From assembly GCF_009742825.1 (NCBI RefSeq), contig NZ_WPCE01000001.1, positions 1-64,000 of the forward strand: a stretch of 64,000 bases of DNA, in the 5' to 3' direction. The position numbers were made by a program, and so were the translations under genes. Positions 1-64,000 of this stretch are shown piece after piece. The stretch comes from Halorubrum sp. CBA1125 (GTDB lineage: Archaea; Halobacteriota; Halobacteria; Halobacteriales; Haloferacaceae). Under the pieces are notes generated by a model. The model did no database searches. It was not told where the DNA came from and worked only from the letters and a program-made list of their open reading frames with translations. The stretch's first letter is position 1. Each line of letters starts with the position of its first letter.

Positions 1-2
1 AG

Positions 3-158
<156 letters not shown>

Positions 159-231
159 GTTTTTCCCAAATTTCTGTACAGCCGGCGCCGTCTTCGATGT
201 CGTGAAGATGGTCTTGCTCTCGACCCGACTC

Positions 232-252
232 GTTACTCATTGTATGAGTAAC
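232..252. promoter_or_regulatory. Perfect 9-bp palindrome upstream of the TrmB-type regulator
   Basis: Arms GTTACTCAT and ATGAGTAAC are separated by TGT. A TATA-like stretch (tatatta, about 270-277) lies between it and the start codon at 357, so an activator or autoregulator could bind just upstream of the promoter. It contains TACT-N8-GAGTA, which fits the motif I recall for Halobacterium TrmB. No other gene start lies near it. Confidence 0.5.
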
Positions 253-356
253 CAATTGACACCCTCCTATATTAACTTATTGCCGTCACAACGAGTCGGG
301 CACACACAGTCCCACAGAGACGGAGGTTTAATTTCACGTACGGTGATGATCCGGTA

Positions 357-1217
357 ATGACCGAGGATCCGAGTAATCTACTCGCCGAACTCGACTTGAC
401 GGAGTACGAGGAACGAGCACTGGAGGAGCTACTCCTTATCGGACGAACCTCCGCGCCAGATCTCTCGGAAGCGACGGGAATCCCCAAAGCACGAATCTAC
501 GGTGTCCTCGAGTCCCTGGCCGACAACGGCTTTGTCAAGGTGATCCCAGGCCGCCCAAAGATGTATCAATCCAAGCCGCCCGCCGAGATTCTCGATCGCG
601 CAATCGAGGCCCGACGCCAAGAATTTGAGACGTATCAGCACACCCTCCAAGCCCTCCGCGAGGATTTCATCGAGACGTTCCAGCCGCTCTACGACTCCGC
701 CAGCGAAGAGGTTACCCCCACTGAAGAGCTGTTCTACGTCGTTGACGTCGGCGATCCAAGCGAAGAAGAAACCCGTCGGCTGTACCGCGAGGCTGACGAG
801 CACATCGACATCGTCACCAAGAGCTTCGAATACCTCGACGCCGTCGAACCAACACTCGAATCCGTCCTCACCGACGACCGCACCCTCCGGATTCTGTTCT
901 TACACCCGACGCACCTCACGGCAGAGAATCGGTCGATCCAGCGGGAGATCGTCGAACACGTCCACGAATCGTATCCCGGTATCGAGACGCGATTCAGCGA
1001 GAACCCCCTCCCGTGGCGGGGCACGATCATCGACCCGAGCATGGACTACGACCGGGGTGCCGCGATCGTGCTCGTCGAAGAAAAAGACATTCCCCTGCAT
1101 AAGCGACAAGCCGCCGTCACCGAAAACGGCTCGTTCGTGGCCGGCCTTGAACGGTACTTCGAGTTAACCTGGACGTACGAGAGTACCCAGGAATACGCTC
1201 CCCCGGACGAGATCTAG
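357..1217 (+). CDS. TrmB family transcriptional regulator
   Basis: A 286-residue regulator. Residues about 10-75 form the TrmB winged-helix domain (LDLTEYEERALEELL, then PKARIYGVLESL as recognition region and GRPKMYQ as wing). A helical linker (about 78-120) and a C-terminal effector domain follow. TrmB proteins control sugar and central metabolism genes in archaea. The gene heads a region of sugar-nucleotide enzymes on the opposite strand, so a role in switching glycan genes is plausible but inferred. The palindrome at 232-252 is a candidate binding site. The start at 357 gives a domain beginning typical of the family. Confidence 0.85.
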   Translation: MTEDPSNLLAELDLTEYEERALEELLLIGRTSAPDLSEATGIPKARIYGVLESLADNGFVKVIPGRPKMYQSKPPAEILDRAIEARRQEFETYQHTLQALREDFIETFQPLYDSASEEVTPTEELFYVVDVGDPSEEETRRLYREADEHIDIVTKSFEYLDAVEPTLESVLTDDRTLRILFLHPTHLTAENRSIQREIVEHVHESYPGIETRFSENPLPWRGTIIDPSMDYDRGAAIVLVEEKDIPLHKRQAAVTENGSFVAGLERYFELTWTYESTQEYAPPDEI

Positions 1218-1271
1218 CGACCGAACTGGGTGCGTAGCTGCACTGCGCTCGCCTCCAGTTCGGCTTTCGTT

Positions 1272-2285
1272 TCACTCCCCGTCGGTAGCCGTGTCGCCGA
1301 GGAGTCGACGAATTGAGCTCTCAACGGAGTGGGTGGGCTCCCAACCCAGCTCGGTGCGGGCCTTCGTGGTGTCGACGGTGAAGTCCTCCACGAGCGTTTC
1401 GTCCTCGCCGCGGGGGTTCTCGACGAGTTCGACGGCGACGTGCTCGCCGCGTTCCTCGGCGGCGATCGCCTGGACGCGTTCGGCGACAGCCTGGACACTC
1501 GGGTCCTCGTCGGAGGCGATCTCGAACTTCTCGACGCCCGTCTCGCCGGCGTCGAGCCGGTCGAGGAGGTGTTCGGTGCTGTGGACGTACGCGCGGGCGA
1601 CGTCGTCGACGTGAACGTAGTTGCGTGATTGCGTGCCCGGCTCGTAGACCGTGAGCGGCTCGCCGCTCAGCGCGCGATTCACGAAGAAGTTGATGACCGT
1701 CCCCTTCGAGACGCGCTGGCCGTCGATTGCGTGTTCGCCGTAGAGGTTCGATTTGAGGAAGAGGTGGGCGGGGAACGCGTCCGCGGCGAACGCCTCGATC
1801 GACCGTTCACCGATGAGTTTCGTTCGGCCGTACCAGTTGAACGGGTCGCGGGGGTCGTCGACGGCGATCGGGAACGACTCGGGGTCACCGAGCACCGCCA
1901 TGCTGAACGGGAACACGAGGCCGGCGCCGGTCTTCCGACAGAACCACGCCACGTTGTTCGTCCCCGTGACGTTGACGTCGTACGCGAGGTCCTGGTTCTG
2001 TTGGCAGTCGTCGACGCCACTGATGGCGGCGAGATGCAGGACGACGTCGGCGCCGTCGAGGGCGGCCTCGAGTTCGCTGCGATTCCGGACGTCGACGTGG
2101 TCGACGGTGACGTCACCGATCTGGCGAACGTCGCCCAGGTAGAAGTTGTCGAGCGCGACGTACCGCCAGTCGGGATGCCGATCGGTGAGGCGTTTGACGA
2201 CGCGACTCCCGATGTAGCCGGCCGCACCGGTAATAGCGATCTGTGGCGACGCGTCAGTGGGTGTGGGTGACTCGGATTCGGACAT
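1272..2285 (-). CDS. NAD-dependent sugar-nucleotide epimerase/dehydratase (SDR)
   Basis: A 337-residue extended SDR. The Rossmann motif GAAGYIGSRV sits at about residues 19-28 and the catalytic Y-x3-K in WYGRTKLIG. A C-terminal region YVHVDDVARAY is typical of GalE/RmlB-like enzymes that act on the sugar of a UDP- or dTDP-sugar. The exact substrate cannot be read from sequence. Only 4 bases separate it from the next epimerase gene upstream (2290-3258), so the two are probably co-transcribed. An acidic N-terminal extension of about 12 residues precedes the Rossmann strand. Confidence 0.85.
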   Translation of the reverse strand: MSESESPTPTDASPQIAITGAAGYIGSRVVKRLTDRHPDWRYVALDNFYLGDVRQIGDVTVDHVDVRNRSELEAALDGADVVLHLAAISGVDDCQQNQDLAYDVNVTGTNNVAWFCRKTGAGLVFPFSMAVLGDPESFPIAVDDPRDPFNWYGRTKLIGERSIEAFAADAFPAHLFLKSNLYGEHAIDGQRVSKGTVINFFVNRALSGEPLTVYEPGTQSRNYVHVDDVARAYVHSTEHLLDRLDAGETGVEKFEIASDEDPSVQAVAERVQAIAAEERGEHVAVELVENPRGEDETLVEDFTVDTTKARTELGWEPTHSVESSIRRLLGDTATDGE

Positions 2286-2289
2286 GGCG

Positions 2290-3258
2290 TTAGGTCGTGG
2301 GGTGGCTGGTGAGCTGGTCGCTGCGCGTGAAGCTCTCGGCGAGGGTACGGACGCCCTCGCGGAGCGTGCGTTCCGGGGCGTATCCGGTCTCGTCGAGGCG
2401 GTCGAAGTTCACGTGGTAGGACGGGCCGGGGTGTTCGTCCCGCAGGTACGTGATCTCGAGGCCGTGGTTGAGCTCGTCTTTGACGATCTCGGCGATGGTT
2501 TCGATCCGGTAGTTCTGGTCGGTCGCGCCCACGTTGTAGACGTCCCGTGGCCAGGCGCCGGGGTCGAGGGCGGCGTGTTTGTACGCGCGGGCGGCGTCCG
2601 TGACGTGGATGAACGGCCGCCAGTTGCTGCCGTCGCCGTAGACGGTGAGCGGGCGGTCGGTGAGCGCGCGGAACACGAAGTAGTTCACCACGAGGTTGAA
2701 CCGGACGCCCGGCGCGTAGCCGTAGTTCGTGCTCATCCGGAGCGCGGTCGCGTCGAATCCGTGCTCGGCCTGGGCCTCGCGGACGCGGGTCTCGGCCTCG
2801 AGTTTGGCTTCCGCGTACGGATTCAGCGGGTCGGGCTCGACGGTCTCGTCGATGTCGGTGCTCGAGGCCCGTCCGTAGAGGTTACACGAGGACGCGAACA
2901 CGACGTTGTCGACGCCGAGCTTGCCGGCCGCCCGGACGACGTTCTCGGTGCCGTCGTAGTTGACGTCGAAGGTCTCCTCGCGGCGCTCGTGCGTGCTGTC
3001 CGCGCCGGTGATCGCGGCGAGGTGGACCACGGTGTCGACGTTCCGCATCGCGTTCTCGACGTCGCCGTACTCGCGGACGTCCCCGCGGTGGAAGTCGAGC
3101 CGGTCGGTCGTGCCGAGGCCGATTCCCATGAGGTTGCGCGGGGTGCCGGCGGCGAGGCTGTCGAGGACGGTGACGCGTTCGACGCGGTCGTCGTCCAGCA
3201 GCCGCGGGAGGAGCGCGCTCCCGATGTAGCCGCAGCCGCCCGTCACGAGGATGCGCAT
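2290..3258 (-). CDS. NAD-dependent epimerase/dehydratase (GalE-like SDR)
   Basis: I chose the internal ATG at 3258 because the protein then begins MRILVTGGCGYIGSALL, with the Rossmann strand at the N-terminus. The longer reading from 3303 adds 15 unconserved residues. Further features are a SSCNLYG serine region, YAEAKLEAE as Y-x3-K, and a TNYGYAPGVR substrate loop. It is probably a UDP-sugar epimerase or dehydratase for glycan precursors. It forms a tight pair with 1272-2285, and the two share only the general SDR plan, so they likely act on different substrates or steps. Confidence 0.85.
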   Translation of the reverse strand: MRILVTGGCGYIGSALLPRLLDDDRVERVTVLDSLAAGTPRNLMGIGLGTTDRLDFHRGDVREYGDVENAMRNVDTVVHLAAITGADSTHERREETFDVNYDGTENVVRAAGKLGVDNVVFASSCNLYGRASSTDIDETVEPDPLNPYAEAKLEAETRVREAQAEHGFDATALRMSTNYGYAPGVRFNLVVNYFVFRALTDRPLTVYGDGSNWRPFIHVTDAARAYKHAALDPGAWPRDVYNVGATDQNYRIETIAEIVKDELNHGLEITYLRDEHPGPSYHVNFDRLDETGYAPERTLREGVRTLAESFTRSDQLTSHPTT

Positions 3259-3387
3259 ATTGGGGTCAAGGGGTGACTCGGGAGGTAAAGCATTCGATAC
3301 CACTTTCGGATGGTCGATCCGGTTGCGCGCCGAGGCGTGGGCGTCGCTCGAACAGGTTTATGCGTGATTGGGGCGTACGTCACGGCA

Positions 3388-3660
3388 ATGGCGACGAAGG
3401 CCAACCGGGACGACGGTCGGCGCCGGGACATTCGCTTGATCCAGAACCCCGACGACCAGTGGACCGCCCGCGACCTGGATCACGAGCTGTCGGCACAGGG
3501 TGCCACCCGCGAAGCCGCCCTCGACGCCCTCGACGACGTCGTCGCCGCGGCCCACGGGGACGGCGGCCACCCGCCGACCGACGAGGAGCTTCGCGACCTC
3601 GGCGTCGAACCCGACGCGGCCCGCCAGCAGCGCGACGACCTCCCCGACGTGCTCGAATGA
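3388..3660 (+). CDS. hicB: HicB-family antitoxin
   Basis: A 90-residue protein starting MATKANRDDGRRRDIRLI. It has the HicB RNase-H-like fold signature: a short strand set (IRLIQNPDDQWTARDLD), the GATREAALDALDDVV helix, then an acidic tail. HicB neutralises the HicA mRNA interferase and normally represses its own promoter. Its stop overlaps the HicA start (ATGA at 3657-3660), the usual translational coupling. I preferred the ATG at 3388 over 3310 because the upstream residues are not family-like and a TATA-like gtttatgcg stretch precedes it. Confidence 0.8.
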   Translation: MATKANRDDGRRRDIRLIQNPDDQWTARDLDHELSAQGATREAALDALDDVVAAAHGDGGHPPTDEELRDLGVEPDAARQQRDDLPDVLE

Positions 3661-3911
3661 CGAGGCGGGATTTCTCCGGCGAAGAGATCTATCGCGTGCT
3701 CGTCAACGTGGGGGGGGTTCAACACGTCCGCACGACCGGCGACCACCTGATACTCCGGTGGGAGCCGCCGGCCGACCACGATTCGGCGCCGCGCGTCGTT
3801 TCGGTCCCGCTCCACGACTCGGTGAGTATCGGGACACTCCGCGCCATCGCGGACAGCGCCGGCGCGGCGGACTTCGACGCGTTTTGCGAGTGGATCGCCG
3901 AGAATTCGTAA
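3657..3911 (+). CDS. hicA: HicA-family mRNA interferase toxin
   Basis: An 84-residue protein of the HicA double-stranded-RNA-binding-fold family. It carries FSGEEIYRVLVNVGG, then HVRTTGDHLILRWEPP with the catalytic histidine in TGDH, and VSVPLHD later. The family cleaves mRNA when not bound by HicB. This is the archaeal version with the WEPP insertion. It is coupled to hicB and lies alone on the plus strand between minus-strand epimerase genes, as a mobile toxin-antitoxin module would. It looks intact. Confidence 0.85.
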   Translation: MTRRDFSGEEIYRVLVNVGGVQHVRTTGDHLILRWEPPADHDSAPRVVSVPLHDSVSIGTLRAIADSAGAADFDAFCEWIAENS

Positions 3912-3920
3912 CCGGCGCGG

Positions 3921-5102
3921 TCAGTCCTCGAGGCGGTCTTCGAGGACGCCGGGCAGGAAGCGGTCCTCGTGGGCCGCGATGACGTCGGCGCGGTCGGTGA
4001 GCGTCGCGAAGACGTCCTGGATGCCTGCCTCGAAGTCTTGCGCCTGGTCGCCGATGAGGTCCATGTAGCGGTCGTTCTCGATCTCCATCTTGTGGGTCTC
4101 GTCCTCGTCGCGCGGGTTCTCGAAGTGTTCGACGGCGACGTCGAGGCCGTGGTCGGTGCCGACGTCGGCGATGGTGTTCGCGATCTCGACGATGCTGATC
4201 GCGCGCGTGACCTGGTTGTAGACCGCGTGGTCGGCGGGCCGGTCGTCGGGGTCGGCGAGCGCGAGCCGGGCGAGCCCCTCGACGGCGTCTTCGAGGCTGA
4301 CGAAGGGTTTGCGCTGTTCGCCCTTGCCGTAGACGGTGACGGGGTAGCCCGCGACGGCCTGCGCGGCGAAGCGGTGCGCGACGGTGCCGAAGTAGTAGTC
4401 GAAGTCGAACCGCGTGTTCAGCCGGTCGTCGGCGCGCGTCTCTTCGGTCTGGGTGCCGTAGACGATGGCCGTCCGGACGTCGCTGACCGGGATGTCGAAC
4501 TGCTGGTGGGCGAGTCGCATGTTGGCCGCGTCGTGGCTCTTGGTGAGGTGGTACCACGAGCCCGCCATCGCGGGGAAGGGCACCTCGTCGCGTTCGCCCC
4601 GGTTCTCCATGGTGGCGCCGCCCTCGGGGATGGGGAACTCGGGGGCGCCGTAGACGCCCGTCGTGGTGGTCTCGACGAAGTGGGTGTCGGCCAGGTCGTG
4701 CTCCTCGAGCCCCCACAGGAGGTTGCGGGTCGCCTGGAGGTTGTTGTGCTGGGTGTAGTTGGCGCGCTCGCCGTTGATCTGGGAATAGGGCGCGGAGGGC
4801 TGGGCCGCGGTGTGGACGACCGTGTCGGGCTCGTGGACCGCGAGGAGCTCGTCGACGAAGTCCTTGTCCGTGAGGTCGCCCTCGACGAACGAGAGGTTGG
4901 TGAGGCCGTGGACGTCCTCGGCGGCGGCGAGGCGGGTCTGGATGGGGGCGACCGGGGTGGCCGAGACGGAGCCGATCTCGTCGACCCACTCGCGGCGCGC
5001 GAAGTTGTCGACGAGGAGGACGCGGTCGTCGGTTCTGGAGGCGATTCGTAAAGCTGTGGGCCAGCCGACGTAGCCGTCGGCGCCCGTGAGGAGGATCGTC
5101 AT
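3921..5102 (-). CDS. UDP-sulfoquinovose synthase-like SDR (SqdB/Agl3 type)
   Basis: A 393-residue protein, longer than ordinary SDR epimerases and matching SQD1/Agl3-type enzymes. It has the N-terminal motif MTILLTGADGYVGWPTA, a conserved-looking AQPSAPYSQ segment, the TTTTGVYGAPEFPIPEG loop and the catalytic YHLTKSHDAAN (Y-x3-K). This family makes UDP-sulfoquinovose from UDP-glucose and sulfite. In archaea it supplies sulfated sugars for S-layer and archaellin N-glycans. The frameshifted UDP-glucose-type nucleotidyltransferase upstream would supply the substrate. I am fairly sure of the family; the product is inferred. Confidence 0.75.
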   Translation of the reverse strand: MTILLTGADGYVGWPTALRIASRTDDRVLLVDNFARREWVDEIGSVSATPVAPIQTRLAAAEDVHGLTNLSFVEGDLTDKDFVDELLAVHEPDTVVHTAAQPSAPYSQINGERANYTQHNNLQATRNLLWGLEEHDLADTHFVETTTTGVYGAPEFPIPEGGATMENRGERDEVPFPAMAGSWYHLTKSHDAANMRLAHQQFDIPVSDVRTAIVYGTQTEETRADDRLNTRFDFDYYFGTVAHRFAAQAVAGYPVTVYGKGEQRKPFVSLEDAVEGLARLALADPDDRPADHAVYNQVTRAISIVEIANTIADVGTDHGLDVAVEHFENPRDEDETHKMEIENDRYMDLIGDQAQDFEAGIQDVFATLTDRADVIAAHEDRFLPGVLEDRLED

Positions 5103-5329
5103 GGTTACTCAAGATGTGGGTAAGTGCATCACATCAAAAAGCCATCGAAGAATCCTATCTAGGAGGTGTGCGAGGAGATAACCGTGGGAACCGAGACGGC
5201 GAAATTAGTGGTCGAACGCAGAAGCGAGGGTGGTAGAGAATTGGCGAGCGTGGATCTGGAGTCTGATCCAGTCAAGGAATTTCACTGTGGTGAAAAGAAC
5301 TTTGATGGTGTACCGTATCCGCTAATGAC

Positions 5330-6077
5330 ATGAAGGCTGTCGTACTCGCGGCCGGCGAAGGAACGCGACTCCGTCCCCTCACCGAGGACAAGCCCAAGGG
5401 GATGGTGGAGGTCGCGGACGAACCTCTGCTCACGCACTGTTTCGACCAGCTGATCGGGTTGGGCGCCGACGAGCTCGTCGTCGTCGTCGGCTACCTGAAG
5501 GAGGTGATCATCGACCACTACGGCGACGCGTACGAGGGCGTGCCGATCACCTACGCGCATCAGCGCGAACAGTAATGGACTAGCCCACGCGCTGTTGACC
5601 GTCGAGGAGCACATCGACGACGACTTCATGCTGATCCTCGGGGACAACGTCTTCGAGGCGAACATCCAGGACGTGGTGCGGCGCCAGCGCGAGGACCGCG
5701 CGGACGCCGCGTTCCTCGTCGAGGAAGTGCCGTGGGACGAGGCGTCGCGGTACGGCGTGTGTGACACGAATCAGTACGGCGAGATCACCGACGTGGTCGA
5801 GAAGCCCGACGACCCGCCGAGCAACCTGGTGATGACCGGATTCTACACGTTCACGCCAGCGATCTTCCACGCGTGTCACCTCGTCCAGCCGTCTGGGCGT
5901 GGGGAGTACGAGATCAGTGACGCGATCGACCTCTTGATTCAATCGGGGCGGACGATCGACGCGATTCCACTCGACGGGTGGCGCGTCGACGTCGGGTATC
6001 CGGAGGATCGCGAGGAGGCCGAGGCGCGGTTGGAGGGGGAGTTCGAAGCGGGTGAGACGGCTGAAGCGGGGGACTGA
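5330..6077 (+). pseudogene. AglF-like sugar-1-phosphate nucleotidyltransferase, one frameshift
   Basis: The two halves of one gene lie in different frames. The first (5330-5575) begins MKAVVLAAGEGTRLRPL and has the RPL..KPKGM nucleotide-binding motif, ending QREQ-stop. The second resumes with GLAHALLTVEEH, LGDNVFE and GWRVDVGYPED. At 5569-5580 the sequence is cag-taat-gga; removing one T gives a continuous QREQNGLAHALL. The repaired length, about 248 residues, matches AglF-type glucose-1-phosphate uridylyltransferases. It is either a recent pseudogene or a sequencing error. It sits divergent from the sulfoquinovose synthase-like gene. Confidence 0.8.
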
Positions 6078-6219
6078 GTACGTACGAGCCGGCCACGTGG
6101 CCCATCGGAGGAGCGTGACAGATATACATAATCTCGTATAATATTCAGTTCCGACACAGATTAGAGAAGTAGATGATAACCAACAGTTTCATACTGCCCA
6201 TAGAGTGAGTTTAGCGTAT

Positions 6220-7641
6220 ATGAAAAGAGAGCAGCCAAATATTCTCCTCGTTGTTCTAGATAGTGTCAGAGCGAAGAATACCAGCCTCCACAACTATCCT
6301 ATCGAAACAACTCCAAATTTGAATTCCTTCTCAGAAAACGCGACGAAATACACACAAGCGCGGGCACCGGGGATTCATAGCATCGCAAGCCATGCGAGCA
6401 TCTTTTCTGGCTATCATGTGGAAGAACACAAACTGTTTGAGCATGAATCTAATTTAGATGAAAATAGCAGTATTTGGCCGCAATTAGTACAGGATTATGG
6501 ATATTCTACTGGACTCTTTTCGCCGAATGTCGTCATTACTGAGGCGTCAAACTTGGCGGAGCACTTCCAGTATACCGTCGGTCCGAAACGCTTCACTCAC
6601 CCAGAGTCGGGACTCACGCACCTGGATTTCGAGGATAAGATTTCAACATCAAGATTCATTAAGAGGGCTCTCAAACATCAGAAACCAATCCAGTCTCTAA
6701 TCAACGGGTTCAAATATAAATTCGAAGAGCTAACTTCGCAAGATCCAGAGGCTGAACAAGCCGAAATATATATATCCGAATTTCTTGACTGGCAAGAAGA
6801 TCAGGAAGGGCCGTGGGCGGCGTGTATCAATCTGATGGACGCCCATTATCCGTACGTCGCACAACCAGAGTTTAGACTCTATGATGACGAACAACTTCGA
6901 TCGCTTACAGAATATTTTGAACCTCCGATGTCTCGGCAGATTTTATGTGAGGGGAGATGGTGGGCGCTCTCTGCGTTGGAGTGTCTATACGACGAATGTA
7001 TTAGACAGGCCGACGCAGCGATTAGAACATTATTAGATAGCCTGAAGAGAAACGATCAATACGACGACACCCTTATTATTGTCACAAGCGATCACGGCGA
7101 AGCCTTCGGGGAGTTCAGCCAAGTTTCACCACGGGTTCGACTGTGTGATCACAGTTGGGGGATTCACGAAGTACAAACACACGTACCATTAGTGGTGAAA
7201 CATCCGGGACAAACAGATAGCGAGCGGATCGATTCGCCCGCCTCCTTAACCGAGTTCCCCGCAGTAGTACGTAAATCGATAGCCGGCAATGACTCTTTAT
7301 CTTTCGTTCCCGAATCTGGACGAGTACTCTCCTCAACATATCGCGTTCCAGAACCGGGTATCACACTTCCAAAAACGGTGAACAAGGATGATTACCTCGG
7401 TCCTTGGAGAGCTGTGTATGAGACCGACGGCACGGTAGTTATTAAGTATTCAACACATAGAGAAGACGGTGCGACGGTGACGATTGACTCCGCCCAAGAG
7501 TACCACACCGTCGCGCGAGAATACCCTTCGAGAGTAGATGAGATTTTTTCTAGATTGAATGATTCGGGGGTCAAATCTGGTCTCAACGATCCAGACGAGG
7601 AGATAGAGGATCGTTTAGAAGCTTTAGGATACATGCGATGA
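6220..7641 (+). CDS. Sulfatase/alkaline-phosphatase-fold hydrolase
   Basis: A 473-residue protein starting MKREQPNILLVVLDSVRA (ATG at 6220; a GTG at 6205 would add five residues). The N-terminal metal-binding strand and the C-terminal TSDHGEAFGE motif are those of the sulfatase/phosphoglycerate mutase superfamily. The region that carries the formylglycine precursor reads SIASH rather than C/S-x-P-x-R, so activity on sulfate esters is uncertain; phosphotransfer to glycans is an alternative. No signal peptide is visible. It starts the AT-rich glycan island and is followed after 13 bases by a flippase gene, probably in one operon. Confidence 0.75.
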   Translation: MKREQPNILLVVLDSVRAKNTSLHNYPIETTPNLNSFSENATKYTQARAPGIHSIASHASIFSGYHVEEHKLFEHESNLDENSSIWPQLVQDYGYSTGLFSPNVVITEASNLAEHFQYTVGPKRFTHPESGLTHLDFEDKISTSRFIKRALKHQKPIQSLINGFKYKFEELTSQDPEAEQAEIYISEFLDWQEDQEGPWAACINLMDAHYPYVAQPEFRLYDDEQLRSLTEYFEPPMSRQILCEGRWWALSALECLYDECIRQADAAIRTLLDSLKRNDQYDDTLIIVTSDHGEAFGEFSQVSPRVRLCDHSWGIHEVQTHVPLVVKHPGQTDSERIDSPASLTEFPAVVRKSIAGNDSLSFVPESGRVLSSTYRVPEPGITLPKTVNKDDYLGPWRAVYETDGTVVIKYSTHREDGATVTIDSAQEYHTVAREYPSRVDEIFSRLNDSGVKSGLNDPDEEIEDRLEALGYMR

Positions 7642-7654
7642 TGGCGGGTCATAA

Positions 7655-9154
7655 ATGAGCGAAGAACGCTCCACACTCGGCGTTGTATCCGGTGGAGCAG
7701 TACTATTTTTTGTCGGAAAGGTGGCCTCGAACGTATCGAACTTTCTGTTACAGATCCTTCTGACCCGTACTCTGGGTGCCGCATCGTACGGTGTGTACTC
7801 GTATGCTCAGACGATCCTGTCGGTCGTCGGAGTGTTCGCTCGACTTGGGGTGACGGAGTCGATCATGCGGTTCGTCCCGGAGTTCGAAGACAAAAAGACT
7901 ACACAGGGAGGATATATCACGATTGCGTTCAGCACGTCGATCATCGGGGCGATCGTCGTTTCCGTACTGCTGTTCAGCTTTGCTGGCCAGATAAACGAAC
8001 TAACACTCGAGAATCCACTCTTTACCGATGTCCTCCGAATCCTTGCGCTATTTCTCCCCCTCCAGGTGAGTATACAGGCAATATCCAACACGTTCCGGGC
8101 TTTCGAAGACGCAAGAAACCAGATCTTCATCAGAGATGTCCTCGTTCCGGTATTGAACGTCGTGTCGGTCGCGATAGCGCTCATGCTCGGAGCGACGATC
8201 GTCGGGGCAAGCGCTGCGGTCGCGTTCGCTGGTCTCCTCGCGGTGGCGATCTCTCTCAGTTTGCTCATCAAACGGATCGACATCCACGTGAACTTCGACA
8301 TCGGTCGAGAAGAATTATACGAGTACTACAATTTCTCCATCCCATTGACGCTCACTGCCGCGGGATCGCTTCTATACACCAACGTTGATCGATTGATGAT
8401 CGGCTACTTTCTCGGTGAAGTGGAAGTCGGAATCTACGGGGTGGCGATAGGACTTGCGACTGTAACTGGGCTAGCCCTGTCGGGGTTGAATCAATTGTTT
8501 CCTCCGATCGCGTCGAAACTACACTCTCGAGACGAGCGCGAAGAACTCCAGAAGGTGTTTAAGACCGTCACGAGGTGGAGTTTTACGCTGTGTTTGTTGC
8601 CCGCAGTACTGCTGTACACGTTTCGACTCGAGGTGTTAGCGCTTTTCGGGTCCGAGTTCACTCGTGGTTCCGTCGTACTGTCATTATTTGTCGCGGGTCA
8701 GATAATCCGCAGCGCGGTCGGACCGAGCGGATACATGCTCATGATGAGTAAACACCAGTACGTTGTGCTGTTCAATCGCTGGTTCCTCGGGGTTTCAAAC
8801 GTGATCGCGAATTACATCTTGATCACCAGATACGGGTTCGTGGGGGCAGCTGTGGCGTCCGCTCTCACGCTCTCCTTGGTCAATTTATTTCGAATTCTTG
8901 AACTTTGGATTTTGGAGCGATACAACCCGTACACACGGCGATATTTGAAACCAGTCCTTGCTGGCGTAATCGTGGTCGTATTGATGCGTCCGATACGGAC
9001 GGCGTTACTCGGATACGGCATTCCAGAAATACTGCTGATTATGTTTGGAGGCATCAGCGGAACGCTCGGTTTCGTCGCTATTATCTATTTTCTTGGGATC
9101 GATCAGGTCGATTACGAGATGTATCGTGAATTAAGAGGAATCGAGGAGGAGTGA
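7655..9154 (+). CDS. Lipid-linked oligosaccharide flippase (Wzx/AglR-type)
   Basis: A 499-residue integral membrane protein with about 14 hydrophobic segments arranged like the MATE-like polysaccharide-transporter family. The start reads GGAVLFFVGKVASNVSNFLLQ and is followed by RTLGAASYGVYSYAQ. Such proteins flip dolichol-linked glycans across the membrane for surface assembly. Its position between a sulfatase-fold enzyme and glycosyltransferases fits that job. The C-terminus (YEMYRELRGIEEE) looks complete. An IS6 remnant begins 7 bases after the stop. Confidence 0.85.
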   Translation: MSEERSTLGVVSGGAVLFFVGKVASNVSNFLLQILLTRTLGAASYGVYSYAQTILSVVGVFARLGVTESIMRFVPEFEDKKTTQGGYITIAFSTSIIGAIVVSVLLFSFAGQINELTLENPLFTDVLRILALFLPLQVSIQAISNTFRAFEDARNQIFIRDVLVPVLNVVSVAIALMLGATIVGASAAVAFAGLLAVAISLSLLIKRIDIHVNFDIGREELYEYYNFSIPLTLTAAGSLLYTNVDRLMIGYFLGEVEVGIYGVAIGLATVTGLALSGLNQLFPPIASKLHSRDEREELQKVFKTVTRWSFTLCLLPAVLLYTFRLEVLALFGSEFTRGSVVLSLFVAGQIIRSAVGPSGYMLMMSKHQYVVLFNRWFLGVSNVIANYILITRYGFVGAAVASALTLSLVNLFRILELWILERYNPYTRRYLKPVLAGVIVVVLMRPIRTALLGYGIPEILLIMFGGISGTLGFVAIIYFLGIDQVDYEMYRELRGIEEE

Positions 9155-9160
9155 TCCGTC

Positions 9161-9570
9161 ATGTTCAGATAAGCTGATTCCATGCAAAAGCGAACGGTCT
9201 GAGCCACTTGTCAGCAGTTTCTGATTCAGCGTTGCTAAACAAGTTTAAAACTGACAAATCTGTGTTCTACCTCACGAAAGACACGTTCGACGGCATTCCG
9301 ATTCTCATGTGTGACGTGTTGGAATCGAAGCCCCTGACGATGACAGGCTGCGTGTAACCATACGCATTGTCGACGAGAAAGACCGCGTCGTCAGTCTGAT
9401 ATTTATCACGGAGTTCTGAGAGAAACATCGAGCTGATCGTGTTCGTTCTCGTCGGGTAGAGCGAACGTGGAGCAAGCCCATCAACAATTTGCTACACAAG
9501 AGCGTCCGACAATGTGGTACTCTACGTCGTAGCCTTGATCGACGAGTTCGGCAACTCCGTCGATCGGTAT
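9161..9570 (-). pseudogene. IS6-type transposase remnant (C-terminal part)
   Basis: On the minus strand this stretch contains pieces of a haloarchaeal IS6-family DDE transposase in more than one frame: the NPNAVERVFREVEHR segment with the catalytic Glu, and the terminal WLRPFAFAWNQLI. The outer end (9162-9181) is identical over 20 bases to the end of another IS6 remnant at 14990-15009, so both come from the same element type. The N-terminal half and the other end are missing, so it cannot transpose. Confidence 0.65.
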
Positions 9571-9674
9571 TCAACACAACACTCTTATTAGCTCTGTATT
9601 TGATCCCACTTGCTCCAAGCCATCTACTCTATAGACAGCGTCAGTAATAAGTCAAACCACCCGGTAACTATAAT

Positions 9675-11497
9675 GTGGTGTCGTACTCCTCACCAGAACG
9701 GATCCTCATACTAATTGAGTCCCTGATTTTAATAGCCGTCGCTATTACTATCTTGTTAACGCCAGCCGCGAACGGTTATGAGATTACTATCTATGATGGC
9801 TTCCCACTATACTTTTTTATACTCTTATTCGTTTCGTTCCTGATTGGATTTGCGCTTATTATCAATCAAGATTTGCTGACTCGCGGTGGATTATGGAAGT
9901 TGGGTCTCGGGATTACGTTACTGTCATCAATGATTTTCCTCTCACTACCAGTGATTCGTGGCTATCACCTTTTTTTTATCCTCGGATGCGATGTTCCACG
10001 CCGGTCAAATCAAACATATTCTCAACACAAACCACGTATATGAGGGTCTCATTTATCCTACACTACACATATTTGTGTCGATTACAAGTATAGTTACCGA
10101 CCGTACAGGAGTCCAGATGCTATACCTAATAGCAGTTCCTTTTGTTGTGATGTCCGCTGGGTTTGCGTATCTAATTGCACAGGGTCTGGACTACAACTTC
10201 AAGACACAGCAATTCGTTTTTCTGTTATTCTTAATGAGTGCTCTTCCGGGATCGCTGAACACCTCTCCGTTTTCCTTATCAGTCTCATACATCATACTCG
10301 TCCTGTACCTCGCGTTTCGGATTGGGCAGACGGAACGATATACATACAAATCAATTTTGGCCATTGTACTGATATCTTTAGTTTTCTTTCATATTCTAAC
10401 GCTTATCTATTCGATTGTACTGGTCGGACTCATTTATATAGTTTCTCGCAGTACATCGATAGATATTCAAGATTATATTAGACGGGGGCCCCGAAGAATC
10501 AGATATCTCTTGGCGGGCAGCGGTATCGCCGCGTACACTTGGCTTTCTCAGGAGATAGGGTATAAGCTAGCAAGTACAATAATCGTCATCTCACCATACG
10601 CGTCCCGCCCGGATCAAGGTCGACTGTCAGAGGGTGAGACAAGCGGTGTAACCGGATTCGCATCGCAGCTCCCGGATTTTCTTGAGGGGACTCTTATTGG
10701 ACAGTATCTGTCAGTTATCATTCAGAGCAGTCCAGCGTTGTCCGATCTCGTTCGCGTTTTTATTTTTTCATACGGTAGATTTGCCCTAGGCGCACTTGGG
10801 GTAGCCATTGTTGTTATCTATTACTACTTGTATGATAGATATAGGCGACCACATTTCCCGGTCTTTTTTTATTGTATATGTTTTATCAGCAGTGGCTCGA
10901 GTAGCAGGGATGGCATTGAACACTTGGTCAACCACCCTTAGACGCTTCTCAGTAGTTAGTGGGGTGTTTTCGACAATTATAATCGCATTAGGCACCATTA
11001 ATATTAAAAACAGCAGAATTACAGGTAAAAAAATAATATCTATATTTCTTATTCTGCTTATTCTTTCCTCATTTTCAATCTCATTTGTCTCTGTGTATAA
11101 TTCGCCAATGAACGGTGACACAAATTTTCAAAGGACAGAGATGCAAGTAGTTGGAGGAGAATGGCTCATTGATCACTCAGAAGACGAGGCTAATTTCCGA
11201 GAGTGGGGATTTGATATTCGTCGTTATTCGCAATTCAGAGCTGACCAGTCAACAATACGTGGGTCTGCGCCCGTAGACCACTTTGGATATGACAAACGGG
11301 AGCATTACGCAACCGATAAAAACAAGTCAGGTTACTTAACAATTACAAGCAAGGGAAAGATGATTTACCCGAGACTACATCCCGATTATCCCGATAGGTG
11401 GCGATATCGTCCGAATGACTTTTCTCGCCTACAATCCGATCATACGATTAACAGCGCCTACACGAACGGGGAATTTATTATATACCGCTATGACTGA
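9675..11497 (+). pseudogene. Polytopic membrane protein of a glycan cluster, two poly-T frameshifts
   Basis: Three consecutive frames make one protein of roughly 600 residues with about a dozen hydrophobic segments and a soluble, hydrophilic C-terminal domain of about 130 residues. The first break is in a run of eight T (9970-9977); removing one T joins RGYHLF to LSSDAMFHAGQIKHIL. The second is in a run of seven T (10864-10870); removing one T joins PVFF to IVYVLSAVARVAG. The layout recalls membrane glycosyltransferases or glycan polymerases, but I cannot name the family. Both lesions lie in homopolymers, so sequencing error or slippage are alternatives to decay. Confidence 0.6.
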
Positions 11498-11512
11498 AGA
11501 GAATCACCCTGA

Positions 11513-11647
11513 ATAATCAAACCAAATGTTGCTGTTGTGATACCGACGTGCAATAGGAATTCTAAATCACAAAGAGTCGTTGATTCAGTACTTAGACAAA
11601 CTTACGAAAACCGGAGGTTATATGTCATCAATCGCACCAAAAGATAA
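11513..11647 (+). pseudogene. N-terminal fragment of a GT2 glycosyltransferase
   Basis: The frame reads PNVAVVIPTCNRNSKSQRVV and then DSVLRQTYENRRLYVI before a stop. This is the first beta strand, loop and helix of a GT-A fold family-2 glycosyltransferase (compare VVIPTYGRLDSLRRAIES in the intact gene at 12385). No start codon is apparent (ATA occupies the expected place). The gene is cut off two bases before the left end of the IS6-type element at 11649, which probably removed the rest. Confidence 0.6.
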
Positions 11648-11648
11648 G

Positions 11649-12326
11649 GTCACGTTTAGTTTGATGTGAATTGTGGTAGACGGCGACGGCTTCAAGCCAA
11701 TTTTGAGCTGTCTCTTGCTCAACATTGCTGAAACTATTCGCAAACGATGATGTTCATCGTCCTATTTCCCAAAATACACCTTCGATGGCATTCCGGTTTC
11801 TATGTTGAATGACGTGAAATCGATGGCCGTCTTCAGCGAGAACCGATTCGAGATAGTCTGCGTCATCAACGAGGATTTCCACATCATCGAGCTGATAGCG
11901 CCGGTGTAGTTCGGTGAAAAACTATCGTGTCGTCTGTTTATTTGTGGTCGGATAGAGGCTTACGTAGATGATTTCGTTCGTCTGTGGATCAACCGCCCCG
12001 TATAGCCAGAACTTCTGACCGTGGAGGCGGATCATCTTTTCGTCAACACCGAGTTGATCGTCGGAGAATGTCGAGATCGGCTTTATGAATTCAGTTGTGG
12101 GTAGCGACATGACCCCGACCGATCCCAAACGTTTTGAGATACTTACTTACCTCACGCAGTGATATACCGACCAAGAGACAACGGATCCCTATTCCAATCG
12201 CCCATCGCGGCGTTCGATCTCGCTCCACAAACGACAAGTCACTCCGAGCGATACGTTCGCTGAGGCGCTCGGCTTCGGCCAAAGACACTCTGAAATCGAG
12301 CGGCTCATCCTCTAACTTAACGCGAC
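11649..12326 (-). mobile_element. Degenerate IS6-type element with imperfect terminal inverted repeats
   Basis: The ends GTCACGTTTAGTTTGATG (left) and GTCGCGTTAAGTTAGAGG (right, complement) match at 14 of 18 positions. Between them the minus strand carries an IS6-family transposase in broken frames. The N-terminal LSFVERDRTPRWAIGIGIR is followed by the catalytic QLGVDEKMIRLHGQKFWLYG and the VDPQTNEIIYVSLYPTTNK segment, and then C-terminal pieces with several frameshifts. The family uses a DDE transposase and replicative cointegration. No matching target duplication flanks it, as expected after recombination or decay. Confidence 0.7.
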
Positions 12327-12384
12327 ACTTACGACAACAGAGATTTTAATATATATGAACAGAGTGTATTTACGGAATAGATAG

Positions 12385-13266
12385 ATGATACCGAAAGTTT
12401 CCGTAGTAATTCCCACCTATGGCCGCTTAGACTCATTACGTCGCGCAATAGAGAGCGTTGATACACAAACATACGATAATATTGAGATAATAGTGGTAGA
12501 CGACGATCCTGATCGAACTCTTCCCGACTTTGAGACTGACTCTCCGATTAGGATTATTGAACATACTGAGAATAGAGGTGCTCCTGTAGCACGTAACACA
12601 GGTATTACAAACTCAACTGGAACATATGTTGCTTTGCTTGACGACGACGATGAGTGGCTACCACAAAAGCTGGATCGACAAGTGGACAAACTCCGCTCGC
12701 TACCAGACTCGTACGCAATGGTGTATTCAGGAGCAGAGTTTATACGAACACATTCGACTACAACCCGAAAACCCTCTTTTGAAGGCGATATTCTTGACGG
12801 TCTACTCTACTCAAACTTTATTCCCAGTGCAACCCCTCTTATACGACGACGATGTTTAGATAGAGTCGGACTTTTTGACCCACAACTGAGGAGTAAACAA
12901 GATCACGATTTGTGGGTTCGAATCGCAGAAAAGTATCGAATTGGTGTTCTTCCTACTGTTCTTGCCACTATCCATCAAGACCACGAAGATCGAATCAGTA
13001 CAGACTCTCTAAGATTATACCAAGGTATGAAAAAATTTCTCAAGAAGCATAATAAAAAAATGAATTCAAGGACCCTAGCGGTAAATATACATAAGCTCGG
13101 TGTGTATTCTCTGCCGACTCAGATTTCTGATGACCCACAGAAATATTTCATTAAATCCCTTCGCCATTATCCACTAAACATACCTGCTGTTCTGTATCTA
13201 ATTGCTCTCCAATTCCCTCCTATAATTAAAAAACATATTTTACAAATCAGGAATTCTTGTCTGTGA
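12385..13266 (+). CDS. GT2 family glycosyltransferase
   Basis: A 293-residue GT-A fold enzyme. It has PKVSVVIPTYGRLDSLRRAI at the start, VVDDDPD as nucleotide-binding acidic motif, NRGAPVARNTGI, and LLDDDDEWLP as the DxD-type metal site. It ends with a helical tail. It probably transfers a sugar from a nucleotide sugar to a lipid-linked glycan at the cytoplasmic face. A TATA-like tttaatatata (about 12345-12355) lies roughly 30 bases upstream of the ATG, suggesting its own leaderless promoter next to the IS6 element. Intact, AT-rich, with IS debris on both sides. Confidence 0.85.
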   Translation: MIPKVSVVIPTYGRLDSLRRAIESVDTQTYDNIEIIVVDDDPDRTLPDFETDSPIRIIEHTENRGAPVARNTGITNSTGTYVALLDDDDEWLPQKLDRQVDKLRSLPDSYAMVYSGAEFIRTHSTTTRKPSFEGDILDGLLYSNFIPSATPLIRRRCLDRVGLFDPQLRSKQDHDLWVRIAEKYRIGVLPTVLATIHQDHEDRISTDSLRLYQGMKKFLKKHNKKMNSRTLAVNIHKLGVYSLPTQISDDPQKYFIKSLRHYPLNIPAVLYLIALQFPPIIKKHILQIRNSCL

Positions 13267-13476
13267 GAAAATACCTTCATTGATAATACCTACTTAACTC
13301 GCTCTTCCGTAAACTGGCGGAACCAGGAGCATTAGTGCCTCTGGCCAGGCAGAAACAGATATACACAAAGACCGCCCTGCCTTCGAAGGGTGTCAATCTT
13401 AGCGTGAAGAGTGCGGTAGAGCATGATTGAATTGGTGATTCGAAGATGCCCAGCCGCGTGGTTGCGAAAGCACACG

Positions 13477-13693
13477 GGTCGCGTTAAGTTAGTATCAACA
13501 TGGCTTCCGTCATGCGATTTTGCTGAAGTGTTCTAGAATGTTGTAGCGGATCGTGTTCTGCGGATCAACGGGAACTGAGAAGGTAGATTCTGTTTCTCCC
13601 GGAGATACTACCCATCTTGAGTGTGTAAATTAGCTTTCCTGAACCTGGCGAGTATTCTCGCCGTCTTGCGTTTCTGCGTAACTTAACGCGACC
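13477..13693. repeat. MITE-like element with 15-bp inverted ends
   Basis: GGTCGCGTTAAGTTA (13477-13491) is repeated perfectly in inverted orientation at 13679-13693. The core sequence GTCGCGTTAAGTTA is also an end of the IS6-type element at 11649-12326, so this 217-bp unit looks like a non-autonomous derivative mobilised by such an element. Inside, the minus strand has a short open stretch (VPVDPQNTIRYNILEHF) resembling an early segment of haloarchaeal transposases, but no gene. The neighbouring 13267-13476 shows nothing I recognise. Confidence 0.6.
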
Positions 13694-13746
13694 TATTATA
13701 GACTCATAGGATTTACAGGCGAACCTCCCTTGAGATATACTAGCCC

Positions 13747-14910
13747 ATGAATAAGAGGAAGAACCCGAAGCCTAGAATCGGCATTGTAGTTATCTCAGAA
13801 CAATTAACTGAGAAGGATGCGGCGTTCACTGCTATACAAAACTTCATCAATATTTTTGGTGAAACGACAGAATCAATAACCATCTTCGGTCCCGAACGTA
13901 CGGCGATTAAAGATGATCAAGTATATCTCCAGAGTATGAAACGATACGGCCGACCCACACTCATTCATGAATTTGTCTATCATTTCTATCTTCAGTTACG
14001 GCTTACATTCGCACTTATCAGAAGTAGAAATGATATGGATGCTGTATTCTTTCACTTAGGAGGGACCGTTCTTTTGTTACCAATTCTGTTCTCCCGAGTT
14101 TTGGGTCTTAATCCAATCGTAATAGTCACCGGGTCGGTTAAAACAAGCTACATAGAACAGCACGAACAGACAATTGGAACGAAAGTTATGACAGAAACTA
14201 TTGGTGCTCTTGAAAAAGTGTCTTGTGGACTGGCAAGTAAAGTGGTTTTTCTTTCTGAAAGTATGAAATCTGAGTTCAGGGAAATAAATGACGATCGTAT
14301 CACCGTAGCTAATCTTAATTACATTGACACCAGTGACTTCGATAGTAAAATTTCTGAATCAAAACGAGAATATGACTTGATTTATCTCGGTCGTTTCGAG
14401 CGAGTCAAAGGGGTCAAAAAATTCGCTCAGGCTGTCTCTATTCTTGTAGAAAATCATTCTGATATTCAGGTCGCATTTGTCGGTGATGGTACGCTCGGCT
14501 CAGAAGTGGAAAATATTATCACCGAAAATAACCTAAATGACAACGTTGAGCGCTTGGGGTGGGTTAATAGAAAGAAAGTCAAAGAACTTCTTGGTAACTC
14601 TCGGTATCTTGTGTTACCTTCTGAATCAGAAGGTGTTCCAAAAACACTGCTTGAAGCGATGTCGTGCGGTACAGTACCGATCGCGACTCAGGTTGGTGGT
14701 ATTCCTGACATTATCAAGCACGAGGAGACTGGGTTTTTGCTTTCAAGTAATGAACCAAACCAGATGGCAAGAGAGATTGACCAATACATTAAGAAGGAAA
14801 TGTGGGATAATCTCAGTTTTCATGCCCGCGAATATATAATTTCTAGATATTCATTTGAGAATTCTAAAGAAAGGTTTAGATCAATACTTCAAGAGGCGCT
14901 GTCTGATTAG
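13747..14910 (+). CDS. GT4 family glycosyltransferase
   Basis: A 387-residue GT-B fold retaining glycosyltransferase. The C-terminal nucleotide-sugar half is clear: LIYLGRFERVKGVKKFAQAV, then VAFVGDGTLGSE, ERLGWVNRKKVKELL, PSESEGVPKTLLEAMSCGTV (E-x7-E motif) and ATQVGGIPDII. The N-terminal half is divergent and contains a hydrophobic patch (TVLLLPILFSRVLGLNPIVIV) that may touch the membrane. It probably extends a lipid-linked glycan. It stands alone between the MITE-like repeat and an IS6 remnant and appears intact. Confidence 0.85.
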   Translation: MNKRKNPKPRIGIVVISEQLTEKDAAFTAIQNFINIFGETTESITIFGPERTAIKDDQVYLQSMKRYGRPTLIHEFVYHFYLQLRLTFALIRSRNDMDAVFFHLGGTVLLLPILFSRVLGLNPIVIVTGSVKTSYIEQHEQTIGTKVMTETIGALEKVSCGLASKVVFLSESMKSEFREINDDRITVANLNYIDTSDFDSKISESKREYDLIYLGRFERVKGVKKFAQAVSILVENHSDIQVAFVGDGTLGSEVENIITENNLNDNVERLGWVNRKKVKELLGNSRYLVLPSESEGVPKTLLEAMSCGTVPIATQVGGIPDIIKHEETGFLLSSNEPNQMAREIDQYIKKEMWDNLSFHAREYIISRYSFENSKERFRSILQEALSD

Positions 14911-14989
14911 TCATGTTAAGAGATTTATCAGTCTTGATGGTCATTGCCAGATCGAGGCTATGTAAGCGTGTTCGCTCTTGTGTATGTAG

Positions 14990-15357
14990 TGTTCAGATAA
15001 GCTGATTCCCTGCGAAAGCGAACGATCTCAGCTACTCGTCAGCAGTTTCTGCTTTGGCGTTACTGAAACAATTTGAGAAATAGGTAGTTCGACGTTTATC
15101 CCACGAAATACGCGTTCAACGCTGTTCCGATTTCCATGTCGTTCGTATCTAAAATCGAGGTCATGTTTGCGACAGGCTCTCTGAAGTGAAGCTGATCCAT
15201 CTACGAGAACAGTCGCGTCATCCATGTCGTGTTTGTCACGAAGATCAGCGAAAAACCGATCTGCGAGAGCCTTATTTGTCGTTGGTTCAAGCTGTGTATG
15301 GAGCAGATCGTTCGACTCGGGATCGACAGCAGCGTACAGCCAATATTCAGTAGCTCA
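14990..15357 (-). pseudogene. IS6-type transposase remnant abutting an ISH3 remnant
   Basis: Reading the minus strand gives YWLYAAVDPESN, LEPTTNKALADRFFADL, VLVDGSAS and RHGNRNSVERVFRG, which contain the D, D and E positions of an IS6-family transposase. A frameshift and a stop then precede the terminal LRSFAFAGNQLI. The outer end (14990-15009) is identical to that at 9162-9181. The N-terminal half has been replaced by ISH3 sequence, so this is a nested or recombined remnant. Confidence 0.65.
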
Positions 15358-15530
15358 CAAAGCATCCTCGGCTAGCTGTTTCTGAAGCCTGAGTTCTGTG
15401 ACGGAGCGGTTGTACTGGTGGTCTCGACGAGAGAATCTTCGACGAACAGACGGAGAGCTGTCGCTGTCGACGGCGGATGCCGCCGACGCGACAGCGTCGC
15501 CACTCCTGGGAAGGCTAGCTTGGTCGGAGA

Positions 15531-16699
15531 TTATCGGGTAAACCGGTCGTCTGGTGGTCAGTTTGCGGGGACGGCCCGACGCGTCGCGAGGGCCGTCCAC
15601 GCTGCCCATCGAATCATGTTGATGAACTCCTTGAACGACCACTGCCAGAGGTGACGCCCCCCCCACGGCGGGGCGTCACCATGTATTCCCAGTATAAATA
15701 CCGCCAGATATTCTGTAACAGCAAGATTACCACGACGTACAGCAGCCGTACGACCGGATTTTGTGTCGAGGTCGTCGCGATACTTTGTTCGGAGAGTCGA
15801 TAGCTCGCTTCGATACCGAAGCGTTTCGCATAGTGGTATCGAGCGTCTCGTGGTGAGTCGATGAACGGCGCGTCAGCGGCGTAGCCGTGACGCGCCACGG
15901 CGTTCTCGTCATACTTCCCGTTTAGGTACGTACAGTCGATATAGACCGGAAACTCGACGGTCCAGCTGTGACCGTCGAGTTTCCCTGTCAAATCGTGTTG
16001 GATGACGCGACTCCACCCTTCCGAGAGTTCCTGCTGAATCGCCTCACCCCACCGGATGATCGGGACAACGTACGCGTAGTTGTGAGCTTGAAGCAACATG
16101 AGACACTTGCTGTCGTAGAATCCGCGATCGAGGTAGACGGTCTTGACCTCGGTGTCAAGGCCGTCGAGAACGCCAAGGAACTCAGCGAGGACGTTGCTGG
16201 CGGTGTCGCCGTCTTCGAGACGGCACACCGCCAGCGTGTAGCGTTTGTTCTTCACACGCGCGTAGAGTGTAGCGTAGGCGTGGAATGCGGTGGTTCCCCG
16301 CTTCGCTTCCGAGTGAGAGGGCGTCTGTGTCGTCTTCGTCACCGTAGTAGGGCCGCAGGTGGAGGTCTACACAGATCTCCACCTGCTCGGGAAGCAATTC
16401 AACGATATCTCTTCGAAGAAGTGTGTTAGCGACTCGTTCGAGCCGTTTCGGCTCGAACTTCGTCCGGAGGTGGTAGAGGATCGTGTTCGCAGACGGAGAA
16501 TTTTCACTGGAGCCACACGTGTAGAGACCGAGGTCCTGTCGGCGCAAGCACCGACGAGGACCTCGTAGATGTCCTCTGTATCGATTTCAGCGTTGTTAGC
16601 GAGGTTCAGAGAAACTTCCTCGTCAAGTTGGTTGACGAGGAAGTTAAGGAGCTGGTCTTCGTGGATTTCACTGTCTGCTTGCTTCTGGTGTTTGGACAC
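15531..16699 (-). mobile_element. ISH3-family transposase, frameshifted
   Basis: The minus strand starts MSKHQKQADSEIHEDQLLNF at 16699 and shows segments of the ISH3 family (IS4-related DDE) transposase in changing frames: DIYEVLVGACAD, NTILYHLRTKFEPKRL, VDLHLRPYYGDED, then HSEAKRGTTAFHAYATLYAR, YLDRGFYDSKCL and RYHYAKRFGIEASYR. The last part (WSFKEFINMIRWAAWTALA, ending RPPDDRF) resumes after a run of eight C (15657-15664). At least three frameshifts make it inactive as written; the C-run one could be a sequencing error. The GC-rich palindromic stretch to about 15480 is probably the element's 3' end. Confidence 0.8.
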
Positions 16700-16771
16700 A
16701 TCTTCAGCAAGCAGACGTTCTAACTAACCGGCTTTGTGAGGTACTGAGACTCGCTACTAAACTATATTTTA

Positions 16772-17914
16772 TCATTCATTCGAGATAGCAGATCGATAGA
16801 CTGATTCATATCGATCTGCAGCAGCATTAGCAGTAAACGTGTTCAGAGCTAGTTCTCGTGATGCTTTCCCTATTTTTTCCCACTCATTTTGGTTTTCCAA
16901 AGCGGTCTGCATTCCGGCGGCAAGCTGTGCAGTGTCGCCAGCATCAACTATCCAAGCGTGTTCGCCATCTTCTAGTTGTTCAGGTACAACACCGACATTT
17001 GTAGTTACTATGGGTTTTTTCATCATCATTGCCTCCATCAGGGTCATTGGACCCGTTTCAGAGTGGGAAGGCAGTACAAATATATCAATGGCCGACAGAA
17101 AACCTGCTATGTTTTCTTTCCAGCCTAGAAAGTAAATTTGATTCTCTAATTTTCTTCTTGAAATCTGTTTTTGGAGATTCTGTAAATAATTCAGTCGAGT
17201 TGAAAGCTTTTTACCTACTATCAAAGATACCGTGTTGGGATACTCATCAGCAATGTGGTCAAATGCTTCTATAAATGTATCATACCCTTTCACGGGACTT
17301 ATATTCCCAACAAGTCCAATTTTTATGCTGTCCCCTTCTAGAGGAATGGACGATTCAAAACTAAGTGGTTTTATTCGTCCAGGATCAAATTTATTCTTAT
17401 TGACTGTTGGATATATTTTAGTTGGTTCGATATTCCTGAAGTAGTGATCCTTTACGTTTTCAGCGCTAACGACGATCTCATCGGCGTAACGTTTCGCTGC
17501 GCGGGAAACGATGTTTACAAATGGTCTTGGAAGTGTAGCATCATTGAAGTGCCAGACCAGTGGTACTTCACCGGAGACTGCCGCGCCAACACTCTGTAGA
17601 CTCAGTGTACTTCGGGCGTTTACCACGTCAATAGATTCATTATGAATTAGACTTTTGATTTTTTTAACATTCTTAGGGAACGACGCGACATATCTCATAT
17701 TATTTGATATATTTCGAAGAGGGGATATCATACCGATGTCTAACTGATGGACAGCGAAACCTTTTTTTTCTAATGTATTTGGATATCTATCGTGTCCTTG
17801 TGGAACAAGGAATTCTGTTTTTATCCCTTTATCAGAGAGAACTTCAGCGACGTCCATAGCTGATTTTTGCGGCCCACCTAACCGGGGGTCTGGAAGGCAA
17901 ACTAATACTTTCAT
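16772..17914 (-). CDS. GT4 family glycosyltransferase
   Basis: A 380-residue GT-B enzyme. It begins MKVLVCLPDPRLGGPQKSAM with the glycine-rich N-terminal loop, has VNARSTLSLQS and PLVWHFND in the acceptor domain, and IGLVGNISPVKGYDTFIEAF, IYFLGWKENIAGFL and PSHSETGPMTLMEAMMMKKP (the E-x7-E region) in the donor domain. It is the only intact minus-strand glycosyltransferase in this decayed stretch. It is flanked by ISH3 upstream in map order and a BNR-like pseudogene on the other side. Confidence 0.85.
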   Translation of the reverse strand: MKVLVCLPDPRLGGPQKSAMDVAEVLSDKGIKTEFLVPQGHDRYPNTLEKKGFAVHQLDIGMISPLRNISNNMRYVASFPKNVKKIKSLIHNESIDVVNARSTLSLQSVGAAVSGEVPLVWHFNDATLPRPFVNIVSRAAKRYADEIVVSAENVKDHYFRNIEPTKIYPTVNKNKFDPGRIKPLSFESSIPLEGDSIKIGLVGNISPVKGYDTFIEAFDHIADEYPNTVSLIVGKKLSTRLNYLQNLQKQISRRKLENQIYFLGWKENIAGFLSAIDIFVLPSHSETGPMTLMEAMMMKKPIVTTNVGVVPEQLEDGEHAWIVDAGDTAQLAAGMQTALENQNEWEKIGKASRELALNTFTANAAADRYESVYRSAISNE

Positions 17915-18048
17915 GTCAGGTACTCATTTGGTTGGATATTAAATCTGGGGATGAAATACAATTTATTGAAAAGTAAAATAGTTGAAATGATTTCAGTTTT
18001 CTACACTAACAAGGAGGGTGTCATAGAACTCTTCTCACACCTCGTTGA

Positions 18049-19470
18049 CTGACTTGTGGATCGCTCAGTACAGAAGTCTCACGCACTACGGAAAATGAAT
18101 CACTTGCCGCCCCGCTCGGGCGTGTATATAGCGGCTCCGCAGTCGACTCGTCGGGAACATACTACGCGCTCCACGTCGATCCCGATCCCATCGAGATTTA
18201 CAAAACTGACACACCGGCGGACCCCAACTCGTGATCGGTTGCCAGCACGCTTCCGAAAGGCGGCAGCGACAGGCTCTACGACATTCACGTCACACAGAAC
18301 GGCTCGCTTCTCGTTGGTACTGGCGGCTCTATCTACCGATCTGCTGATGGTGCGGTTTCGTGGGTGGAGGTTCAGAACCTCACGCAACAGCACGTCTGGA
18401 GCTGGGACGAAAATAATGCTGGCGAGATCCTCGCAGTCGAGCGAAAGGCGCAAGAAATCTTAACCAGTAATGACGATGGTCAATCGTGGTCGTCCTTTGC
18501 GACAATCTCCACAGACTTCCCCGAGTTTTCGGATCACATTCACAAAGCGGCGTACCACCCAGTGAACGACAACATCATTGTGACGGGCGGTGACGGCCCC
18601 GATTATTTTTACCGCTCGACAGATGGTGGCTCGACGTGGGATGAGTTTGCCGCTCACCTCGGCCAATATGTCGCAATCGCTCCGGACCCTACCGACGGCA
18701 GTATCTACTACCTCGGCCACGACAAAAGCAGCACTTCCGGGGATGAGGACTTCGGCGTTGTCCGTGTTGAGGATGGTGGCGGGTCGTCAGTCACGCAGAC
18801 GATGGTCCAAAGCCTAAATCCAGAACTGCGGACTGGGATCGCAGCGGGGTCTTTTTCGATACACACGGTGTATGACGAAGGTTCTGGCCGGGGGTACTAT
18901 CTCGCATCGACGCTCGAACAGGAGTCGAACCTACTTCTCGCGTCAACGAGTCTTCAGGGCTCGTCGTGGCGGGCCATTGGCGCAACCTCCCACTGGACCG
19001 GCCAGACGACGACCCCGAGCGCGTATCAGACCGTGAATCTCAGCGAGACGAAGACCGCTGTCGGAGGGGATATTAGCGTCAACATCGTCGATGCGGCAAA
19101 TCCTCTTTACGGAACACCCGCAGACCTCCCCATCGAAAAGCGCGGTGTCCGAGACACCCTCACCTTCCGCGATAATGAGTCCCGAATCAGGCATTCGGGC
19201 GACGCTTCATTTGTTGACTTTTTATACGCCTCGCCAAACGAAAGCGACGATCACGTATTGCGGTATGGCTTCGGTGGCTGGATACTACGCAACCAGACGG
19301 CGGGGAGAATCAACTTCAAGCTCAACGACGACGGATTGCTTGAGCTTCGCGAGGGAGAGGTCGTTACCCAACAGCCAGGCGATGGGCTTCGAGTGACGAC
19401 GCCCGACGGGTCCGCTGAATACCGAATTCGTGTTGATGATTCAGGAAATGTCGTCACAGACCAATTGTAA
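18049..19470 (+). pseudogene. BNR/beta-propeller-like protein, truncated and with an in-frame stop
   Basis: From 18049 the frame is open except for TGA at 18232-18234 (TPADPNS-stop-SVASTLPKGG). Several repeats of the Asp-box type are visible: YRSADGAVSW, SNDDGQSWSSF and YRSTDGGSTWDEF. These give about half a propeller, followed by a C-terminal region (LRYGFGGWILRNQTAGRINF, ending VVTDQL). Such proteins are often exported glycan-related or surface proteins. The N-terminus and any signal peptide are missing, so I read this as the 3' part of a larger decayed gene. Confidence 0.6.
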
Positions 19471-19537
19471 CCGCTTTCGTCTTATCAGATATCTGTCTTT
19501 GATAAACTTTATTTCGGACTGTTCACATCAGCTTGTT

Positions 19538-20359
19538 ATGACAACGAGTCAGGAATTCGAGTCTGCTTATGACTCGATGCTTCGGCAATTGGAGAGACAA
19601 GACCAGCGCGACAAGAGCTCGATGGGCGAAGATCAGGACTACGAGCAGTTCTATATGGAAGACCATCGCGAACGGTTTGGTTACATCTTCGAGCGCATTC
19701 CCAGTTCGCGTAGCGACCTCAGAATCCTCGATGTCGGACCGACGCCGTTTACGTTCCTGCTAAATGACTTGCTGGATGGAAGTAGTGTCTCGACGATAGA
19801 CTTCACGGATCTGATGAAAGAACGATCCGAAGATCAGGGTGTCGATCATGTCGTCCACGACCTCAACGAGGGGACCGTTCCGTTCGAGGACGAACAATTC
19901 GACCTAGTCATCTTCCACGGCGTCCTTGAACACTTGTTAGTGCCCGCTCAGAAGCTCATTGACGAGTTCGCGCGTGTTCTCGATGCTGGCGGGCGGTTCA
20001 TCCTCGGAACACCAAACTTCGCCACGCTGAAGAACAGAATAGAGCTACTCTTAGGACAGAACCCGCAGGAGATGATCGAAGAGGAGCACGTCCACGGAGT
20101 GGGTCACGTCCGTGAATTCACAGTGGGAGAATGTCGCCAGCTGGTGCGAAACGCAGGATTGGTTGAGAAGGAGGCCACCAACCTCTATTACAAATCGATT
20201 GTGACGCATATCAAGAATACGCCGTCCAAATACGGCTACTTTGGGGATATGCCAAAACCACTTGTGTTAGCCATCGCAACTGCCTACTACCTCGTGACGC
20301 TCGTCACCCCCAACTCCCGATACCACGCGTTTGTCGTTGGGGACAAACCTCGGCCTTGA
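19538..20359 (+). CDS. SAM-dependent methyltransferase (class I)
   Basis: A 273-residue methyltransferase beginning MTTSQEFESAYDSML. It has motif I LRILDVGPTPFTF, an acidic strand-2 end (STIDFTD), FDLVIFHGVLEHLL as motif IV region and GGRFILGTPN. The start at 19538 is preferred over 19430 because the upstream residues overlap the preceding pseudogene and are unlike the family. It could methylate a sugar or other small metabolite of the glycan pathway; the substrate is unknown. Its stop overlaps the TTG of the broken CapK-like gene, so they once formed an operon. Confidence 0.8.
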   Translation: MTTSQEFESAYDSMLRQLERQDQRDKSSMGEDQDYEQFYMEDHRERFGYIFERIPSSRSDLRILDVGPTPFTFLLNDLLDGSSVSTIDFTDLMKERSEDQGVDHVVHDLNEGTVPFEDEQFDLVIFHGVLEHLLVPAQKLIDEFARVLDAGGRFILGTPNFATLKNRIELLLGQNPQEMIEEEHVHGVGHVREFTVGECRQLVRNAGLVEKEATNLYYKSIVTHIKNTPSKYGYFGDMPKPLVLAIATAYYLVTLVTPNSRYHAFVVGDKPRP

Positions 20360-21690
20360 TCGGTCAGTCCTGGTCAGAAGACCGATTACGGGGGTATCAG
20401 GAAGAACAATTACAAGAGATCATTGAACACGCTTATCAAAACGTTCCGTACTACCGGGATTTGTTCGACAAGCGAGGGCTTTCACCATCTGAGATTCAGA
20501 CGGTAGATGATCTCTCAAAATTACCAAGATTGACGAAGGACGATATTCGACAGAATTACGAGCGGCTTCAGGCGCAAAATATTGATGACGCGATAGTTAA
20601 CCACACAAGCGGCTCCGCCGGTGAACCATTCACGTTCAAAGAATCAACCGACGTAGAGCAGGTAGAGCGAGCGTTTATCAATCGGGCGTTTAACGCGCAC
20701 GAGACAGATCATCGGTTGGCGCACCTCTTCGATCCAGATCCCGACTACCATTCGACTGTCGCTATCGACGAGACCAAGCTGAAGATCGAAGAGACCGAGA
20801 TCTACGTCTGGGCTGCAGTCGATGTGGAGACGTTCGAAGTCATCCACATCGAGGTCTCTCCCGGCCGATCTGACCTCGACGCTTTGCTGTTCGTCAAACA
20901 AGTTCTCAAGCGGTGTCGTGGTGAACCAGTTGTTCTCGTAGATTGTGGACCGTGGTACAACTGGGCACTCGATGACCTCGATCTCTGTGACTCACGTCGT
21001 GAAACGTGGGAGGAACGGTCTCTGGTCGAAGCCTGGTTCGGCCTTCTCAAGTACCGAACCAGGCTCTTCTATAGCCGGTTCCCCCACAATAGCTCCTGGA
21101 AATCAGTAGACCGCTGGGTCAAAGCCTTCGCAGTTCTCCACAATGCCATCATCTAACCTTGACACCCTCACCAGTGTAGTGAGTCATACAAATACCATGA
21201 GAACTTGGAGTACGGGGTCGTCGAAATTGTAGACCGTGACGACGGGACCGGACAAATCGTTGGCACGATCCTCTGGAACTATGCGATGTCGCTTATCAGG
21301 TACGAGATGGGCGACAAGGCAACCATCAACAAAGGATCGACCACTTGTGATTGTGGCCGCGGGCTACCGCTGACCGTCGAACAGTTTGAGGGACGAACAG
21401 ACGACATCCTTCGGACTCCCGATGGGCGACTATTGCCCGCCGTCAACTTCTACACCCTGATGTACGACATCGAAGGTGTTGAGATGTTCAAACTCGTCCA
21501 GACTACAGTTGACCACGTGGAGGTACGGCTGGTCGTGTCGGATTCGTATAATAAGTCGAACGAAGCGGAGCTTCGATCCGGGCTACCAGCGCGTGGGCGA
21601 CAACGTCGACATCCAAATTCAGTATACGGATATTATCGAACGCGATTCCGACAGCGGAAAGATCCGATGTGTCGAATCGAGGATTAATTA
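20356..21690 (+). pseudogene. CapK/PaaK-type AMP-forming ligase gene split by an IS6 fragment
   Basis: The first part (20356 to about 20690) reads EEQLQEIIEHAYQNVPYYRD, then LPRLTKDDIRQNYERL and NHTSGSAGEPFTF, the N-terminal and phosphate-loop part of the phenylacetate-CoA ligase/CapK family. The C-terminal part resumes at about 21190 (YGVVEIVDRDDG, RYEMGDKA, CDCGRGLPL, GRTDDILRTPDGRLLP). It is frameshifted near 21585 before VGDNVDIQIQYTDIIERDSD. Compared with the intact homologue at 24065-25462, the middle of the adenylation domain has been lost and replaced by transposase sequence. Confidence 0.75.
20695..21160 (+). mobile_element. Partial IS6-type element inside the CapK-like gene
   Basis: The open frame continues from the ligase into STVAIDETKLKIEETEIYVW, AAVDVETFEVIHIEVSP, PVVLVDCGPWYNWAL and EERSLVEAWFGLLKYRTRLF, ending KAFAVLHNAII-stop. 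These are the D-D-E catalytic segments and the C-terminus of an IS6-family transposase, a different subtype from the other IS6 remnants here. The N-terminal DNA-binding half is absent. The boundaries are estimates from where the ligase homology stops and resumes. Confidence 0.65.
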
Positions 21691-21692
21691 AT

Positions 21693-22393
21693 ATGATCGC
21701 GGACCTCCACGTCCACACCGAACATTCACATGACAGCTGGGCAACCGTCGAAAATGTGCTTGATACTGCTGAGCAACGTGGTCTCGAAGCGATCGCAATA
21801 ACGGACACGATACGGTCACGGGCGCAAAGGATGCCCGTCAACTGGCTGATGATCGCGATATCACGGTCATTCCGGGTGTCGAACGAACCGTACCTGTAGG
21901 GAAACACGGCGTTCATCTCATCGGTCTCCACATTGATCGGCTCCCCCCGAACGACGATATCTTGTCAGTTGTCGAAGTGATCCACGAGCAAGGTGGAATC
22001 GTAGTCATCCCACATATCCGTTTCGCGTCGGAACCGGTCTCCTCAACCATGCGAAAAATGGGACAATCCAACAGTCAGCGGCTGAATCTGTCCTCGAACG
22101 TGCGGACCTGATAGAGGTCCTCAACTGGAAGGATAGCCGCTCCGCTATTTCGAAACCTCTTGAGTTCGCGCAGGAGAGTAACCACAACATCGTCGCCGGT
22201 ACCGATTCACACACCAGCACCGACATCGGAAAGCTGGCGAATCATATTGACTCACCTGTTGGAAGTAGTGGGGGGAAGCAGAATCACTGTTCCAGTAGAC
22301 GTTCCAATCACTGTAAGTATCAATAACCGTTCAGAGCAGTTACTTGCCCTCCAGAAGTTTAAACTGTATTTAAATACTATTTTGAATAAATAG
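21693..22393 (+). pseudogene. PHP-domain metal hydrolase, frameshifted
   Basis: The start MIADLHVHTEHSHDSWATV has the HxH metal motif of PHP-type phosphoesterases and is followed by AIAITDTI. The next homologous segments are in other frames: DITVIPGVERTVPVGKHGVH, LIGLHIDRLPPN, IHEQGGIVVIPH, IEVLNWKDSRS and IVAGTDSHTSTDIGKL. A C-terminal SINNRSEQLLALQKFKLYLN lies in yet another frame. At least two frameshifts therefore disrupt it. It follows the broken CapK-like gene, so the whole small operon from 19538 has decayed apart from the methyltransferase. Confidence 0.7.
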
Positions 22394-22525
22394 TTGAAAT
22401 CAAAGCCGTTTTAGAAGCCAATATTAGTAATAAATTAAACATCTCGGAGAACCTGATACCTCTGTACGGGAGAGAAATCTATTTTCGAACGGAGGTTTAA
22501 TCAAGATTACAATCCAACGGTAGTT

Positions 22526-24058
22526 ATGGAACCTACACTTGATAATACAGACGTAGTGGTACATCAATTAGATCAGGTGACATATCCCGACTCTTCTCCA
22601 TTCCATCCTGATACAGGATATCCGGAATACCCATTTTCAGATGCTATCAACAATAAACCGAATCCGGTATATAAAGCCGTACGTGCCTGTTTCAAGCGAG
22701 CCGGACTTGATGTCGAGAACTACGGAACTGCCAACTGGAACCCACTAGGCGAGCTCATCGAATCAGACGACAGAGTTGTCCTCAAACCGAACTTCGTCAA
22801 AGAAGATCACCCTCGAGATCCCGACGGCTGGAAGTACGTTCTCACTCACGGTAGTGTCATCAGAGCAGTAGCAGATTACGTATTCCTCGCTCTCGGAGAG
22901 GATGGACAATTAATTGTTGCAGACGCTCCCCAGACTGACTCGTCCTTCACGAAAATCTGTGAACGGGTGGGGCTCTATGACATCCAAGACTTCTATCTCA
23001 CTGAAAAACACGCCCTCCATACGGTTGATATGCGGCAGGAAGAGTGGGAGAGTGAAGATGGACTCGTAACTGATCGAAGAAAGCTCCGCGGCGATCCATT
23101 TGGCTACACAGAATTCGATCTCGCCGACGCAAGTGAGTTCGAGGACCATCCTGGTGAGGGGGATTATTATGGCGCTGACTATGACACAGATCACGTCAAC
23201 AACCACCACACCGGCGGTCGACACGAGTACCTCATCGCAGCCACAGCGATCGAAGCCGACGTGGTCTTCAGCCTCCCGAAAGCGAAGACCCACAAGAAGG
23301 CCGGCGTGACGCTCAGCCTCAAGAACCTCGTCGGAATCAACGGAGACAAGAACTATTTGCCACACCACACAGAAGGCGAGGAGGTCAACGACGAACATCC
23401 CGACCCAGACCCCACTCACAGAGTGGAGCAGGCAATTATGCCAATAGTCCGGAAAGGAATGCTAGCGTTTCCAGACGCAGTTCCAAAACTCGTGGCTACT
23501 GCACAACCCGTTTGGGAACGGATATTTGGGAGTACCAGCGACACAGTTCGGAGTGGTAACTGGTGGGGGAACGATACTGTTTGGCGGATGTGTCTCGACT
23601 TGAATAAGTTGCTGTTTTACGGAAATACAGACGGAACCCTTCGAGACGACAGTTCGGACAGCCGTAAACGCCACTATTCACTGTGCGATGGAATCGTAGG
23701 TGGCGAGGCTCGGGGGCCGATGGATCCCGATCCTAAAGAGTCAGGGTTCCTCTCGTTCGGAACGCACCCAGCCAGCGTCGATGCCGTCACGACCTATTTG
23801 ATGGGATTCGATCCGGAACTGATCCCAATCGTTCGGAACGCCTTCCAATGTAAGGCCTATCCCCTCGCAGAGTGGGGCCTCGACGATATCTCAGTGAAAA
23901 GTAACCAGTCGGTATGGCAAGGTGAATTAGGCTCAATCCCTATCGAATCAACGCTCGAATTCGAACCACACTTTGGGTGGACGCATCACATCGAACATGG
24001 ATCCGAACATTCGGAGTCAGATAATCGTGCACAGGCGACCGAGGTAACGCGACACTAG
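22526..24058 (+). CDS. DUF362-domain protein
   Basis: A 510-residue protein. VLKPNFVKEDHPRDPDG, then THGSVIRAVADYVFLAL, IVADAPQTDSSF and, later, FSLPKAKTHKKAGVTLSLKN are the hallmark segments of DUF362 (PF04015). The biochemical role of this family is not established. It often sits in archaeal surface-glycan and anaerobic gene clusters. The usual C-terminal Fe-S binding region is not apparent. It is preceded by AT-rich DNA (22394-22525) with promoter-like stretches, and its stop is 6 bases from the stop of the convergent CapK-like gene. Confidence 0.75.
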   Translation: MEPTLDNTDVVVHQLDQVTYPDSSPFHPDTGYPEYPFSDAINNKPNPVYKAVRACFKRAGLDVENYGTANWNPLGELIESDDRVVLKPNFVKEDHPRDPDGWKYVLTHGSVIRAVADYVFLALGEDGQLIVADAPQTDSSFTKICERVGLYDIQDFYLTEKHALHTVDMRQEEWESEDGLVTDRRKLRGDPFGYTEFDLADASEFEDHPGEGDYYGADYDTDHVNNHHTGGRHEYLIAATAIEADVVFSLPKAKTHKKAGVTLSLKNLVGINGDKNYLPHHTEGEEVNDEHPDPDPTHRVEQAIMPIVRKGMLAFPDAVPKLVATAQPVWERIFGSTSDTVRSGNWWGNDTVWRMCLDLNKLLFYGNTDGTLRDDSSDSRKRHYSLCDGIVGGEARGPMDPDPKESGFLSFGTHPASVDAVTTYLMGFDPELIPIVRNAFQCKAYPLAEWGLDDISVKSNQSVWQGELGSIPIESTLEFEPHFGWTHHIEHGSEHSESDNRAQATEVTRH

Positions 24059-24064
24059 TCCCTA

Positions 24065-25462
24065 TCAGGTAGTCGGCTCCTCGATTTGCATCGCATCAAT
24101 ATCTGAGACGACGAATTTCATTTTTCCACTATCAGTTCGCTCTATTTCCGCGACATAGCTAATATCGACAGAGATCTCGTTTCCTAGACGAGTCCGGGCT
24201 TTCTCGCGCAACTCTGTCTCAACGTTATCATCAAACGTATCGCCAGGAACCACGCGAAGAACGACCTGATCCCGATCTGGTTGATATATTTGGGCTTCGT
24301 GGATAGACTCAAAATCCTTGAAGATGTGGTCCAGACGGCCAACTCTCGCACCATTTGGTAACACAACGTAGTCATCCTGTCGACCGAGTATGGACTCTAC
24401 GACCCGGCCGTTTCGTCCACACGAACAGCCATCATCTGACAACATCACAATGTCTCCGGTATCGTATCTGATCAGCGGGAAAGCGGGGTTTGTCCAGTTC
24501 GTCCCAACGATCCGATAGCCGTCACCCTCTTCCAGCGGTACAAACTCTACGTGCGCGAAGTCCTCATCCACGTGGAGGTTACCCTCCGGGCACTCTGAGA
24601 TGTTTGCGACAGCCTCCTCTAGTCCATAATGCTGCCGAACAGGGACATCGAACGCTCGTTCGATAGCTTCCCGCTGGTGGTCAAACAACGTCTCGGCACC
24701 GATGGTGACAATTTTGAGGGAGGATGGTGCTGACACCTTCTGGTCAAGAATCGAGTTGGCCAAGAGACTAAGAGCCGAGGGGTAGCCGTGAAGCCACGGC
24801 AGTTTCCGATCACCAATTTCGTCGACGTAGATGTGGGTACTTTCTGGCTTGATATGGTAGGAACTGAACATCACCTGCCGGCCGGGATAGTTGACTCGCC
24901 AGAACGGTGGGGTCGATTCCTCAATTGGAACGATCGGGATTCCGCCGAAGTACCCGTGCCAAGTATCACGCTCGATACCGTGCCAGTTGCGGTACCGCCA
25001 CCAAACAGCCCACTGTTCCCTGAGTGATTGCTTCGTCTGCACAAATGTGAGACCACTCCCAGTCGTACCGCTCGTGTGACAAGAGAGGAGATCTTCAGAC
25101 GAAACCGACTCCGGACGAAGAGTGAGGTCAGCTTCTTTAATGTCCTGTTTCGCCAGTATCGGAAGCTTCGACAGTTCAGCAAACGGCTCCTCAGCAGTCA
25201 TATCAACGTCATGCTGGTCGAACTGATCTCGCCAGAAAGGACTATCCCACGCTGTCTGTAGGAACTGCTTCAGTCGTTTCTGACGATATGTATCAAGTCT
25301 CGCTTGGGAATACCTACTCCGTTCCTTTACTTCCTTGAGTAAGTCCTCAAACACACCCCCTCTTCGTCTACGCTTCAGCTGCCAGCCTTTGGCTGAAACT
25401 CCGAGATGTTGTAGAGGCAGTGGTGAACGGTGATACAGTGCCATCAGGCGGTCGTCAACCAT
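24065..25462 (-). CDS. CapK/PaaK-family AMP-forming ligase
   Basis: A 465-residue member of the phenylacetate-CoA ligase/CapK branch of adenylate-forming enzymes. Features in order: FLQTAWDSPFWRDQFDQHDV, CHTSGTTGSGLTF (phosphate loop), VTIGAETLFDHQREAI, RYDTGDIVMLSDDGCSCGRNGR, and ILGRQDDYVVLPNGARVGR. The C-terminal lid domain ends SGKMKFVVSD with the expected catalytic lysine. In capsule clusters such proteins may activate an acyl or amino-acid substituent for transfer to the glycan; the substrate here is unknown. It is the intact paralogue of the interrupted gene at 20356. Confidence 0.8.
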   Translation of the reverse strand: MVDDRLMALYHRSPLPLQHLGVSAKGWQLKRRRRGGVFEDLLKEVKERSRYSQARLDTYRQKRLKQFLQTAWDSPFWRDQFDQHDVDMTAEEPFAELSKLPILAKQDIKEADLTLRPESVSSEDLLSCHTSGTTGSGLTFVQTKQSLREQWAVWWRYRNWHGIERDTWHGYFGGIPIVPIEESTPPFWRVNYPGRQVMFSSYHIKPESTHIYVDEIGDRKLPWLHGYPSALSLLANSILDQKVSAPSSLKIVTIGAETLFDHQREAIERAFDVPVRQHYGLEEAVANISECPEGNLHVDEDFAHVEFVPLEEGDGYRIVGTNWTNPAFPLIRYDTGDIVMLSDDGCSCGRNGRVVESILGRQDDYVVLPNGARVGRLDHIFKDFESIHEAQIYQPDRDQVVLRVVPGDTFDDNVETELREKARTRLGNEISVDISYVAEIERTDSGKMKFVVSDIDAMQIEEPTT

Positions 25463-25512
25463 TATTGATAATCTATCGCGAAGCTAAGATAGTGTTTGCG
25501 GACTAGTCGAAA

Positions 25513-27657
25513 TCATAGATAGTCCTCAACTTCGATATCGACAGGACTGGTAGTCCGGAGCGATTTATTGATACCAAACGTTGCTTCCGTCACCTCCACT
25601 GTCTGCTCCAGCGGCAATGGCGATGGATCGCCAGCGAGGATGGCATCGACGAACGCGTCGAACTCCGCCTCATGGCCCTTGTCCTGTCCAAAGCTGAGCC
25701 ACCCGCCTGTGAAGTTGTCCACTGTTGCTGTCTGCCCGTTACCAAACGCCTCAGCGTATTCCTTGGCGAGCGAACTGTCACCAAATGTGGTGTAGGTGAT
25801 GCCTGCGGTACTGCCGTCCTCGAATGTGAGCGTGATCTGTACGTTCTGCGGGAGACCTGCCCCCTCGTCGGCGGTACTCGCCGACACCTGCTCGATGGAC
25901 GCATCCGCGACAAACCGCGCGAAGTCGACGAAGTGACACACCTCCCCAACAACCCGACCGCCGCCCTCCTCTGGGTCGTTGATCCAGTGGTCGGCCGGGA
26001 TCTTGTCAGCGTTGACACGGTAGGTCAGCATCACTGGGCTGGGGCCGTCAGACACCGCCTTCATCTCACGGGCTGCCGGGGCGAACCGCCGATTGAACCC
26101 GACCATCAACCGGCCGTCCGACTCGCGGGCCGCCGCAGCGACTGTGCCCAGTCCGTCCTCGTTGATCGCCAACGGCTTCTCGACGTGGACATCTTTGCCG
26201 GCCTCCAGCGCCGCCGTCGCCACTTCTGCGTGGAGATCGTGGCGCGTTGCGACGACAACCATGTCTACGTCCGCATCGTCCATTATCTCAGTATAATCTG
26301 ACGTGGAGTACGCACACTCGTGCTCGTCGGCAACTGACGACGCGGAGACGCCGGTCCCCGAACAGACCGCATGCAACTCGAGGTCGTCGTGATCAGTGAG
26401 GATCGGCAACAGTTTCCCTCGGGCGAAGCTGCCGGCTCCGACCAGCCCGACCGACAGCGGTGAGGTCCGACCCGGTGACACCCGAGACGACCGGTCGGCG
26501 TGGGGACGTTTCGTCGGATGCTTTCGTTCGACGTCGTATTCCAGCAGGATGCCTGTGAACGCTTCGTTGTCGGGATTCTCCAAGATCAGCTCGTAGGCAT
26601 CGGTGGCGTTGTCAATGGAGAATTGGTGGGTCCGAAGCGGTTCGAAGTTCACCCGATCATCGGCGAGCAGGCGGAGGCACTCCCGCATATTTCGGTTTTC
26701 CGTCCACCGAACGTAGCCGATCGGGTAGTCAAGCCCGTTTTCTTCATAATTGCGGTCATACCGGCCTGGCCCATACGATCGAGAGATCCGAAAGTCGAGT
26801 TCCTTGTCATAGTACACCTCGCGAGGCACGTCCATCCCGACCTGCCCGACCACAGAAACTCGGCCTTGCTCGCGGGTGATTTTTCCGGCCATCTCAACAG
26901 GCTCGTCGCTGCTTGTCGAGGCTGCGATAAGCGTCGCATCGACGCCGTGGCCATCAGAGAACGCCTCAACTGCTGCTCCGACATCGTCATCGCCGATTAC
27001 GGCGCCCTCGGTAGCGCCGGCGTTGAGGCCGCGTTCAACTTGCGCTGGATCGATGTCGATCCCAAGCACTGGAAATCCGTATGCGTCGAGGATCTGCGTC
27101 GCAGTCTGTCCCACCAACCCGAGGCCGAGAACAGCAACACGCTCCCCGGGCGTCAGATCAGCCCGGCGGATACCCTGCATCGCGATTGCCCCAATAGTAA
27201 CGAACGCCGCATCCGCTAGATCTACGCCCTCCGGTACGGCCGTACACAGATTCTTGGGAACCGAAACCACTTCACCGTGGTTGGCATACCCAGCGCCAGC
27301 ACACGCAACAAAATCACCTACAGAAAACTCCTCAACATCGCTGCCGACAGCAATAACTTCGCCACTACACGAGTACCCAAGCGGTTGCGCTTCTTCAAGC
27401 CGGGCCATCACCGCCTTATATGTCGAGATCAGTCCGTCATTTCGTGCCTTATCGAGAACCTTCTTAGCAAGATCTGGTCGCTCCCTTGCCTTGCCGAGGT
27501 AGTTTTTCTTCCCCAGTTCGATCATCGACTTTTCGGTACCGGCGCTCACACAGGAATAGTGAGTCTGCACCAGAACGTTTCCAGCATCTACCTGTGGACG
27601 AGGGACATCTGCAATCCGTACATCACCGGTCTTGAAATCCTGAATAACTTGCTTCAT
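25513..27657 (-). CDS. Bidomain oxidoreductase: zinc-type dehydrogenase plus Gfo/Idh/MocA
   Basis: A 714-residue fusion. Residues about 1-375 are an alcohol-dehydrogenase-like MDR domain: SCVSAGTEKSMIELG, QPLGYSCSGEVIAVG, and the Rossmann motif VAVLGLGLVGQTATQ. Residues about 400-714 are a Gfo/Idh/MocA domain with SVGLVGAGSFARGKLLPIL and DVHVEKPLAINEDGL (the EKP lysine). Such fusions occur in exopolysaccharide clusters next to heparinase-like genes, as here. The likely job is oxidation or epimerisation of a sugar or sugar nucleotide; the substrate is unknown. The gene appears intact. Confidence 0.8.
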   Translation of the reverse strand: MKQVIQDFKTGDVRIADVPRPQVDAGNVLVQTHYSCVSAGTEKSMIELGKKNYLGKARERPDLAKKVLDKARNDGLISTYKAVMARLEEAQPLGYSCSGEVIAVGSDVEEFSVGDFVACAGAGYANHGEVVSVPKNLCTAVPEGVDLADAAFVTIGAIAMQGIRRADLTPGERVAVLGLGLVGQTATQILDAYGFPVLGIDIDPAQVERGLNAGATEGAVIGDDDVGAAVEAFSDGHGVDATLIAASTSSDEPVEMAGKITREQGRVSVVGQVGMDVPREVYYDKELDFRISRSYGPGRYDRNYEENGLDYPIGYVRWTENRNMRECLRLLADDRVNFEPLRTHQFSIDNATDAYELILENPDNEAFTGILLEYDVERKHPTKRPHADRSSRVSPGRTSPLSVGLVGAGSFARGKLLPILTDHDDLELHAVCSGTGVSASSVADEHECAYSTSDYTEIMDDADVDMVVVATRHDLHAEVATAALEAGKDVHVEKPLAINEDGLGTVAAAARESDGRLMVGFNRRFAPAAREMKAVSDGPSPVMLTYRVNADKIPADHWINDPEEGGGRVVGEVCHFVDFARFVADASIEQVSASTADEGAGLPQNVQITLTFEDGSTAGITYTTFGDSSLAKEYAEAFGNGQTATVDNFTGGWLSFGQDKGHEAEFDAFVDAILAGDPSPLPLEQTVEVTEATFGINKSLRTTSPVDIEVEDYL

Positions 27658-27859
27658 GGTAAATGTGTGATGGTAAGGTGTACGTGACTAACGAAGCGAT
27701 AGCCGGTAGGATGAGTGTTACGGACGAGGTCTCAGCGTACGTTTGACAGTGGGAGCCTGCTGTATCTAATCCAGAGTCGTCTAAACTGCCCACTCGTTGA
27801 GGCAAGAAAGTGATACAGAATTGGCGGCATCATATGGGACTACACCCAGAACACGTTGA

Positions 27860-29761
27860 TCAAGTGCTTGACCGGCTATCTGTCATCGATGCTGTTCGAT
27901 CAAACTCATGGCGTTGGTCTCGGACAGTGACATTGAAGCTGTCAGGTCTGGATTCTATTTGAATATCAGAATCAATCCCCGTAGTTACGAGAAAGCCGGT
28001 ACACTCCGATGTCCGGTCGTAGTGACATCGGAGTACAGGTCGTTCGATTCGCTCGCCGAACCGCGGAAAGTAGGAGGAAGTTGTCCTTGTGACTGTCTCT
28101 GTACCCAGTGGACGAATTACTCCGTTTGCCGCCGCGTCAACTCGTTGGAACTTGTATTCGCTGCCGTCTGAGTGCAGTTCCACCTCGGGATGGAAATGAA
28201 GGTTTGAAATAATGGCATCGGTGGGAGCCCCGTCAACCGTGTCCATGATGACCCACCAGCCGCATCCACTCAGGATATCACGCTGATGTCGGTACAGCGA
28301 CTGCAGATGCTGCCGGCGTTCGTACCAGCCGGTAAAGTGGTCTCCGCTGTCATCGCGATAAACACGCGACTGTGGAGTACAACGCCGACCCATCAGATAC
28401 TGCCCCCCGATTGGGATCGGTTCGTATTCGCTCACTTGAACGGTATTATGTGCTTGTACACTTCGGACGTATGTCCGAGTTGTATCGGGAACATAATCGT
28501 AGGCACCGGTGTCAGTCAAGATCCGCATCCCGTTTATCCACAGCATGATGCTGAGCATATCGTTGTGTGAGTGGCCTGGGAGATGTGACGGCCCAACTGG
28601 ACCGCCATCAACCAGCAATCGATTCTCGCTGTCTCCCAGCCAGTGGTACCCACTAGCGTTTAGGGACTGTCGACGTCGGCCAGTGGACTCTGTAACGACA
28701 CCAACCTGCTCGGCGTACCTGAGACAGTCTGTAAGCGGGAGAAATTCGTCGAATGCGGCGTCGTTCAGCAGCGGAATCCGCTCATCAGGTGGCATGAGCG
28801 ACTGTAAGTATTGAGTCGCGTCAGCCGCAGTTTGCTTGATCGCTTGGGGAGACGTATCTTCCTCACCAGACAGTAAGTCAACCGCAGTCAGATACCGCTG
28901 TAGAACAAGGATGTGGTACATCGGGCTCCGCTCGAAGTGGCCACCATCATCCAAAAACTGATCTACAGCACACTTCTCAAGAATGGAGATTCCATTTTTA
29001 CGCCAACTGTGACCGTATTCCCCGAAGAGCGACCCAGCCATCAGGAGCGCGGCACCGTTTTCAATTAAATGGTTGCCACCGACATCGTGCTCAACATGGT
29101 CTTCAAGGAAGAGGGCATTCTTATACGCAATTCTTTGGACTTGATTAGCGAACGTGGGCATGGAATCTTGCAGCCACACATACAGTCGACAGAGTCGGAG
29201 AACTCGAAGGGAGACGGCATGAGGAGTCCATTCCCGACGGAGATACTGCGTCTCACCGATAGCGACGTTATTATCCCAACTCTGTAAGAGCTGGCGGATG
29301 GCAGCAACCACTTCCTCCGGAGAGTCCTCAACTTCGTACCCACATACAAGCCAGTTCACGGGTTCAAGCGCATGGAGGTGAAGTCGCCACGACGGTGGGA
29401 ATGACGCGATTGTTTCGTGGTTCCAATCGAACGATGCGACCTCGCCAATCTCGAATGACTGGCCAAGCAAACACACCGTCCCATCACTAAGTTCGGACAG
29501 CTTCTGTTGGTATGTTCTCCGAAGATCACTACTCAGGCTCGCTCGCAATACGTCCAAATTCCGCTTTACGGCGACTGAATCGGCTTGGATATTCTGCGGA
29601 ATTTGCTCCTCGTACCAGTCATCGACATCGACAGGCAGGTTCGGTACGATGGCATGTCGGAGCTTTCGATCCACCATTCCGGTTATTTGCAGGGGTTGGA
29701 GGTTGATCCCAGTATGATAGAAGAGCGAGAGTTTCTCGGGATATGACCACCGGTCCAGCAT
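27860..29761 (-). CDS. Heparinase II/III-family protein
   Basis: A 633-residue protein with an N-terminal alpha-helical toroid (residues about 100-340; for example DHVEHDVGGNHLIENGAALL) and a C-terminal beta-sandwich with the family's GHSHNDMLSIMLWINGMRI and DTGAYDYVPDTTR signatures. These enzymes are uronic-acid polysaccharide lyases or, in biosynthetic clusters, proteins that trim or modify polymer. No signal peptide is visible. WecC in the same cluster makes a uronic acid, which fits a uronate-containing glycan. It lies just 2 bases downstream of a GT4 gene, so the two are probably co-expressed. Confidence 0.8.
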   Translation of the reverse strand: MLDRWSYPEKLSLFYHTGINLQPLQITGMVDRKLRHAIVPNLPVDVDDWYEEQIPQNIQADSVAVKRNLDVLRASLSSDLRRTYQQKLSELSDGTVCLLGQSFEIGEVASFDWNHETIASFPPSWRLHLHALEPVNWLVCGYEVEDSPEEVVAAIRQLLQSWDNNVAIGETQYLRREWTPHAVSLRVLRLCRLYVWLQDSMPTFANQVQRIAYKNALFLEDHVEHDVGGNHLIENGAALLMAGSLFGEYGHSWRKNGISILEKCAVDQFLDDGGHFERSPMYHILVLQRYLTAVDLLSGEEDTSPQAIKQTAADATQYLQSLMPPDERIPLLNDAAFDEFLPLTDCLRYAEQVGVVTESTGRRRQSLNASGYHWLGDSENRLLVDGGPVGPSHLPGHSHNDMLSIMLWINGMRILTDTGAYDYVPDTTRTYVRSVQAHNTVQVSEYEPIPIGGQYLMGRRCTPQSRVYRDDSGDHFTGWYERRQHLQSLYRHQRDILSGCGWWVIMDTVDGAPTDAIISNLHFHPEVELHSDGSEYKFQRVDAAANGVIRPLGTETVTRTTSSYFPRFGERIERPVLRCHYDRTSECTGFLVTTGIDSDIQIESRPDSFNVTVRDQRHEFDRTASMTDSRSST

Positions 29762-29763
29762 CG

Positions 29764-31005
29764 TTATGCCGGTGGCTGGTCTGTCCGAGTTGATTCCTGG
29801 TCAATGAGGGTGGAGAGTCGGTCGCTAAATTCTAAGGCAATTACTTGTCTGTCGTAGTGGTCGACCACATGGGTTCGTCCATTCGTACCAAGTTCCTGTC
29901 GCCACTCTTGGTCGCTCAATAACGTATCGATGTGTGCCGCGATAGCTTCAGGGTCATCCTCTGCAACGACACCTGCGTCTGACGCGTCAACGAACTGTTC
30001 GATTGCGCCCTCACCGACTGCGATTACCGGCAACGCACAGGCCATGTACTCATAGAGTTTAGTCGGGACAGCGTACCGGAGTGAGTCGTCTGTTTTAATC
30101 GGGGCAATCCCAATCGTCGCTTGAGACAGCATCCCTGGGACCTGCTCTCGTGAAACGAAGCCGGTGAATTCCACGCGATCTTCAATTCCGAGATCCGTTG
30201 CCTTCTGCTCCAATATCTCTCGCAAATCACCATCGCCGACGATTTGAAACGTCAAATCAGGATTAGTAAGGTTATCTATTGCCTCAACGCAGACTTCGAG
30301 GGCCTGGGCATGACCGATAGTACCAGTGTATATTAACACCGGCCCATCAGGATCGCTCTTGTCTCGGGGCTTGAACGAGTCCACGTCCACACCGTTGGGG
30401 ATAACTGCGACAGGAGCCGTGATATCATACTCGTCATCAAGAATATCCACCGTCCCTGCTGTCGTGACGGTAACTAATGATGCAACACCGAACTCCCATT
30501 TTCGATAAGCCTTACTGAGTCGCTCAGCGAGTCCTCCCTCTGAGATGAAGCCAAAACTAACAGATACATCAATCCACACGTCTCGGATGTCGAGTACCCA
30601 TGGGATATCGAGTACCTTTGCGAATGGGGAAGCAACGAAACCTGTGAACAACGGTGGTGAAGAGGTCATCATCACGTCCGTATCACGGATATTGAACGCC
30701 GACCACAGGAACGCGTGGATCGCGAATGTCACATAGTATGCAATCCGACTCACGAATGAGGGATCCGGATCGGTTGGTTGCCACGCCCACAGGCGGTGTA
30801 CCTCGACGCCGTCAATGTTCTCGCGCTGATGGCGCTGCCACGTGAAGTCATACTCTCCGTGTGGATAGCACTTCGCGGGCGCAACGACTGTCACGTCCCA
30901 CTCGTCAGTCATAAACCGGGTCAAGTCGTGTATCCGGGAGGCGTTGCCACCCTTTTCGGGTGGAAACGCCTGCGAGATGACTAGAAGAGAGTTCTTGTGA
31001 CTCAT
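29764..31005 (-). CDS. GT4 family glycosyltransferase (WbuB-like)
   Basis: A 413-residue GT-B enzyme. The N-terminus LLVISQAFPPEKGGNASRIH, the TSSPPLFTGF segment and WVLDIRDVWIDV resemble WbuB-type L-fucosamine or N-acetylaminosugar transferases. The donor domain has VLIYTGTIGHAQALEV, FQIVGDGDLREIL, VEFTGFVSREQVPGML and AVPTKLYEYMACALPVIAVG. It is a likely lipid-linked glycan glycosyltransferase. It belongs to a minus-strand series (wecB, wecC, this gene, heparinase II/III, bidomain oxidoreductase). Confidence 0.85.
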   Translation of the reverse strand: MSHKNSLLVISQAFPPEKGGNASRIHDLTRFMTDEWDVTVVAPAKCYPHGEYDFTWQRHQRENIDGVEVHRLWAWQPTDPDPSFVSRIAYYVTFAIHAFLWSAFNIRDTDVMMTSSPPLFTGFVASPFAKVLDIPWVLDIRDVWIDVSVSFGFISEGGLAERLSKAYRKWEFGVASLVTVTTAGTVDILDDEYDITAPVAVIPNGVDVDSFKPRDKSDPDGPVLIYTGTIGHAQALEVCVEAIDNLTNPDLTFQIVGDGDLREILEQKATDLGIEDRVEFTGFVSREQVPGMLSQATIGIAPIKTDDSLRYAVPTKLYEYMACALPVIAVGEGAIEQFVDASDAGVVAEDDPEAIAAHIDTLLSDQEWRQELGTNGRTHVVDHYDRQVIALEFSDRLSTLIDQESTRTDQPPA

Positions 31006-31054
31006 AGAGTAGTTTCCGCTTTTGAGAGTCGCCGCTGTTGTAAGTCACAGTTAT

Positions 31055-32347
31055 TCATATTTGAATCACATCGAGCCCAGCCTGTTTCCACGCGTGCTGG
31101 TCGACGATCGCCTTCGTATCCACGACGAGGTTGCCTGTCATCCGCGCTGCGAGACGGCTAGGGTCAATCTCCGTGTACGCGTCGTGATCAGTAGTTATCA
31201 CAACCCCATCGACGCCTTGGGTCACATCATCGAGGGGCTGGAGATCAAGCGTCTGGTCCTCAACATGAGGATCATTTAGCCTCACTGTAACGGGTGGGTC
31301 GGCACCGTCCGGCGACACCGACGCTGGAACTTCGGCTGCTGTGTCCTGTAACTGTCGGGCAATCGCCAACCCAGGACTGTTACGGACGTCGTCCACATTC
31401 CCCTTATATGCGACACCCAAGACGGCGACTTGTTTGCCGGCGAGCCCACCAAGGTTTGATTCGATGAGCTCAACCACGTAGTCAGTCATACTGTCGTTCA
31501 CACTGCGAGCTGTTGCGATGAGGTTGAGTTCGTCGGAGTTGTGGCCAAGAAACCATGGATCAATAGGCAAACAGTGGCCACCGACACCAGGCCCGGGCTG
31601 ATGAAGTTCTACTCTGGGATGCTCATTGGCTAATTGAATCGCCTCACGTGGGTCAATATCATAACTATGTGCGATGCGGGCGAGCTCGTTTGCTAGCGCG
31701 ATATTTGTATCTCGATATGTGTTTTGGATGAGTTTGACAAACTCGGCTGTCGTTGCATCAGTCGTCGTGTGGATATCACCCTCGACGAAGGAGTCGTATA
31801 GCTTGACCGCCGCTTCCGTCGAGACACCATTAACGCCGCCAATGATCCTGTCGTTCTCGCGGAGTTCTGAGATGATGTTTCCGGGAAGGACTGTTTCTGG
31901 ACAGTGAATCAGTGCGAAGTCCTCTCCAGCGATGAGGCCGGATTGTTCAAGAACAGGCTGTAGTGTCTGTACTGTAGTGCCCGGTGGGACTGTCGACTCC
32001 AAAATGACTGAGTCACCAGGACGTAAGTGCTGTTGGATAGTTTTACCTGCCGTCTCAATATAGCTCAGATCAGCTGTTTTCGTTTCGTGATCGAACGGTG
32101 TCGGGACAGTAATGATGTGGTATTTTGCCGGCCGTACTTCGTCAGTCACCTGAAGGTTTCCTGAATTTAATGCTTCAGTGACAAACGCACGCAATCCAGG
32201 TTCGTCTACCGTGATGCGTCCTTCCTGTAGCTCTTCGACGAGGTCTTCATCAACGTCATAGCCCACCACGGAGTGTCCGTAGTTTGCCAACATTGCGGCA
32301 GTTGGCAGACCAACGTAGCCTAAGCCATGGACATATACTGAACTCAT
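31055..32347 (-). CDS. wecC: UDP-N-acetyl-D-mannosaminuronate dehydrogenase (WecC-type)
   Basis: A 430-residue UDP-glucose/GDP-mannose dehydrogenase-family enzyme. It has the NAD site VHGLGYVGLPTAAML, STVPPGTT, the central FVKLIQNTYRDTNIALANEL helix, GPGVGGHCLPIDPWF with the catalytic cysteine, and VLGVAYKGNVDDVRNSP. The close overlap with the WecB gene (its start overlaps wecB's stop at 32344-32347) argues for UDP-ManNAc as substrate, giving UDP-ManNAcA by two NAD-dependent oxidations. UDP-GlcNAc or UDP-Glc remain possible. Confidence 0.85.
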   Translation of the reverse strand: MSSVYVHGLGYVGLPTAAMLANYGHSVVGYDVDEDLVEELQEGRITVDEPGLRAFVTEALNSGNLQVTDEVRPAKYHIITVPTPFDHETKTADLSYIETAGKTIQQHLRPGDSVILESTVPPGTTVQTLQPVLEQSGLIAGEDFALIHCPETVLPGNIISELRENDRIIGGVNGVSTEAAVKLYDSFVEGDIHTTTDATTAEFVKLIQNTYRDTNIALANELARIAHSYDIDPREAIQLANEHPRVELHQPGPGVGGHCLPIDPWFLGHNSDELNLIATARSVNDSMTDYVVELIESNLGGLAGKQVAVLGVAYKGNVDDVRNSPGLAIARQLQDTAAEVPASVSPDGADPPVTVRLNDPHVEDQTLDLQPLDDVTQGVDGVVITTDHDAYTEIDPSRLAARMTGNLVVDTKAIVDQHAWKQAGLDVIQI

Positions 32348-33444
32348 AGGTGTGCTTCTGTTTCCTTACCGAGTATTTCAAGGATTTGTTCTGCTGTACT
32401 ACCGTTTCCGAACGGATTTGTCCATTCCTGCTGTGTCATCAGCATCTGTTTGGAACTGGCTGCGATCCTCTCAGGCTCGGTGCCCGCAAGTTGATTCGCG
32501 CCCACCTCCAGCGTTTCCGGCCGTTCGGTGTTGTCTCGAAGCGTGACGCAGGGTACTCTAAGAATACACGCCTCTTCTTGTACACCACCGGAATCAGTCA
32601 GTACCAGCTCAGCATTTGCTTCTAACTGGAGAAAGTCGAGATAGTCCTGTGGATCGACGACTCGAATTTTATCAGGGACTGCGATATTGAATTCATCGAG
32701 ACGGTCTTGAGCCCGCGGATGGATCGGATAGATAAGCTCCAAATCGTGGGTTACAGCGACACGACGGACGCCCTCAAGCAGGTTCTCGAACCGCTCAGGA
32801 TCATCAACATTCTCAGCACGATGTGCGGTCAGCAAGCCAAACTCAGTGGTCTGTAGCGCCAAGTCTTGGAGGATAGTGCTTTTTTCGGCAGCGAGTTCGC
32901 GATGCTGGTGGACCGCGTCAACTATCGTATTCCCAGTCACGTAGATCCGATCGTCGTCGATTCCTTCATCCCGGAGATACTCCTGGGAGTGCTCGGTTGG
33001 TGCAAACAGGTAATCGCCGACGTGGTCCGCCACTACCCGATTGGTCTCTTCGGGCATGTCCCGGTCAAAGCTTCGCAGCCCGGCTTCAATATGCCCCACT
33101 GGAATGTCGAGTTTACTTAACGCGAGCGCGCCGGCCAGGACGCTATTAGTATCCCCCTGAACGAGTACGACAGCGGGCTTATCCTCTAAAATGATCTCTT
33201 CAATCCCAGCTAACATTGCTGCAGTTTGCTTGCCGTGGCGGCCCGATCCCACCTCAAGATTATAATCTGGCGCTGGCAGCTCAAGTTGGTCGAAAAACAC
33301 GGTATCGAGCGCATCTGAATAGTGTTGTCCGGTATGTAGTATTGAATACGGGATGTCCCGGCGGTCACAACACCGTATCACCGGTGCGAGCTTGATGATT
33401 TCTGGACGCGTACCGAGGACAAAAGTGATTTTGAGGTCTATCAT
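32344..33444 (-). CDS. wecB: UDP-N-acetylglucosamine 2-epimerase (non-hydrolysing)
   Basis: A 366-residue WecB-family enzyme with GT-B-like fold. It has FVLGTRPEIIKLAPVIRCC at the N-terminus, LHTGQHYSDALD, VQGDTNSVLAGAL, GHIEAGLRSFDRDMPEE and TDSGGVQEEACILRVPC. It interconverts UDP-GlcNAc and UDP-ManNAc. Its stop overlaps the WecC start, so the two steps are coupled in expression. UDP-GlcNAc would come from the GlmS and GlmU-like genes a few kilobases away. Confidence 0.9.
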   Translation of the reverse strand: MIDLKITFVLGTRPEIIKLAPVIRCCDRRDIPYSILHTGQHYSDALDTVFFDQLELPAPDYNLEVGSGRHGKQTAAMLAGIEEIILEDKPAVVLVQGDTNSVLAGALALSKLDIPVGHIEAGLRSFDRDMPEETNRVVADHVGDYLFAPTEHSQEYLRDEGIDDDRIYVTGNTIVDAVHQHRELAAEKSTILQDLALQTTEFGLLTAHRAENVDDPERFENLLEGVRRVAVTHDLELIYPIHPRAQDRLDEFNIAVPDKIRVVDPQDYLDFLQLEANAELVLTDSGGVQEEACILRVPCVTLRDNTERPETLEVGANQLAGTEPERIAASSKQMLMTQQEWTNPFGNGSTAEQILEILGKETEAHL

Positions 33445-33448
33445 TATA

Positions 33449-34771
33449 TTACTCAGGAAGATGTGTGTTGAGTGAATGTAGGATGATCGCCGTAAAGCAT
33501 GTGAAAATACCTACTAATATCAAGAATCCAGAAGTAGTTGCGAGTCCAAGCGGAAACGTGCCACTACTGATGTAGTTAGACAGAGTCCAGTAAACGAATC
33601 CCAGCCCGACAAACGAACTTAGGAAGCCGGGAACACCGAGGATCAGTATCGGTCGTTTTCGTTCGATCGTTGTCAGAATATTACCAACCAATGTGAGTCC
33701 GTGTGAAACGGGATTGTGACTACTCGGGTCCTCAACATCGTAATCAATTGTCGTCCCGATCTCTTCGAAGTCGTACCCGTGTTCGTGGGCGTGGTAGAGA
33801 ATATCCGTGCTAGCGCTCATCTCCTCACCGATAGAATCGTCCTCACTGAGGCTCTCGATCGCGTGCCGATTATACGTTCGAAATCCGCTTTGCGTGTCAT
33901 TGACCCACGATTTACGCCGAATAACACCCATCGAGACGTTCGTGAGGACATTCACTACTGTGAGCCCGACGCGCCGGTACAGTGGGAGGTCCGTCTCTGA
34001 TCCGTCGACGAATCGGCTTCCAATGACGATGTCGACATCGTCCGCTTTCTGTGTGCGCACGGCTGCAGGTACGTCACTCGGGTCGTGTTGACCGTCACCG
34101 TCGAGAATACTGAGATGGTCGGCGTCCCGGATGTCCGCTTCCTCGAAGACGGTTTTTAACGCGCCACCGTAGCCCTTGTTACTGCCGTGTTCGACGACGG
34201 TCGCGCCAGCGTCGCGAGCGAGTTCGGCCGTCTCATCCTGGCTGGCGTCGTCCACGACTAACACCTCGTCAGCGTAGTTCTGCGCCTCGGTAACGACATC
34301 CGCGATAGCGTTTGCTTCGTTGTACGCGGGGATGCCGATCAACACCTCAACGTCCTTTGTCTCGGGCTCTGTGACGGCCGTCGTCGTGAACGACTCAGAA
34401 GCCGCCGCCTCCACGCTCGCCTCGATGTCGAGTTTGACGGCACTGTCTTCGGGGATGATCAGGCCCGGATCGCTTCTCGCATCCGCGTGGACATTGAGGT
34501 ACTCCGAGATCTCGTCCGGTGACATCTCCTGAGCCGACAGATCGACCGTTTCAGCGCCGAGCTCGCGGGCGACGCGAACGATAGCGTCCGGGGCATCTTC
34601 AGGAACTGCGAGATATACGGGGAGATCCGCCTGCTGGGCTGCGGCGACGTTTTCGAGTACGACGGGATCGTCTTTCGCGAGCAGACCGAGGGCCGGGTTG
34701 CCGGCCGTACTCACTTCCCGTTGCTGGGACCCCTCCTTTGCTGGCCGTAGTTCTCTTTCAGGCTGTGACAT
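33449..34771 (-). CDS. GT2 dolichyl-phosphate-sugar synthase-like protein with N-terminal extension
   Basis: A 440-residue protein. Residues about 140-365 are a GT2 domain: VLIGIPAYNEANAIADVV, VVDDASQDETAELA, GSNKGYGGALKTVF, ILDGDGQHDPSDV (DxD) and DTQSGFRTYNRHA. Two hydrophobic segments close the protein (LGVPGFLSSFVGLGFVYW and FLILVGIFTCFTAII). The arrangement is that of AglJ/DPM1-like enzymes that charge dolichyl phosphate with the first sugar. The roughly 135-residue acidic N-terminal extension (KDDPVVLENVAAAQQADLPV) is unusual for DPM-type enzymes and resembles a small alpha/beta regulatory domain. Confidence 0.8.
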   Translation of the reverse strand: MSQPERELRPAKEGSQQREVSTAGNPALGLLAKDDPVVLENVAAAQQADLPVYLAVPEDAPDAIVRVARELGAETVDLSAQEMSPDEISEYLNVHADARSDPGLIIPEDSAVKLDIEASVEAAASESFTTTAVTEPETKDVEVLIGIPAYNEANAIADVVTEAQNYADEVLVVDDASQDETAELARDAGATVVEHGSNKGYGGALKTVFEEADIRDADHLSILDGDGQHDPSDVPAAVRTQKADDVDIVIGSRFVDGSETDLPLYRRVGLTVVNVLTNVSMGVIRRKSWVNDTQSGFRTYNRHAIESLSEDDSIGEEMSASTDILYHAHEHGYDFEEIGTTIDYDVEDPSSHNPVSHGLTLVGNILTTIERKRPILILGVPGFLSSFVGLGFVYWTLSNYISSGTFPLGLATTSGFLILVGIFTCFTAIILHSLNTHLPE

Positions 34772-35225
34772 TCAACTAATTTCGAGGCATGGCTCGTTCC
34801 CCTGCGTTCTCCCGTAGTGGCTCCGGTCTTTGGATAAATTCGGCATCAGACACGTCACCAGTAATCCATCACTACGTTGCGCTAAGCAGTTCTACAATAT
34901 GAAAGTTTGGTAACTGGTTAAGAAGGTGTTAACTTACCACTGCGCCCGATAAGAACTTCCTTAACGTGAAGGAAACAGCCGAGCAGTTCAAATGCTTCCG
35001 TGGTCGCCGGCTGAAATGAATCGCTGCGGTCTGTGGTACGGCTAGCCGCTAGCATTTCTAGACTGTGAATACGAGCAGGGTCTGTGTGGGAATTAGCGCT
35101 CATCGAAGCGTGTTCTGAACCGTCAATCGCGATCCACAGGCTTCGTCGATCTCCACAACGCTACCCGCTCACCGTGACACGCTTCACTACCAGATCGATG
35201 ATGTGACCGGGATTCATCCGCACTA
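34772..35225. other. Intergenic region without a recognisable gene
   Basis: About 450 bases marking the change from the AT-richer glycan island to GC-rich DNA. A 61-codon minus-strand frame (34918-35103) is open but resembles nothing I know and has no clear promoter. Bases 34772-34900 are a plausible upstream region for the GT2 gene at 33449-34771. No repeat or RNA gene stands out. Confidence 0.4.
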
Positions 35226-35465
35226 CTACTCAACGTTCATACTGACGTACAGCACACCCACGCCGAACAACAATAACAAGCCGGATATGCCAGCTGCGAA
35301 GAGCCCGAGGTGTGGAACGGACCCCAACAGGAGGCCGATTCCAATAGCGATCGCTGAGACGATAAGGAAGATCGCGAAGAGGGTGGTCATCATGCTGCCG
35401 AGTTCGAAGAGGAAGTGTGAGGTCCTCGAATAATCGAGTTCCCGTGGGAATCTGCTCATACCCAC
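35226..35465 (-). CDS. Small two-helix membrane protein
   Basis: A 79-residue protein with two hydrophobic helices: TTLFAIFLIVSAIAIGIGLL and, after a short turn (GSVPHLG), LFAAGISGLLLLFGVGVLYV. The N-terminal 25 residues are polar. I do not recognise the family. It may be real because the hydrophobic pattern is regular, the ATG is well placed and an AT-rich stretch (ttatatatgct, about 35480-35492) lies just upstream as a possible TATA box. Function unknown. Confidence 0.5.
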   Translation of the reverse strand: MGMSRFPRELDYSRTSHFLFELGSMMTTLFAIFLIVSAIAIGIGLLLGSVPHLGLFAAGISGLLLLFGVGVLYVSMNVE

Positions 35466-35723
35466 CCTCTCGAAGCTCGGATTATATATGCTCCTGTCGA
35501 GATATTATATGTGAGAATTATGGAGATGAATTCGATAGCACGAGCTGAGAGTGGGAGCCACGCCCGTCGGGATCGACGCCAGAGACGGTTGGGGGATGGG
35601 GACGATTGGTGAAACCGATCCCGTATCGATCGGCACGAGGATGTAAGGACTTGTCTTTCACCGTGATCCGCTGTATCTCCGGGCTACCAAACTGCTAAGG
35701 CTGTCCCCATAGTCACCAGACGT

Positions 35724-36893
35724 ATGAAAGCCGTCGTGCTCGCCGCGGGCAAAGGTGAACGGCTCTGGCCGCTCACCGAAAACCGCCCGAAACCGATGAT
35801 TCCCGTCGCGAACCGGCCGATTCTCGAACACATCGTCGACGCGCTCGAGACCGCCGGCATCGACGAAGCCGTCTTCGTCGTCGGCTCGAACCGCGAGCGC
35901 ATCCAGAGTTACTTCGAGGACGGCCGCGACTGGGGGGTCGACATCTCGTATGTCGTCCAGGACCAACAGCTCGGGACCGGCCACGCCCTCCTCCAGGCCG
36001 AGTCCTACGTCGGCGAGTCGTTCGTCGCGCTGAACGGCGACCGCATCGTCAGCGCCGAGATCGTCGAGCGCGTCTGGGCCCGCCACCGCGAGACCGACGA
36101 CCCCGTCGTGGGCGTCACCAAGACGGCGAACCCCAGCCGCTACGGCGTCGTCGAGTTCGACGGCCGCGACGTCGCCGGCATCGAGGAACAACCCATTCCC
36201 GAGCTGGCGAAGTCGGACTTCATCAACGCGGGCGTCTACGCGTTCACACCCGACATCTTCGGCGCCATCCGGCAGATCGACAGCCACGGCGAGCAGGCGC
36301 TTACCGACGCCCTCAAGCCGTTCATCGAGGACAGGCGCCTGCGAGCGGTCCGATACCGTGGCCTGTGGCTGGACGTGTCGGAGCCCTGGGACCTGCTCAC
36401 CGTCAACGACGCCCTCATCTCCGCTCGGGGCCCGCCGGAGTCGACGGCCGAATCGGCCACCATCGACGACACGGCGGTCGTGGCGGACGCGGCCGTCCTC
36501 GGCGACGGGACGACCGTCCATCCGCAGGCAGCGGTGCTCCAGAGCACGACGGCCGGTGACAACGTGAGCGTCGGCCCGGGCGCGATCATCGAGAACGCGA
36601 TCCTGTTACCCGACGCGACGGTACAGGCGGGTGCGGTCGTGCGCGATTGCATCGTAGGTGCCAACACGACGATCGGGCCGAACACCACCATCGAAGGGGG
36701 GACGACCGACGTCGTCCTCGACGACACCGTCTATCAGGACGTTTCCTTCGGCGCGCTCGTCGGCGACAACGTCGCTATCGGCGGGAACGTCACCGTCGCC
36801 CCCGGGGCGATCGTCGGGAACAACGCGACCGTCGAGGGCGCCACGCGTGTCTCGGGGCGCATTGCCGATAGCTCCCACGTGCAACGGGGATAG
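35724..36893 (+). CDS. GlmU-like sugar-1-phosphate nucleotidyltransferase with hexapeptide domain
   Basis: A 389-residue two-domain protein. Residues 1 to about 235 are a nucleotidyltransferase (MKAVVLAAGKGERLWPL, then RPKPM, LGTGHALLQAE, VALNGDR, GVVEFDG and a FINAGVYAF segment). Residues about 240-389 are a left-handed beta-helix with many hexapeptide turns (AVVADAAVLGDGTTVHPQA, and GAIVGNNATVEG). Archaeal relatives make UDP-GlcNAc from GlcN-1-P by acetyl then uridyl transfer. Pairing with GlmS nearby supports that, although one of the two activities could be absent. Confidence 0.85.
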   Translation: MKAVVLAAGKGERLWPLTENRPKPMIPVANRPILEHIVDALETAGIDEAVFVVGSNRERIQSYFEDGRDWGVDISYVVQDQQLGTGHALLQAESYVGESFVALNGDRIVSAEIVERVWARHRETDDPVVGVTKTANPSRYGVVEFDGRDVAGIEEQPIPELAKSDFINAGVYAFTPDIFGAIRQIDSHGEQALTDALKPFIEDRRLRAVRYRGLWLDVSEPWDLLTVNDALISARGPPESTAESATIDDTAVVADAAVLGDGTTVHPQAAVLQSTTAGDNVSVGPGAIIENAILLPDATVQAGAVVRDCIVGANTTIGPNTTIEGGTTDVVLDDTVYQDVSFGALVGDNVAIGGNVTVAPGAIVGNNATVEGATRVSGRIADSSHVQRG

Positions 36894-36930
36894 CCCGTCG
36901 AGAAAGAGACAAGCACCTGAGTTACCGCAG

Positions 36931-37491
36931 TCAGTGTCCGCTACTGGTGTGTTGACGAGAGAACGTTGTCCGGAGCGTCTGGTAGTACAATCCGAACAGC
37001 GCGCCGTACACGACGAGCGCCACCAGCGATCCAACGTGGCCGAACGGAACGCCAACGGCGGAAACGAGTGGCATCGCGATGCCGATGAGTCCGCCCCACA
37101 CGAGGAGGCCGACGCCAGCGCCGACACCGATCACAGTCCAACGGCGGTCCCACTGCGCTGTCGTGAGGAGCCACTCGAGGCTCCCAGCGACGAGCGGCCC
37201 CAGGACGAGCCCGAGACACCCTACCAACAGCCCGCCCGCGAGGACGCCCTCGCTGTTCACCAGGCTCGCGACCGTTGGGAACCCCTCCTGAACGCTGACG
37301 GCGATGCCAAGGCCGATCGTGCTAATGAGAGTGGCCGTCGCGACCGACAGCAACACCTGCACGGGTCGTTCGCCGTACGGTGCCAGGTCGACAGCGGCAT
37401 CGCTCAGTCGCCCAGCCGCCCAGAATCCCGCGATCGACACGGTAAACAGCGCAATTGACCAGAAGACGCTGGCATGATAGCCGGCCCTCAC
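36931..37491 (-). CDS. Polytopic membrane protein next to a tnpB element
   Basis: With the GTG at 37491 this gives 186 residues and five or so hydrophobic helices (for example SVFWSIALFTVSIAGFWAAG, VLLSVATATLISTIGLGIAV, and VGSLVALVVYGALFGLYY). The family is unknown. The frame runs further upstream through the right end of the tnpB element, but those residues are arginine-rich IS sequence and not part of the protein. The element ends only about 20 bases from the start, so the native promoter, or possibly the first codons, may have been displaced. Confidence 0.55.
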   Translation of the reverse strand: MRAGYHASVFWSIALFTVSIAGFWAAGRLSDAAVDLAPYGERPVQVLLSVATATLISTIGLGIAVSVQEGFPTVASLVNSEGVLAGGLLVGCLGLVLGPLVAGSLEWLLTTAQWDRRWTVIGVGAGVGLLVWGGLIGIAMPLVSAVGVPFGHVGSLVALVVYGALFGLYYQTLRTTFSRQHTSSGH

Positions 37492-37510
37492 TGCCGGGCG
37501 ATCGAGGGTA

Positions 37511-39110
37511 TGACATCCTCCGCGCCGTGAACGGCGCGGTTTCCTCCGTGGGAGTCTCAGCCGTCTAAGAATCCCCGGAAGCAATATTCCCGTCACGGTT
37601 GACGGTACTCGGGTCTGTGCGCTGTTCTTTGGGACGGTGAGAGCGTGGTGACTCCGACCAGGTGTGGTCGTCCCACTCAAACCGCACGGGCCGTGCCATC
37701 GGCCTGACTGCCTGTTCTGTGCGCCGTCTCAGGAACGTTTCTGACGCTGTTATGTCGGCGTGCCCCTCAAACCCACATGGACAGGTCAGCGTATCCTGAT
37801 GCCGCATGGTCCGGTCTGTCAAACCACACTGTGGACATTCTTGGCTAGTCCATGCCTCGGAGCGAATCTCTACAGAGATGCCGAACTCTGCTGCGGTACA
37901 GACCAGTCGCTCGGTGAATTTCTTGAACGACCAGAAATTGTGGGTCTTGGCATTTGTTTCGACCGACCAGTGCGTATCCAAAACATCGGTCAACCCGCCG
38001 ACATACACGGTATCTACGCCGTCCTCGTACAGTCGTTCCAGCAGGTCACGACACAGTGCTTCTTGTGCGTGATCGCGACGGCGTGTTCGCTTCCGGTACA
38101 AACGCCGGATACGTTCGCTACTGTATTGGCCGCCTTCGAGTTTTGACTGTAATCGGGCGATTTCTCGTGTTGTGTTGCGGAAGCGGTCAAACAGGTCACG
38201 GCCTTCGTACAGGTATTGCTCACCGGTTGTGGTGGTACAGGCGACGAGATTGTTCGCACCAATGTCCAGAGCGGCTGTTTCAGAAGCCAGTGGAGTATCC
38301 CGTGTGTCGCCAGAAACAGTCACGGGTTGCGAAGCTCGGAATGTGCTAGCAGTCTCGTCGTACCACAGGTCCAGCCGACCCTGTTTCTCGTAGTCGGGCC
38401 AGTTCGGGTCGCCAGCGACTTCAAGCCGGAGACGCCCGGTGTGGTCGTATCGGTCTTTCAACTCGCTCCCGACCAGTATCTCAAGCCGGGAGCAGTCTCC
38501 CCATTCGACGGTGTACGACGTGTTGCGAATGACGCCTTTGAGCTGTCGTCCATCGTCCTCGTTCCCACGGAAGCCCGGTGGTTCCGGGTGAATCGTGACC
38601 GATGTATTCGACTCGTCGTGATACTGGTCTTTCAGGGCGAAGAATCCACGCCACGCTTCGGTGTTCTTCCGTATCACCTGTTGGGCGGTGGACGCGCCGA
38701 GGACGCCTTTGTACTTACCTTCGAGTTGGCCTGTATCGGCCTCGAACACGTCCTCGCCCTCGAAGCCATCCTCATCGTTGTATCGCATGAGGCGCTGGTA
38801 ATTCGTCTCGTTCCAGAGAGCGGCAGAAGCGTCCAGCAAGTCCCGTAGCAGTTGTTCTCCATTGTTAGAGAGCGGTCGCACGGCAAACGTGTTGGTGCGC
38901 TTCATCAGCCGTATCAGTATACGTTTGCATAGGGCTTGAACCTCAGCCATTCACGGTGGAAGTGAAACCCGGGCGGCCGCGTTGGAGACTCAAGACCAAC
39001 AGTGACACGGCAGTTTCCCACTAGAGTTTACGCGATTCACGCCCGCCCTGTTCGGCGCTCGGTTCCGACAACAAAGTGTCGGAACACTCCCGCCTCACGG
39101 GAAGGGCGGG
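37511..39110 (-). mobile_element. IS200/IS605-type element carrying tnpB only
   Basis: The right end is TGACATCCTC plus the hairpin CCGCGCCGT/ACGGCGCGG (37520-37539). The left side contains two hairpins: GTTCCGACA/TGTCGGAAC (39062-39085), and CCCGCC/GGCGGG (39089-39110) similar to the left-end hairpin of the element at 46034. No tnpA is present, so movement would need a transposase in trans. The left boundary is an estimate. It separates the membrane-protein gene at 36931 from glmS. Confidence 0.65.
37565..38905 (-). CDS. tnpB: TnpB-family RNA-guided nuclease-like protein
   Basis: A 446-residue TnpB starting [20 protein letters not shown] (ATG at 38905; the frame is open 15 codons upstream). 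RuvC-I is [15 protein letters not shown]. The zinc ribbon [21 protein letters not shown] is followed by [15 protein letters not shown] with the RuvC-III aspartate. At the RuvC-II strand, where canonical TnpB has E-D-L, this protein reads [15 protein letters not shown]. The catalytic Glu is therefore absent at that place or has moved. Family members are nucleases guided by RNA from the element's right end. Confidence 0.8.
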
Positions 39111-39182
39111 ACTCTCTCGCTGTCACAGGTAGTGTCTCGTCTCGGAGTGCCGAGTTCGAAGAGAGGACGACGACGACGGCCG

Positions 39183-40985
39183 CTACTCGACGGTGACGCT
39201 TTTCGCGAGGTTCCGCGGCTTGTCGATCGGCCGCCCCTTCTCGTTGGCGACGTGATACGCGAACAGCTGGAGCGCCACGTTGGCGGCGACGGGCTCCATG
39301 AGTCCGCACTCGGGGATCTCGAACGACATGTCGAGGTCGCCCCCCACGTCGGGGGACCCGGTCAGCCCGATCGTGGGCGCGCCGCGCGAGGCGACCTCCT
39401 TGATGTTGTTCTGGGTCTTCTCGGCGTTCGTCCCCGCGGTCAGCAGCGCGATGACGGGCGTGTCCGGCGTGACGAGCGCGAGCGGGCCGTGCTTGAGCTC
39501 GCCCGCGGGGAACCCTTCCGCGTGGTCGTACGCGATCTCTTTGAGCTTGAGCGCGCTCTCGATCGCCACCGGATAGCCGGCCCGGCGTCCGATGTAGAAG
39601 AACGCGTCGCTGTCGGCGTATTGCTGGGCCGCGCGTTTGATCGTGGGCTCCTGGTCGAGAATTTGCTGTACGGCGCCGGGCAGATCCCGCACGCTCTCGA
39701 GCAACGCGTCCGCGGTCTGTCTGGCGATACTGTTCCGGATGGTGCCGAGATGCACTGCCAGGAGCGTCGCCGTGGCCACCTGCGAGACGAACGTCTTCGT
39801 CGCGGCGACACCGATCTCGGGTCCGGCCCGAATGAAGATGGTGTCGTCGACCTCGCGGGTGACCGTCGACCCGAGCGTGTTGGTGAGCGCGAGGCTGCGG
39901 GCGCCAGCGCGCTTCGCCTCGCGCAACGCCGAGAGCGTGTCGGCCGTCTCGCCGCTCTGGGTGATCGCCACCACGAGCGTGCGCCACGGGTCCCGATCCC
40001 CCGTGAACTCGTACTCGCTCGCGACGTGGACCGTGACGCGGATGTCAGCGTGTCTCTCGAGCAGCTCTTTGGCGTACAGGCCGGCGTGATACGACGTCCC
40101 GCACGCGATGATCTGGATCTCCTCGAGCGAGTGGAGATACTCTTCCGGCAGCGCCACGTCGAGATCGACACCCGTCCCGAGGTCATCGATGCGTCCGGAG
40201 ATGGCCTGGCGGAGCGCGCGCGGCTGCTCGTGGATCTCTTTGAGCATGTAGTGGTCGTAGCCGCTTTTGCCGGCCGCCTCGGCGTCCCAGTCGAGCGTCT
40301 CGGTCTCGCGGGTGACGCGCTCGCCGTCGTTGTAGATCGTCACCGAATCCGCGGTCAGGTGCGCAATGTCGCCCGACTCGAGATACGTGACGCGGTCGGT
40401 GTGCTCGATGAAGGCCGTCGCGTCGCTCCCGACGAACGTGGTGTCGTCGCTGTGGCCGATCAGCAGCGGGCTGTCCTCGCGCGCGACGACGATGCCGTCG
40501 TGGCCGGCCGCCGTGACCGCGATCGCGTAGCTGCCCTCGAGCTGTGCCGTGGCGCGTTGCACGGCGGCCACGAGCGACGTGTCGTCTTCGAGGTGCTGTT
40601 CGATGAGATGGGGGATGACCTCGGTGTCGGTCTCACTCTCGAAGACGTGCCGGGGCTGGAGTTCGGATTTGAGCGCGTCGTAGTTTTCGATGATCCCGTT
40701 GTGGACGACGGCCACGTCGCCGGTACAGTCTGTGTGGGGATGGGCGTTCGTTTCCGTGGGCTCGCCGTGGGTGCTCCACCGGGTATGGCCGATGCCGACC
40801 GTGGCATCCGACGCGTGAGGGGCCGTCAGATCGTCCACCTCCCCCTCCGTCTTCTCGATGGTGAGGTCGTCCCCGGCGAGCGCGATGCCGGCCGAATCAT
40901 ATCCCCGATACTCGAGGTTTTTGAGTCCTTGATGGACGATTCGGCCGATGTCGTCCGATCCGATGTACCCCGTGATCCCACACAT
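39183..40985 (-). CDS. glmS: Glutamine--fructose-6-phosphate aminotransferase (isomerising)
   Basis: A 600-residue full-length GlmS. The N-terminal Ntn glutaminase domain starts MCGITGYIG (Cys2 nucleophile) and has GHTRWSTHGEPT and HNGIIENYDAL. Two SIS sugar-isomerase domains follow (ACGTSYHAGLYAKELLE, ITQSGETADTLSAL, and AEGFPAGELKHGPLALV). The C-terminus KPRNLAKSVTVE is canonical. It makes glucosamine-6-phosphate from fructose-6-phosphate and glutamine in the cytoplasm, feeding the GlmU-like protein at 35724 and then WecB/WecC. GC-rich like other housekeeping genes here. Confidence 0.95.
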   Translation of the reverse strand: MCGITGYIGSDDIGRIVHQGLKNLEYRGYDSAGIALAGDDLTIEKTEGEVDDLTAPHASDATVGIGHTRWSTHGEPTETNAHPHTDCTGDVAVVHNGIIENYDALKSELQPRHVFESETDTEVIPHLIEQHLEDDTSLVAAVQRATAQLEGSYAIAVTAAGHDGIVVAREDSPLLIGHSDDTTFVGSDATAFIEHTDRVTYLESGDIAHLTADSVTIYNDGERVTRETETLDWDAEAAGKSGYDHYMLKEIHEQPRALRQAISGRIDDLGTGVDLDVALPEEYLHSLEEIQIIACGTSYHAGLYAKELLERHADIRVTVHVASEYEFTGDRDPWRTLVVAITQSGETADTLSALREAKRAGARSLALTNTLGSTVTREVDDTIFIRAGPEIGVAATKTFVSQVATATLLAVHLGTIRNSIARQTADALLESVRDLPGAVQQILDQEPTIKRAAQQYADSDAFFYIGRRAGYPVAIESALKLKEIAYDHAEGFPAGELKHGPLALVTPDTPVIALLTAGTNAEKTQNNIKEVASRGAPTIGLTGSPDVGGDLDMSFEIPECGLMEPVAANVALQLFAYHVANEKGRPIDKPRNLAKSVTVE

Positions 40986-41090
40986 AGTTAGCTGAAAGAC
41001 ATATCGTCACTCATGAACTTGAATCATTGGGTTGGGCTCAGGATCCGTTTCCGGCTGCTCGTGAGGAGTCGGTATTCCGAACCTGATGGG

Positions 41091-42263
41091 TTAGTCGTCG
41101 TCCGTCGGTCGGTCGCTTGCATCGGTCGTCGAATCCGCAAGTTGACCGGTGGTGTGGCCGCGCCAGTCGAACCGGTCCTGGAAGTACAGCGCGACGTTGA
41201 CGAGCGCGAGCAGCACTGGCACCTCGATGAGCGGGCCGACGACGGTCGCGAAGGCGACGCCGGAGCCGACACCGAACACCGCGACGGCGACGGCGATAGC
41301 GAGCTCGAAGTTGTTGCTCGCGGCGGTGAAGCCGATGGCGGTCGTCGTCGAGTAGTCCGCGCCGATCTCCCGACCCATCCCGAAGCTCACGAAGAACATC
41401 ACCACGAAGTAGATCGTCAGCGGGACGGCGATCAGGAGGACGTCGCTGGGCTGGCCGACGATCCGTTCGCCCTGCATCGCGAACATCACGATCACCGTGA
41501 ACAGCAACGCGATCAGCGTCAGCGGGCTGATCCGTGGCACGAACTCCGCTTCGTACCACTCGACGCCCTTCGTGCGCGTGCCGACGTACCGCGAGAGGAT
41601 GCCGGCGGCAAAGGGGATCCCCAGGTAGATCGCGATCGCCTCGAAGACCTGCATCGGCGTGATACCGAATTGATCGATCTGAGATGCGACCGTCTCAAGC
41701 CCGACCAGATCCGGGACGATCAGCGCGAAGAACCAGACGTACACGCCGTACGTGACGATCTGGAAGACGCTGTTGAACGCGACCAGCCCCGCAGCGTACT
41801 CGTTGGAGCCCTCCGCGAGCTCGTTCCACACGAGGACCATCGCGATACAGCGGGCCATCCCGATGAACACCAGCCCCAGGAAGAACTCCGGGCGGGCCGG
41901 CAGCCCCGGCGTGATGCCGCTGAAGAAGACGACCGCGAGCCCGAACATCAGCGTCGGACCGATCAGCCAGTTCTGCACGAGACTCAGTCCCAGGACGTTC
42001 ACATTCTTGAATACAGTCGGGAGCTGGCCGTAGTTGACCTTCGCGAGCGGCGGGTACATCATCAGGATGAGCCCGATCTCCACGAGGTGGAAGTCTTGGA
42101 TGGGTCGGGTCACCGACGGGGCGACGTAGCCGAGGCCGACGCCGATCGCCATCGCGCCGAAGATCCAGACGGTGAGGTACTTGTCGAGGAAGTCCATCGA
42201 TCGGGGGTCACCACAGTCCGGACAGTCGCAGTCCGGGCCGTGGTCGTGGTCGACGTTACTCAT
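41091..42263 (-). CDS. acr3: Arsenite efflux permease, Acr3 family
   Basis: A 390-residue protein with ten hydrophobic helices. It has YLTVWIFGAMAIGVGLGYV at the start, the conserved cysteine segment GMARCIAMVLVWNELAEGS (arsenite binding in Acr3) and, near the end, FTAASNNFELAIAVAVAVFG. It exports As(III). The N-terminal DCDCPDCGDP adds extra cysteines that may bind metalloid. Its start overlaps the stop of arsM by 8 bases; it is the last gene of the ars operon. Confidence 0.93.
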   Translation of the reverse strand: MSNVDHDHGPDCDCPDCGDPRSMDFLDKYLTVWIFGAMAIGVGLGYVAPSVTRPIQDFHLVEIGLILMMYPPLAKVNYGQLPTVFKNVNVLGLSLVQNWLIGPTLMFGLAVVFFSGITPGLPARPEFFLGLVFIGMARCIAMVLVWNELAEGSNEYAAGLVAFNSVFQIVTYGVYVWFFALIVPDLVGLETVASQIDQFGITPMQVFEAIAIYLGIPFAAGILSRYVGTRTKGVEWYEAEFVPRISPLTLIALLFTVIVMFAMQGERIVGQPSDVLLIAVPLTIYFVVMFFVSFGMGREIGADYSTTTAIGFTAASNNFELAIAVAVAVFGVGSGVAFATVVGPLIEVPVLLALVNVALYFQDRFDWRGHTTGQLADSTTDASDRPTDDD

Positions 42264-43110
42264 CGGCGACTTCCGGCTTTCGAGCGGTAATGGTTGCGGA
42301 GACGAGGAACTCGCTCACGTCGTACTCGTCGTCCCAGTCGCGGATGAACTCGTCACTGTCGTCTTTCGGTGAGATCGTCACCGATTCGAAGCCCGCGTCG
42401 GTGAGTATCGTCTCGAGTCGGTCGATGGTCGACGCGCCGGCGACACAGGACGCCACGGAGTCCGGGTCGGCGCGGACGTCGTGTGGCACCTCCGCGGTCA
42501 GTACGACGTCCGAAATCGCGAGTCGCCCGCCCGGACGGAGAACGCGAAACGCCTCGTCGAACACCCGGGGCTTGTCGGGCGAGAGGTTCACGACGCAGTT
42601 CGAGATGATCACGTCGATACGCTCGTCTGCAACCGGGAGGTGTTCGATCTCACCGAGGCGGAACTCGACATTTCCGGCGTCATTCTGAGTGGCGTTTGCA
42701 CGCGCTTTCTCGACCATCTCGGGTGTCATATCCACGCCGATCACACGGCCCGTGTCGCCGACTTCCTGGGCCGCGAGGAAGCAGTCGAAGCCCGCACCAG
42801 ATCCGAGATCAAGTACCGATTCACCTGCATCGAGTGACGCAATTGCCTGCGGATTCCCACACCCGAGCCCCAGGTTTGCGTCGCCGTCGACGCGCTCCAG
42901 TTCGGCCTCAGAGTAACCGAGTTGGCGGGCCGTCTCGTCAGTGGGAGCCGTCGTCGCTGCGGGACTGCAACAGGAACCGTCGCCCGAACAGCAGCTTCCG
43001 TCGTCCTCGCTCTCCTCCGCGGCGATGCTGGCGTACCGTTCTCGGACGACCGTCCGTTGTGTCTCTGCGTCGAGACCAGACTCCGTCGAGGTGTCGCTCG
43101 TTTCAGGCAT
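42256..43110 (-). CDS. arsM: Arsenite S-adenosylmethionine methyltransferase
   Basis: A 284-residue ArsM. SAM motif I is VLDLGSGAGFDCFLAA, followed by VIGVDMTPEMVEKAR. The three catalytic cysteines appear in LGLGCGNPQ, SNCVVNLSPDKP and SCVAGAS. Near the N-terminus a CC...CC cluster (residues about 40-48) precedes the catalytic domain. The enzyme methylates As(III), giving volatile or exportable forms. It overlaps both arsC (8 bases) and acr3 (8 bases), so the operon is translationally coupled. Confidence 0.93.
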   Translation of the reverse strand: MPETSDTSTESGLDAETQRTVVRERYASIAAEESEDDGSCCSGDGSCCSPAATTAPTDETARQLGYSEAELERVDGDANLGLGCGNPQAIASLDAGESVLDLGSGAGFDCFLAAQEVGDTGRVIGVDMTPEMVEKARANATQNDAGNVEFRLGEIEHLPVADERIDVIISNCVVNLSPDKPRVFDEAFRVLRPGGRLAISDVVLTAEVPHDVRADPDSVASCVAGASTIDRLETILTDAGFESVTISPKDDSDEFIRDWDDEYDVSEFLVSATITARKPEVADE

Positions 43111-43546
43111 GCGTGGTCACCTCCCGCTCGATTTCGTCGAAAAGCGCACGCACACGGTCACGGATCTCATCACGGATTTCTCGGACTCGGTCGAGGTCTG
43201 TCCCATCGGGATCGTCCAGTGCCCAGTCACGGATGTCGACAGCAGAGTCGTCAGCACCGAGTTCGAGCGTCGAACAGCCCATCGTGACCACATAGTCACA
43301 CGACTCGAGCTCGTCCGTCGAAATCTCCCGTGGCGTGCGATTCGATAAATCGAACCCCTCCTCGCGCATCACCTCGACGACGACGTCGTGAACGTGCTCG
43401 GCGGGACGGGTTCCGCCGGTGAGAATCTCGACGACGTCGTCGAGATCCCGACTCTCCCGCTCGTGTTCAGCGAACGCAGTCGACATCTGTGACCGGCCGG
43501 CGTTCTGGACGCACATGAACGCCACGCGAACTGGTGTGTCGCTCAT
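43103..43546 (-). CDS. arsC: Arsenate reductase, low-molecular-weight phosphatase family
   Basis: A 147-residue protein starting MSDTPVRVAFMCVQNAGRSQ. The C-x5-R phosphate loop CVQNAGRS, then VTMGCSTLE with a second cysteine and DWALDDPDG with the acid/base aspartate, are those of thioredoxin-coupled ArsC. It reduces arsenate to arsenite for ArsM and Acr3. I chose the ATG at 43546, which overlaps the ArsR stop by 4 bases; the longer frame is arginine-rich shadow sequence of arsR. Confidence 0.9.
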   Translation of the reverse strand: MSDTPVRVAFMCVQNAGRSQMSTAFAEHERESRDLDDVVEILTGGTRPAEHVHDVVVEVMREEGFDLSNRTPREISTDELESCDYVVTMGCSTLELGADDSAVDIRDWALDDPDGTDLDRVREIRDEIRDRVRALFDEIEREVTTHA

Positions 43547-43941
43547 CGATCGGCCTCTCCCGTCTTGTCGAGGGCTGTCAGCAGCGCCTCGGCCCGATCG
43601 GTCGTCTCGTAGTACCGCCACGTCCCGTCCTTTCGCCGCGTGACGAGCCCGGCGTCGTAAAGGTCCGAAAGGGCGTGACTGATCGCGCTGTCGCTGACGT
43701 TGACGATCGGATTGATTTCGCAGACACACAGCTCCCGATCCGCGGCCGTCAACAACCGGACGATGTGATAGCGCGTATCGTTCCCCAGCGTCTTGAGCGC
43801 GGTTAGATCGGCGTCAGGATTGGTCGGCGTCTCCGATTGATACGAACGGAGTGAATCGAGCCGTTCCTCGATATCGGCCTCACAGCACCCACCACGTTCC
43901 TCGGTGATGAGGCGTTCGAGTCGTTCCGTTTGCGAGCTCAT
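43543..43941 (-). CDS. arsR: ArsR-family arsenical-responsive repressor
   Basis: A 132-residue winged-helix repressor starting MSSQTERLERL. LKTLGNDTRYHIVRLL, then ELCVCEINPIVNVSDSAISH with the C-x-C metalloid-binding motif in helix 3, and LYDAGLVTRRKDGTWRYYE (wing) define the family. A TTATATGA TATA-like box about 25-30 bases upstream of 43941 supports this ATG and a leaderless transcript. The short direct repeats of TTGAT just after it may be the operator. It controls the arsR-arsC-arsM-acr3 operon. Confidence 0.9.
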   Translation of the reverse strand: MSSQTERLERLITEERGGCCEADIEERLDSLRSYQSETPTNPDADLTALKTLGNDTRYHIVRLLTAADRELCVCEINPIVNVSDSAISHALSDLYDAGLVTRRKDGTWRYYETTDRAEALLTALDKTGEADR

Positions 43942-44087
43942 AGATGATTGATTGAACACTTTCTCATATAACTGTGTCGACCGTTCTCTGCATCAAGGCC
44001 AGTAGAGACACACCGGTATGTCCACGAAGACGCGCTCGGCGACCTCGCAGTCGACGCGGTGACCGCGACCCTCGACACTGCGCTCGA

Positions 44088-44152
44088 CGGCGACCGCCTC
44101 TCAGCGCGCCGTCGACGGCGACTGGTGAGTTGTCGTCCGGAGTTGCCACCGC
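44088..44152 (+). repeat. 65-bp direct repeat, copy 1
   Basis: Identical, apart from one base (AGT versus AGG), to 45185-45249 in the same orientation. Copy 2 is the 3' end of a small decayed gene; copy 1 has the same coding-like sequence with degraded upstream context (43974-44087). The DUF6516/HVO_A0114-type module lies between the two copies. Confidence 0.75.
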
Positions 44153-44195
44153 TTGCGTGTGCGGAAGAACGAAGAGTCGTCGCTGAGTTCTCCCG

Positions 44196-44612
44196 CTACA
44201 CACTCGCGGATGCGCTATCGGCATCGCCGCGATCGACGAGCGGGTAGTCGATGTGAACCTCGATCCGATCGAACGGGACGACGGGTTGGATCGCGCCGCT
44301 GGGGCCGCCCGGTTCGAGGGTGAGGATACCCAGCACTTCGAGCTGCTTCAGGTCCGAGTGGACATCGGACACGTCGCGGTCGACGAGGCGAGCCGCCTCG
44401 CGCATGCTCTCGGGGGTCTCCTCCGCGATCGCCCGGATGAGCTCGAGGCGGAGTGGGGTGAGACTATCGACGAAGTCGTCGTAGGTTCCGAACTGGAGCG
44501 TCGCTGTTCCATCCCAGCTGTCGAGATCGTCAGCGTCGACGTCCTGGACGAACTGGAGCGCATCCTGGCGGAGCTGTTCTCGGTCGCCGACGGTGATGTA
44601 GAGTGTGGTCAT
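44196..44612 (-). CDS. HVO_A0114-type winged-helix regulator (putative antitoxin)
   Basis: A 138-residue protein. An N-terminal alpha/beta segment (TTLYITVGDREQLRQDALQF) and ATLQFGTYDDFVDSLTPLRL lead to a winged helix with SMREAARLVDRDVSDVHSDL and LEVLGILTLEPGG, ending in PVVPFDRIEVHIDYPL. This order is typical of the haloarchaeal HVO_A0114 regulator family, usually encoded next to a DUF6516 protein. I infer that it represses the pair and neutralises its partner. It lies 33 bases downstream of the partner on the same strand. Confidence 0.75.
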   Translation of the reverse strand: MTTLYITVGDREQLRQDALQFVQDVDADDLDSWDGTATLQFGTYDDFVDSLTPLRLELIRAIAEETPESMREAARLVDRDVSDVHSDLKQLEVLGILTLEPGGPSGAIQPVVPFDRIEVHIDYPLVDRGDADSASASV

Positions 44613-44645
44613 GGTCGGGGTATCGGTGGGTCGGGTGGTGGTCGA

Positions 44646-44939
44646 TCAGTGTGGTCGAGGCGGGTTGCCGCCGACGGCCTCCCAGTACTCGTCCGCGCTC
44701 GCCCAGAACTCGACGAGTCGGTCTTCCATTCCAGGGAACTCGACGTCGTCTCTGTCGCCGGCTGCGGTGTGGTGCTCGTGACCCTTCGTGTCCTCGTGCG
44801 AGTTGTCGTAGCGGACGAGCGTGAGGTCATCGAGGGTACCCAGGTGGAGCGTGTACTTCCAGCCTGAGGGGAATGTCTCGGTGTCATCAGTCGGCCGCAG
44901 CACGACGTTCTCGACGAGGCCGGCCTCGACGTGTGTACT
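44646..44939 (-). pseudogene. DUF6516-type partner gene (putative toxin), N-terminus lost
   Basis: The readable protein starts VEAGLVENVVLRP and runs through FPSGWKYTLHLGTLDDLTLV, YDNSHEDTKGHEHH and DDVEFPGMEDRLVEFW. This is the conserved body of DUF6516 proteins, with the histidine-rich K-G-H motif. Upstream of about 44939 the frame becomes unrelated sequence without a plausible family start. A GTG at 44903 could allow a shortened product. It is the likely toxin half of the pair with 44196-44612, cut off near its N-terminus. Confidence 0.65.
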
Positions 44940-44968
44940 GGAAGAACGGCTCCTGTGGCATCCCCTAC

Positions 44969-45017
44969 GTGTTGGGATAGAGGCCAACACCATAAGTGTT
45001 GGGCGAGACTCCAACAC
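44969..45017. promoter_or_regulatory. Operator array: GTGTTGG / CCAACAC half-sites repeated twice
   Basis: Four 7-base half-sites: GTGTTGG 44969-44975, CCAACAC 44984-44990, GTGTTGG 44996-45002, CCAACAC 45011-45017. The spacings are 8, 5 and 8 bases, so the unit GTGTTGG-N8-CCAACAC occurs twice, and the inner two sites also form a palindrome around CATAA. The array ends 10 bases before the ATG at 45028, an arrangement expected for autorepression by a dimeric regulator. Confidence 0.6.
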
Positions 45018-45027
45018 GACGACTACG

Positions 45028-45225
45028 ATGCTCGGACAGGCGCGCGGCCGACGCGAGCTGTACGTCGAGCCGACGGTCGACGCGCTCACAACGATGCTCG
45101 ACGCCGCGCTCGGCGGGGGCCGTTCCCCAACGAACCCCGTCGACCGCGCGTGGATGTTCGACTAGAATGCGATCGCCGAGCAGGCGGCGACCGCCTCTCA
45201 GCGCGCCGTCGACGGCGACTGGTGA
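45028..45225 (+). pseudogene. Small decayed gene behind the operator array
   Basis: The frame reads MLGQARGRRELYVEPTVDAL and TTMLDAALGGGRS, then RAWMFD, a TAG at 45163, then in the same frame NAIAEQAATASQRAVDGDW and TGA. One nonsense codon therefore separates two halves of a protein of about 65 residues. The family is not recognised. The 3' half contains copy 2 of the 65-bp repeat. The operator array directly upstream suggests it encoded a regulator or antitoxin. Confidence 0.45.
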
Positions 45226-45249
45226 GTTGTCGTCCGGAGGTGCCACCGC
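45185..45249 (+). repeat. 65-bp direct repeat, copy 2
   Basis: Matches 44088-44152 with one mismatch and in the same orientation. It overlaps the end of the small decayed gene at 45028-45225. The two copies bracket about 1.03 kb containing the DUF6516/HVO_A0114-type pair and the operator array. Confidence 0.75.
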
Positions 45250-45303
45250 CTGACCGATGTAATTCGAGAGATGCGGGAGAGCCCCAGATAGACAATTTCA
45301 AAT

Positions 45304-45325
45304 TAGCCTATTCTGAAATAGGCTA
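45304..45325. promoter_or_regulatory. 9-bp palindrome upstream of an ATPase pseudogene
   Basis: Arms TAGCCTATT and AATAGGCTA are separated by CTGA. The centre is about 50 bases before the ATG at 45364, with an AT-rich stretch (gggtatATGG) adjacent to the start. The position suits an operator of the ATPase gene rather than a terminator, because no gene reads into it from the left. Confidence 0.45.
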
Positions 45326-45363
45326 TTCGGAAGTATCATTCCCCGTCACGACGGAGTGGGTAT

Positions 45364-46033
45364 ATGGACCACTTCGTGGATCGGGACGATGAACTCTCAC
45401 GACTACGCGGATGCTACGAATCCGACGACGCAGAGCTGGTCGTGGTTTTCGGGCGGTGACGCCTTGGGAAGACACAACTCGTCCAGCACTCGCTTTCCGA
45501 CCGTGACGACGCAGTCGTCTATCAGGCGACGGAGACCACCTCCCAGATACAACTCGACGAGTTCGTCGATGTCGCCGCCGAGAACTTCCCCGGGATCACA
45601 CAGATCAAACAGAACTGGGAAGCGTTGCTCGGGTATCTGGGGGATCAGGACGGAATCGTGGTTCTGGACGAGTTTCCCTACCTCATCGACGCCGACGAGA
45701 GTCTCCCGTCGGTCATTCAGCGACTGTGGGACCAACGGCCCCAGAACGCCTCGGAACGCTCGTTCTGGTCGGGTCGTCGATCAGTATGATGGAAGAAGCA
45801 ACGCTTCTCGGGAACAGCCCCCTGTATGGCCGATTCACGGAGCGGCTTGATCTCCGGCCCCTCAACTTCGCTGCTGCACAGGAGTTCGTTCCGGACGAGT
45901 GTTCGCCCGAAGAGCGGATTTTCACGTGGGGAATCTTCGGTGGCGTTCCGTACTACCTCGATGGCGTCGATCTCGGACAGGACCTCGGGAGGGTTCTCAC
46001 CCAAGAAGTCCTTTCCCAGAAAGGATATCTCCT
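45364..46033 (+). pseudogene. Archaeal AAA ATPase (DExx-box type), nonsense, frameshift and IS truncation
   Basis: MDHFVDRDDELSRLRGCYES opens a typical archaeal single-domain ATPase. The Walker A region reads FGR-stop-RLGKTQL, with TGA at 45457 where CGA (Arg) is expected. Walker B is VVLDEFPYLI. Near 45750 the frame shifts and continues as TLVLVGSSISMMEEATLLG, RFTERLDLRPLNF and FGGVPYYLDGVD. The gene stops at LSQKGYL where the right end of a tnpB element begins (46034); the C-terminal winged-helix part is missing. Such ATPases are often mobile or toxin-like accessory genes. Confidence 0.7.
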
Positions 46034-47532
46034 TGACATCCTCCACGGCCTTCAGGCCGTGGAATCCCGAACGTTGGGATATTACGGTTTGGAGTCTACC
46101 ACCTCTGCCTGCGGTTGGAATCCGCAGGTGAGGTCGTACAGGTAGACGCCGGGCTGTGCCAACCAGCCGGTACTCCTATCCCCAGACGGAGACTCGGAGT
46201 TACTTGTGCTGTCGGTGATATCTAGACGAATATTCTCTGCCCCGTTCACGTCGGCGTTACACGCCGCGTCACAGGACTCGCAGACGTACAAGCCGCGTTC
46301 AACACGCTGTCTCTCGTCTTTTTTTCCGCACACAGAACACGTCTTCGACGTGTCTTTCTCGTCCACTTCTTCCACGTCAATCCCTTCGACCTTCGCCTTA
46401 TATTCGAGAATGCTGGTGAAGCGGTCGAAGCCCCACCCGTGCAGGTCAAGGTTGCCGTGCCGACCCCAGTTTTTCGACTCACCGTCATCGGCCTCTCGAA
46501 CACCGTCGAGGTCACCGACGTTAATCTGGCCAACACCCTTCTCGACGCACCGCTGGACGATGTGTTTGGCAAGGGCGTGAAAGAAGTGGGTGCGGCGCTC
46601 CGACCACTTGTGGTGCAGGCGGGTCGCCCGCTCACCACCACTGTCGTCGCATTTGGAAATCTCCTTCGGGAAGTAGTACCCGTCTTGTTTCAGGCGATTG
46701 GCGGGGTAGAGATCGGCCTCTTCCGTGCTGTAGGCAACGGCGGCGAAGTTGCTGATGCCGAGGTCGATGCCCGCCGTCTCATCGCCGGGCGGGGCTGGCG
46801 TCTCCACGTCTTTCGTGCAGACGAGGTGGAGTTCCCACCGCTCTTTCGCGTTGTTGTAGACGGCGCGGACTTGCTGGATGTTCTCCACCTCAACGTCTGG
46901 GCGCGTCTCGTATTCGACGAGGATGTACTCCCGAGCGCGGGGGTGGTCCTTGTGGTTCGCGCCTTTGGAGAGGCGGACGCGATTGTGTTTGGAGTCGTGA
47001 CGGAAGCCGTTCTGCTTCCACGTGACCGTTGAACGGGGGTGTTCTTCGTGGACGCGGCGGCCGTGATCGTCGTAGTAATTTTCTTTGCGGTAGCCGGGCG
47101 GATTATCCCGGTCGTCGTCCGAGGAGTACCATGAGTTGAAGGCTTCAGCGAGTTCCTCCAGAACCCGCTGACTGGACTGGCTGTGCAGTCCTCGGTACTT
47201 GTCGTGATCCTTCAACTCGCGTTTGAGTTCTTCGTGGTCGGGAATCTCGCCTATCTTCTCCCATTGTTGGCGGGCGTAGTAGTTGGCGACGTTCCACAGC
47301 TTGCTGGCTGACCACCCGTGGCGATCAAGCGACTCCGCGACCTGTGTGTGGTTGCGGATTTTCGTTCGGTGGGTGCGGTGGACTTCCAGCATCTGTCGAA
47401 CGTCTTGTATAACAGGTTATACTCGTCTCGCTTGTGAAATTTGATGTCTGGCGATGGAATATCCGAGCCTGCAATTGGAATGGTGGGTTGCTGCCCACCA
47501 TGTCGGCTTCATCACCCGCCTGAAGGCGGGTG
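46034..47532 (-). mobile_element. IS200/IS605-type element carrying tnpB only
   Basis: The right end is TGACATCCTC followed by the hairpin CCACGGCC/GGCCGTGG (46043-46062). The left end contains the hairpin CACCCGCC/GGCGGGTG (47513-47532). One gene, tnpB, lies between; there is no tnpA. The element cut the ATPase gene at 45364. The missing 3' part of that gene is not found on the far side, so DNA was probably also deleted. Confidence 0.75.
46082..47392 (-). CDS. tnpB: TnpB-family RNA-guided nuclease-like protein
   Basis: A 436-residue TnpB of a different subgroup from the one at 37565. RuvC-I is ETAGIDLGISNFAAVAYS. The zinc ribbon CSVCGKKDERQRVERGLYVC is followed by ESCDAACNADVNGAENI with the RuvC-III aspartate. 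The RuvC-II strand reads GQINVGDLDGVRE, lacking the usual Glu before D-L. The N-terminal helical region (SASKLWNVANYYARQQWE) is intact. The frame is open from start to stop, so the protein is probably made. Confidence 0.8.
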   Translation of the reverse strand: MLEVHRTHRTKIRNHTQVAESLDRHGWSASKLWNVANYYARQQWEKIGEIPDHEELKRELKDHDKYRGLHSQSSQRVLEELAEAFNSWYSSDDDRDNPPGYRKENYYDDHGRRVHEEHPRSTVTWKQNGFRHDSKHNRVRLSKGANHKDHPRAREYILVEYETRPDVEVENIQQVRAVYNNAKERWELHLVCTKDVETPAPPGDETAGIDLGISNFAAVAYSTEEADLYPANRLKQDGYYFPKEISKCDDSGGERATRLHHKWSERRTHFFHALAKHIVQRCVEKGVGQINVGDLDGVREADDGESKNWGRHGNLDLHGWGFDRFTSILEYKAKVEGIDVEEVDEKDTSKTCSVCGKKDERQRVERGLYVCESCDAACNADVNGAENIRLDITDSTSNSESPSGDRSTGWLAQPGVYLYDLTCGFQPQAEVVDSKP

Positions 47533-47571
47533 TATTCGCCTTGCAGTCTCTATAAAACAGCGTAAGAACGT

Positions 47572-47673
47572 TTAGAACGCCCGGTTGCGTTCTGGAATCG
47601 TTTCATACTCAAACACCTGGCGCAGCGCCAAGATCTAGTAGTCACAGTGGTTCCACACGATTCCCTCCTCCAT
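47572..47673 (-). pseudogene. Short remnant of a small haloarchaeal protein
   Basis: The minus strand reads MEEGIVWNHCDY-stop-ILALRQVFEYETIPERNRAF-stop. The W-x3-Y and LRQVFEYE pattern resembles the C-terminus of small haloarchaeal winged-helix proteins, with a Trp codon turned into TAG, but this is a tentative reading from a short stretch. The rest of 47533-47775 shows only the promoter of the next gene. Confidence 0.3.
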
Positions 47674-47775
47674 CCAAGGTAGCGTCTGAACGGTACCGAA
47701 ATATCTCCACCCAGTTGTAATGACAAGTAAGTACACGTCATAACATATATGCCATTCCGTGCCGAACTACAGAGT

Positions 47776-48102
47776 ATGAGTGGGTCAAGCTACGATAAGA
47801 CGATACAGTTCCGTGCTGGAGCCGAAAAGGAGGCAGCGGAGCTACTCGATGAGATCCACATCGGGGGCGTCAACGTGAGTGAACTCGCTCGCGTCGGGTT
47901 GGTCGAAATGCTGCGTCAGTCGTTAGACGAACAGGACGAGATCGCGGTCTACGAACGCTATAGTCGCGGAGAGATCGGTGAAGACGTAGCTCGTGTCCTT
48001 CTCGGTGAGAAAATTGAGAGAATGGAAGAGGAAAAAGCGTCGTTCGAGACGGCGATGGAACGGGACACGTCTGAATTTCTCGCCGGTATAGATGGCGAGT
48101 GA
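47776..48102 (+). CDS. Putative antitoxin of a PIN-domain pair
   Basis: A 108-residue acidic protein starting MSGSSYDKTIQFRAGAEKEA. The N-terminal 50 residues (strand, then AAELLDEIHIGGVNVSELAR and VGLVEMLRQSL) look like a ribbon-helix-helix DNA-binding domain. The C-terminal half is a charged helix suited to binding a toxin. I chose the ATG at 47776 because a CATATATG box (about 47743-47750) lies 26-30 bases upstream, fitting a leaderless transcript. It overlaps the PIN gene by 11 bases. Confidence 0.65.
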   Translation: MSGSSYDKTIQFRAGAEKEAAELLDEIHIGGVNVSELARVGLVEMLRQSLDEQDEIAVYERYSRGEIGEDVARVLLGEKIERMEEEKASFETAMERDTSEFLAGIDGE

Positions 48103-48706
48103 CACTCGCCACCCGATACTGGTCGATACGAGTTCGTTGATTGCTGTTGGAAACACCGATCAGTGGAATGTACTGAAAGACGCGATCCGTCTCACAACGA
48201 CAAACGTCTGTCAGCACGAGCTCCGAAACCACGTCAACTCGAATACGTACCCACCGGAAGGAAGCCGGGAGCACTACTTGAAACGAGGAAGCCAGCGTGT
48301 TCTCGAACAGCTAAATGAGGAGTCGTCCCCGTGGTCGTGCGTGACTGTCGTTCCTCGCCCGCATGGACCAGACGCAGGCGAACAGTCGCTTAAGCAGGAA
48401 CTTTCCGAACATGGTTCTTCGTGTCAGATCGTGTCGATTCTTGACTCAGCTGCGAGACGCTCAATTCGCCGTCTCATTGACCATAACGGGTACGAGATAG
48501 ACGTCGTCGGGCCACCATATCTTCTCTATATCCTGCTTGACAACGATCTTATCTCAAAGGCCGAGTTCTGCGAGGCTACCGTAGAGATGATTCGCACAGA
48601 AGGCTGGACTGGGTACGAGGTGGTGAAGAACGCGTGGACCAGTATTCCCGTCGATTGTGCCGATATCCTTGACAACGAGTATGACGACGTCCTCCCGCCG
48701 GGCTGA
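48092..48706 (+). CDS. PIN-domain-like protein (putative RNase toxin)
   Basis: A 204-residue protein. The N-terminal strand HPILVDTSSLIAVGNTDQWN carries the first conserved aspartate of PIN nucleases. CQHELRNHVN and, further on, VSILDSAARRSIRRLI contain further acidic residues. The C-terminal half (EIDVVGPPYLLYILLDNDLI) resembles PIN proteins in which a helix-rich tail carries EF-AT-VEMIRT. Placed directly after and overlapping a small antitoxin-like gene, it is probably the toxin of a VapBC-like pair. The family call is moderately certain. Confidence 0.65.
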   Translation: MASDTRHPILVDTSSLIAVGNTDQWNVLKDAIRLTTTNVCQHELRNHVNSNTYPPEGSREHYLKRGSQRVLEQLNEESSPWSCVTVVPRPHGPDAGEQSLKQELSEHGSSCQIVSILDSAARRSIRRLIDHNGYEIDVVGPPYLLYILLDNDLISKAEFCEATVEMIRTEGWTGYEVVKNAWTSIPVDCADILDNEYDDVLPPG

Positions 48707-49069
48707 TCGAGTCGTCCGTATTCCGCTGCGAATGTCGGTCGATCCATCATTCTCGGGTGAGCCGGCTGTGGCCACCGCTGGGAGGTCGTCAAATAATGAA
48801 GCGGTGAATCGGTCCAAAAAGACCGTGTTAGGGAACGAGCGCCGTTCTACAAATGGGCTTACTCATTCCCAAACATCTGGCGCATCATCGAGATTATGGG
48901 GACACAATAGGCACCCACCAAGCTTCGAATAGGGGGTTGTCGCAATAGTACTGATACTACTGTCGCATCTCACTGAACTGACGGAGGCATTAATCCTTAT
49001 CCTGCAACCCGGCGCGACGTGGAGATGGGCCCCACAGCTGTCAAGGATATCGACGTCTGGGAGTGACTG
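48707..49069. other. Intergenic region between toxin-antitoxin zone and the Dpd-like island
   Basis: About 360 bases with no gene I can support on either strand. It is the left boundary of the island, because the GHKL ATPase gene at 49070 ends here. No tRNA, terminal repeat or attachment site is visible, so the left edge of any mobile unit is not marked. Confidence 0.4.
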
Positions 49070-50602
49070 CTATGACACTTTTTCAGCCAATTCAAGTACG
49101 GGGATTGTCCTCGGGTTCTCACCTCCATATCGGATCACATTTTCCTGGAAATCGAAGCGGATTGGCTTCCCCATATACGGTGAGCGTTCGACCTGGGATA
49201 GGGAATCAAGGTCGCCCAGTTTCCAACAGACGAATCGGTCGATGTGATTCAGCGGAGTTTCGTCCTCAAAGAAGTCGCTGAGTTTGACCTGTAACGAAGC
49301 GTTCTCTAACTCGCCTTCCGTATCGAGAATAGCATTCACTTCATCGTCCATCTGAAAGTCGGCTATCTTGATAGTCTCCGGTGCTCCATTAGCGCTGTAC
49401 CGCTCTAACATAGCAATAACCTCTGCAGAGTTCGACGGAGAGAGACCGCCCTGTTCTTCTGTGCGCTGTCGGCGTTCTTCGAGAGTGCTCTCTTGAGATC
49501 GGATACTCCGTTTCTTATCCTCCAACTTGCGCCGCTCAATGTACTTCTGGTACCAAGAGTCCTGGCACACCTTGGTCATAAACCGATCCAGCTCATCCGT
49601 AATCGCTTGATAAACGTCGCCGGATTTGTTGCGGATCTTCTCACGGTTAGCAGAGAGTTCGAGTTCCTGGCAGTTGGCAACGAAGAAGAAATGGAAGAAC
49701 TCGTTGTCGGCACCGATTGCATCGTTGTACCGTTCGACCTTGATGTGGTCTTTCGCTAGCCAGATGCCGAATTGAGCGGAGTGCTTGCCGTACGTCGGTA
49801 GCTCGTTCCTGGCTTCCTTTCCGCCTACCATCCCCACAACTTCAATCGTCAACTCACGCCCGTCATCAAGAGCTACGGTCAATTCTCTGGGGGGGTAGTG
49901 TTTGCACATCATCTCAGCGACGAGTTCACCATCCGGATCCCGGTTTTCAGGAGAAAACTCCAGACGATTATCGGTCTGGATTTGATCCCGTGTATCGTCG
50001 ATTGTAGAAGAGAGCTCGACGGTGATATCCATGCGGTGGAAATCGTCGGTGAAGTGCCAGGCGGTCGATCCACCGATGGTTTTCCATTTGATATAGTGCT
50101 CAATTTTGTTGTAGGTGAGCTTCTGGGGATCGAACCCTTGCCCTGCCCGGAATCCATGTACTTCAATCCGAGTTCGTGATGGTTCGTCAGTATCTGTCTT
50201 CTCGATTGAATAGGTGGGTAGTTCCCGGTTGTTAAGCTTCGCCCACGGCTGATTCATTACTGATTCGATCCGTGTACCGTCCTTGACCGTCTCCACACGG
50301 ATCTCATCACTCTTGTAGTAGATTTTAGTACCGTGTCCCTTGTATCCGATTGCGTCGTCCTTGTTGGAGTTACCAAGGTCGAAGAACGACGATAGATCGT
50401 CTTCGTCCATCCCGTGACCGTCGTCCTCGATAACGAGGGTGTTTCGACCCTCCTCATCCTGTTCGATGTTGATATCGACTTGCGTAGCGTCGGCGTCGTA
50501 CGAGTTCGATAGCGCTTCTCTGATGACCTCCAAGGGGTCTTCAAAGTCGCTAGCTATCTCGATGAACTCGTTGACCTCGTTGACTTGTGGTGTCTTATGC
50601 AT
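49070..50602 (-). CDS. GHKL (HSP90/MORC-type) ATPase of the Dpd-like island
   Basis: A 510-residue protein. The N-terminal Bergerat fold is complete: N-box VIREALSNSYDADA (N33), G1 box EDDGHGMD (D61-x-G-x-G) and the G2 loop GYKGHGTK (residues 86-92). A transducer-like region follows, then helices with charged residues (KYIERRKLEDKKRSIRSQES). No histidine-kinase acceptor helix is seen, so it is a conformational ATPase like MutL, MORC or Hsp90. Its start overlaps the TGT gene upstream by 8 bases. It could sense modification state or clamp DNA; that role is inferred. Confidence 0.75.
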   Translation of the reverse strand: MHKTPQVNEVNEFIEIASDFEDPLEVIREALSNSYDADATQVDINIEQDEEGRNTLVIEDDGHGMDEDDLSSFFDLGNSNKDDAIGYKGHGTKIYYKSDEIRVETVKDGTRIESVMNQPWAKLNNRELPTYSIEKTDTDEPSRTRIEVHGFRAGQGFDPQKLTYNKIEHYIKWKTIGGSTAWHFTDDFHRMDITVELSSTIDDTRDQIQTDNRLEFSPENRDPDGELVAEMMCKHYPPRELTVALDDGRELTIEVVGMVGGKEARNELPTYGKHSAQFGIWLAKDHIKVERYNDAIGADNEFFHFFFVANCQELELSANREKIRNKSGDVYQAITDELDRFMTKVCQDSWYQKYIERRKLEDKKRSIRSQESTLEERRQRTEEQGGLSPSNSAEVIAMLERYSANGAPETIKIADFQMDDEVNAILDTEGELENASLQVKLSDFFEDETPLNHIDRFVCWKLGDLDSLSQVERSPYMGKPIRFDFQENVIRYGGENPRTIPVLELAEKVS

Positions 50603-51854
50603 AGGTTGTGTCTGTTTCCTCGAAGTATGGGTTAATTCGTTCGTTGATTAGCTGGTAGGCGAACTTCCGGAAGCCTTTCTGATCCTTCACGGCCTCCTCC
50701 AGATACTCAGCCACCCGTTCTTTGTCTCCCTCAGCGATCAATTGGCGGAACTTGCGAAGCTCCCGTTGCTGAACCGCGAGATTATGCGCTGCCACCGAGC
50801 CGAGGATATCCTTCTGATACAGGTCCTCCATCTCGTTCCGCATGCGTGCTCGGTGGAAGTCATCGTTACAGACGCGGCACTCACAGGAATCGAAGTTAGC
50901 TTCATCAATCGGAACAGTCTCGAACAGGTTGACGCAATACTTCCCGTTGATCGCTTGGTGTAGGTAGGAGGCAGAATCGAAGGTATCGGCCCCGACAGCA
51001 ACGAGTAGCGGCATTGCGTTACCCGAGATCCCTAATACGTGTAGAGGGAGCTCGTCATACCCTCGCTGTTGCATCTCCCGCTTACAGTCGGATACTGCTT
51101 CGACGAGAACCTCAACGTTGTCTTTTCGCGGAACGAGGCTACCCAACGCAATCCCGTCGAACGCTTCGGGGATTGGTTCTGCGAGTTCGTCTTCAATGAG
51201 GTCGAAGGAGCGTTCGAGCATCGCTTCATAATAGCCATGCACCGTGAGGTAGCAGGCCCCGTCAACCTCGTCACGACGCTCTGCGAAGCGGGCAGCGTTG
51301 GCGGCTGTCTGCTCCATCTTTTCGATCCGCTCCTCGAACTCGTCATCCGGATGGATCGGGTGATCCAGGTTGACCACGATGTCTGGTCCTAGAGCCAGCT
51401 GTATATCCAGCGCCTTGTCCTGATCGATGTCCTTCTCGAAGTCCTTACCTTCTAGACCACCCTGCTTCAGGATTTTGTAGCCGCCGGAGTCTGCGAAGAT
51501 CATCCCGTCATAGTCGCTGAAACAGTCCCACTCGCGGATTTCATTGTTGAGATACCATTCCAGCTTCTTCTCCCGAATGCCGTAGTCGGCCAGGGAGGAA
51601 ATCGAAGTCATCACCCCGTGGAAAAGGTCACTGTAGTCTTCACCACCGGTGACTTCGTTATCGTGAGCGAGGAACTCCTTTACCGTACGGTGGACACCGC
51701 CACCAAATAGCGCGCCCTCGTTGCCACCGCCGTAGAAGTTGATCACCGGGAACAGGTGCGGGGTTTCCAGGGTACGGTCGTTAATCTGGAGCTGGCCACG
51801 TCGTGCCTCGCCTGCCTCCGCAACAACATCGAATGAGACCATACTGTCAGTCAC
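50595..51854 (-). CDS. TGT-family transglycosylase, DpdA-like (first copy)
   Basis: A 419-residue TGT without a PUA domain. D122 in ADSGGYKIL (substrate/base-binding aspartate), D293 in GADTFDSASYL (nucleophile), and the zinc site C324-x-C326-x2-C329 with H357 are all present. The GISGNAMPLL segment lies where TGTs bind the base. The loop after D293 (SASYLHQAINGKY) is archaeal in style. Canonical archaeal TgtA carries a PUA for tRNA; its absence and the island context favour DNA as substrate, exchanging guanine for preQ0. The start at 51854 overlaps the DUF6884-like gene by 8 bases. Confidence 0.85.
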   Translation of the reverse strand: MTDSMVSFDVVAEAGEARRGQLQINDRTLETPHLFPVINFYGGGNEGALFGGGVHRTVKEFLAHDNEVTGGEDYSDLFHGVMTSISSLADYGIREKKLEWYLNNEIREWDCFSDYDGMIFADSGGYKILKQGGLEGKDFEKDIDQDKALDIQLALGPDIVVNLDHPIHPDDEFEERIEKMEQTAANAARFAERRDEVDGACYLTVHGYYEAMLERSFDLIEDELAEPIPEAFDGIALGSLVPRKDNVEVLVEAVSDCKREMQQRGYDELPLHVLGISGNAMPLLVAVGADTFDSASYLHQAINGKYCVNLFETVPIDEANFDSCECRVCNDDFHRARMRNEMEDLYQKDILGSVAAHNLAVQQRELRKFRQLIAEGDKERVAEYLEEAVKDQKGFRKFAYQLINERINPYFEETDTTYA

Positions 51855-52326
51855 CGTGCACTGGAATGGAACGGCCGCTGGAAACCAAGTGCTTCAGCCG
51901 CTTTCCTTTCATCCCGATACCGGTACCTTCGATGTAGTCAACGGGTACATCAACGGCAGATTCAACCCCATCGATAGCGGGAAGATAGTCCTTTCCAAGA
52001 TTGATCCATACCTTGTCATACCCGTTAGTAGTGACTTTGCTGGCAATAGCGCTGACGACTTGGTCGTTCAGTTCGTCAGCGCGTTCTGTGTCCATCCGAC
52101 GGTCATAGTATCCGATTTCCTGATCAGGTTCTACAACCCCGTGCTCCGCAGATATAATCATAATGTCAATTTCAGACTGAAATCGACCCGTCCGCAATGC
52201 CTTTTTTATGATCCTGAAGAAGTATCCATCGTACAAATCGAGAGCAGGAACCGGTGTATCCACCTGTTCCTTCGTTGCAGAACACGATTGGACTAATAAC
52301 GACGTCATATACTCTGCTGATCGCAT
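51847..52326 (-). CDS. Free-standing ArcS-core-like (DUF6884-type) protein
   Basis: A 159-residue protein. LLVQSCSATKEQVD (C15-x3-K19), then DIMIISAEHGVVEPDQEIGY and YDKVWINLGKDYLPAID align by eye with the C-terminal domain of the TGT fusion at 52386 (ILPCSQEKPY, VSISGLYGPVPEDFEEADPV, FDHILAYTTNKAYRQAID). It is therefore a relative of the archaeosine-synthase core, keeping the C-x3-K pair but not KPY. It is encoded between the two TGT genes and overlaps the first, so it may assist that TGT in trans. An alternative start is ATG at 52308. Confidence 0.7.
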   Translation of the reverse strand: MRSAEYMTSLLVQSCSATKEQVDTPVPALDLYDGYFFRIIKKALRTGRFQSEIDIMIISAEHGVVEPDQEIGYYDRRMDTERADELNDQVVSAIASKVTTNGYDKVWINLGKDYLPAIDGVESAVDVPVDYIEGTGIGMKGKRLKHLVSSGRSIPVHGD

Positions 52327-52385
52327 GAGGAGACCTTAGTTCTTGGGGAAAACCACTAGACATCTGCAGGATAGTCGATTACGTA

Positions 52386-54287
52386 TTACCGTGAACTGGT
52401 AAATCGGCCAACGAGCTCGTCGATATTTTCACTGCGGAAGTGCTCGGTCAACTGGAGCGCTCGCGGGTCGGACGGATATATCTCGCCGCGACCGTACTGG
52501 GTAAACGCTTTGTCAATCGCCTGGCGGTAGGCTTTGTTGGTCGTATAGGCCAAGATATGGTCGAATTTCTCACCGTATTGGTTCAGGTACTGTACGAGCC
52601 GATTCGCAACGAGTTCAACCTGGTCGTTATCGGCAGTCGTCAATACGTACTCGTAGCTCATCACCGGGTCAGCCTCCTCGAAGTCCTCAGGTACTGGCCC
52701 ATATAACCCTGAGATGGACACCTTATGATATCGCTCACGGTAGTCCTCAAGACGGGAGAGGACAGCCTGGTGTGTCCGTGACTCCGAATACGGCTTCTCC
52801 TGGCTACAGGGTAGAATCAGTAGTACATTTGCCTCGCTCGGCGGCTGATAATCGTCGTGCTGGAGGATGTCGAAGTCGTTTGGCCCATGCTTCAACGAAA
52901 TGGTCCGTTTCTTCCGTGTCGTGTCCTCAACTCCTTCGAGGAAGCTAGATAGCTTGGTCTGGAACGTCTCGTCATCCGGCCCTGCAACTAACCCCTCGTA
53001 ACCGATGTCTGCAAGTTGCTCGCGGAGTTCTGGGTTGTGTAGCTGAGCCCGCTTCAGCGCTTTCTCTACGATATTCTTCCCCTGAGCGAAGTTAGCAACA
53101 CGTTCGAGTAAACGCCCCTCGTCAATAGCGTCACGAACTTGTTGCATCTGGCGGCTGTACAGCTCGAAGTTATGATGAGCTATCTGTGCGTAGTATTCGC
53201 TCTTGAAATGCGTCCCGTGCTCACCCTCAATGGGCTTGTTACTGACCTCAGATTCTAGCAGGGCGTGTCGCATATCGTCTAAGTGGATGTTCTGACAGGC
53301 CTGACAGTCACAGGGCCAGTCATCCCAGTCATCAATCTGATCAAGACTAATCCGTTGCCAGGTGTCGGGGTGGATGAACTTCTTGTTCCGAGCTGCGTAC
53401 TGATAGCTCCTCGAATCGAACGTATCTACCCCGAGGAGAGATAGGAGAGGACAGAGCCTCCCGCTTATTCCGAACACGTGGAATGCGATTTCGTCGTAAC
53501 GGTCCTCAGGTATCGCGTCTCTTGCCCCTTGAACGATATCGACCAAGGTATCTGGAGAGCTGCTGAGAGGGACAAGTGAACCGAGAGCGAACCCTTCGAA
53601 GGCCTCATCAAGTTCATCGGCACGGTCCAAGAATTGGCTGACATACCAGTTGACATCCTCGTAGTTGTGGCCATGTATGGCCACATACATAGAGGGCGTC
53701 TCCTCCAGCTCGCGTTCGTCAAGCAACTGGAGAGTCTCAACCGCGTTATCGATACTCTTCTCCATCCGTTCAGTGGTTTCTTCCTTATTCAGGTTCTGTG
53801 GAATCGGAAAGTCCAACGTGGCAATGATATCCGCGCCGTAGTCCAGCTGCAAGTCCAAGATGCTCTCTGGATTCGTGTAGATATCCCAGTCGTTCTCACT
53901 ACCGCCTTCGCCAGGCGTCTGTCCGAACTTCGTCGAGTTCATCAGCTTAAATCCGCCCGAGTCGATGAATAGCGGTTGATCAAACCCGGGTTCAACGTCA
54001 CTCTCCTCGAAATGCTGTTTGAGCGGTTTCTCACGCCACTCCTCCAAATTGTCAGGGGTGAGATTGTAGTCGAGAAACGACATCGCTTGAAACATAATCC
54101 CCTGGACATTGTCGCTCTCGAAGAGGTGCCGACGGGTATACCGCCAGATACCACCGGATTCTGTTGTTGTCCCTCCGATTAGATTTACCACAGGCAGAAG
54201 CTCGGGCGTCTGAATACGGCCGGCAGGCGTGTCTATTTCGCCTCGACGGCCGTATGCAGCCTTTCCAAGAGTCCTGAATGCCGACAT
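52386..54287 (-). CDS. TGT fused to an archaeosine-synthase (ArcS) core domain
   Basis: A 633-residue fusion starting MSAFRTLGKAAYGRRGEIDT. Residues 1 to about 400 are a complete TGT: D109 in IDSGGFKLM, D291 in GVDTFDSRSY, zinc ligands C326, C328, C331 and H372. Residues about 485-633 are an ArcS-type core with P493-C494-x3-K498-P-Y-x2-S503-x2-H506, the exact PC-x3-KPY-x2-S-x2-H motif whose lysine or neighbourhood acts on preQ0 in tRNA archaeosine synthesis. Unlike ArcS, the TGT half keeps its catalytic residues, and no PUA follows. One enzyme could thus insert preQ0 and add to its nitrile. Confidence 0.85.
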   Translation of the reverse strand: MSAFRTLGKAAYGRRGEIDTPAGRIQTPELLPVVNLIGGTTTESGGIWRYTRRHLFESDNVQGIMFQAMSFLDYNLTPDNLEEWREKPLKQHFEESDVEPGFDQPLFIDSGGFKLMNSTKFGQTPGEGGSENDWDIYTNPESILDLQLDYGADIIATLDFPIPQNLNKEETTERMEKSIDNAVETLQLLDERELEETPSMYVAIHGHNYEDVNWYVSQFLDRADELDEAFEGFALGSLVPLSSSPDTLVDIVQGARDAIPEDRYDEIAFHVFGISGRLCPLLSLLGVDTFDSRSYQYAARNKKFIHPDTWQRISLDQIDDWDDWPCDCQACQNIHLDDMRHALLESEVSNKPIEGEHGTHFKSEYYAQIAHHNFELYSRQMQQVRDAIDEGRLLERVANFAQGKNIVEKALKRAQLHNPELREQLADIGYEGLVAGPDDETFQTKLSSFLEGVEDTTRKKRTISLKHGPNDFDILQHDDYQPPSEANVLLILPCSQEKPYSESRTHQAVLSRLEDYRERYHKVSISGLYGPVPEDFEEADPVMSYEYVLTTADNDQVELVANRLVQYLNQYGEKFDHILAYTTNKAYRQAIDKAFTQYGRGEIYPSDPRALQLTEHFRSENIDELVGRFTSSR

Positions 54288-54431
54288 CAAATAACCTGTG
54301 TAGTAACTCTATCGTTGCCCTCAATTAACTTCTCGTTCTCAAAACCGTCAGATACCCAATCTATTTTCGGGACTCTCCATAACTTTCGACGAGTGGTTCA
54401 AAGTTAAGTATGCCACAGATAATACCTCAGT
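54288..54431. promoter_or_regulatory. Divergent promoter region between the TGT-ArcS fusion and queD
   Basis: About 145 AT-rich bases from which the modification operon runs left and the preQ0 operon runs right. For queD, ttcaaagttaagtatg (about 54399-54414) sits about 20-30 bases before the ATG and may be BRE/TATA-like. No strong palindrome is seen, so regulation cannot be read. Confidence 0.45.
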
Positions 54432-54899
54432 ATGGCTCAAGACCTATCTAGAGAGTACCCCCTCACATCAGAGGATCTCTCCGAGGGTGAACGAACCTTA
54501 CACGTCGGACGTGACCAGCCGATTCGCCTGAGTACAGGACACCGGATTCTACACCATGACGGCAAGTGCAGCCGTCCTCATGGGCATAACTACAAAATCA
54601 GCGTCTCGATAACTGGCACCCTGACCAGCGAAGGATGGGTCATCGACAAGGGAGACGTCACTTCTGTATTATCTGAGTGGGATCACCGATTTCTCGTGGA
54701 GAAAGGCGATCCACTGATCGAGGCTTTTGAGGCCAGCGGCGACGACGATGCCCTAATCGTGCTCGACCAGCCCCCGACAGCCGAAGTGATGGGGATCGTT
54801 CTTGAACGACGGCTGGAGGAAACATTGCCGGAGACGGTCAGTAATGTCGCAGTTGAGGTTCGAGAGACCGGTGAGCTCGCTGCCGGAGAGGCCCTATAG
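54432..54899 (+). CDS. queD: 6-carboxytetrahydropterin synthase
   Basis: A 155-residue QueD/PTPS-fold enzyme. STGHRILHHDGKCSRPHGHN carries the zinc histidines and the catalytic cysteine; WDHRFLVEKGDPLIE and the later PTAEVMGIVLERRLEE contain the other catalytic residues. It converts dihydroneopterin triphosphate to 6-carboxytetrahydropterin, the first step from the GTP cyclohydrolase product to preQ0. An N-terminal extension of about 25 residues is longer than in bacterial QueD. It is the first gene of the plus-strand queD-queE-queC operon, 4 bases before queE. Confidence 0.9.
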   Translation: MAQDLSREYPLTSEDLSEGERTLHVGRDQPIRLSTGHRILHHDGKCSRPHGHNYKISVSITGTLTSEGWVIDKGDVTSVLSEWDHRFLVEKGDPLIEAFEASGDDDALIVLDQPPTAEVMGIVLERRLEETLPETVSNVAVEVRETGELAAGEAL

Positions 54900-54903
54900 A
54901 GCA

Positions 54904-55686
54904 ATGCCGGTGAATTCGGATGTTCCAACGGTTGAGGAGGGTTCTACTGGCACAGAAACGAAGGACGGGCTGCCAGTGAATGAATTGTTCTACTCGTTAC
55001 AAGGCGAAGGGAAGATCGCCGGGATGCCGAGCGTGTTCGTTCGGACGAGTGGTTGCAATCTCCGGTGCTGGTTCTGTGACTCGTTCCATACCAGCTGGGA
55101 GCCGACCCACGCCTGGCTCGATATCGATGCCGTCATCGACCGTGTCACCGATTATGAGAAAGCAAACCATGTCGTCGTGACCGGCGGTGAACCATTACTC
55201 CACGATGAGACCACCGAGCTGTTAGACCGCCTCAGCGACACCGGCTACCATACTACTGTCGAAACCAACGGTACGATCTATCACGATACTTCCATCGACC
55301 TTGTGAGCATCAGTCCAAAACTGGCGAGCAGCACTCCGACCGCGGCAAAGGACCCGCAGGGCGATGGAGAATGGGCTGACCGGCACGATGATCGAAGGAT
55401 CGATATAGACGCCCTCTGCAAGCTGGTGGAGACCTATACTTTCCAGCTGAAATTTGTAGTCACAGATAGAGATGATATGCCCGAGATCAACCGGTTAGTT
55501 GATCAGCTCCGGGACGCCGCAGATACGGTGATTCAAGATTCAGACATTTTGTTGATGCCGGAGGGTTCGACCCGTGAACGATTGTCAGAAACCCGCGAAC
55601 TGACCGCTGAGATAGCGATGGAGCACGGATATCAATATACGCCCCGGCTTCACGTTGATCTCTGGAATGACGCTCCGGAAACGTAA
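54904..55686 (+). CDS. queE: 7-carboxy-7-deazaguanine synthase (radical SAM)
   Basis: A 260-residue radical SAM enzyme. After a variable N-terminus, LPVNELFYSLQGEGKIAGMP leads to SGCNLRCWFCDS, the C-x3-C-x2-C cluster motif, then VVVTGGEPLLHDE (GGE) and YHTTVETNGTIY. SISPKLASS is the family's substrate-loop region. It rearranges 6-carboxytetrahydropterin to CDG. The ATG at 54904 follows the queD stop by 4 bases; the longer frame from 54802 only overlaps queD. The product feeds QueC. Confidence 0.92.
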   Translation: MPVNSDVPTVEEGSTGTETKDGLPVNELFYSLQGEGKIAGMPSVFVRTSGCNLRCWFCDSFHTSWEPTHAWLDIDAVIDRVTDYEKANHVVVTGGEPLLHDETTELLDRLSDTGYHTTVETNGTIYHDTSIDLVSISPKLASSTPTAAKDPQGDGEWADRHDDRRIDIDALCKLVETYTFQLKFVVTDRDDMPEINRLVDQLRDAADTVIQDSDILLMPEGSTRERLSETRELTAEIAMEHGYQYTPRLHVDLWNDAPET

Positions 55687-55703
55687 AATCAAATCATACA
55701 ACC

Positions 55704-56414
55704 ATGACGACTAATCAAGCAGGTAGCACGGAAAGTGCGGTTATCCTTGTATCGGGCGGAATGGATAGTGCGACTGCAGCTTTTGAGGCGAAGCACAGGG
55801 GGTATGACTTGTACTTCCTCCACACGACCTACGGCCAACAAACAGCGGACAAAGAGTCAGAGTGCGCCCGAGCATTGGCCGACTATATGGATGTCGCGGA
55901 CTTCCTTCACATCGAAACAGACCACTTAGCCCGGATCGGTGCTTCCAGCCTCACTGACGAGAACATCGATGTCGAAGAAGTCGATCTTGATAGCGATGAG
56001 ATACCGTCAAGCTACGTTCCGTTCCGGAATTCGAACCTGCTATCGATGGCTACGTCGTACGCTGAAGCAAACGACTGTGGGGCCGTCTTTATTGGTGCAC
56101 ACAGCGAGGACTACTCCGGTTACCCGGATTGTCGCCCGGAATTCTTTGATGAGTTCCAACAGGTCATAGATATCGGGACGAAACCAGAGACGTCAATCGA
56201 ATTGGTGGCACCGTTCGTGGATTGGACGAAAACAGAGATCGCGGAGCGTGGGCTAGACCTCGATGTTCCGTACGAGCTTACGTGGAGCTGTTACCGCGAT
56301 GAAGAACCAGCCTGTGGTACTTGCGATGCATGTGCCTACCGACTCAAAGCATTCCAAGACGTAGGAATGAAGGATCCGATTAGATATCGAGAGCGCCCTA
56401 GCTACAGTGATTGA
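55704..56414 (+). CDS. queC: 7-cyano-7-deazaguanine (preQ0) synthase
   Basis: A 236-residue ATP-dependent ligase. The PP-loop SGGMDSATAAFEAK, then LHTTYGQQTADKE, PFRNSNLLSMATSYAE and FIGAHSEDYSGYPDCRPEF are conserved. The zinc ligands lie in WSCYRDEEPACGTCDAC. It converts CDG to preQ0 using ammonia and ATP. With QueD and QueE it gives the complete path from dihydroneopterin triphosphate to preQ0 inside the island. The GTP cyclohydrolase (FolE-type) is not in the window and must be elsewhere. Confidence 0.93.
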   Translation: MTTNQAGSTESAVILVSGGMDSATAAFEAKHRGYDLYFLHTTYGQQTADKESECARALADYMDVADFLHIETDHLARIGASSLTDENIDVEEVDLDSDEIPSSYVPFRNSNLLSMATSYAEANDCGAVFIGAHSEDYSGYPDCRPEFFDEFQQVIDIGTKPETSIELVAPFVDWTKTEIAERGLDLDVPYELTWSCYRDEEPACGTCDACAYRLKAFQDVGMKDPIRYRERPSYSD

Positions 56415-56474
56415 TAAGACATAGGGACAATAGAGGACAAACGATTCTTGTTGGTGTGTCCTAATGCTCACACT

Positions 56475-56948
56475 ATGGGCAAGTTTGCGGACGAAGTTGT
56501 TCATCGGTTGAAAGACCACTTAGAACAGTTCTGCTCATCTTATGCGTGGGAAACAGAGTACCCTATTGCACAAACACCGATTGACATAGCAGGAAACGAT
56601 GGTGATCGATACGTTTTAATCGAACTCGAATGGCGTCGAGCTGACCCGGCCGACAATGCTGCGAAGATTTTTCGCCACCTCAGTACGAGAGAGATCCCAG
56701 CTGACCAAGTTAGAATTTTACAGTTATTCACCAATCATTACAATCTCAGCTCTGGCGGTGTCTCGTCCAAGCGAAAGAACGCGGAGTTCGTAGGAGAAAC
56801 CGCAGCGGAGTTACTGGAGCATCTCACCTACCACCCAATTGATTTTGAAATAGATCCGCCTAAATCAGGAGAAGACCGACCCCCACAATGGAAAGACACC
56901 ACAGATTCGACAGCTGAGAAACTCGCGTCAATAATTGACAAACCTTGA
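56475..56948 (+). CDS. Small protein, possible PD-(D/E)xK-type nuclease
   Basis: A 157-residue protein starting MGKFADEVVHRLKDHLEQFC (ATG at 56475; 56448 is also possible). TPIDIAGNDGDRYVLIELEW reads as strand, Asp, turn, strand with E-x-E, the spacing of a restriction-endonuclease-like core; AKIFRHLST follows. The lysine of the classical motif is not evident, so the call is tentative. It is the last gene of the plus-strand operon after queC and meets the PLD gene head-on, so it belongs to the island. Confidence 0.45.
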   Translation: MGKFADEVVHRLKDHLEQFCSSYAWETEYPIAQTPIDIAGNDGDRYVLIELEWRRADPADNAAKIFRHLSTREIPADQVRILQLFTNHYNLSSGGVSSKRKNAEFVGETAAELLEHLTYHPIDFEIDPPKSGEDRPPQWKDTTDSTAEKLASIIDKP

Positions 56949-56991
56949 TACGCGGATGTTCTCTTCGCCGTTGCCGCTGTTTTCCGAGGTA

Positions 56992-57441
56992 TCAAAGTCC
57001 TAGCTCTGTATCTAAGTAGGTGCTAACGCTTCCGTACTCATTCTCCATAATTTCACAGAGCTCACGGTTGACCGTCAGACCACTGTGAGTGATATTTGCA
57101 GATCCTACGTACACCAGTTCGGGGCCCACGACGGCTTTCGCATGTAGATCATCTACGGTAGTCATCGAGGTATTTCCCATACGGGAGACGAGGGAGCGCA
57201 TGTAGTCGTTGTGTTGTTCGCCAGTACGAACGTAGAAATCGACATCCGTGCTCAGCTCTCTAATCGCCGCGGACAGGGAAAGTCGTCGGCTTGACAATTT
57301 ATCGGTGAGTGGAAAGCGCAGTTCCACATCGCTAAGCCAGGGCGAACAGATCGCCACACGTTGGGCGTGAACGAGAGAGTACCCAATAAAGTACGAGAGT
57401 CCACTAGAGGGTAAAGAAAACGCTCGTACCATCGATCTCAC
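56992..57441 (-). CDS. Phospholipase D-like nuclease, DpdK-like
   Basis: A 149-residue single-domain PLD protein. RVAICSPWLSDVELRF, FYVRTGEQHNDYMRSLV and DDLHAKAVVG with the H-x-K motif, followed by YVGSANITHSG (GSxN), define one catalytic half-site; a homodimer would make a full active site. Single-HKD PLD nucleases accompany helicases in Dpd (DpdK) and DISARM (DrmC) systems. Its start overlaps the helicase gene's 3' end by up to 38 bases; the start at 57441 or 57432 cannot be decided. Confidence 0.75.
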   Translation of the reverse strand: MRSMVRAFSLPSSGLSYFIGYSLVHAQRVAICSPWLSDVELRFPLTDKLSSRRLSLSAAIRELSTDVDFYVRTGEQHNDYMRSLVSRMGNTSMTTVDDLHAKAVVGPELVYVGSANITHSGLTVNRELCEIMENEYGSVSTYLDTELGL

Positions 57442-60400
57442 CTCCTGGAAGCATCTCTCGCTCGATCATTTGCGACGCGGAATCTTCGGAGGGAACTCTT
57501 TCGATCAGCATCTCTCGGAGACGTTCAAGCAAGACGTAGCTCAAGCTTTCCGACTGGTCGTGTGCCGATATGCACTCCGCTAAGTGTAGGTTCTCGACAC
57601 AACCGTCGATATCCGGAGAGAAAAACAGGGATTTCACCCGATCAAGGTCTCCAATGTCGTGTGGCATTTTTCTGACCGCATCAGCAGGGAATTCATTGTT
57701 GCCCGCTACCTGCTCTTTTGAGACGGTCTGTTTGATTCGGTATGCCGTTTCGGTTGAGATGCCTTCCTCACTCGAAAGCTGCCTAGCTCGATCAATCGAG
57801 GAAAGTACTTCATCCACGATCAGATCGACGATATCGGGGAAGATGGGAGTTTCATCCATATCGCGGACAACTTCTCGAACGGTGTGTTCGTCTGGGTCTT
57901 CCGGTATTTGTTCCACGAAGTCCTCCGATGCCCAAAGCCTCTCGTTGATGACCTGGGGATTATAGCAGATATGGGTCAGCGCATTTAGTGCCGTACCCGG
58001 ATCGGTCTGGAGGTCTTCGTAAACCAGATCAACGATGCCTTGGCCACCCTGTGACCGCTCAAACACATATACCTCGTCGGCTTCGTGATCAATCCCGTAG
58101 AAGAGCATACTTGGATTGACTCCGCCAATATCGGCGACCAACTGGGTGAAACAGTGCGCCGCTGTATGCCGAGCCACCTCGTTGAGAGATAACTCATTCA
58201 GCGACTTGTAGCGACGTACCCGTTTCTTAGTCTCTTCGTCAATATCCGACGCGTAGTCGCCTAGGTCGAAAATCAACCCTCGGGTATCGAGCGAGAAACC
58301 CAAGGACCGATCCCCGGCCGTGATCTCCTGAGAAATCCGATCCTCGCCGGTGAATATGAACTCATTTTCTTCACCAACAGGTCGTGCCGGTGTGATTTCG
58401 AGAGATACTCCCGTGAGAGTCACTTTCCCGGTAATGTCAGCGAGGGTTGCTCTCCCCCGTGTCGCTTCCTCTTGACGCCCTTCAAGTCTAGTCTCTACTT
58501 CCGGGTTAGAATGGATTTTTCCGAACGCCCTATCGTTATGACGTAAGCACCGATCCTCTTTAAGAATCTGGAAACACTCGGGACAGTACCTGACGATATT
58601 CAGAGCGCGACCGCCGCTGAGATCTTCTATATCGTCAAGAGTGATAGAGTCCGGAGTAATCATGCCGTCGCGCCGGTCACCGGGGACGTCCTCAAAGGAG
58701 AATCTGACCCCGTCATCATCAGCAATGGTTTCGGGTAGGTAGGCTTGCAAATGACCTGCCTCTTGTTGATACTCGCTACGGTACGGAGCATAGGTCTGAA
58801 CGAGTTTGTCTATAGACTGTTCGTCGCCATTCTCATCGTCCTCCCCATAGAACACCGTGAAGTACTTTCCAGCATCTTGGAAGTAGTTCGGGGGAACGTA
58901 CCAGACAGTGCCTTCAAGCGAACGGTCGTCAACTTTCAGGAACCGGTCATAATAATACGCCCCTCGAAGGAGATGCTTGACGTAGTACAGGCTCTTATCG
59001 TTCTGTTCAATAGAGTTGTATTCGTCGAGCTGAGTCAGCGCCTGTCGGAGATAGTAGATCTGTTTACGCTTCGTTGCCGTCTTATCGAGCTCCTCGCTTT
59101 TAATGGCGCGGCTGGCTGTATCAACGCGGTCAACCACCTGATCAACGGATGTCGGTAGTTCTGGAAGGTTAACAGACTCGTATTCTCGGTCAACGACACG
59201 CCGGAGTCTCTCGACGTCACTCGTTATCCCGTAGAGATCAGGGATCAGATCGTCTAATGCTTCGATCTGTTCAGTAGGCGGAGTTTCAGCGAGGTTTGTG
59301 ACGGAGGTTCGAAGCTCTTCTAAAGTTGATTCCAAGGCATCGAGCTGTGATTTGACCTTCTCTTCGGTACTGACATCGGAATCTTCGATCTCGTCGATTA
59401 GCGCTTGTCGCTGGCTACAGAATTCCAAGAAATCAGTTCTAATCTCTGAGACTAGAGACCGGGCCAAGTCTTCTCTTTGCATGGACTGCCCAACATGATC
59501 CTCGATGAGATCCGCGATCTCGGGCTGTGTCACGTCCTCCCGGAGCTCGGACAGAACCTGATCTACAGTCTCAACCGGCTCCTCTCCATGTAATGCAGGG
59601 AGCTGACTCTCACCCACGTCAATTCCGAACTCTCGGCGCAATACAGCTGCAGGTTCCGTGATGAACTCGTAGTACTGTGTGTAGCCCAGTTCTGAACAGA
59701 GGAACCGTTCGAGGAACTCTTCCTTCCGGTCAATCGACCCAGAGAACCACTCTTTCGAGACAGCTGTTGATGTTTCGTAGAACTTCTCGAACTGGTCGTG
59801 GATCCAGGCAATCACGTGATTATCGGTCTTCAATGGCGTTCGAATCTCAGACCCGAGGAAACGGTCGGCACGATAGAACATATTCGCGTCCTGAGTGAGA
59901 TCCGAGAGAAATACGACAATGTGTGAGTCGGTGTCTTCCTTCCTCGCTGCTCGTCCCGCACGCTGAATGAATGACGACAGATCCCATGGCGTCCGATACT
60001 GCGTGACGATAGTAATCTCACCGACGTCGATCCCGACCTCAAGGAAGCTCGTCGAGAGCAGGAGGTCGCTCTCGGCTGTAGCAGCAGCGTCGAACCCAGC
60101 GTCTGAGTAGACAGATTCGAAGCGGAGTGAAGATTCGATGAACTCGCAGTCCATCTCCTTAGCTACCCGATCCCAGTTAGAGAAATCGGTTCCAGTTCTG
60201 TGATACCGCCAGAGTTCGTTTGCTCGATCAGCGTCCTCCAGTTGCGCCCTCTTTTGGTTCACTTGGCTTATACTGTCGATGAATGAGAGGATTTTCCCGC
60301 GCTCACCGGTCTCGCTGTTCAAGAGGCTATGTCCAAGCAACATCAATTGCTGGATGGCCATCGATGAGACCCCAGGACCTTCCTCCGACGTTTTGAGGAA

Positions 60401-61516
60401 GTAGTAGTGCTCCTTGTCCTCGTGGTCCGTTCGGAAATCTGAGTCGGGCGGCGCGACTGATTCAACTCGTCCACTTGGAACGGGAAAGAGATCAGTAGCA
60501 AATCGCTGTGGATCATCGACCGTCGCGCTTGAGCCTAGCCAGAGCAGCGAATGGTCCGTTATCGCCTCGATATTTTGTGCTATATTTGCAGTATGTGCTC
60601 CTCTGAGCCCGGTGTACAGGTGTACTTCGTCGAATACAATCGTATCGGCCCGGTCAATGATGTTGTAGTTCGGTTTGAGTGAGAATAGCTCCAGAGATTC
60701 TAACGTCGTCAGAAGAATGTCCGGCCCAGGCTGATTTTTGATATCAGTCCGATTAAGCACGATCTCCCGGTCAGAGAAGGAGTGTGCATCATTGTTCTCG
60801 CAAACAAGTCGGTAAGTCGAACTTCCTCCTTGGTAGGTGAATGAGTGAGTTTCGTCGTCTCCACACCAGCAATCGGCGAGCTTGAATCGACGCGTACCAT
60901 GCTGATTAGCGAAAAATGCGTCTTTCCTTTCAACCTCTGATGACGTATACGGAGTGTTGCTGGTCCATACCCCAACAGAAAGGCTGGTGTCGTGCTCTGT
61001 TCTAAGGTTGTACAGGTGTTCTAGAATCCGTCCAAGTTGGTCCTGTAGGAGAGCCCGACTCGGATAGACGACGATTGCCAAGTCCTGTTGATCTTCTGCT
61101 AACAGCTGATAGAGTGGGCCGAGGAACGCTTCTGTCTTTCCGAAGCCAGTGGGTGCCGAGAAGATCGCACCACGTGAGTTGTTGGATGACCGTCGATCCG
61201 CATCAAGGTCGCGGATCAACTGCCAGCTTTCGACCTGAAAGTCGAGTGGCTTGAAATCGAAGAGGTCGATGATATCAGCAACGAACTGGTCGTCACCAGT
61301 GTATTTACTCGTGGCTCGTCGATCCTGTGGCCTCTGTGTGTACTTAACAGCATCCGTGATATAGGGGGGATTGGCTTGGTCAGCATCAAATATCTGGGTA
61401 TTTGAGAGAAACCCGCGAATCAGCGGTTGGATATCATCAGGGATTCGTGAGGCATTCGAGTTCCGATCAAAGTACTTCATGTAGTCGAGTTGTTGGAGAT
61501 GGTCACGATGCCGCAA
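57404..61516 (-). CDS. Large DEAH-box helicase with DUF1998-like tail, DpdJ-like
   Basis: A 1370-residue SF2 helicase. Walker A FSAPTGFGKTEAF (K127), DEAH box TIVFDEVHLYTG, SAT motif LLWLGSSATVDD, motif V LLLSTSFLEVGIDVGEI and motif VI FIQRAGRAARKE are intact. A cysteine-bearing insertion (LADCWCGDDETHSF) follows motif Ia. Coiled coils fill the middle (about 640-790). A zinc-ribbon-like CPECFQILKEDRC precedes a DUF1998/MZB-like end (ARHTAAHCFTQLVADI, VFERSQGGQGIVDLVYE). This plan, next to a PLD gene, matches DpdJ and recalls DISARM DrmA. It probably translocates on DNA to restrict unmodified targets. Confidence 0.8.
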   Translation of the reverse strand: MRHRDHLQQLDYMKYFDRNSNASRIPDDIQPLIRGFLSNTQIFDADQANPPYITDAVKYTQRPQDRRATSKYTGDDQFVADIIDLFDFKPLDFQVESWQLIRDLDADRRSSNNSRGAIFSAPTGFGKTEAFLGPLYQLLAEDQQDLAIVVYPSRALLQDQLGRILEHLYNLRTEHDTSLSVGVWTSNTPYTSSEVERKDAFFANQHGTRRFKLADCWCGDDETHSFTYQGGSSTYRLVCENNDAHSFSDREIVLNRTDIKNQPGPDILLTTLESLELFSLKPNYNIIDRADTIVFDEVHLYTGLRGAHTANIAQNIEAITDHSLLWLGSSATVDDPQRFATDLFPVPSGRVESVAPPDSDFRTDHEDKEHYYFLKTSEEGPGVSSMAIQQLMLLGHSLLNSETGERGKILSFIDSISQVNQKRAQLEDADRANELWRYHRTGTDFSNWDRVAKEMDCEFIESSLRFESVYSDAGFDAAATAESDLLLSTSFLEVGIDVGEITIVTQYRTPWDLSSFIQRAGRAARKEDTDSHIVVFLSDLTQDANMFYRADRFLGSEIRTPLKTDNHVIAWIHDQFEKFYETSTAVSKEWFSGSIDRKEEFLERFLCSELGYTQYYEFITEPAAVLRREFGIDVGESQLPALHGEEPVETVDQVLSELREDVTQPEIADLIEDHVGQSMQREDLARSLVSEIRTDFLEFCSQRQALIDEIEDSDVSTEEKVKSQLDALESTLEELRTSVTNLAETPPTEQIEALDDLIPDLYGITSDVERLRRVVDREYESVNLPELPTSVDQVVDRVDTASRAIKSEELDKTATKRKQIYYLRQALTQLDEYNSIEQNDKSLYYVKHLLRGAYYYDRFLKVDDRSLEGTVWYVPPNYFQDAGKYFTVFYGEDDENGDEQSIDKLVQTYAPYRSEYQQEAGHLQAYLPETIADDDGVRFSFEDVPGDRRDGMITPDSITLDDIEDLSGGRALNIVRYCPECFQILKEDRCLRHNDRAFGKIHSNPEVETRLEGRQEEATRGRATLADITGKVTLTGVSLEITPARPVGEENEFIFTGEDRISQEITAGDRSLGFSLDTRGLIFDLGDYASDIDEETKKRVRRYKSLNELSLNEVARHTAAHCFTQLVADIGGVNPSMLFYGIDHEADEVYVFERSQGGQGIVDLVYEDLQTDPGTALNALTHICYNPQVINERLWASEDFVEQIPEDPDEHTVREVVRDMDETPIFPDIVDLIVDEVLSSIDRARQLSSEEGISTETAYRIKQTVSKEQVAGNNEFPADAVRKMPHDIGDLDRVKSLFFSPDIDGCVENLHLAECISAHDQSESLSYVLLERLREMLIERVPSEDSASQMIEREMLPGGEIDGTSVFFTL

Positions 61517-61538
61517 TCAATCTTTCCACGAGAGGCGA

Positions 61539-62213
61539 TTACGAGAGAGTCACTTCGAGATAGTCTGCGAGATCGGACTCATAGAGGCGATTGAGTTCCT
61601 CTTCCGAGAGCGCTGCCAATGTTAGCCGTTCGTCGTCCAGTAACCTGTCAACGAGGTCATTGAGCGGGGTATCCCGGTATGGGCCAAACAGAGCGTCCTT
61701 TGCCTCCTCTAGTGATTGACGCATAAAGTGACCGTACTCTCTGGCCTCCTCTTTCCGCTGGTCGATTTGATCCCCTTCAATCTGTGCCTCCCAGTTCCAG
61801 TTATCGAGGAGGGTATCGAGCGCATCTAACTTGTCTGGGTCTACCCGCTCAACCCGCTGGTTCAACCGAATCATGCCTCGGACAGTGTTGTGGACGTCGA
61901 TTCTCGCTTGGTGAACGAAGTTGTTGACCTCCCTCCGTTGAGCTTCGACAGCTTCGCGGGTTTCGGGAAGTCGTTTTGCGAGAGCATCGTAATCGTCCTG
62001 CTCTAACAGAGATCTAGCCTCTTCGACCGCGTGTTTCGCCTCAGAGTCTATCTCAACTTTAGTCTGGAAGAAGGCTTCAGCAAGAACTCGTTCGAGAATC
62101 GTTTCCTCCATCGTTTCTGCGAGCTCGTCTAGTTCTGATTCTAGACCTTGCCGCCGGTGCTGTTCGTAAATCGTTTCAAGCTGATCCTGAAACGTACTGG
62201 AATTAGCTGACAT
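61539..62213 (-). CDS. Coiled-coil protein in the DpdI position
   Basis: A 224-residue, highly charged, almost all-helical protein (ETIYEQHRRQGLESELDELA, DALAKRLPETREAVEAQRRE, VNNFVHQARIDVHNTVRGMI). No enzymatic motif is visible. It lies between the helicase gene (22 bases downstream) and the DpdH-like gene (11-base overlap upstream), so all are probably one transcript. By position and size it could be the DpdI-like component, perhaps an adaptor joining ATPase and helicase. Function unknown. Confidence 0.55.
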   Translation of the reverse strand: MSANSSTFQDQLETIYEQHRRQGLESELDELAETMEETILERVLAEAFFQTKVEIDSEAKHAVEEARSLLEQDDYDALAKRLPETREAVEAQRREVNNFVHQARIDVHNTVRGMIRLNQRVERVDPDKLDALDTLLDNWNWEAQIEGDQIDQRKEEAREYGHFMRQSLEEAKDALFGPYRDTPLNDLVDRLLDDERLTLAALSEEELNRLYESDLADYLEVTLS

Positions 62214-63999
62214 AGTGATCGCTCACCTCCTTGAACCGCTCACCGAGACCTCCCCTGTTTTCACCGTTACTGCTCGCACCATCGATTGGGACAGATCGGA
62301 ACCGCTTCACGACTGGTGTAGCTGCCAGCTTCAGTGAAATCAGTGCTGCCTGAATCTGGTCTCGGGTGTTTCCCATACGGAGGTTATCGGCAGTATCAGC
62401 CGCCTCAACAGCCATATCGACATCTGCTTGAGAGTAGTCAATGAACTTCGCCAGTTCCTGTTGGAGATCAGGATTCACGTTATCATAGGTTCTGAGATTA
62501 GACACAAGTTCGGAAACTCGGTCCATATCGAGCGTGGAGAATTCCGAGTTAATCTTCTCTATCAGTTCACGGTCGTAGCCGTGGTCCGCTACTTCTTCGA
62601 GAGCTTGGCGTACATCGTACATCGTGTCCGCAATCGACCGGACATAAGCATCCTGTCCAAATCGAACGCGGCTATCTATCTCTGCGATGTATTGCCGACC
62701 GAGCATGTTGAGAACCTCGTACGGTGGATTCCGGTTCAGCCGTGTCCTGATCTTCGGGACGTCCAAGCTCCCCCCGGAGACGCCCAATAGCTTCCCCACC
62801 ATAGCTTCGATGTGATCGGCAGAGTCCATCGCTGTCTTGATGTGGTCGTACTCTTCCTGCGAGAGGATCTCAGTAATCTGTTCTTCAAGATGTGGATCAA
62901 CCGAGAAAGCGTTGTCCTCACTGAAGCGTTCATTAATCGCGGTCGCATCGATGTTGCGCCACGGAGAGTCAAGCATCACCAGATGAACGTATGTAGCTAA
63001 GACGAAATCCGTGAAGTCATAATCTGCACTCCCTTTGTAGAACACCTTCTCCCCGTTAAGATATTCTTCGATCAGCATTTGACGCCACTGTAGGGCGTAG
63101 TACATCAACTGAGTCCCGCACTCTGTGAGAAGCGAATCAACGTCAGCACTCCGCGGTTCCTCTACCCGGCGGATTCCGTATTTGAGTATCTTCCGGAGGT
63201 CAGATCTTCTGAAATCACGTCTGTCAAGCAGAATCTGATCTATTTCCGGTGAGTCATCACTCTCAACGTAGACGAACGGATCCTTCTGACTGCTAAGCCG
63301 ATATTCGAGTTTGGTTCCTTCGTAAAGTTTGAACCCGTCCGTGAGATGTTCGATAGCATCCCTGAGCCCCTGCCGGATGAAGCGGTTTGTCTTAGCGTAC
63401 TCTTCTGGATTTTCAAGCCAAGAATCCACTAAGCCGTTGTGTTTCTCGATTAGCTTCTCGACACGACTCTTCTCCGGTGTCGTTGTTTGGTCGGTACTAG
63501 ACGACTCCTCGTCTTCTTCCGTCTGTTCGCTCTGTATTTCCGGCTCAGAGGGGGAAACCCCCGCACTGGGAATGATGATACCGTCATCGGTTACATCGAC
63601 AACGGCAGGGGCCCCGTCTTCTAGAAGGTGGAACGCTTCCGCAAAGCGCCGATCAACCGTGATTTGATTATCTTCAACGCTACCGTACCATTTCGCTAAG
63701 TCCGCAAACTCTTCGGCCTCTTCGTACACTTCGTCTGCCGCGGATACGGTATTCCGAAGCCGTCGGAGGGAGCTTGCGCTTGAGGGTGCTTTGGCATGAC
63801 CTTCATACCACTCTTCCAGAACTTCAAAGATCTCCATTATATACTCTCGCGGTGACTGCTGACTTTCGTCTAAGCCCGTGTAGATTCGGCGAAGGAAGGC
63901 CTGGTTAAACGGGAACAGGTCACGGAACGCTTCGTCGCAGAAGCCACACTCTGCACAGAGAGATCCGTCCGGTGCGGGCAGCAGTTCGAAGTCGCCATT
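62203..63999 (-). CDS. DpdH-like protein, 5' end outside the window
   Basis: The frame is open to the right edge, so the first ATG at 63837 is not the true start: upstream residues CAECGFCDEAFRDLFPFNQA and FLRRIYTGLDESQQSPREYI are in frame and look structured. The LFPFN...FLRRIY segment resembles the end of AAA/P-loop ATPase domains. The visible C-terminal 598 residues are helical with an acidic linker (about 90-120 after M63837). A C-x2-C-x2-C cluster lies near the edge. By operon position next to the DpdI/DpdJ/DpdK-like genes I infer DpdH; Walker motifs would be outside. Confidence 0.6.
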   Translation of the reverse strand, partial: NGDFELLPAPDGSLCAECGFCDEAFRDLFPFNQAFLRRIYTGLDESQQSPREYIMEIFEVLEEWYEGHAKAPSSASSLRRLRNTVSAADEVYEEAEEFADLAKWYGSVEDNQITVDRRFAEAFHLLEDGAPAVVDVTDDGIIIPSAGVSPSEPEIQSEQTEEDEESSSTDQTTTPEKSRVEKLIEKHNGLVDSWLENPEEYAKTNRFIRQGLRDAIEHLTDGFKLYEGTKLEYRLSSQKDPFVYVESDDSPEIDQILLDRRDFRRSDLRKILKYGIRRVEEPRSADVDSLLTECGTQLMYYALQWRQMLIEEYLNGEKVFYKGSADYDFTDFVLATYVHLVMLDSPWRNIDATAINERFSEDNAFSVDPHLEEQITEILSQEEYDHIKTAMDSADHIEAMVGKLLGVSGGSLDVPKIRTRLNRNPPYEVLNMLGRQYIAEIDSRVRFGQDAYVRSIADTMYDVRQALEEVADHGYDRELIEKINSEFSTLDMDRVSELVSNLRTYDNVNPDLQQELAKFIDYSQADVDMAVEAADTADNLRMGNTRDQIQAALISLKLAATPVVKRFRSVPIDGASSNGENRGGLGERFKEVSDHYVS

Positions 64000-64000
64000 C

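Follow-up and report, generated by a model that had tools for sequence, protein, structure and literature searches.

Gene Content of the Island

The window analyzed here, a stretch of 64,000 nucleotides, comes from a metagenome-assembled genome (MAG) that is 84% complete. On its minus strand lies a gene for a 633-aa protein (52386..54287) that joins a TGT to an ArcS core (DUF5591), identified by its ORF, Pfam, alignment, a tree and an AlphaFold model. The reading frame begins with ATG at 54287, ends with the stop at 52386 and is open throughout. Three further genes point in the same direction, with overlaps at the two joins among them, and encode a DUF6884 (DpdC-family) protein of 159 aa (51847..52326, minus strand; PF21818, E 9e-14), a second, stand-alone DNA-type TGT of 419 aa, hereafter TGT2 (50595..51854, minus strand; Pfam, alignment and tree), and a GHKL/HATPase protein (49070..50602, minus strand; PF13589), which by gene order in ~30 loci is a fixed neighbor of TGT2. 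DUF6884, TGT2 and HATPase form a fixed unit in these loci, and the fusion stands beside or near it. TGT2 is catalytically complete (D122, D293, zinc C324/C326/C329/H357). One genome (G141, 96% complete) has the fusion and lacks TGT2, and two others (G211 and G055) have TGT2 and lack the fusion, so neither protein seems to need the other. Divergent from the fusion gene are queD (54432..54899, plus strand) and queE, a radical SAM CDG synthase (54838..55686, plus strand), both assigned by profile matches, and queC, the preQ0 synthase (55704..56414, plus strand; PF06508, E 9e-73). By eye we noticed a TnpB/IS1341-like transposase gene with a zinc finger at the island edge (46082-47392, minus strand), and two overlapping small genes resembling an antitoxin and a PIN-like toxin (47749-48706, plus strand).

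The dpdC product carries a DUF6884 domain (PMC11888242), and all 26 of the 26 members of the DUF6884 family matched the PADLOC DpdC model. The 159-aa protein agrees with DpdC by this domain alone, at half the length of the bacterial DpdC models. Its structural model (pLDDT 90) was closest to YaaA (Z 11.2) and to the ArcS-core protein AF0587 (Z 9.3), with the next best match at 7.4. By these matches the protein is of the DpdC type, and its fold family is that of the ArcS core. Moreover, the ArcS-core profile PF17884 weakly matched the DUF6884 gene of another genome (L078:7100-7357, i.e., G297:C39:57100-57357; E 2.8e-4), and this supports a shared ancestry of the two domains at the sequence level. 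Beyond CSxxK they have little in common. The DUF6884 protein is probably the nitrile-acting partner of TGT2. In all, the island encodes a pair of complete TGTs as well as two domains that share one nitrile-associated fold.

Beyond queC, a gene for a DpdK-like phospholipase-D (PLD) nuclease (56992..57441, minus strand; PADLOC DpdK E 2.6e-11, NF041068) is followed by one for a DpdJ-like YprA helicase of 1370 aa (57404..61516, minus strand; PADLOC DpdJ E 1.6e-53, NF041067). By gene order, a conserved helicase module of six genes has as its last member the gene for a 224-aa protein (61539..62213, minus strand) and also includes the gene at 62203..64000 (minus strand); the module runs past the window to an ARMADA/Druantia-type (DruE-type) YprA helicase (C224:66833-71569). 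The module occurs repeatedly; the fusion directly precedes it, on the same strand, in five loci. A strict tie of one fusion to one helicase was rejected; the two are associated (19 of 28 fusion genomes vs 0 of 12 in a comparison set that was not random). Both close YprA helicases were missing from 8 of the 28 fusion genomes; a link to restriction thus does not hold throughout.

BRIGADE is a published but uncharacterized defense class, which the main text of its preprint describes only in halophilic archaea (PMC12458937). The features given there are shared by the fusion island: a haloarchaeal host, a deazaguanine gene cluster, a PLD nuclease and a pair of YprA helicases, of which one is ARMADA-like and the other belongs to the Dpd branch, with clade placement by profile scores. 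On gene content, the fusion island therefore matches a BRIGADE-type, Dpd-related defense island. TGT, transglycosylase and archaeosine are unmentioned in the main text of the same preprint. This match, the DpdC-type neighbor and the catalytically complete 419-aa TGT were all absent from an earlier note on this DNA, which had been made from the sequence alone.

Domains and Active Sites of the Fusion Protein

The TGT half spans residues 13-402 (53082..54251, minus strand; Pfam PF01702, E 8.4e-31, and alignment), and the ArcS core half spans residues 478-602 (52479..52856, minus strand; Pfam PF17884 (DUF5591), E 1.5e-18). In the alignment with the Zymomonas mobilis TGT, D109 and D291 corresponded to the two catalytic Asp residues and D159 to the base-binding Asp, while H205 occupied the position of Gln203 in the bacterial enzyme. 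The zinc site is of the CCCH type (C326, C328, C331 and H372). The fold, the two catalytic Asp residues and the zinc site of the TGT superfamily are thus all present. The core carries an exact PC-x3-KPY-x2-S-x2-H motif from P493 to H506 (PCSQEKPYSESRTH), within which lie C494, K498 and S503. A PUA domain was not detected by the Pfam scan, and ~30 residues remain after the core. The earlier note had described a complete TGT (D109, D291, CCCH), an exact core motif and a missing PUA, and the Pfam results and the Z. mobilis alignment confirmed this description. It had also proposed comparing a predicted structure of the TGT half with TGT: the AlphaFold model (mean pLDDT 79) superposed in this half on ArcTGT (1j2b) with Z 34.9 (VIA-align). 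A structure search with the whole model returned matches that were taken up by the TGT half.

Conservation and Distribution of the Fusion

Further fusions of TGT with PF17884, which the earlier note had suggested looking for, were found as full-length homologs in 28 of 293 genomes of the haloarchaeal order, at ~48-97% identity. The residues D109, D159, D291, H372, P493, C494, S495, K498, P499, Y500 and S503 were invariant in 29 aligned homologs, which places the observation far beyond chance. The last residue of the motif, H506, was replaced by Q in 3 of 33 homologs. The zinc cysteines were kept in nearly all homologs, about half of them with shifted spacing, and were lost in one (L071). The TGT-ArcS-core fusion is a conserved family and not a chance joining.

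Among 393 genomes of the phylum, matches were restricted to the haloarchaeal order. The nearest copies (97% and 94%) occur in other families, and many genomes of the same genus have no fusion island; hence, the island is mobile. Three scans of viral contigs yielded no relatives of the fusion or TGT2, and phage records gave just weak matches to TGT or the core, so a viral origin was rejected. An island on a Haladaptatus plasmid encodes two divergent fusions, one on each strand (L106:14001-16022 and 16736-18700), plus the stand-alone TGT.

Relationship to ArcS, ArcTGT, and DpdA

Euryarchaeal ArcS (TgtA2) resembles the fusion in having a TGT-fold N-terminal half and, after it, a DUF5591 core in which the motif is identical. 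However, ArcS misses the TGT segment that bears the first catalytic Asp and the base-binding Asp and has a PUA domain, and the fusion is the opposite in both respects: in the alignment it keeps D109, D159 and D291. The statement of the earlier note that the N-domain of ArcS, unlike that of the fusion, has lost catalysis agrees with this. The fusion scored 124 bits against the NCBIfam ArcS equivalog, for which the cut-off is 440. Its core was 31% identical to canonical ArcS cores over 111 columns (hhalign 98.8%, E 6.7e-17), sharing the whole motif, G530, V532 and P533 (GxVP), E537, Y545, Y587 and R588. Between the core and the C-terminal ArcTGT domains hhalign found no match, and the idea that they are homologous was rejected. 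In the TGT-domain tree, the TGT half of the fusion grouped with TGT2 and plasmid DNA-type TGTs, and a split with moderate support (96/89), long branches being involved, separated this group from ArcTGT, ArcS and bacterial Tgt. The idea that the entire protein descends from ArcS through loss of PUA was rejected on two grounds: this placement among DNA-type TGTs, and the presence in the TGT half of residues that ArcS lacks. On these comparisons, the best reading is that a DNA-type TGT acquired an ArcS-type core.

The fusion resembles bacterial and phage DpdA, the DNA preQ0 transglycosylase, in being a TGT that probably acts on DNA and in lying in a dpd-type island alongside queDEC and DpdJ-like and DpdK-like genes, but known DpdA proteins have no DUF5591. 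The fusion matched none of the DpdA models of NCBIfam and PADLOC, and TGT2 scored 26.8 against a cut-off of 200. The conserved His196 of DpdA was dropped as a DNA signature since, in the DpdA of phage 9g, it seems to coincide with a His common to archaeal TGTs.

Fusions of the DpdA-DpdC type also place a TGT and a domain of the YaaA/ArcS-core fold in one protein. They differ from the fusion in that the partner is DUF6884 and not DUF5591, the TGT lineage is different, and the cyanobacterial order is reversed: in the Picosynechococcus DpdA, DUF6884 is N-terminal and the TGT follows (plasmid L109:1074-3149). On two haloarchaeal plasmids, ~970-aa DpdA-like proteins have a C-terminal DUF6884 (L107:5945-8854 and L113:951-3857). 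Considering that a TGT is fused to a nitrile-associated domain with different partners, the joining of insertion and nitrile processing is recurrent, which suggests a solution that has arisen more than once. On the same Picosynechococcus plasmid a second, short TGT is flanked by two helicases (L109:6159-7082), again giving two TGTs in one island. In the neighborhood of the ~970-aa proteins are a 345-aa TGT and an ATPase of the BREX type; these proteins may be related to the TGT-containing BREX-related system of a BREX survey, which reported no DpdC homolog in that system (PMC12839542).

The nearest experimental precedent is Vibrio phage nt-1, which has DpdA2 and ArcS and contains dPreQ0, dADG and dG+ in its DNA (PMC6884629). 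There, insertion and ArcS-type enzymes are used on DNA, as proposed for the fusion, but the two are separate phage-borne proteins, whereas the archaeal fusion is one protein.

Coexistence with the tRNA Pathway

Canonical ArcS was found in 46 of 46 good-quality relatives searched and canonical ArcTGT in 8 of 8 genomes checked, and the fusion is an additional, patchy copy. In the 84%-complete MAG of the window canonical ArcS was not found, though all good-quality relatives have one; the contig of the fusion may also be mis-binned. The housekeeping ArcTGT of this MAG (G000:C205:1804-2842; L089), on a contig of 3.4 kb, occupies two reading frames, through either an assembly error or a real frameshift.

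The earlier note had seen no RaSEA, which is correct within the window but not for the genome: RaSEA is encoded at G000:C141:324-1289 (440 bits), outside the window, and its gene is unlinked to the fusion island. RaSEA, the enzyme that finishes archaeosine in tRNA, was present in 28 of 28 fusion genomes tested, that of the window included. The argument that the DNA base might be a preQ0-amino-acid adduct for want of RaSEA therefore loses its basis. It is improbable that the mature self-mark is such an amidine adduct, made by one protein, left unprocessed by RaSEA and read by the two YprA helicases.

Canonical ArcS, ArcTGT and RaSEA coexist with the fusion, so that a second tRNA set is not needed. 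ArcS joins lysine to the preQ0 nucleoside and does not accept free preQ0 base, and once preQ0-Lys has formed in tRNA, ArcTGT can no longer exchange it back (PMC11298593). Both properties fit insertion first and capping second.

Proposed Function of the Fusion and Alternatives

That one protein both inserts preQ0 into DNA and acts on its nitrile, as the earlier note had proposed, is probable from its domains and its DNA-modification setting. The fusion probably acts on DNA, and both of its halves are likely to be catalytic. The reading toward which we lean, with confidence only a little on the favorable side, is that the fusion serves a BRIGADE-type island of haloarchaea as its self-marking enzyme, inserting preQ0 into DNA and then capping the nitrile by means of its core. 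QueD, QueE and QueC would supply preQ0, and the N-terminal TGT half would swap guanine in DNA for it. Next, the ArcS-type core would join a nucleophile, in the simplest case the L-lysine used in tRNA, to the nitrile of the preQ0 now in DNA, and this capping would render the insertion irreversible. The genome-encoded RaSEA may cleave the adduct to yield 2'-deoxyarchaeosine as the presumed final base. This lysine-RaSEA route is held tentatively and falls short of an even expectation; water or ammonia is a possible nucleophile instead of lysine, and RaSEA may be inactive on DNA. TGT2 and the DpdC-like DUF6884 protein would form a parallel marking unit with dPreQ0 or dADG as the predicted product. 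DNA without marks would be the target of the helicases and the PLD nuclease.

This self-marking reading is supported by the invariance of both active sites, the coexistence of ArcS, ArcTGT and RaSEA, the placement among DNA-type TGTs and the missing PUA. It is also supported by the gene order with divergent queDEC, with DpdJ-like, DpdK-like and second YprA genes nearby, by the recurrence of fusions between TGT and nitrile domains, and by the nt-1 precedent. If the fusion instead acted on tRNA as an extra or replacement archaeosine enzyme, its origin from two tRNA-enzyme superfamilies would be natural, and ArcS tolerates minimal substrates (PMC11298593); yet it has no PUA, it coexists with canonical ArcS, RaSEA and, where checked, ArcTGT, and its presence is patchy and inside a defense island with queDEC, all of which makes this very unlikely. 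The core might, on the other hand, position the TGT as a DNA-binding or reader domain without any chemistry. YaaA, a fold relative of the core, is described as DNA-binding, which counts for this idea; nevertheless, PCSxxKPYSxSxTH is almost fully invariant across proteins only ~48-52% identical to the fusion of the window, and we regard a reader role as highly improbable.

A different division of chemistry would make the core a DpdC-like nitrile hydratase, the fusion alone producing dADG without lysine or RaSEA. The common fold of DpdC-type DUF6884 and the ArcS core, the PF17884 match in the G297 DUF6884 gene, the existence of TGT-DUF6884 fusions, and the occurrence of dADG besides dG+ in phage nt-1, which has an ArcS homolog (PMC6884629), all speak for it. 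However, GxVP, E537, Y545 and YR587-588 are retained in the core along with the entire ArcS motif, and of these DUF6884 has little beyond CSxxK; a DUF6884 gene for the nitrile step already adjoins the fusion; a hydratase is thus somewhat unlikely. Active TGTs are dimers (PMC6884629), and the fusion and TGT2 are close neighbors in nearly all loci, as would be expected if they formed a mixed dimer on duplex DNA that pooled the DUF6884 and ArcS-core activities. This we consider unlikely, since each of the two has a full active site and each occurs without the other (G141; G211 and G055).

Under the preferred self-marking reading, the poorly described BRIGADE class would gain a concrete marking enzyme through the fusion. 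The DNA of phages and haloviruses is known to contain deoxyarchaeosine, which in the literature examined is unreported as a cellular genome mark; the TGT-ArcS-core fusion is likewise undescribed in that literature, with an earlier or later description elsewhere being possible. Cultured carriers of the fusion include Haloprofundus marisrubri SB9, Natrinema mahii and Haloplanus ruber. A conserved archaeal enzyme joining insertion and finishing is directly testable in culturable haloarchaea, and we found the fusion in species of Haloplanus, Haloprofundus, Natrinema and Halorussus.
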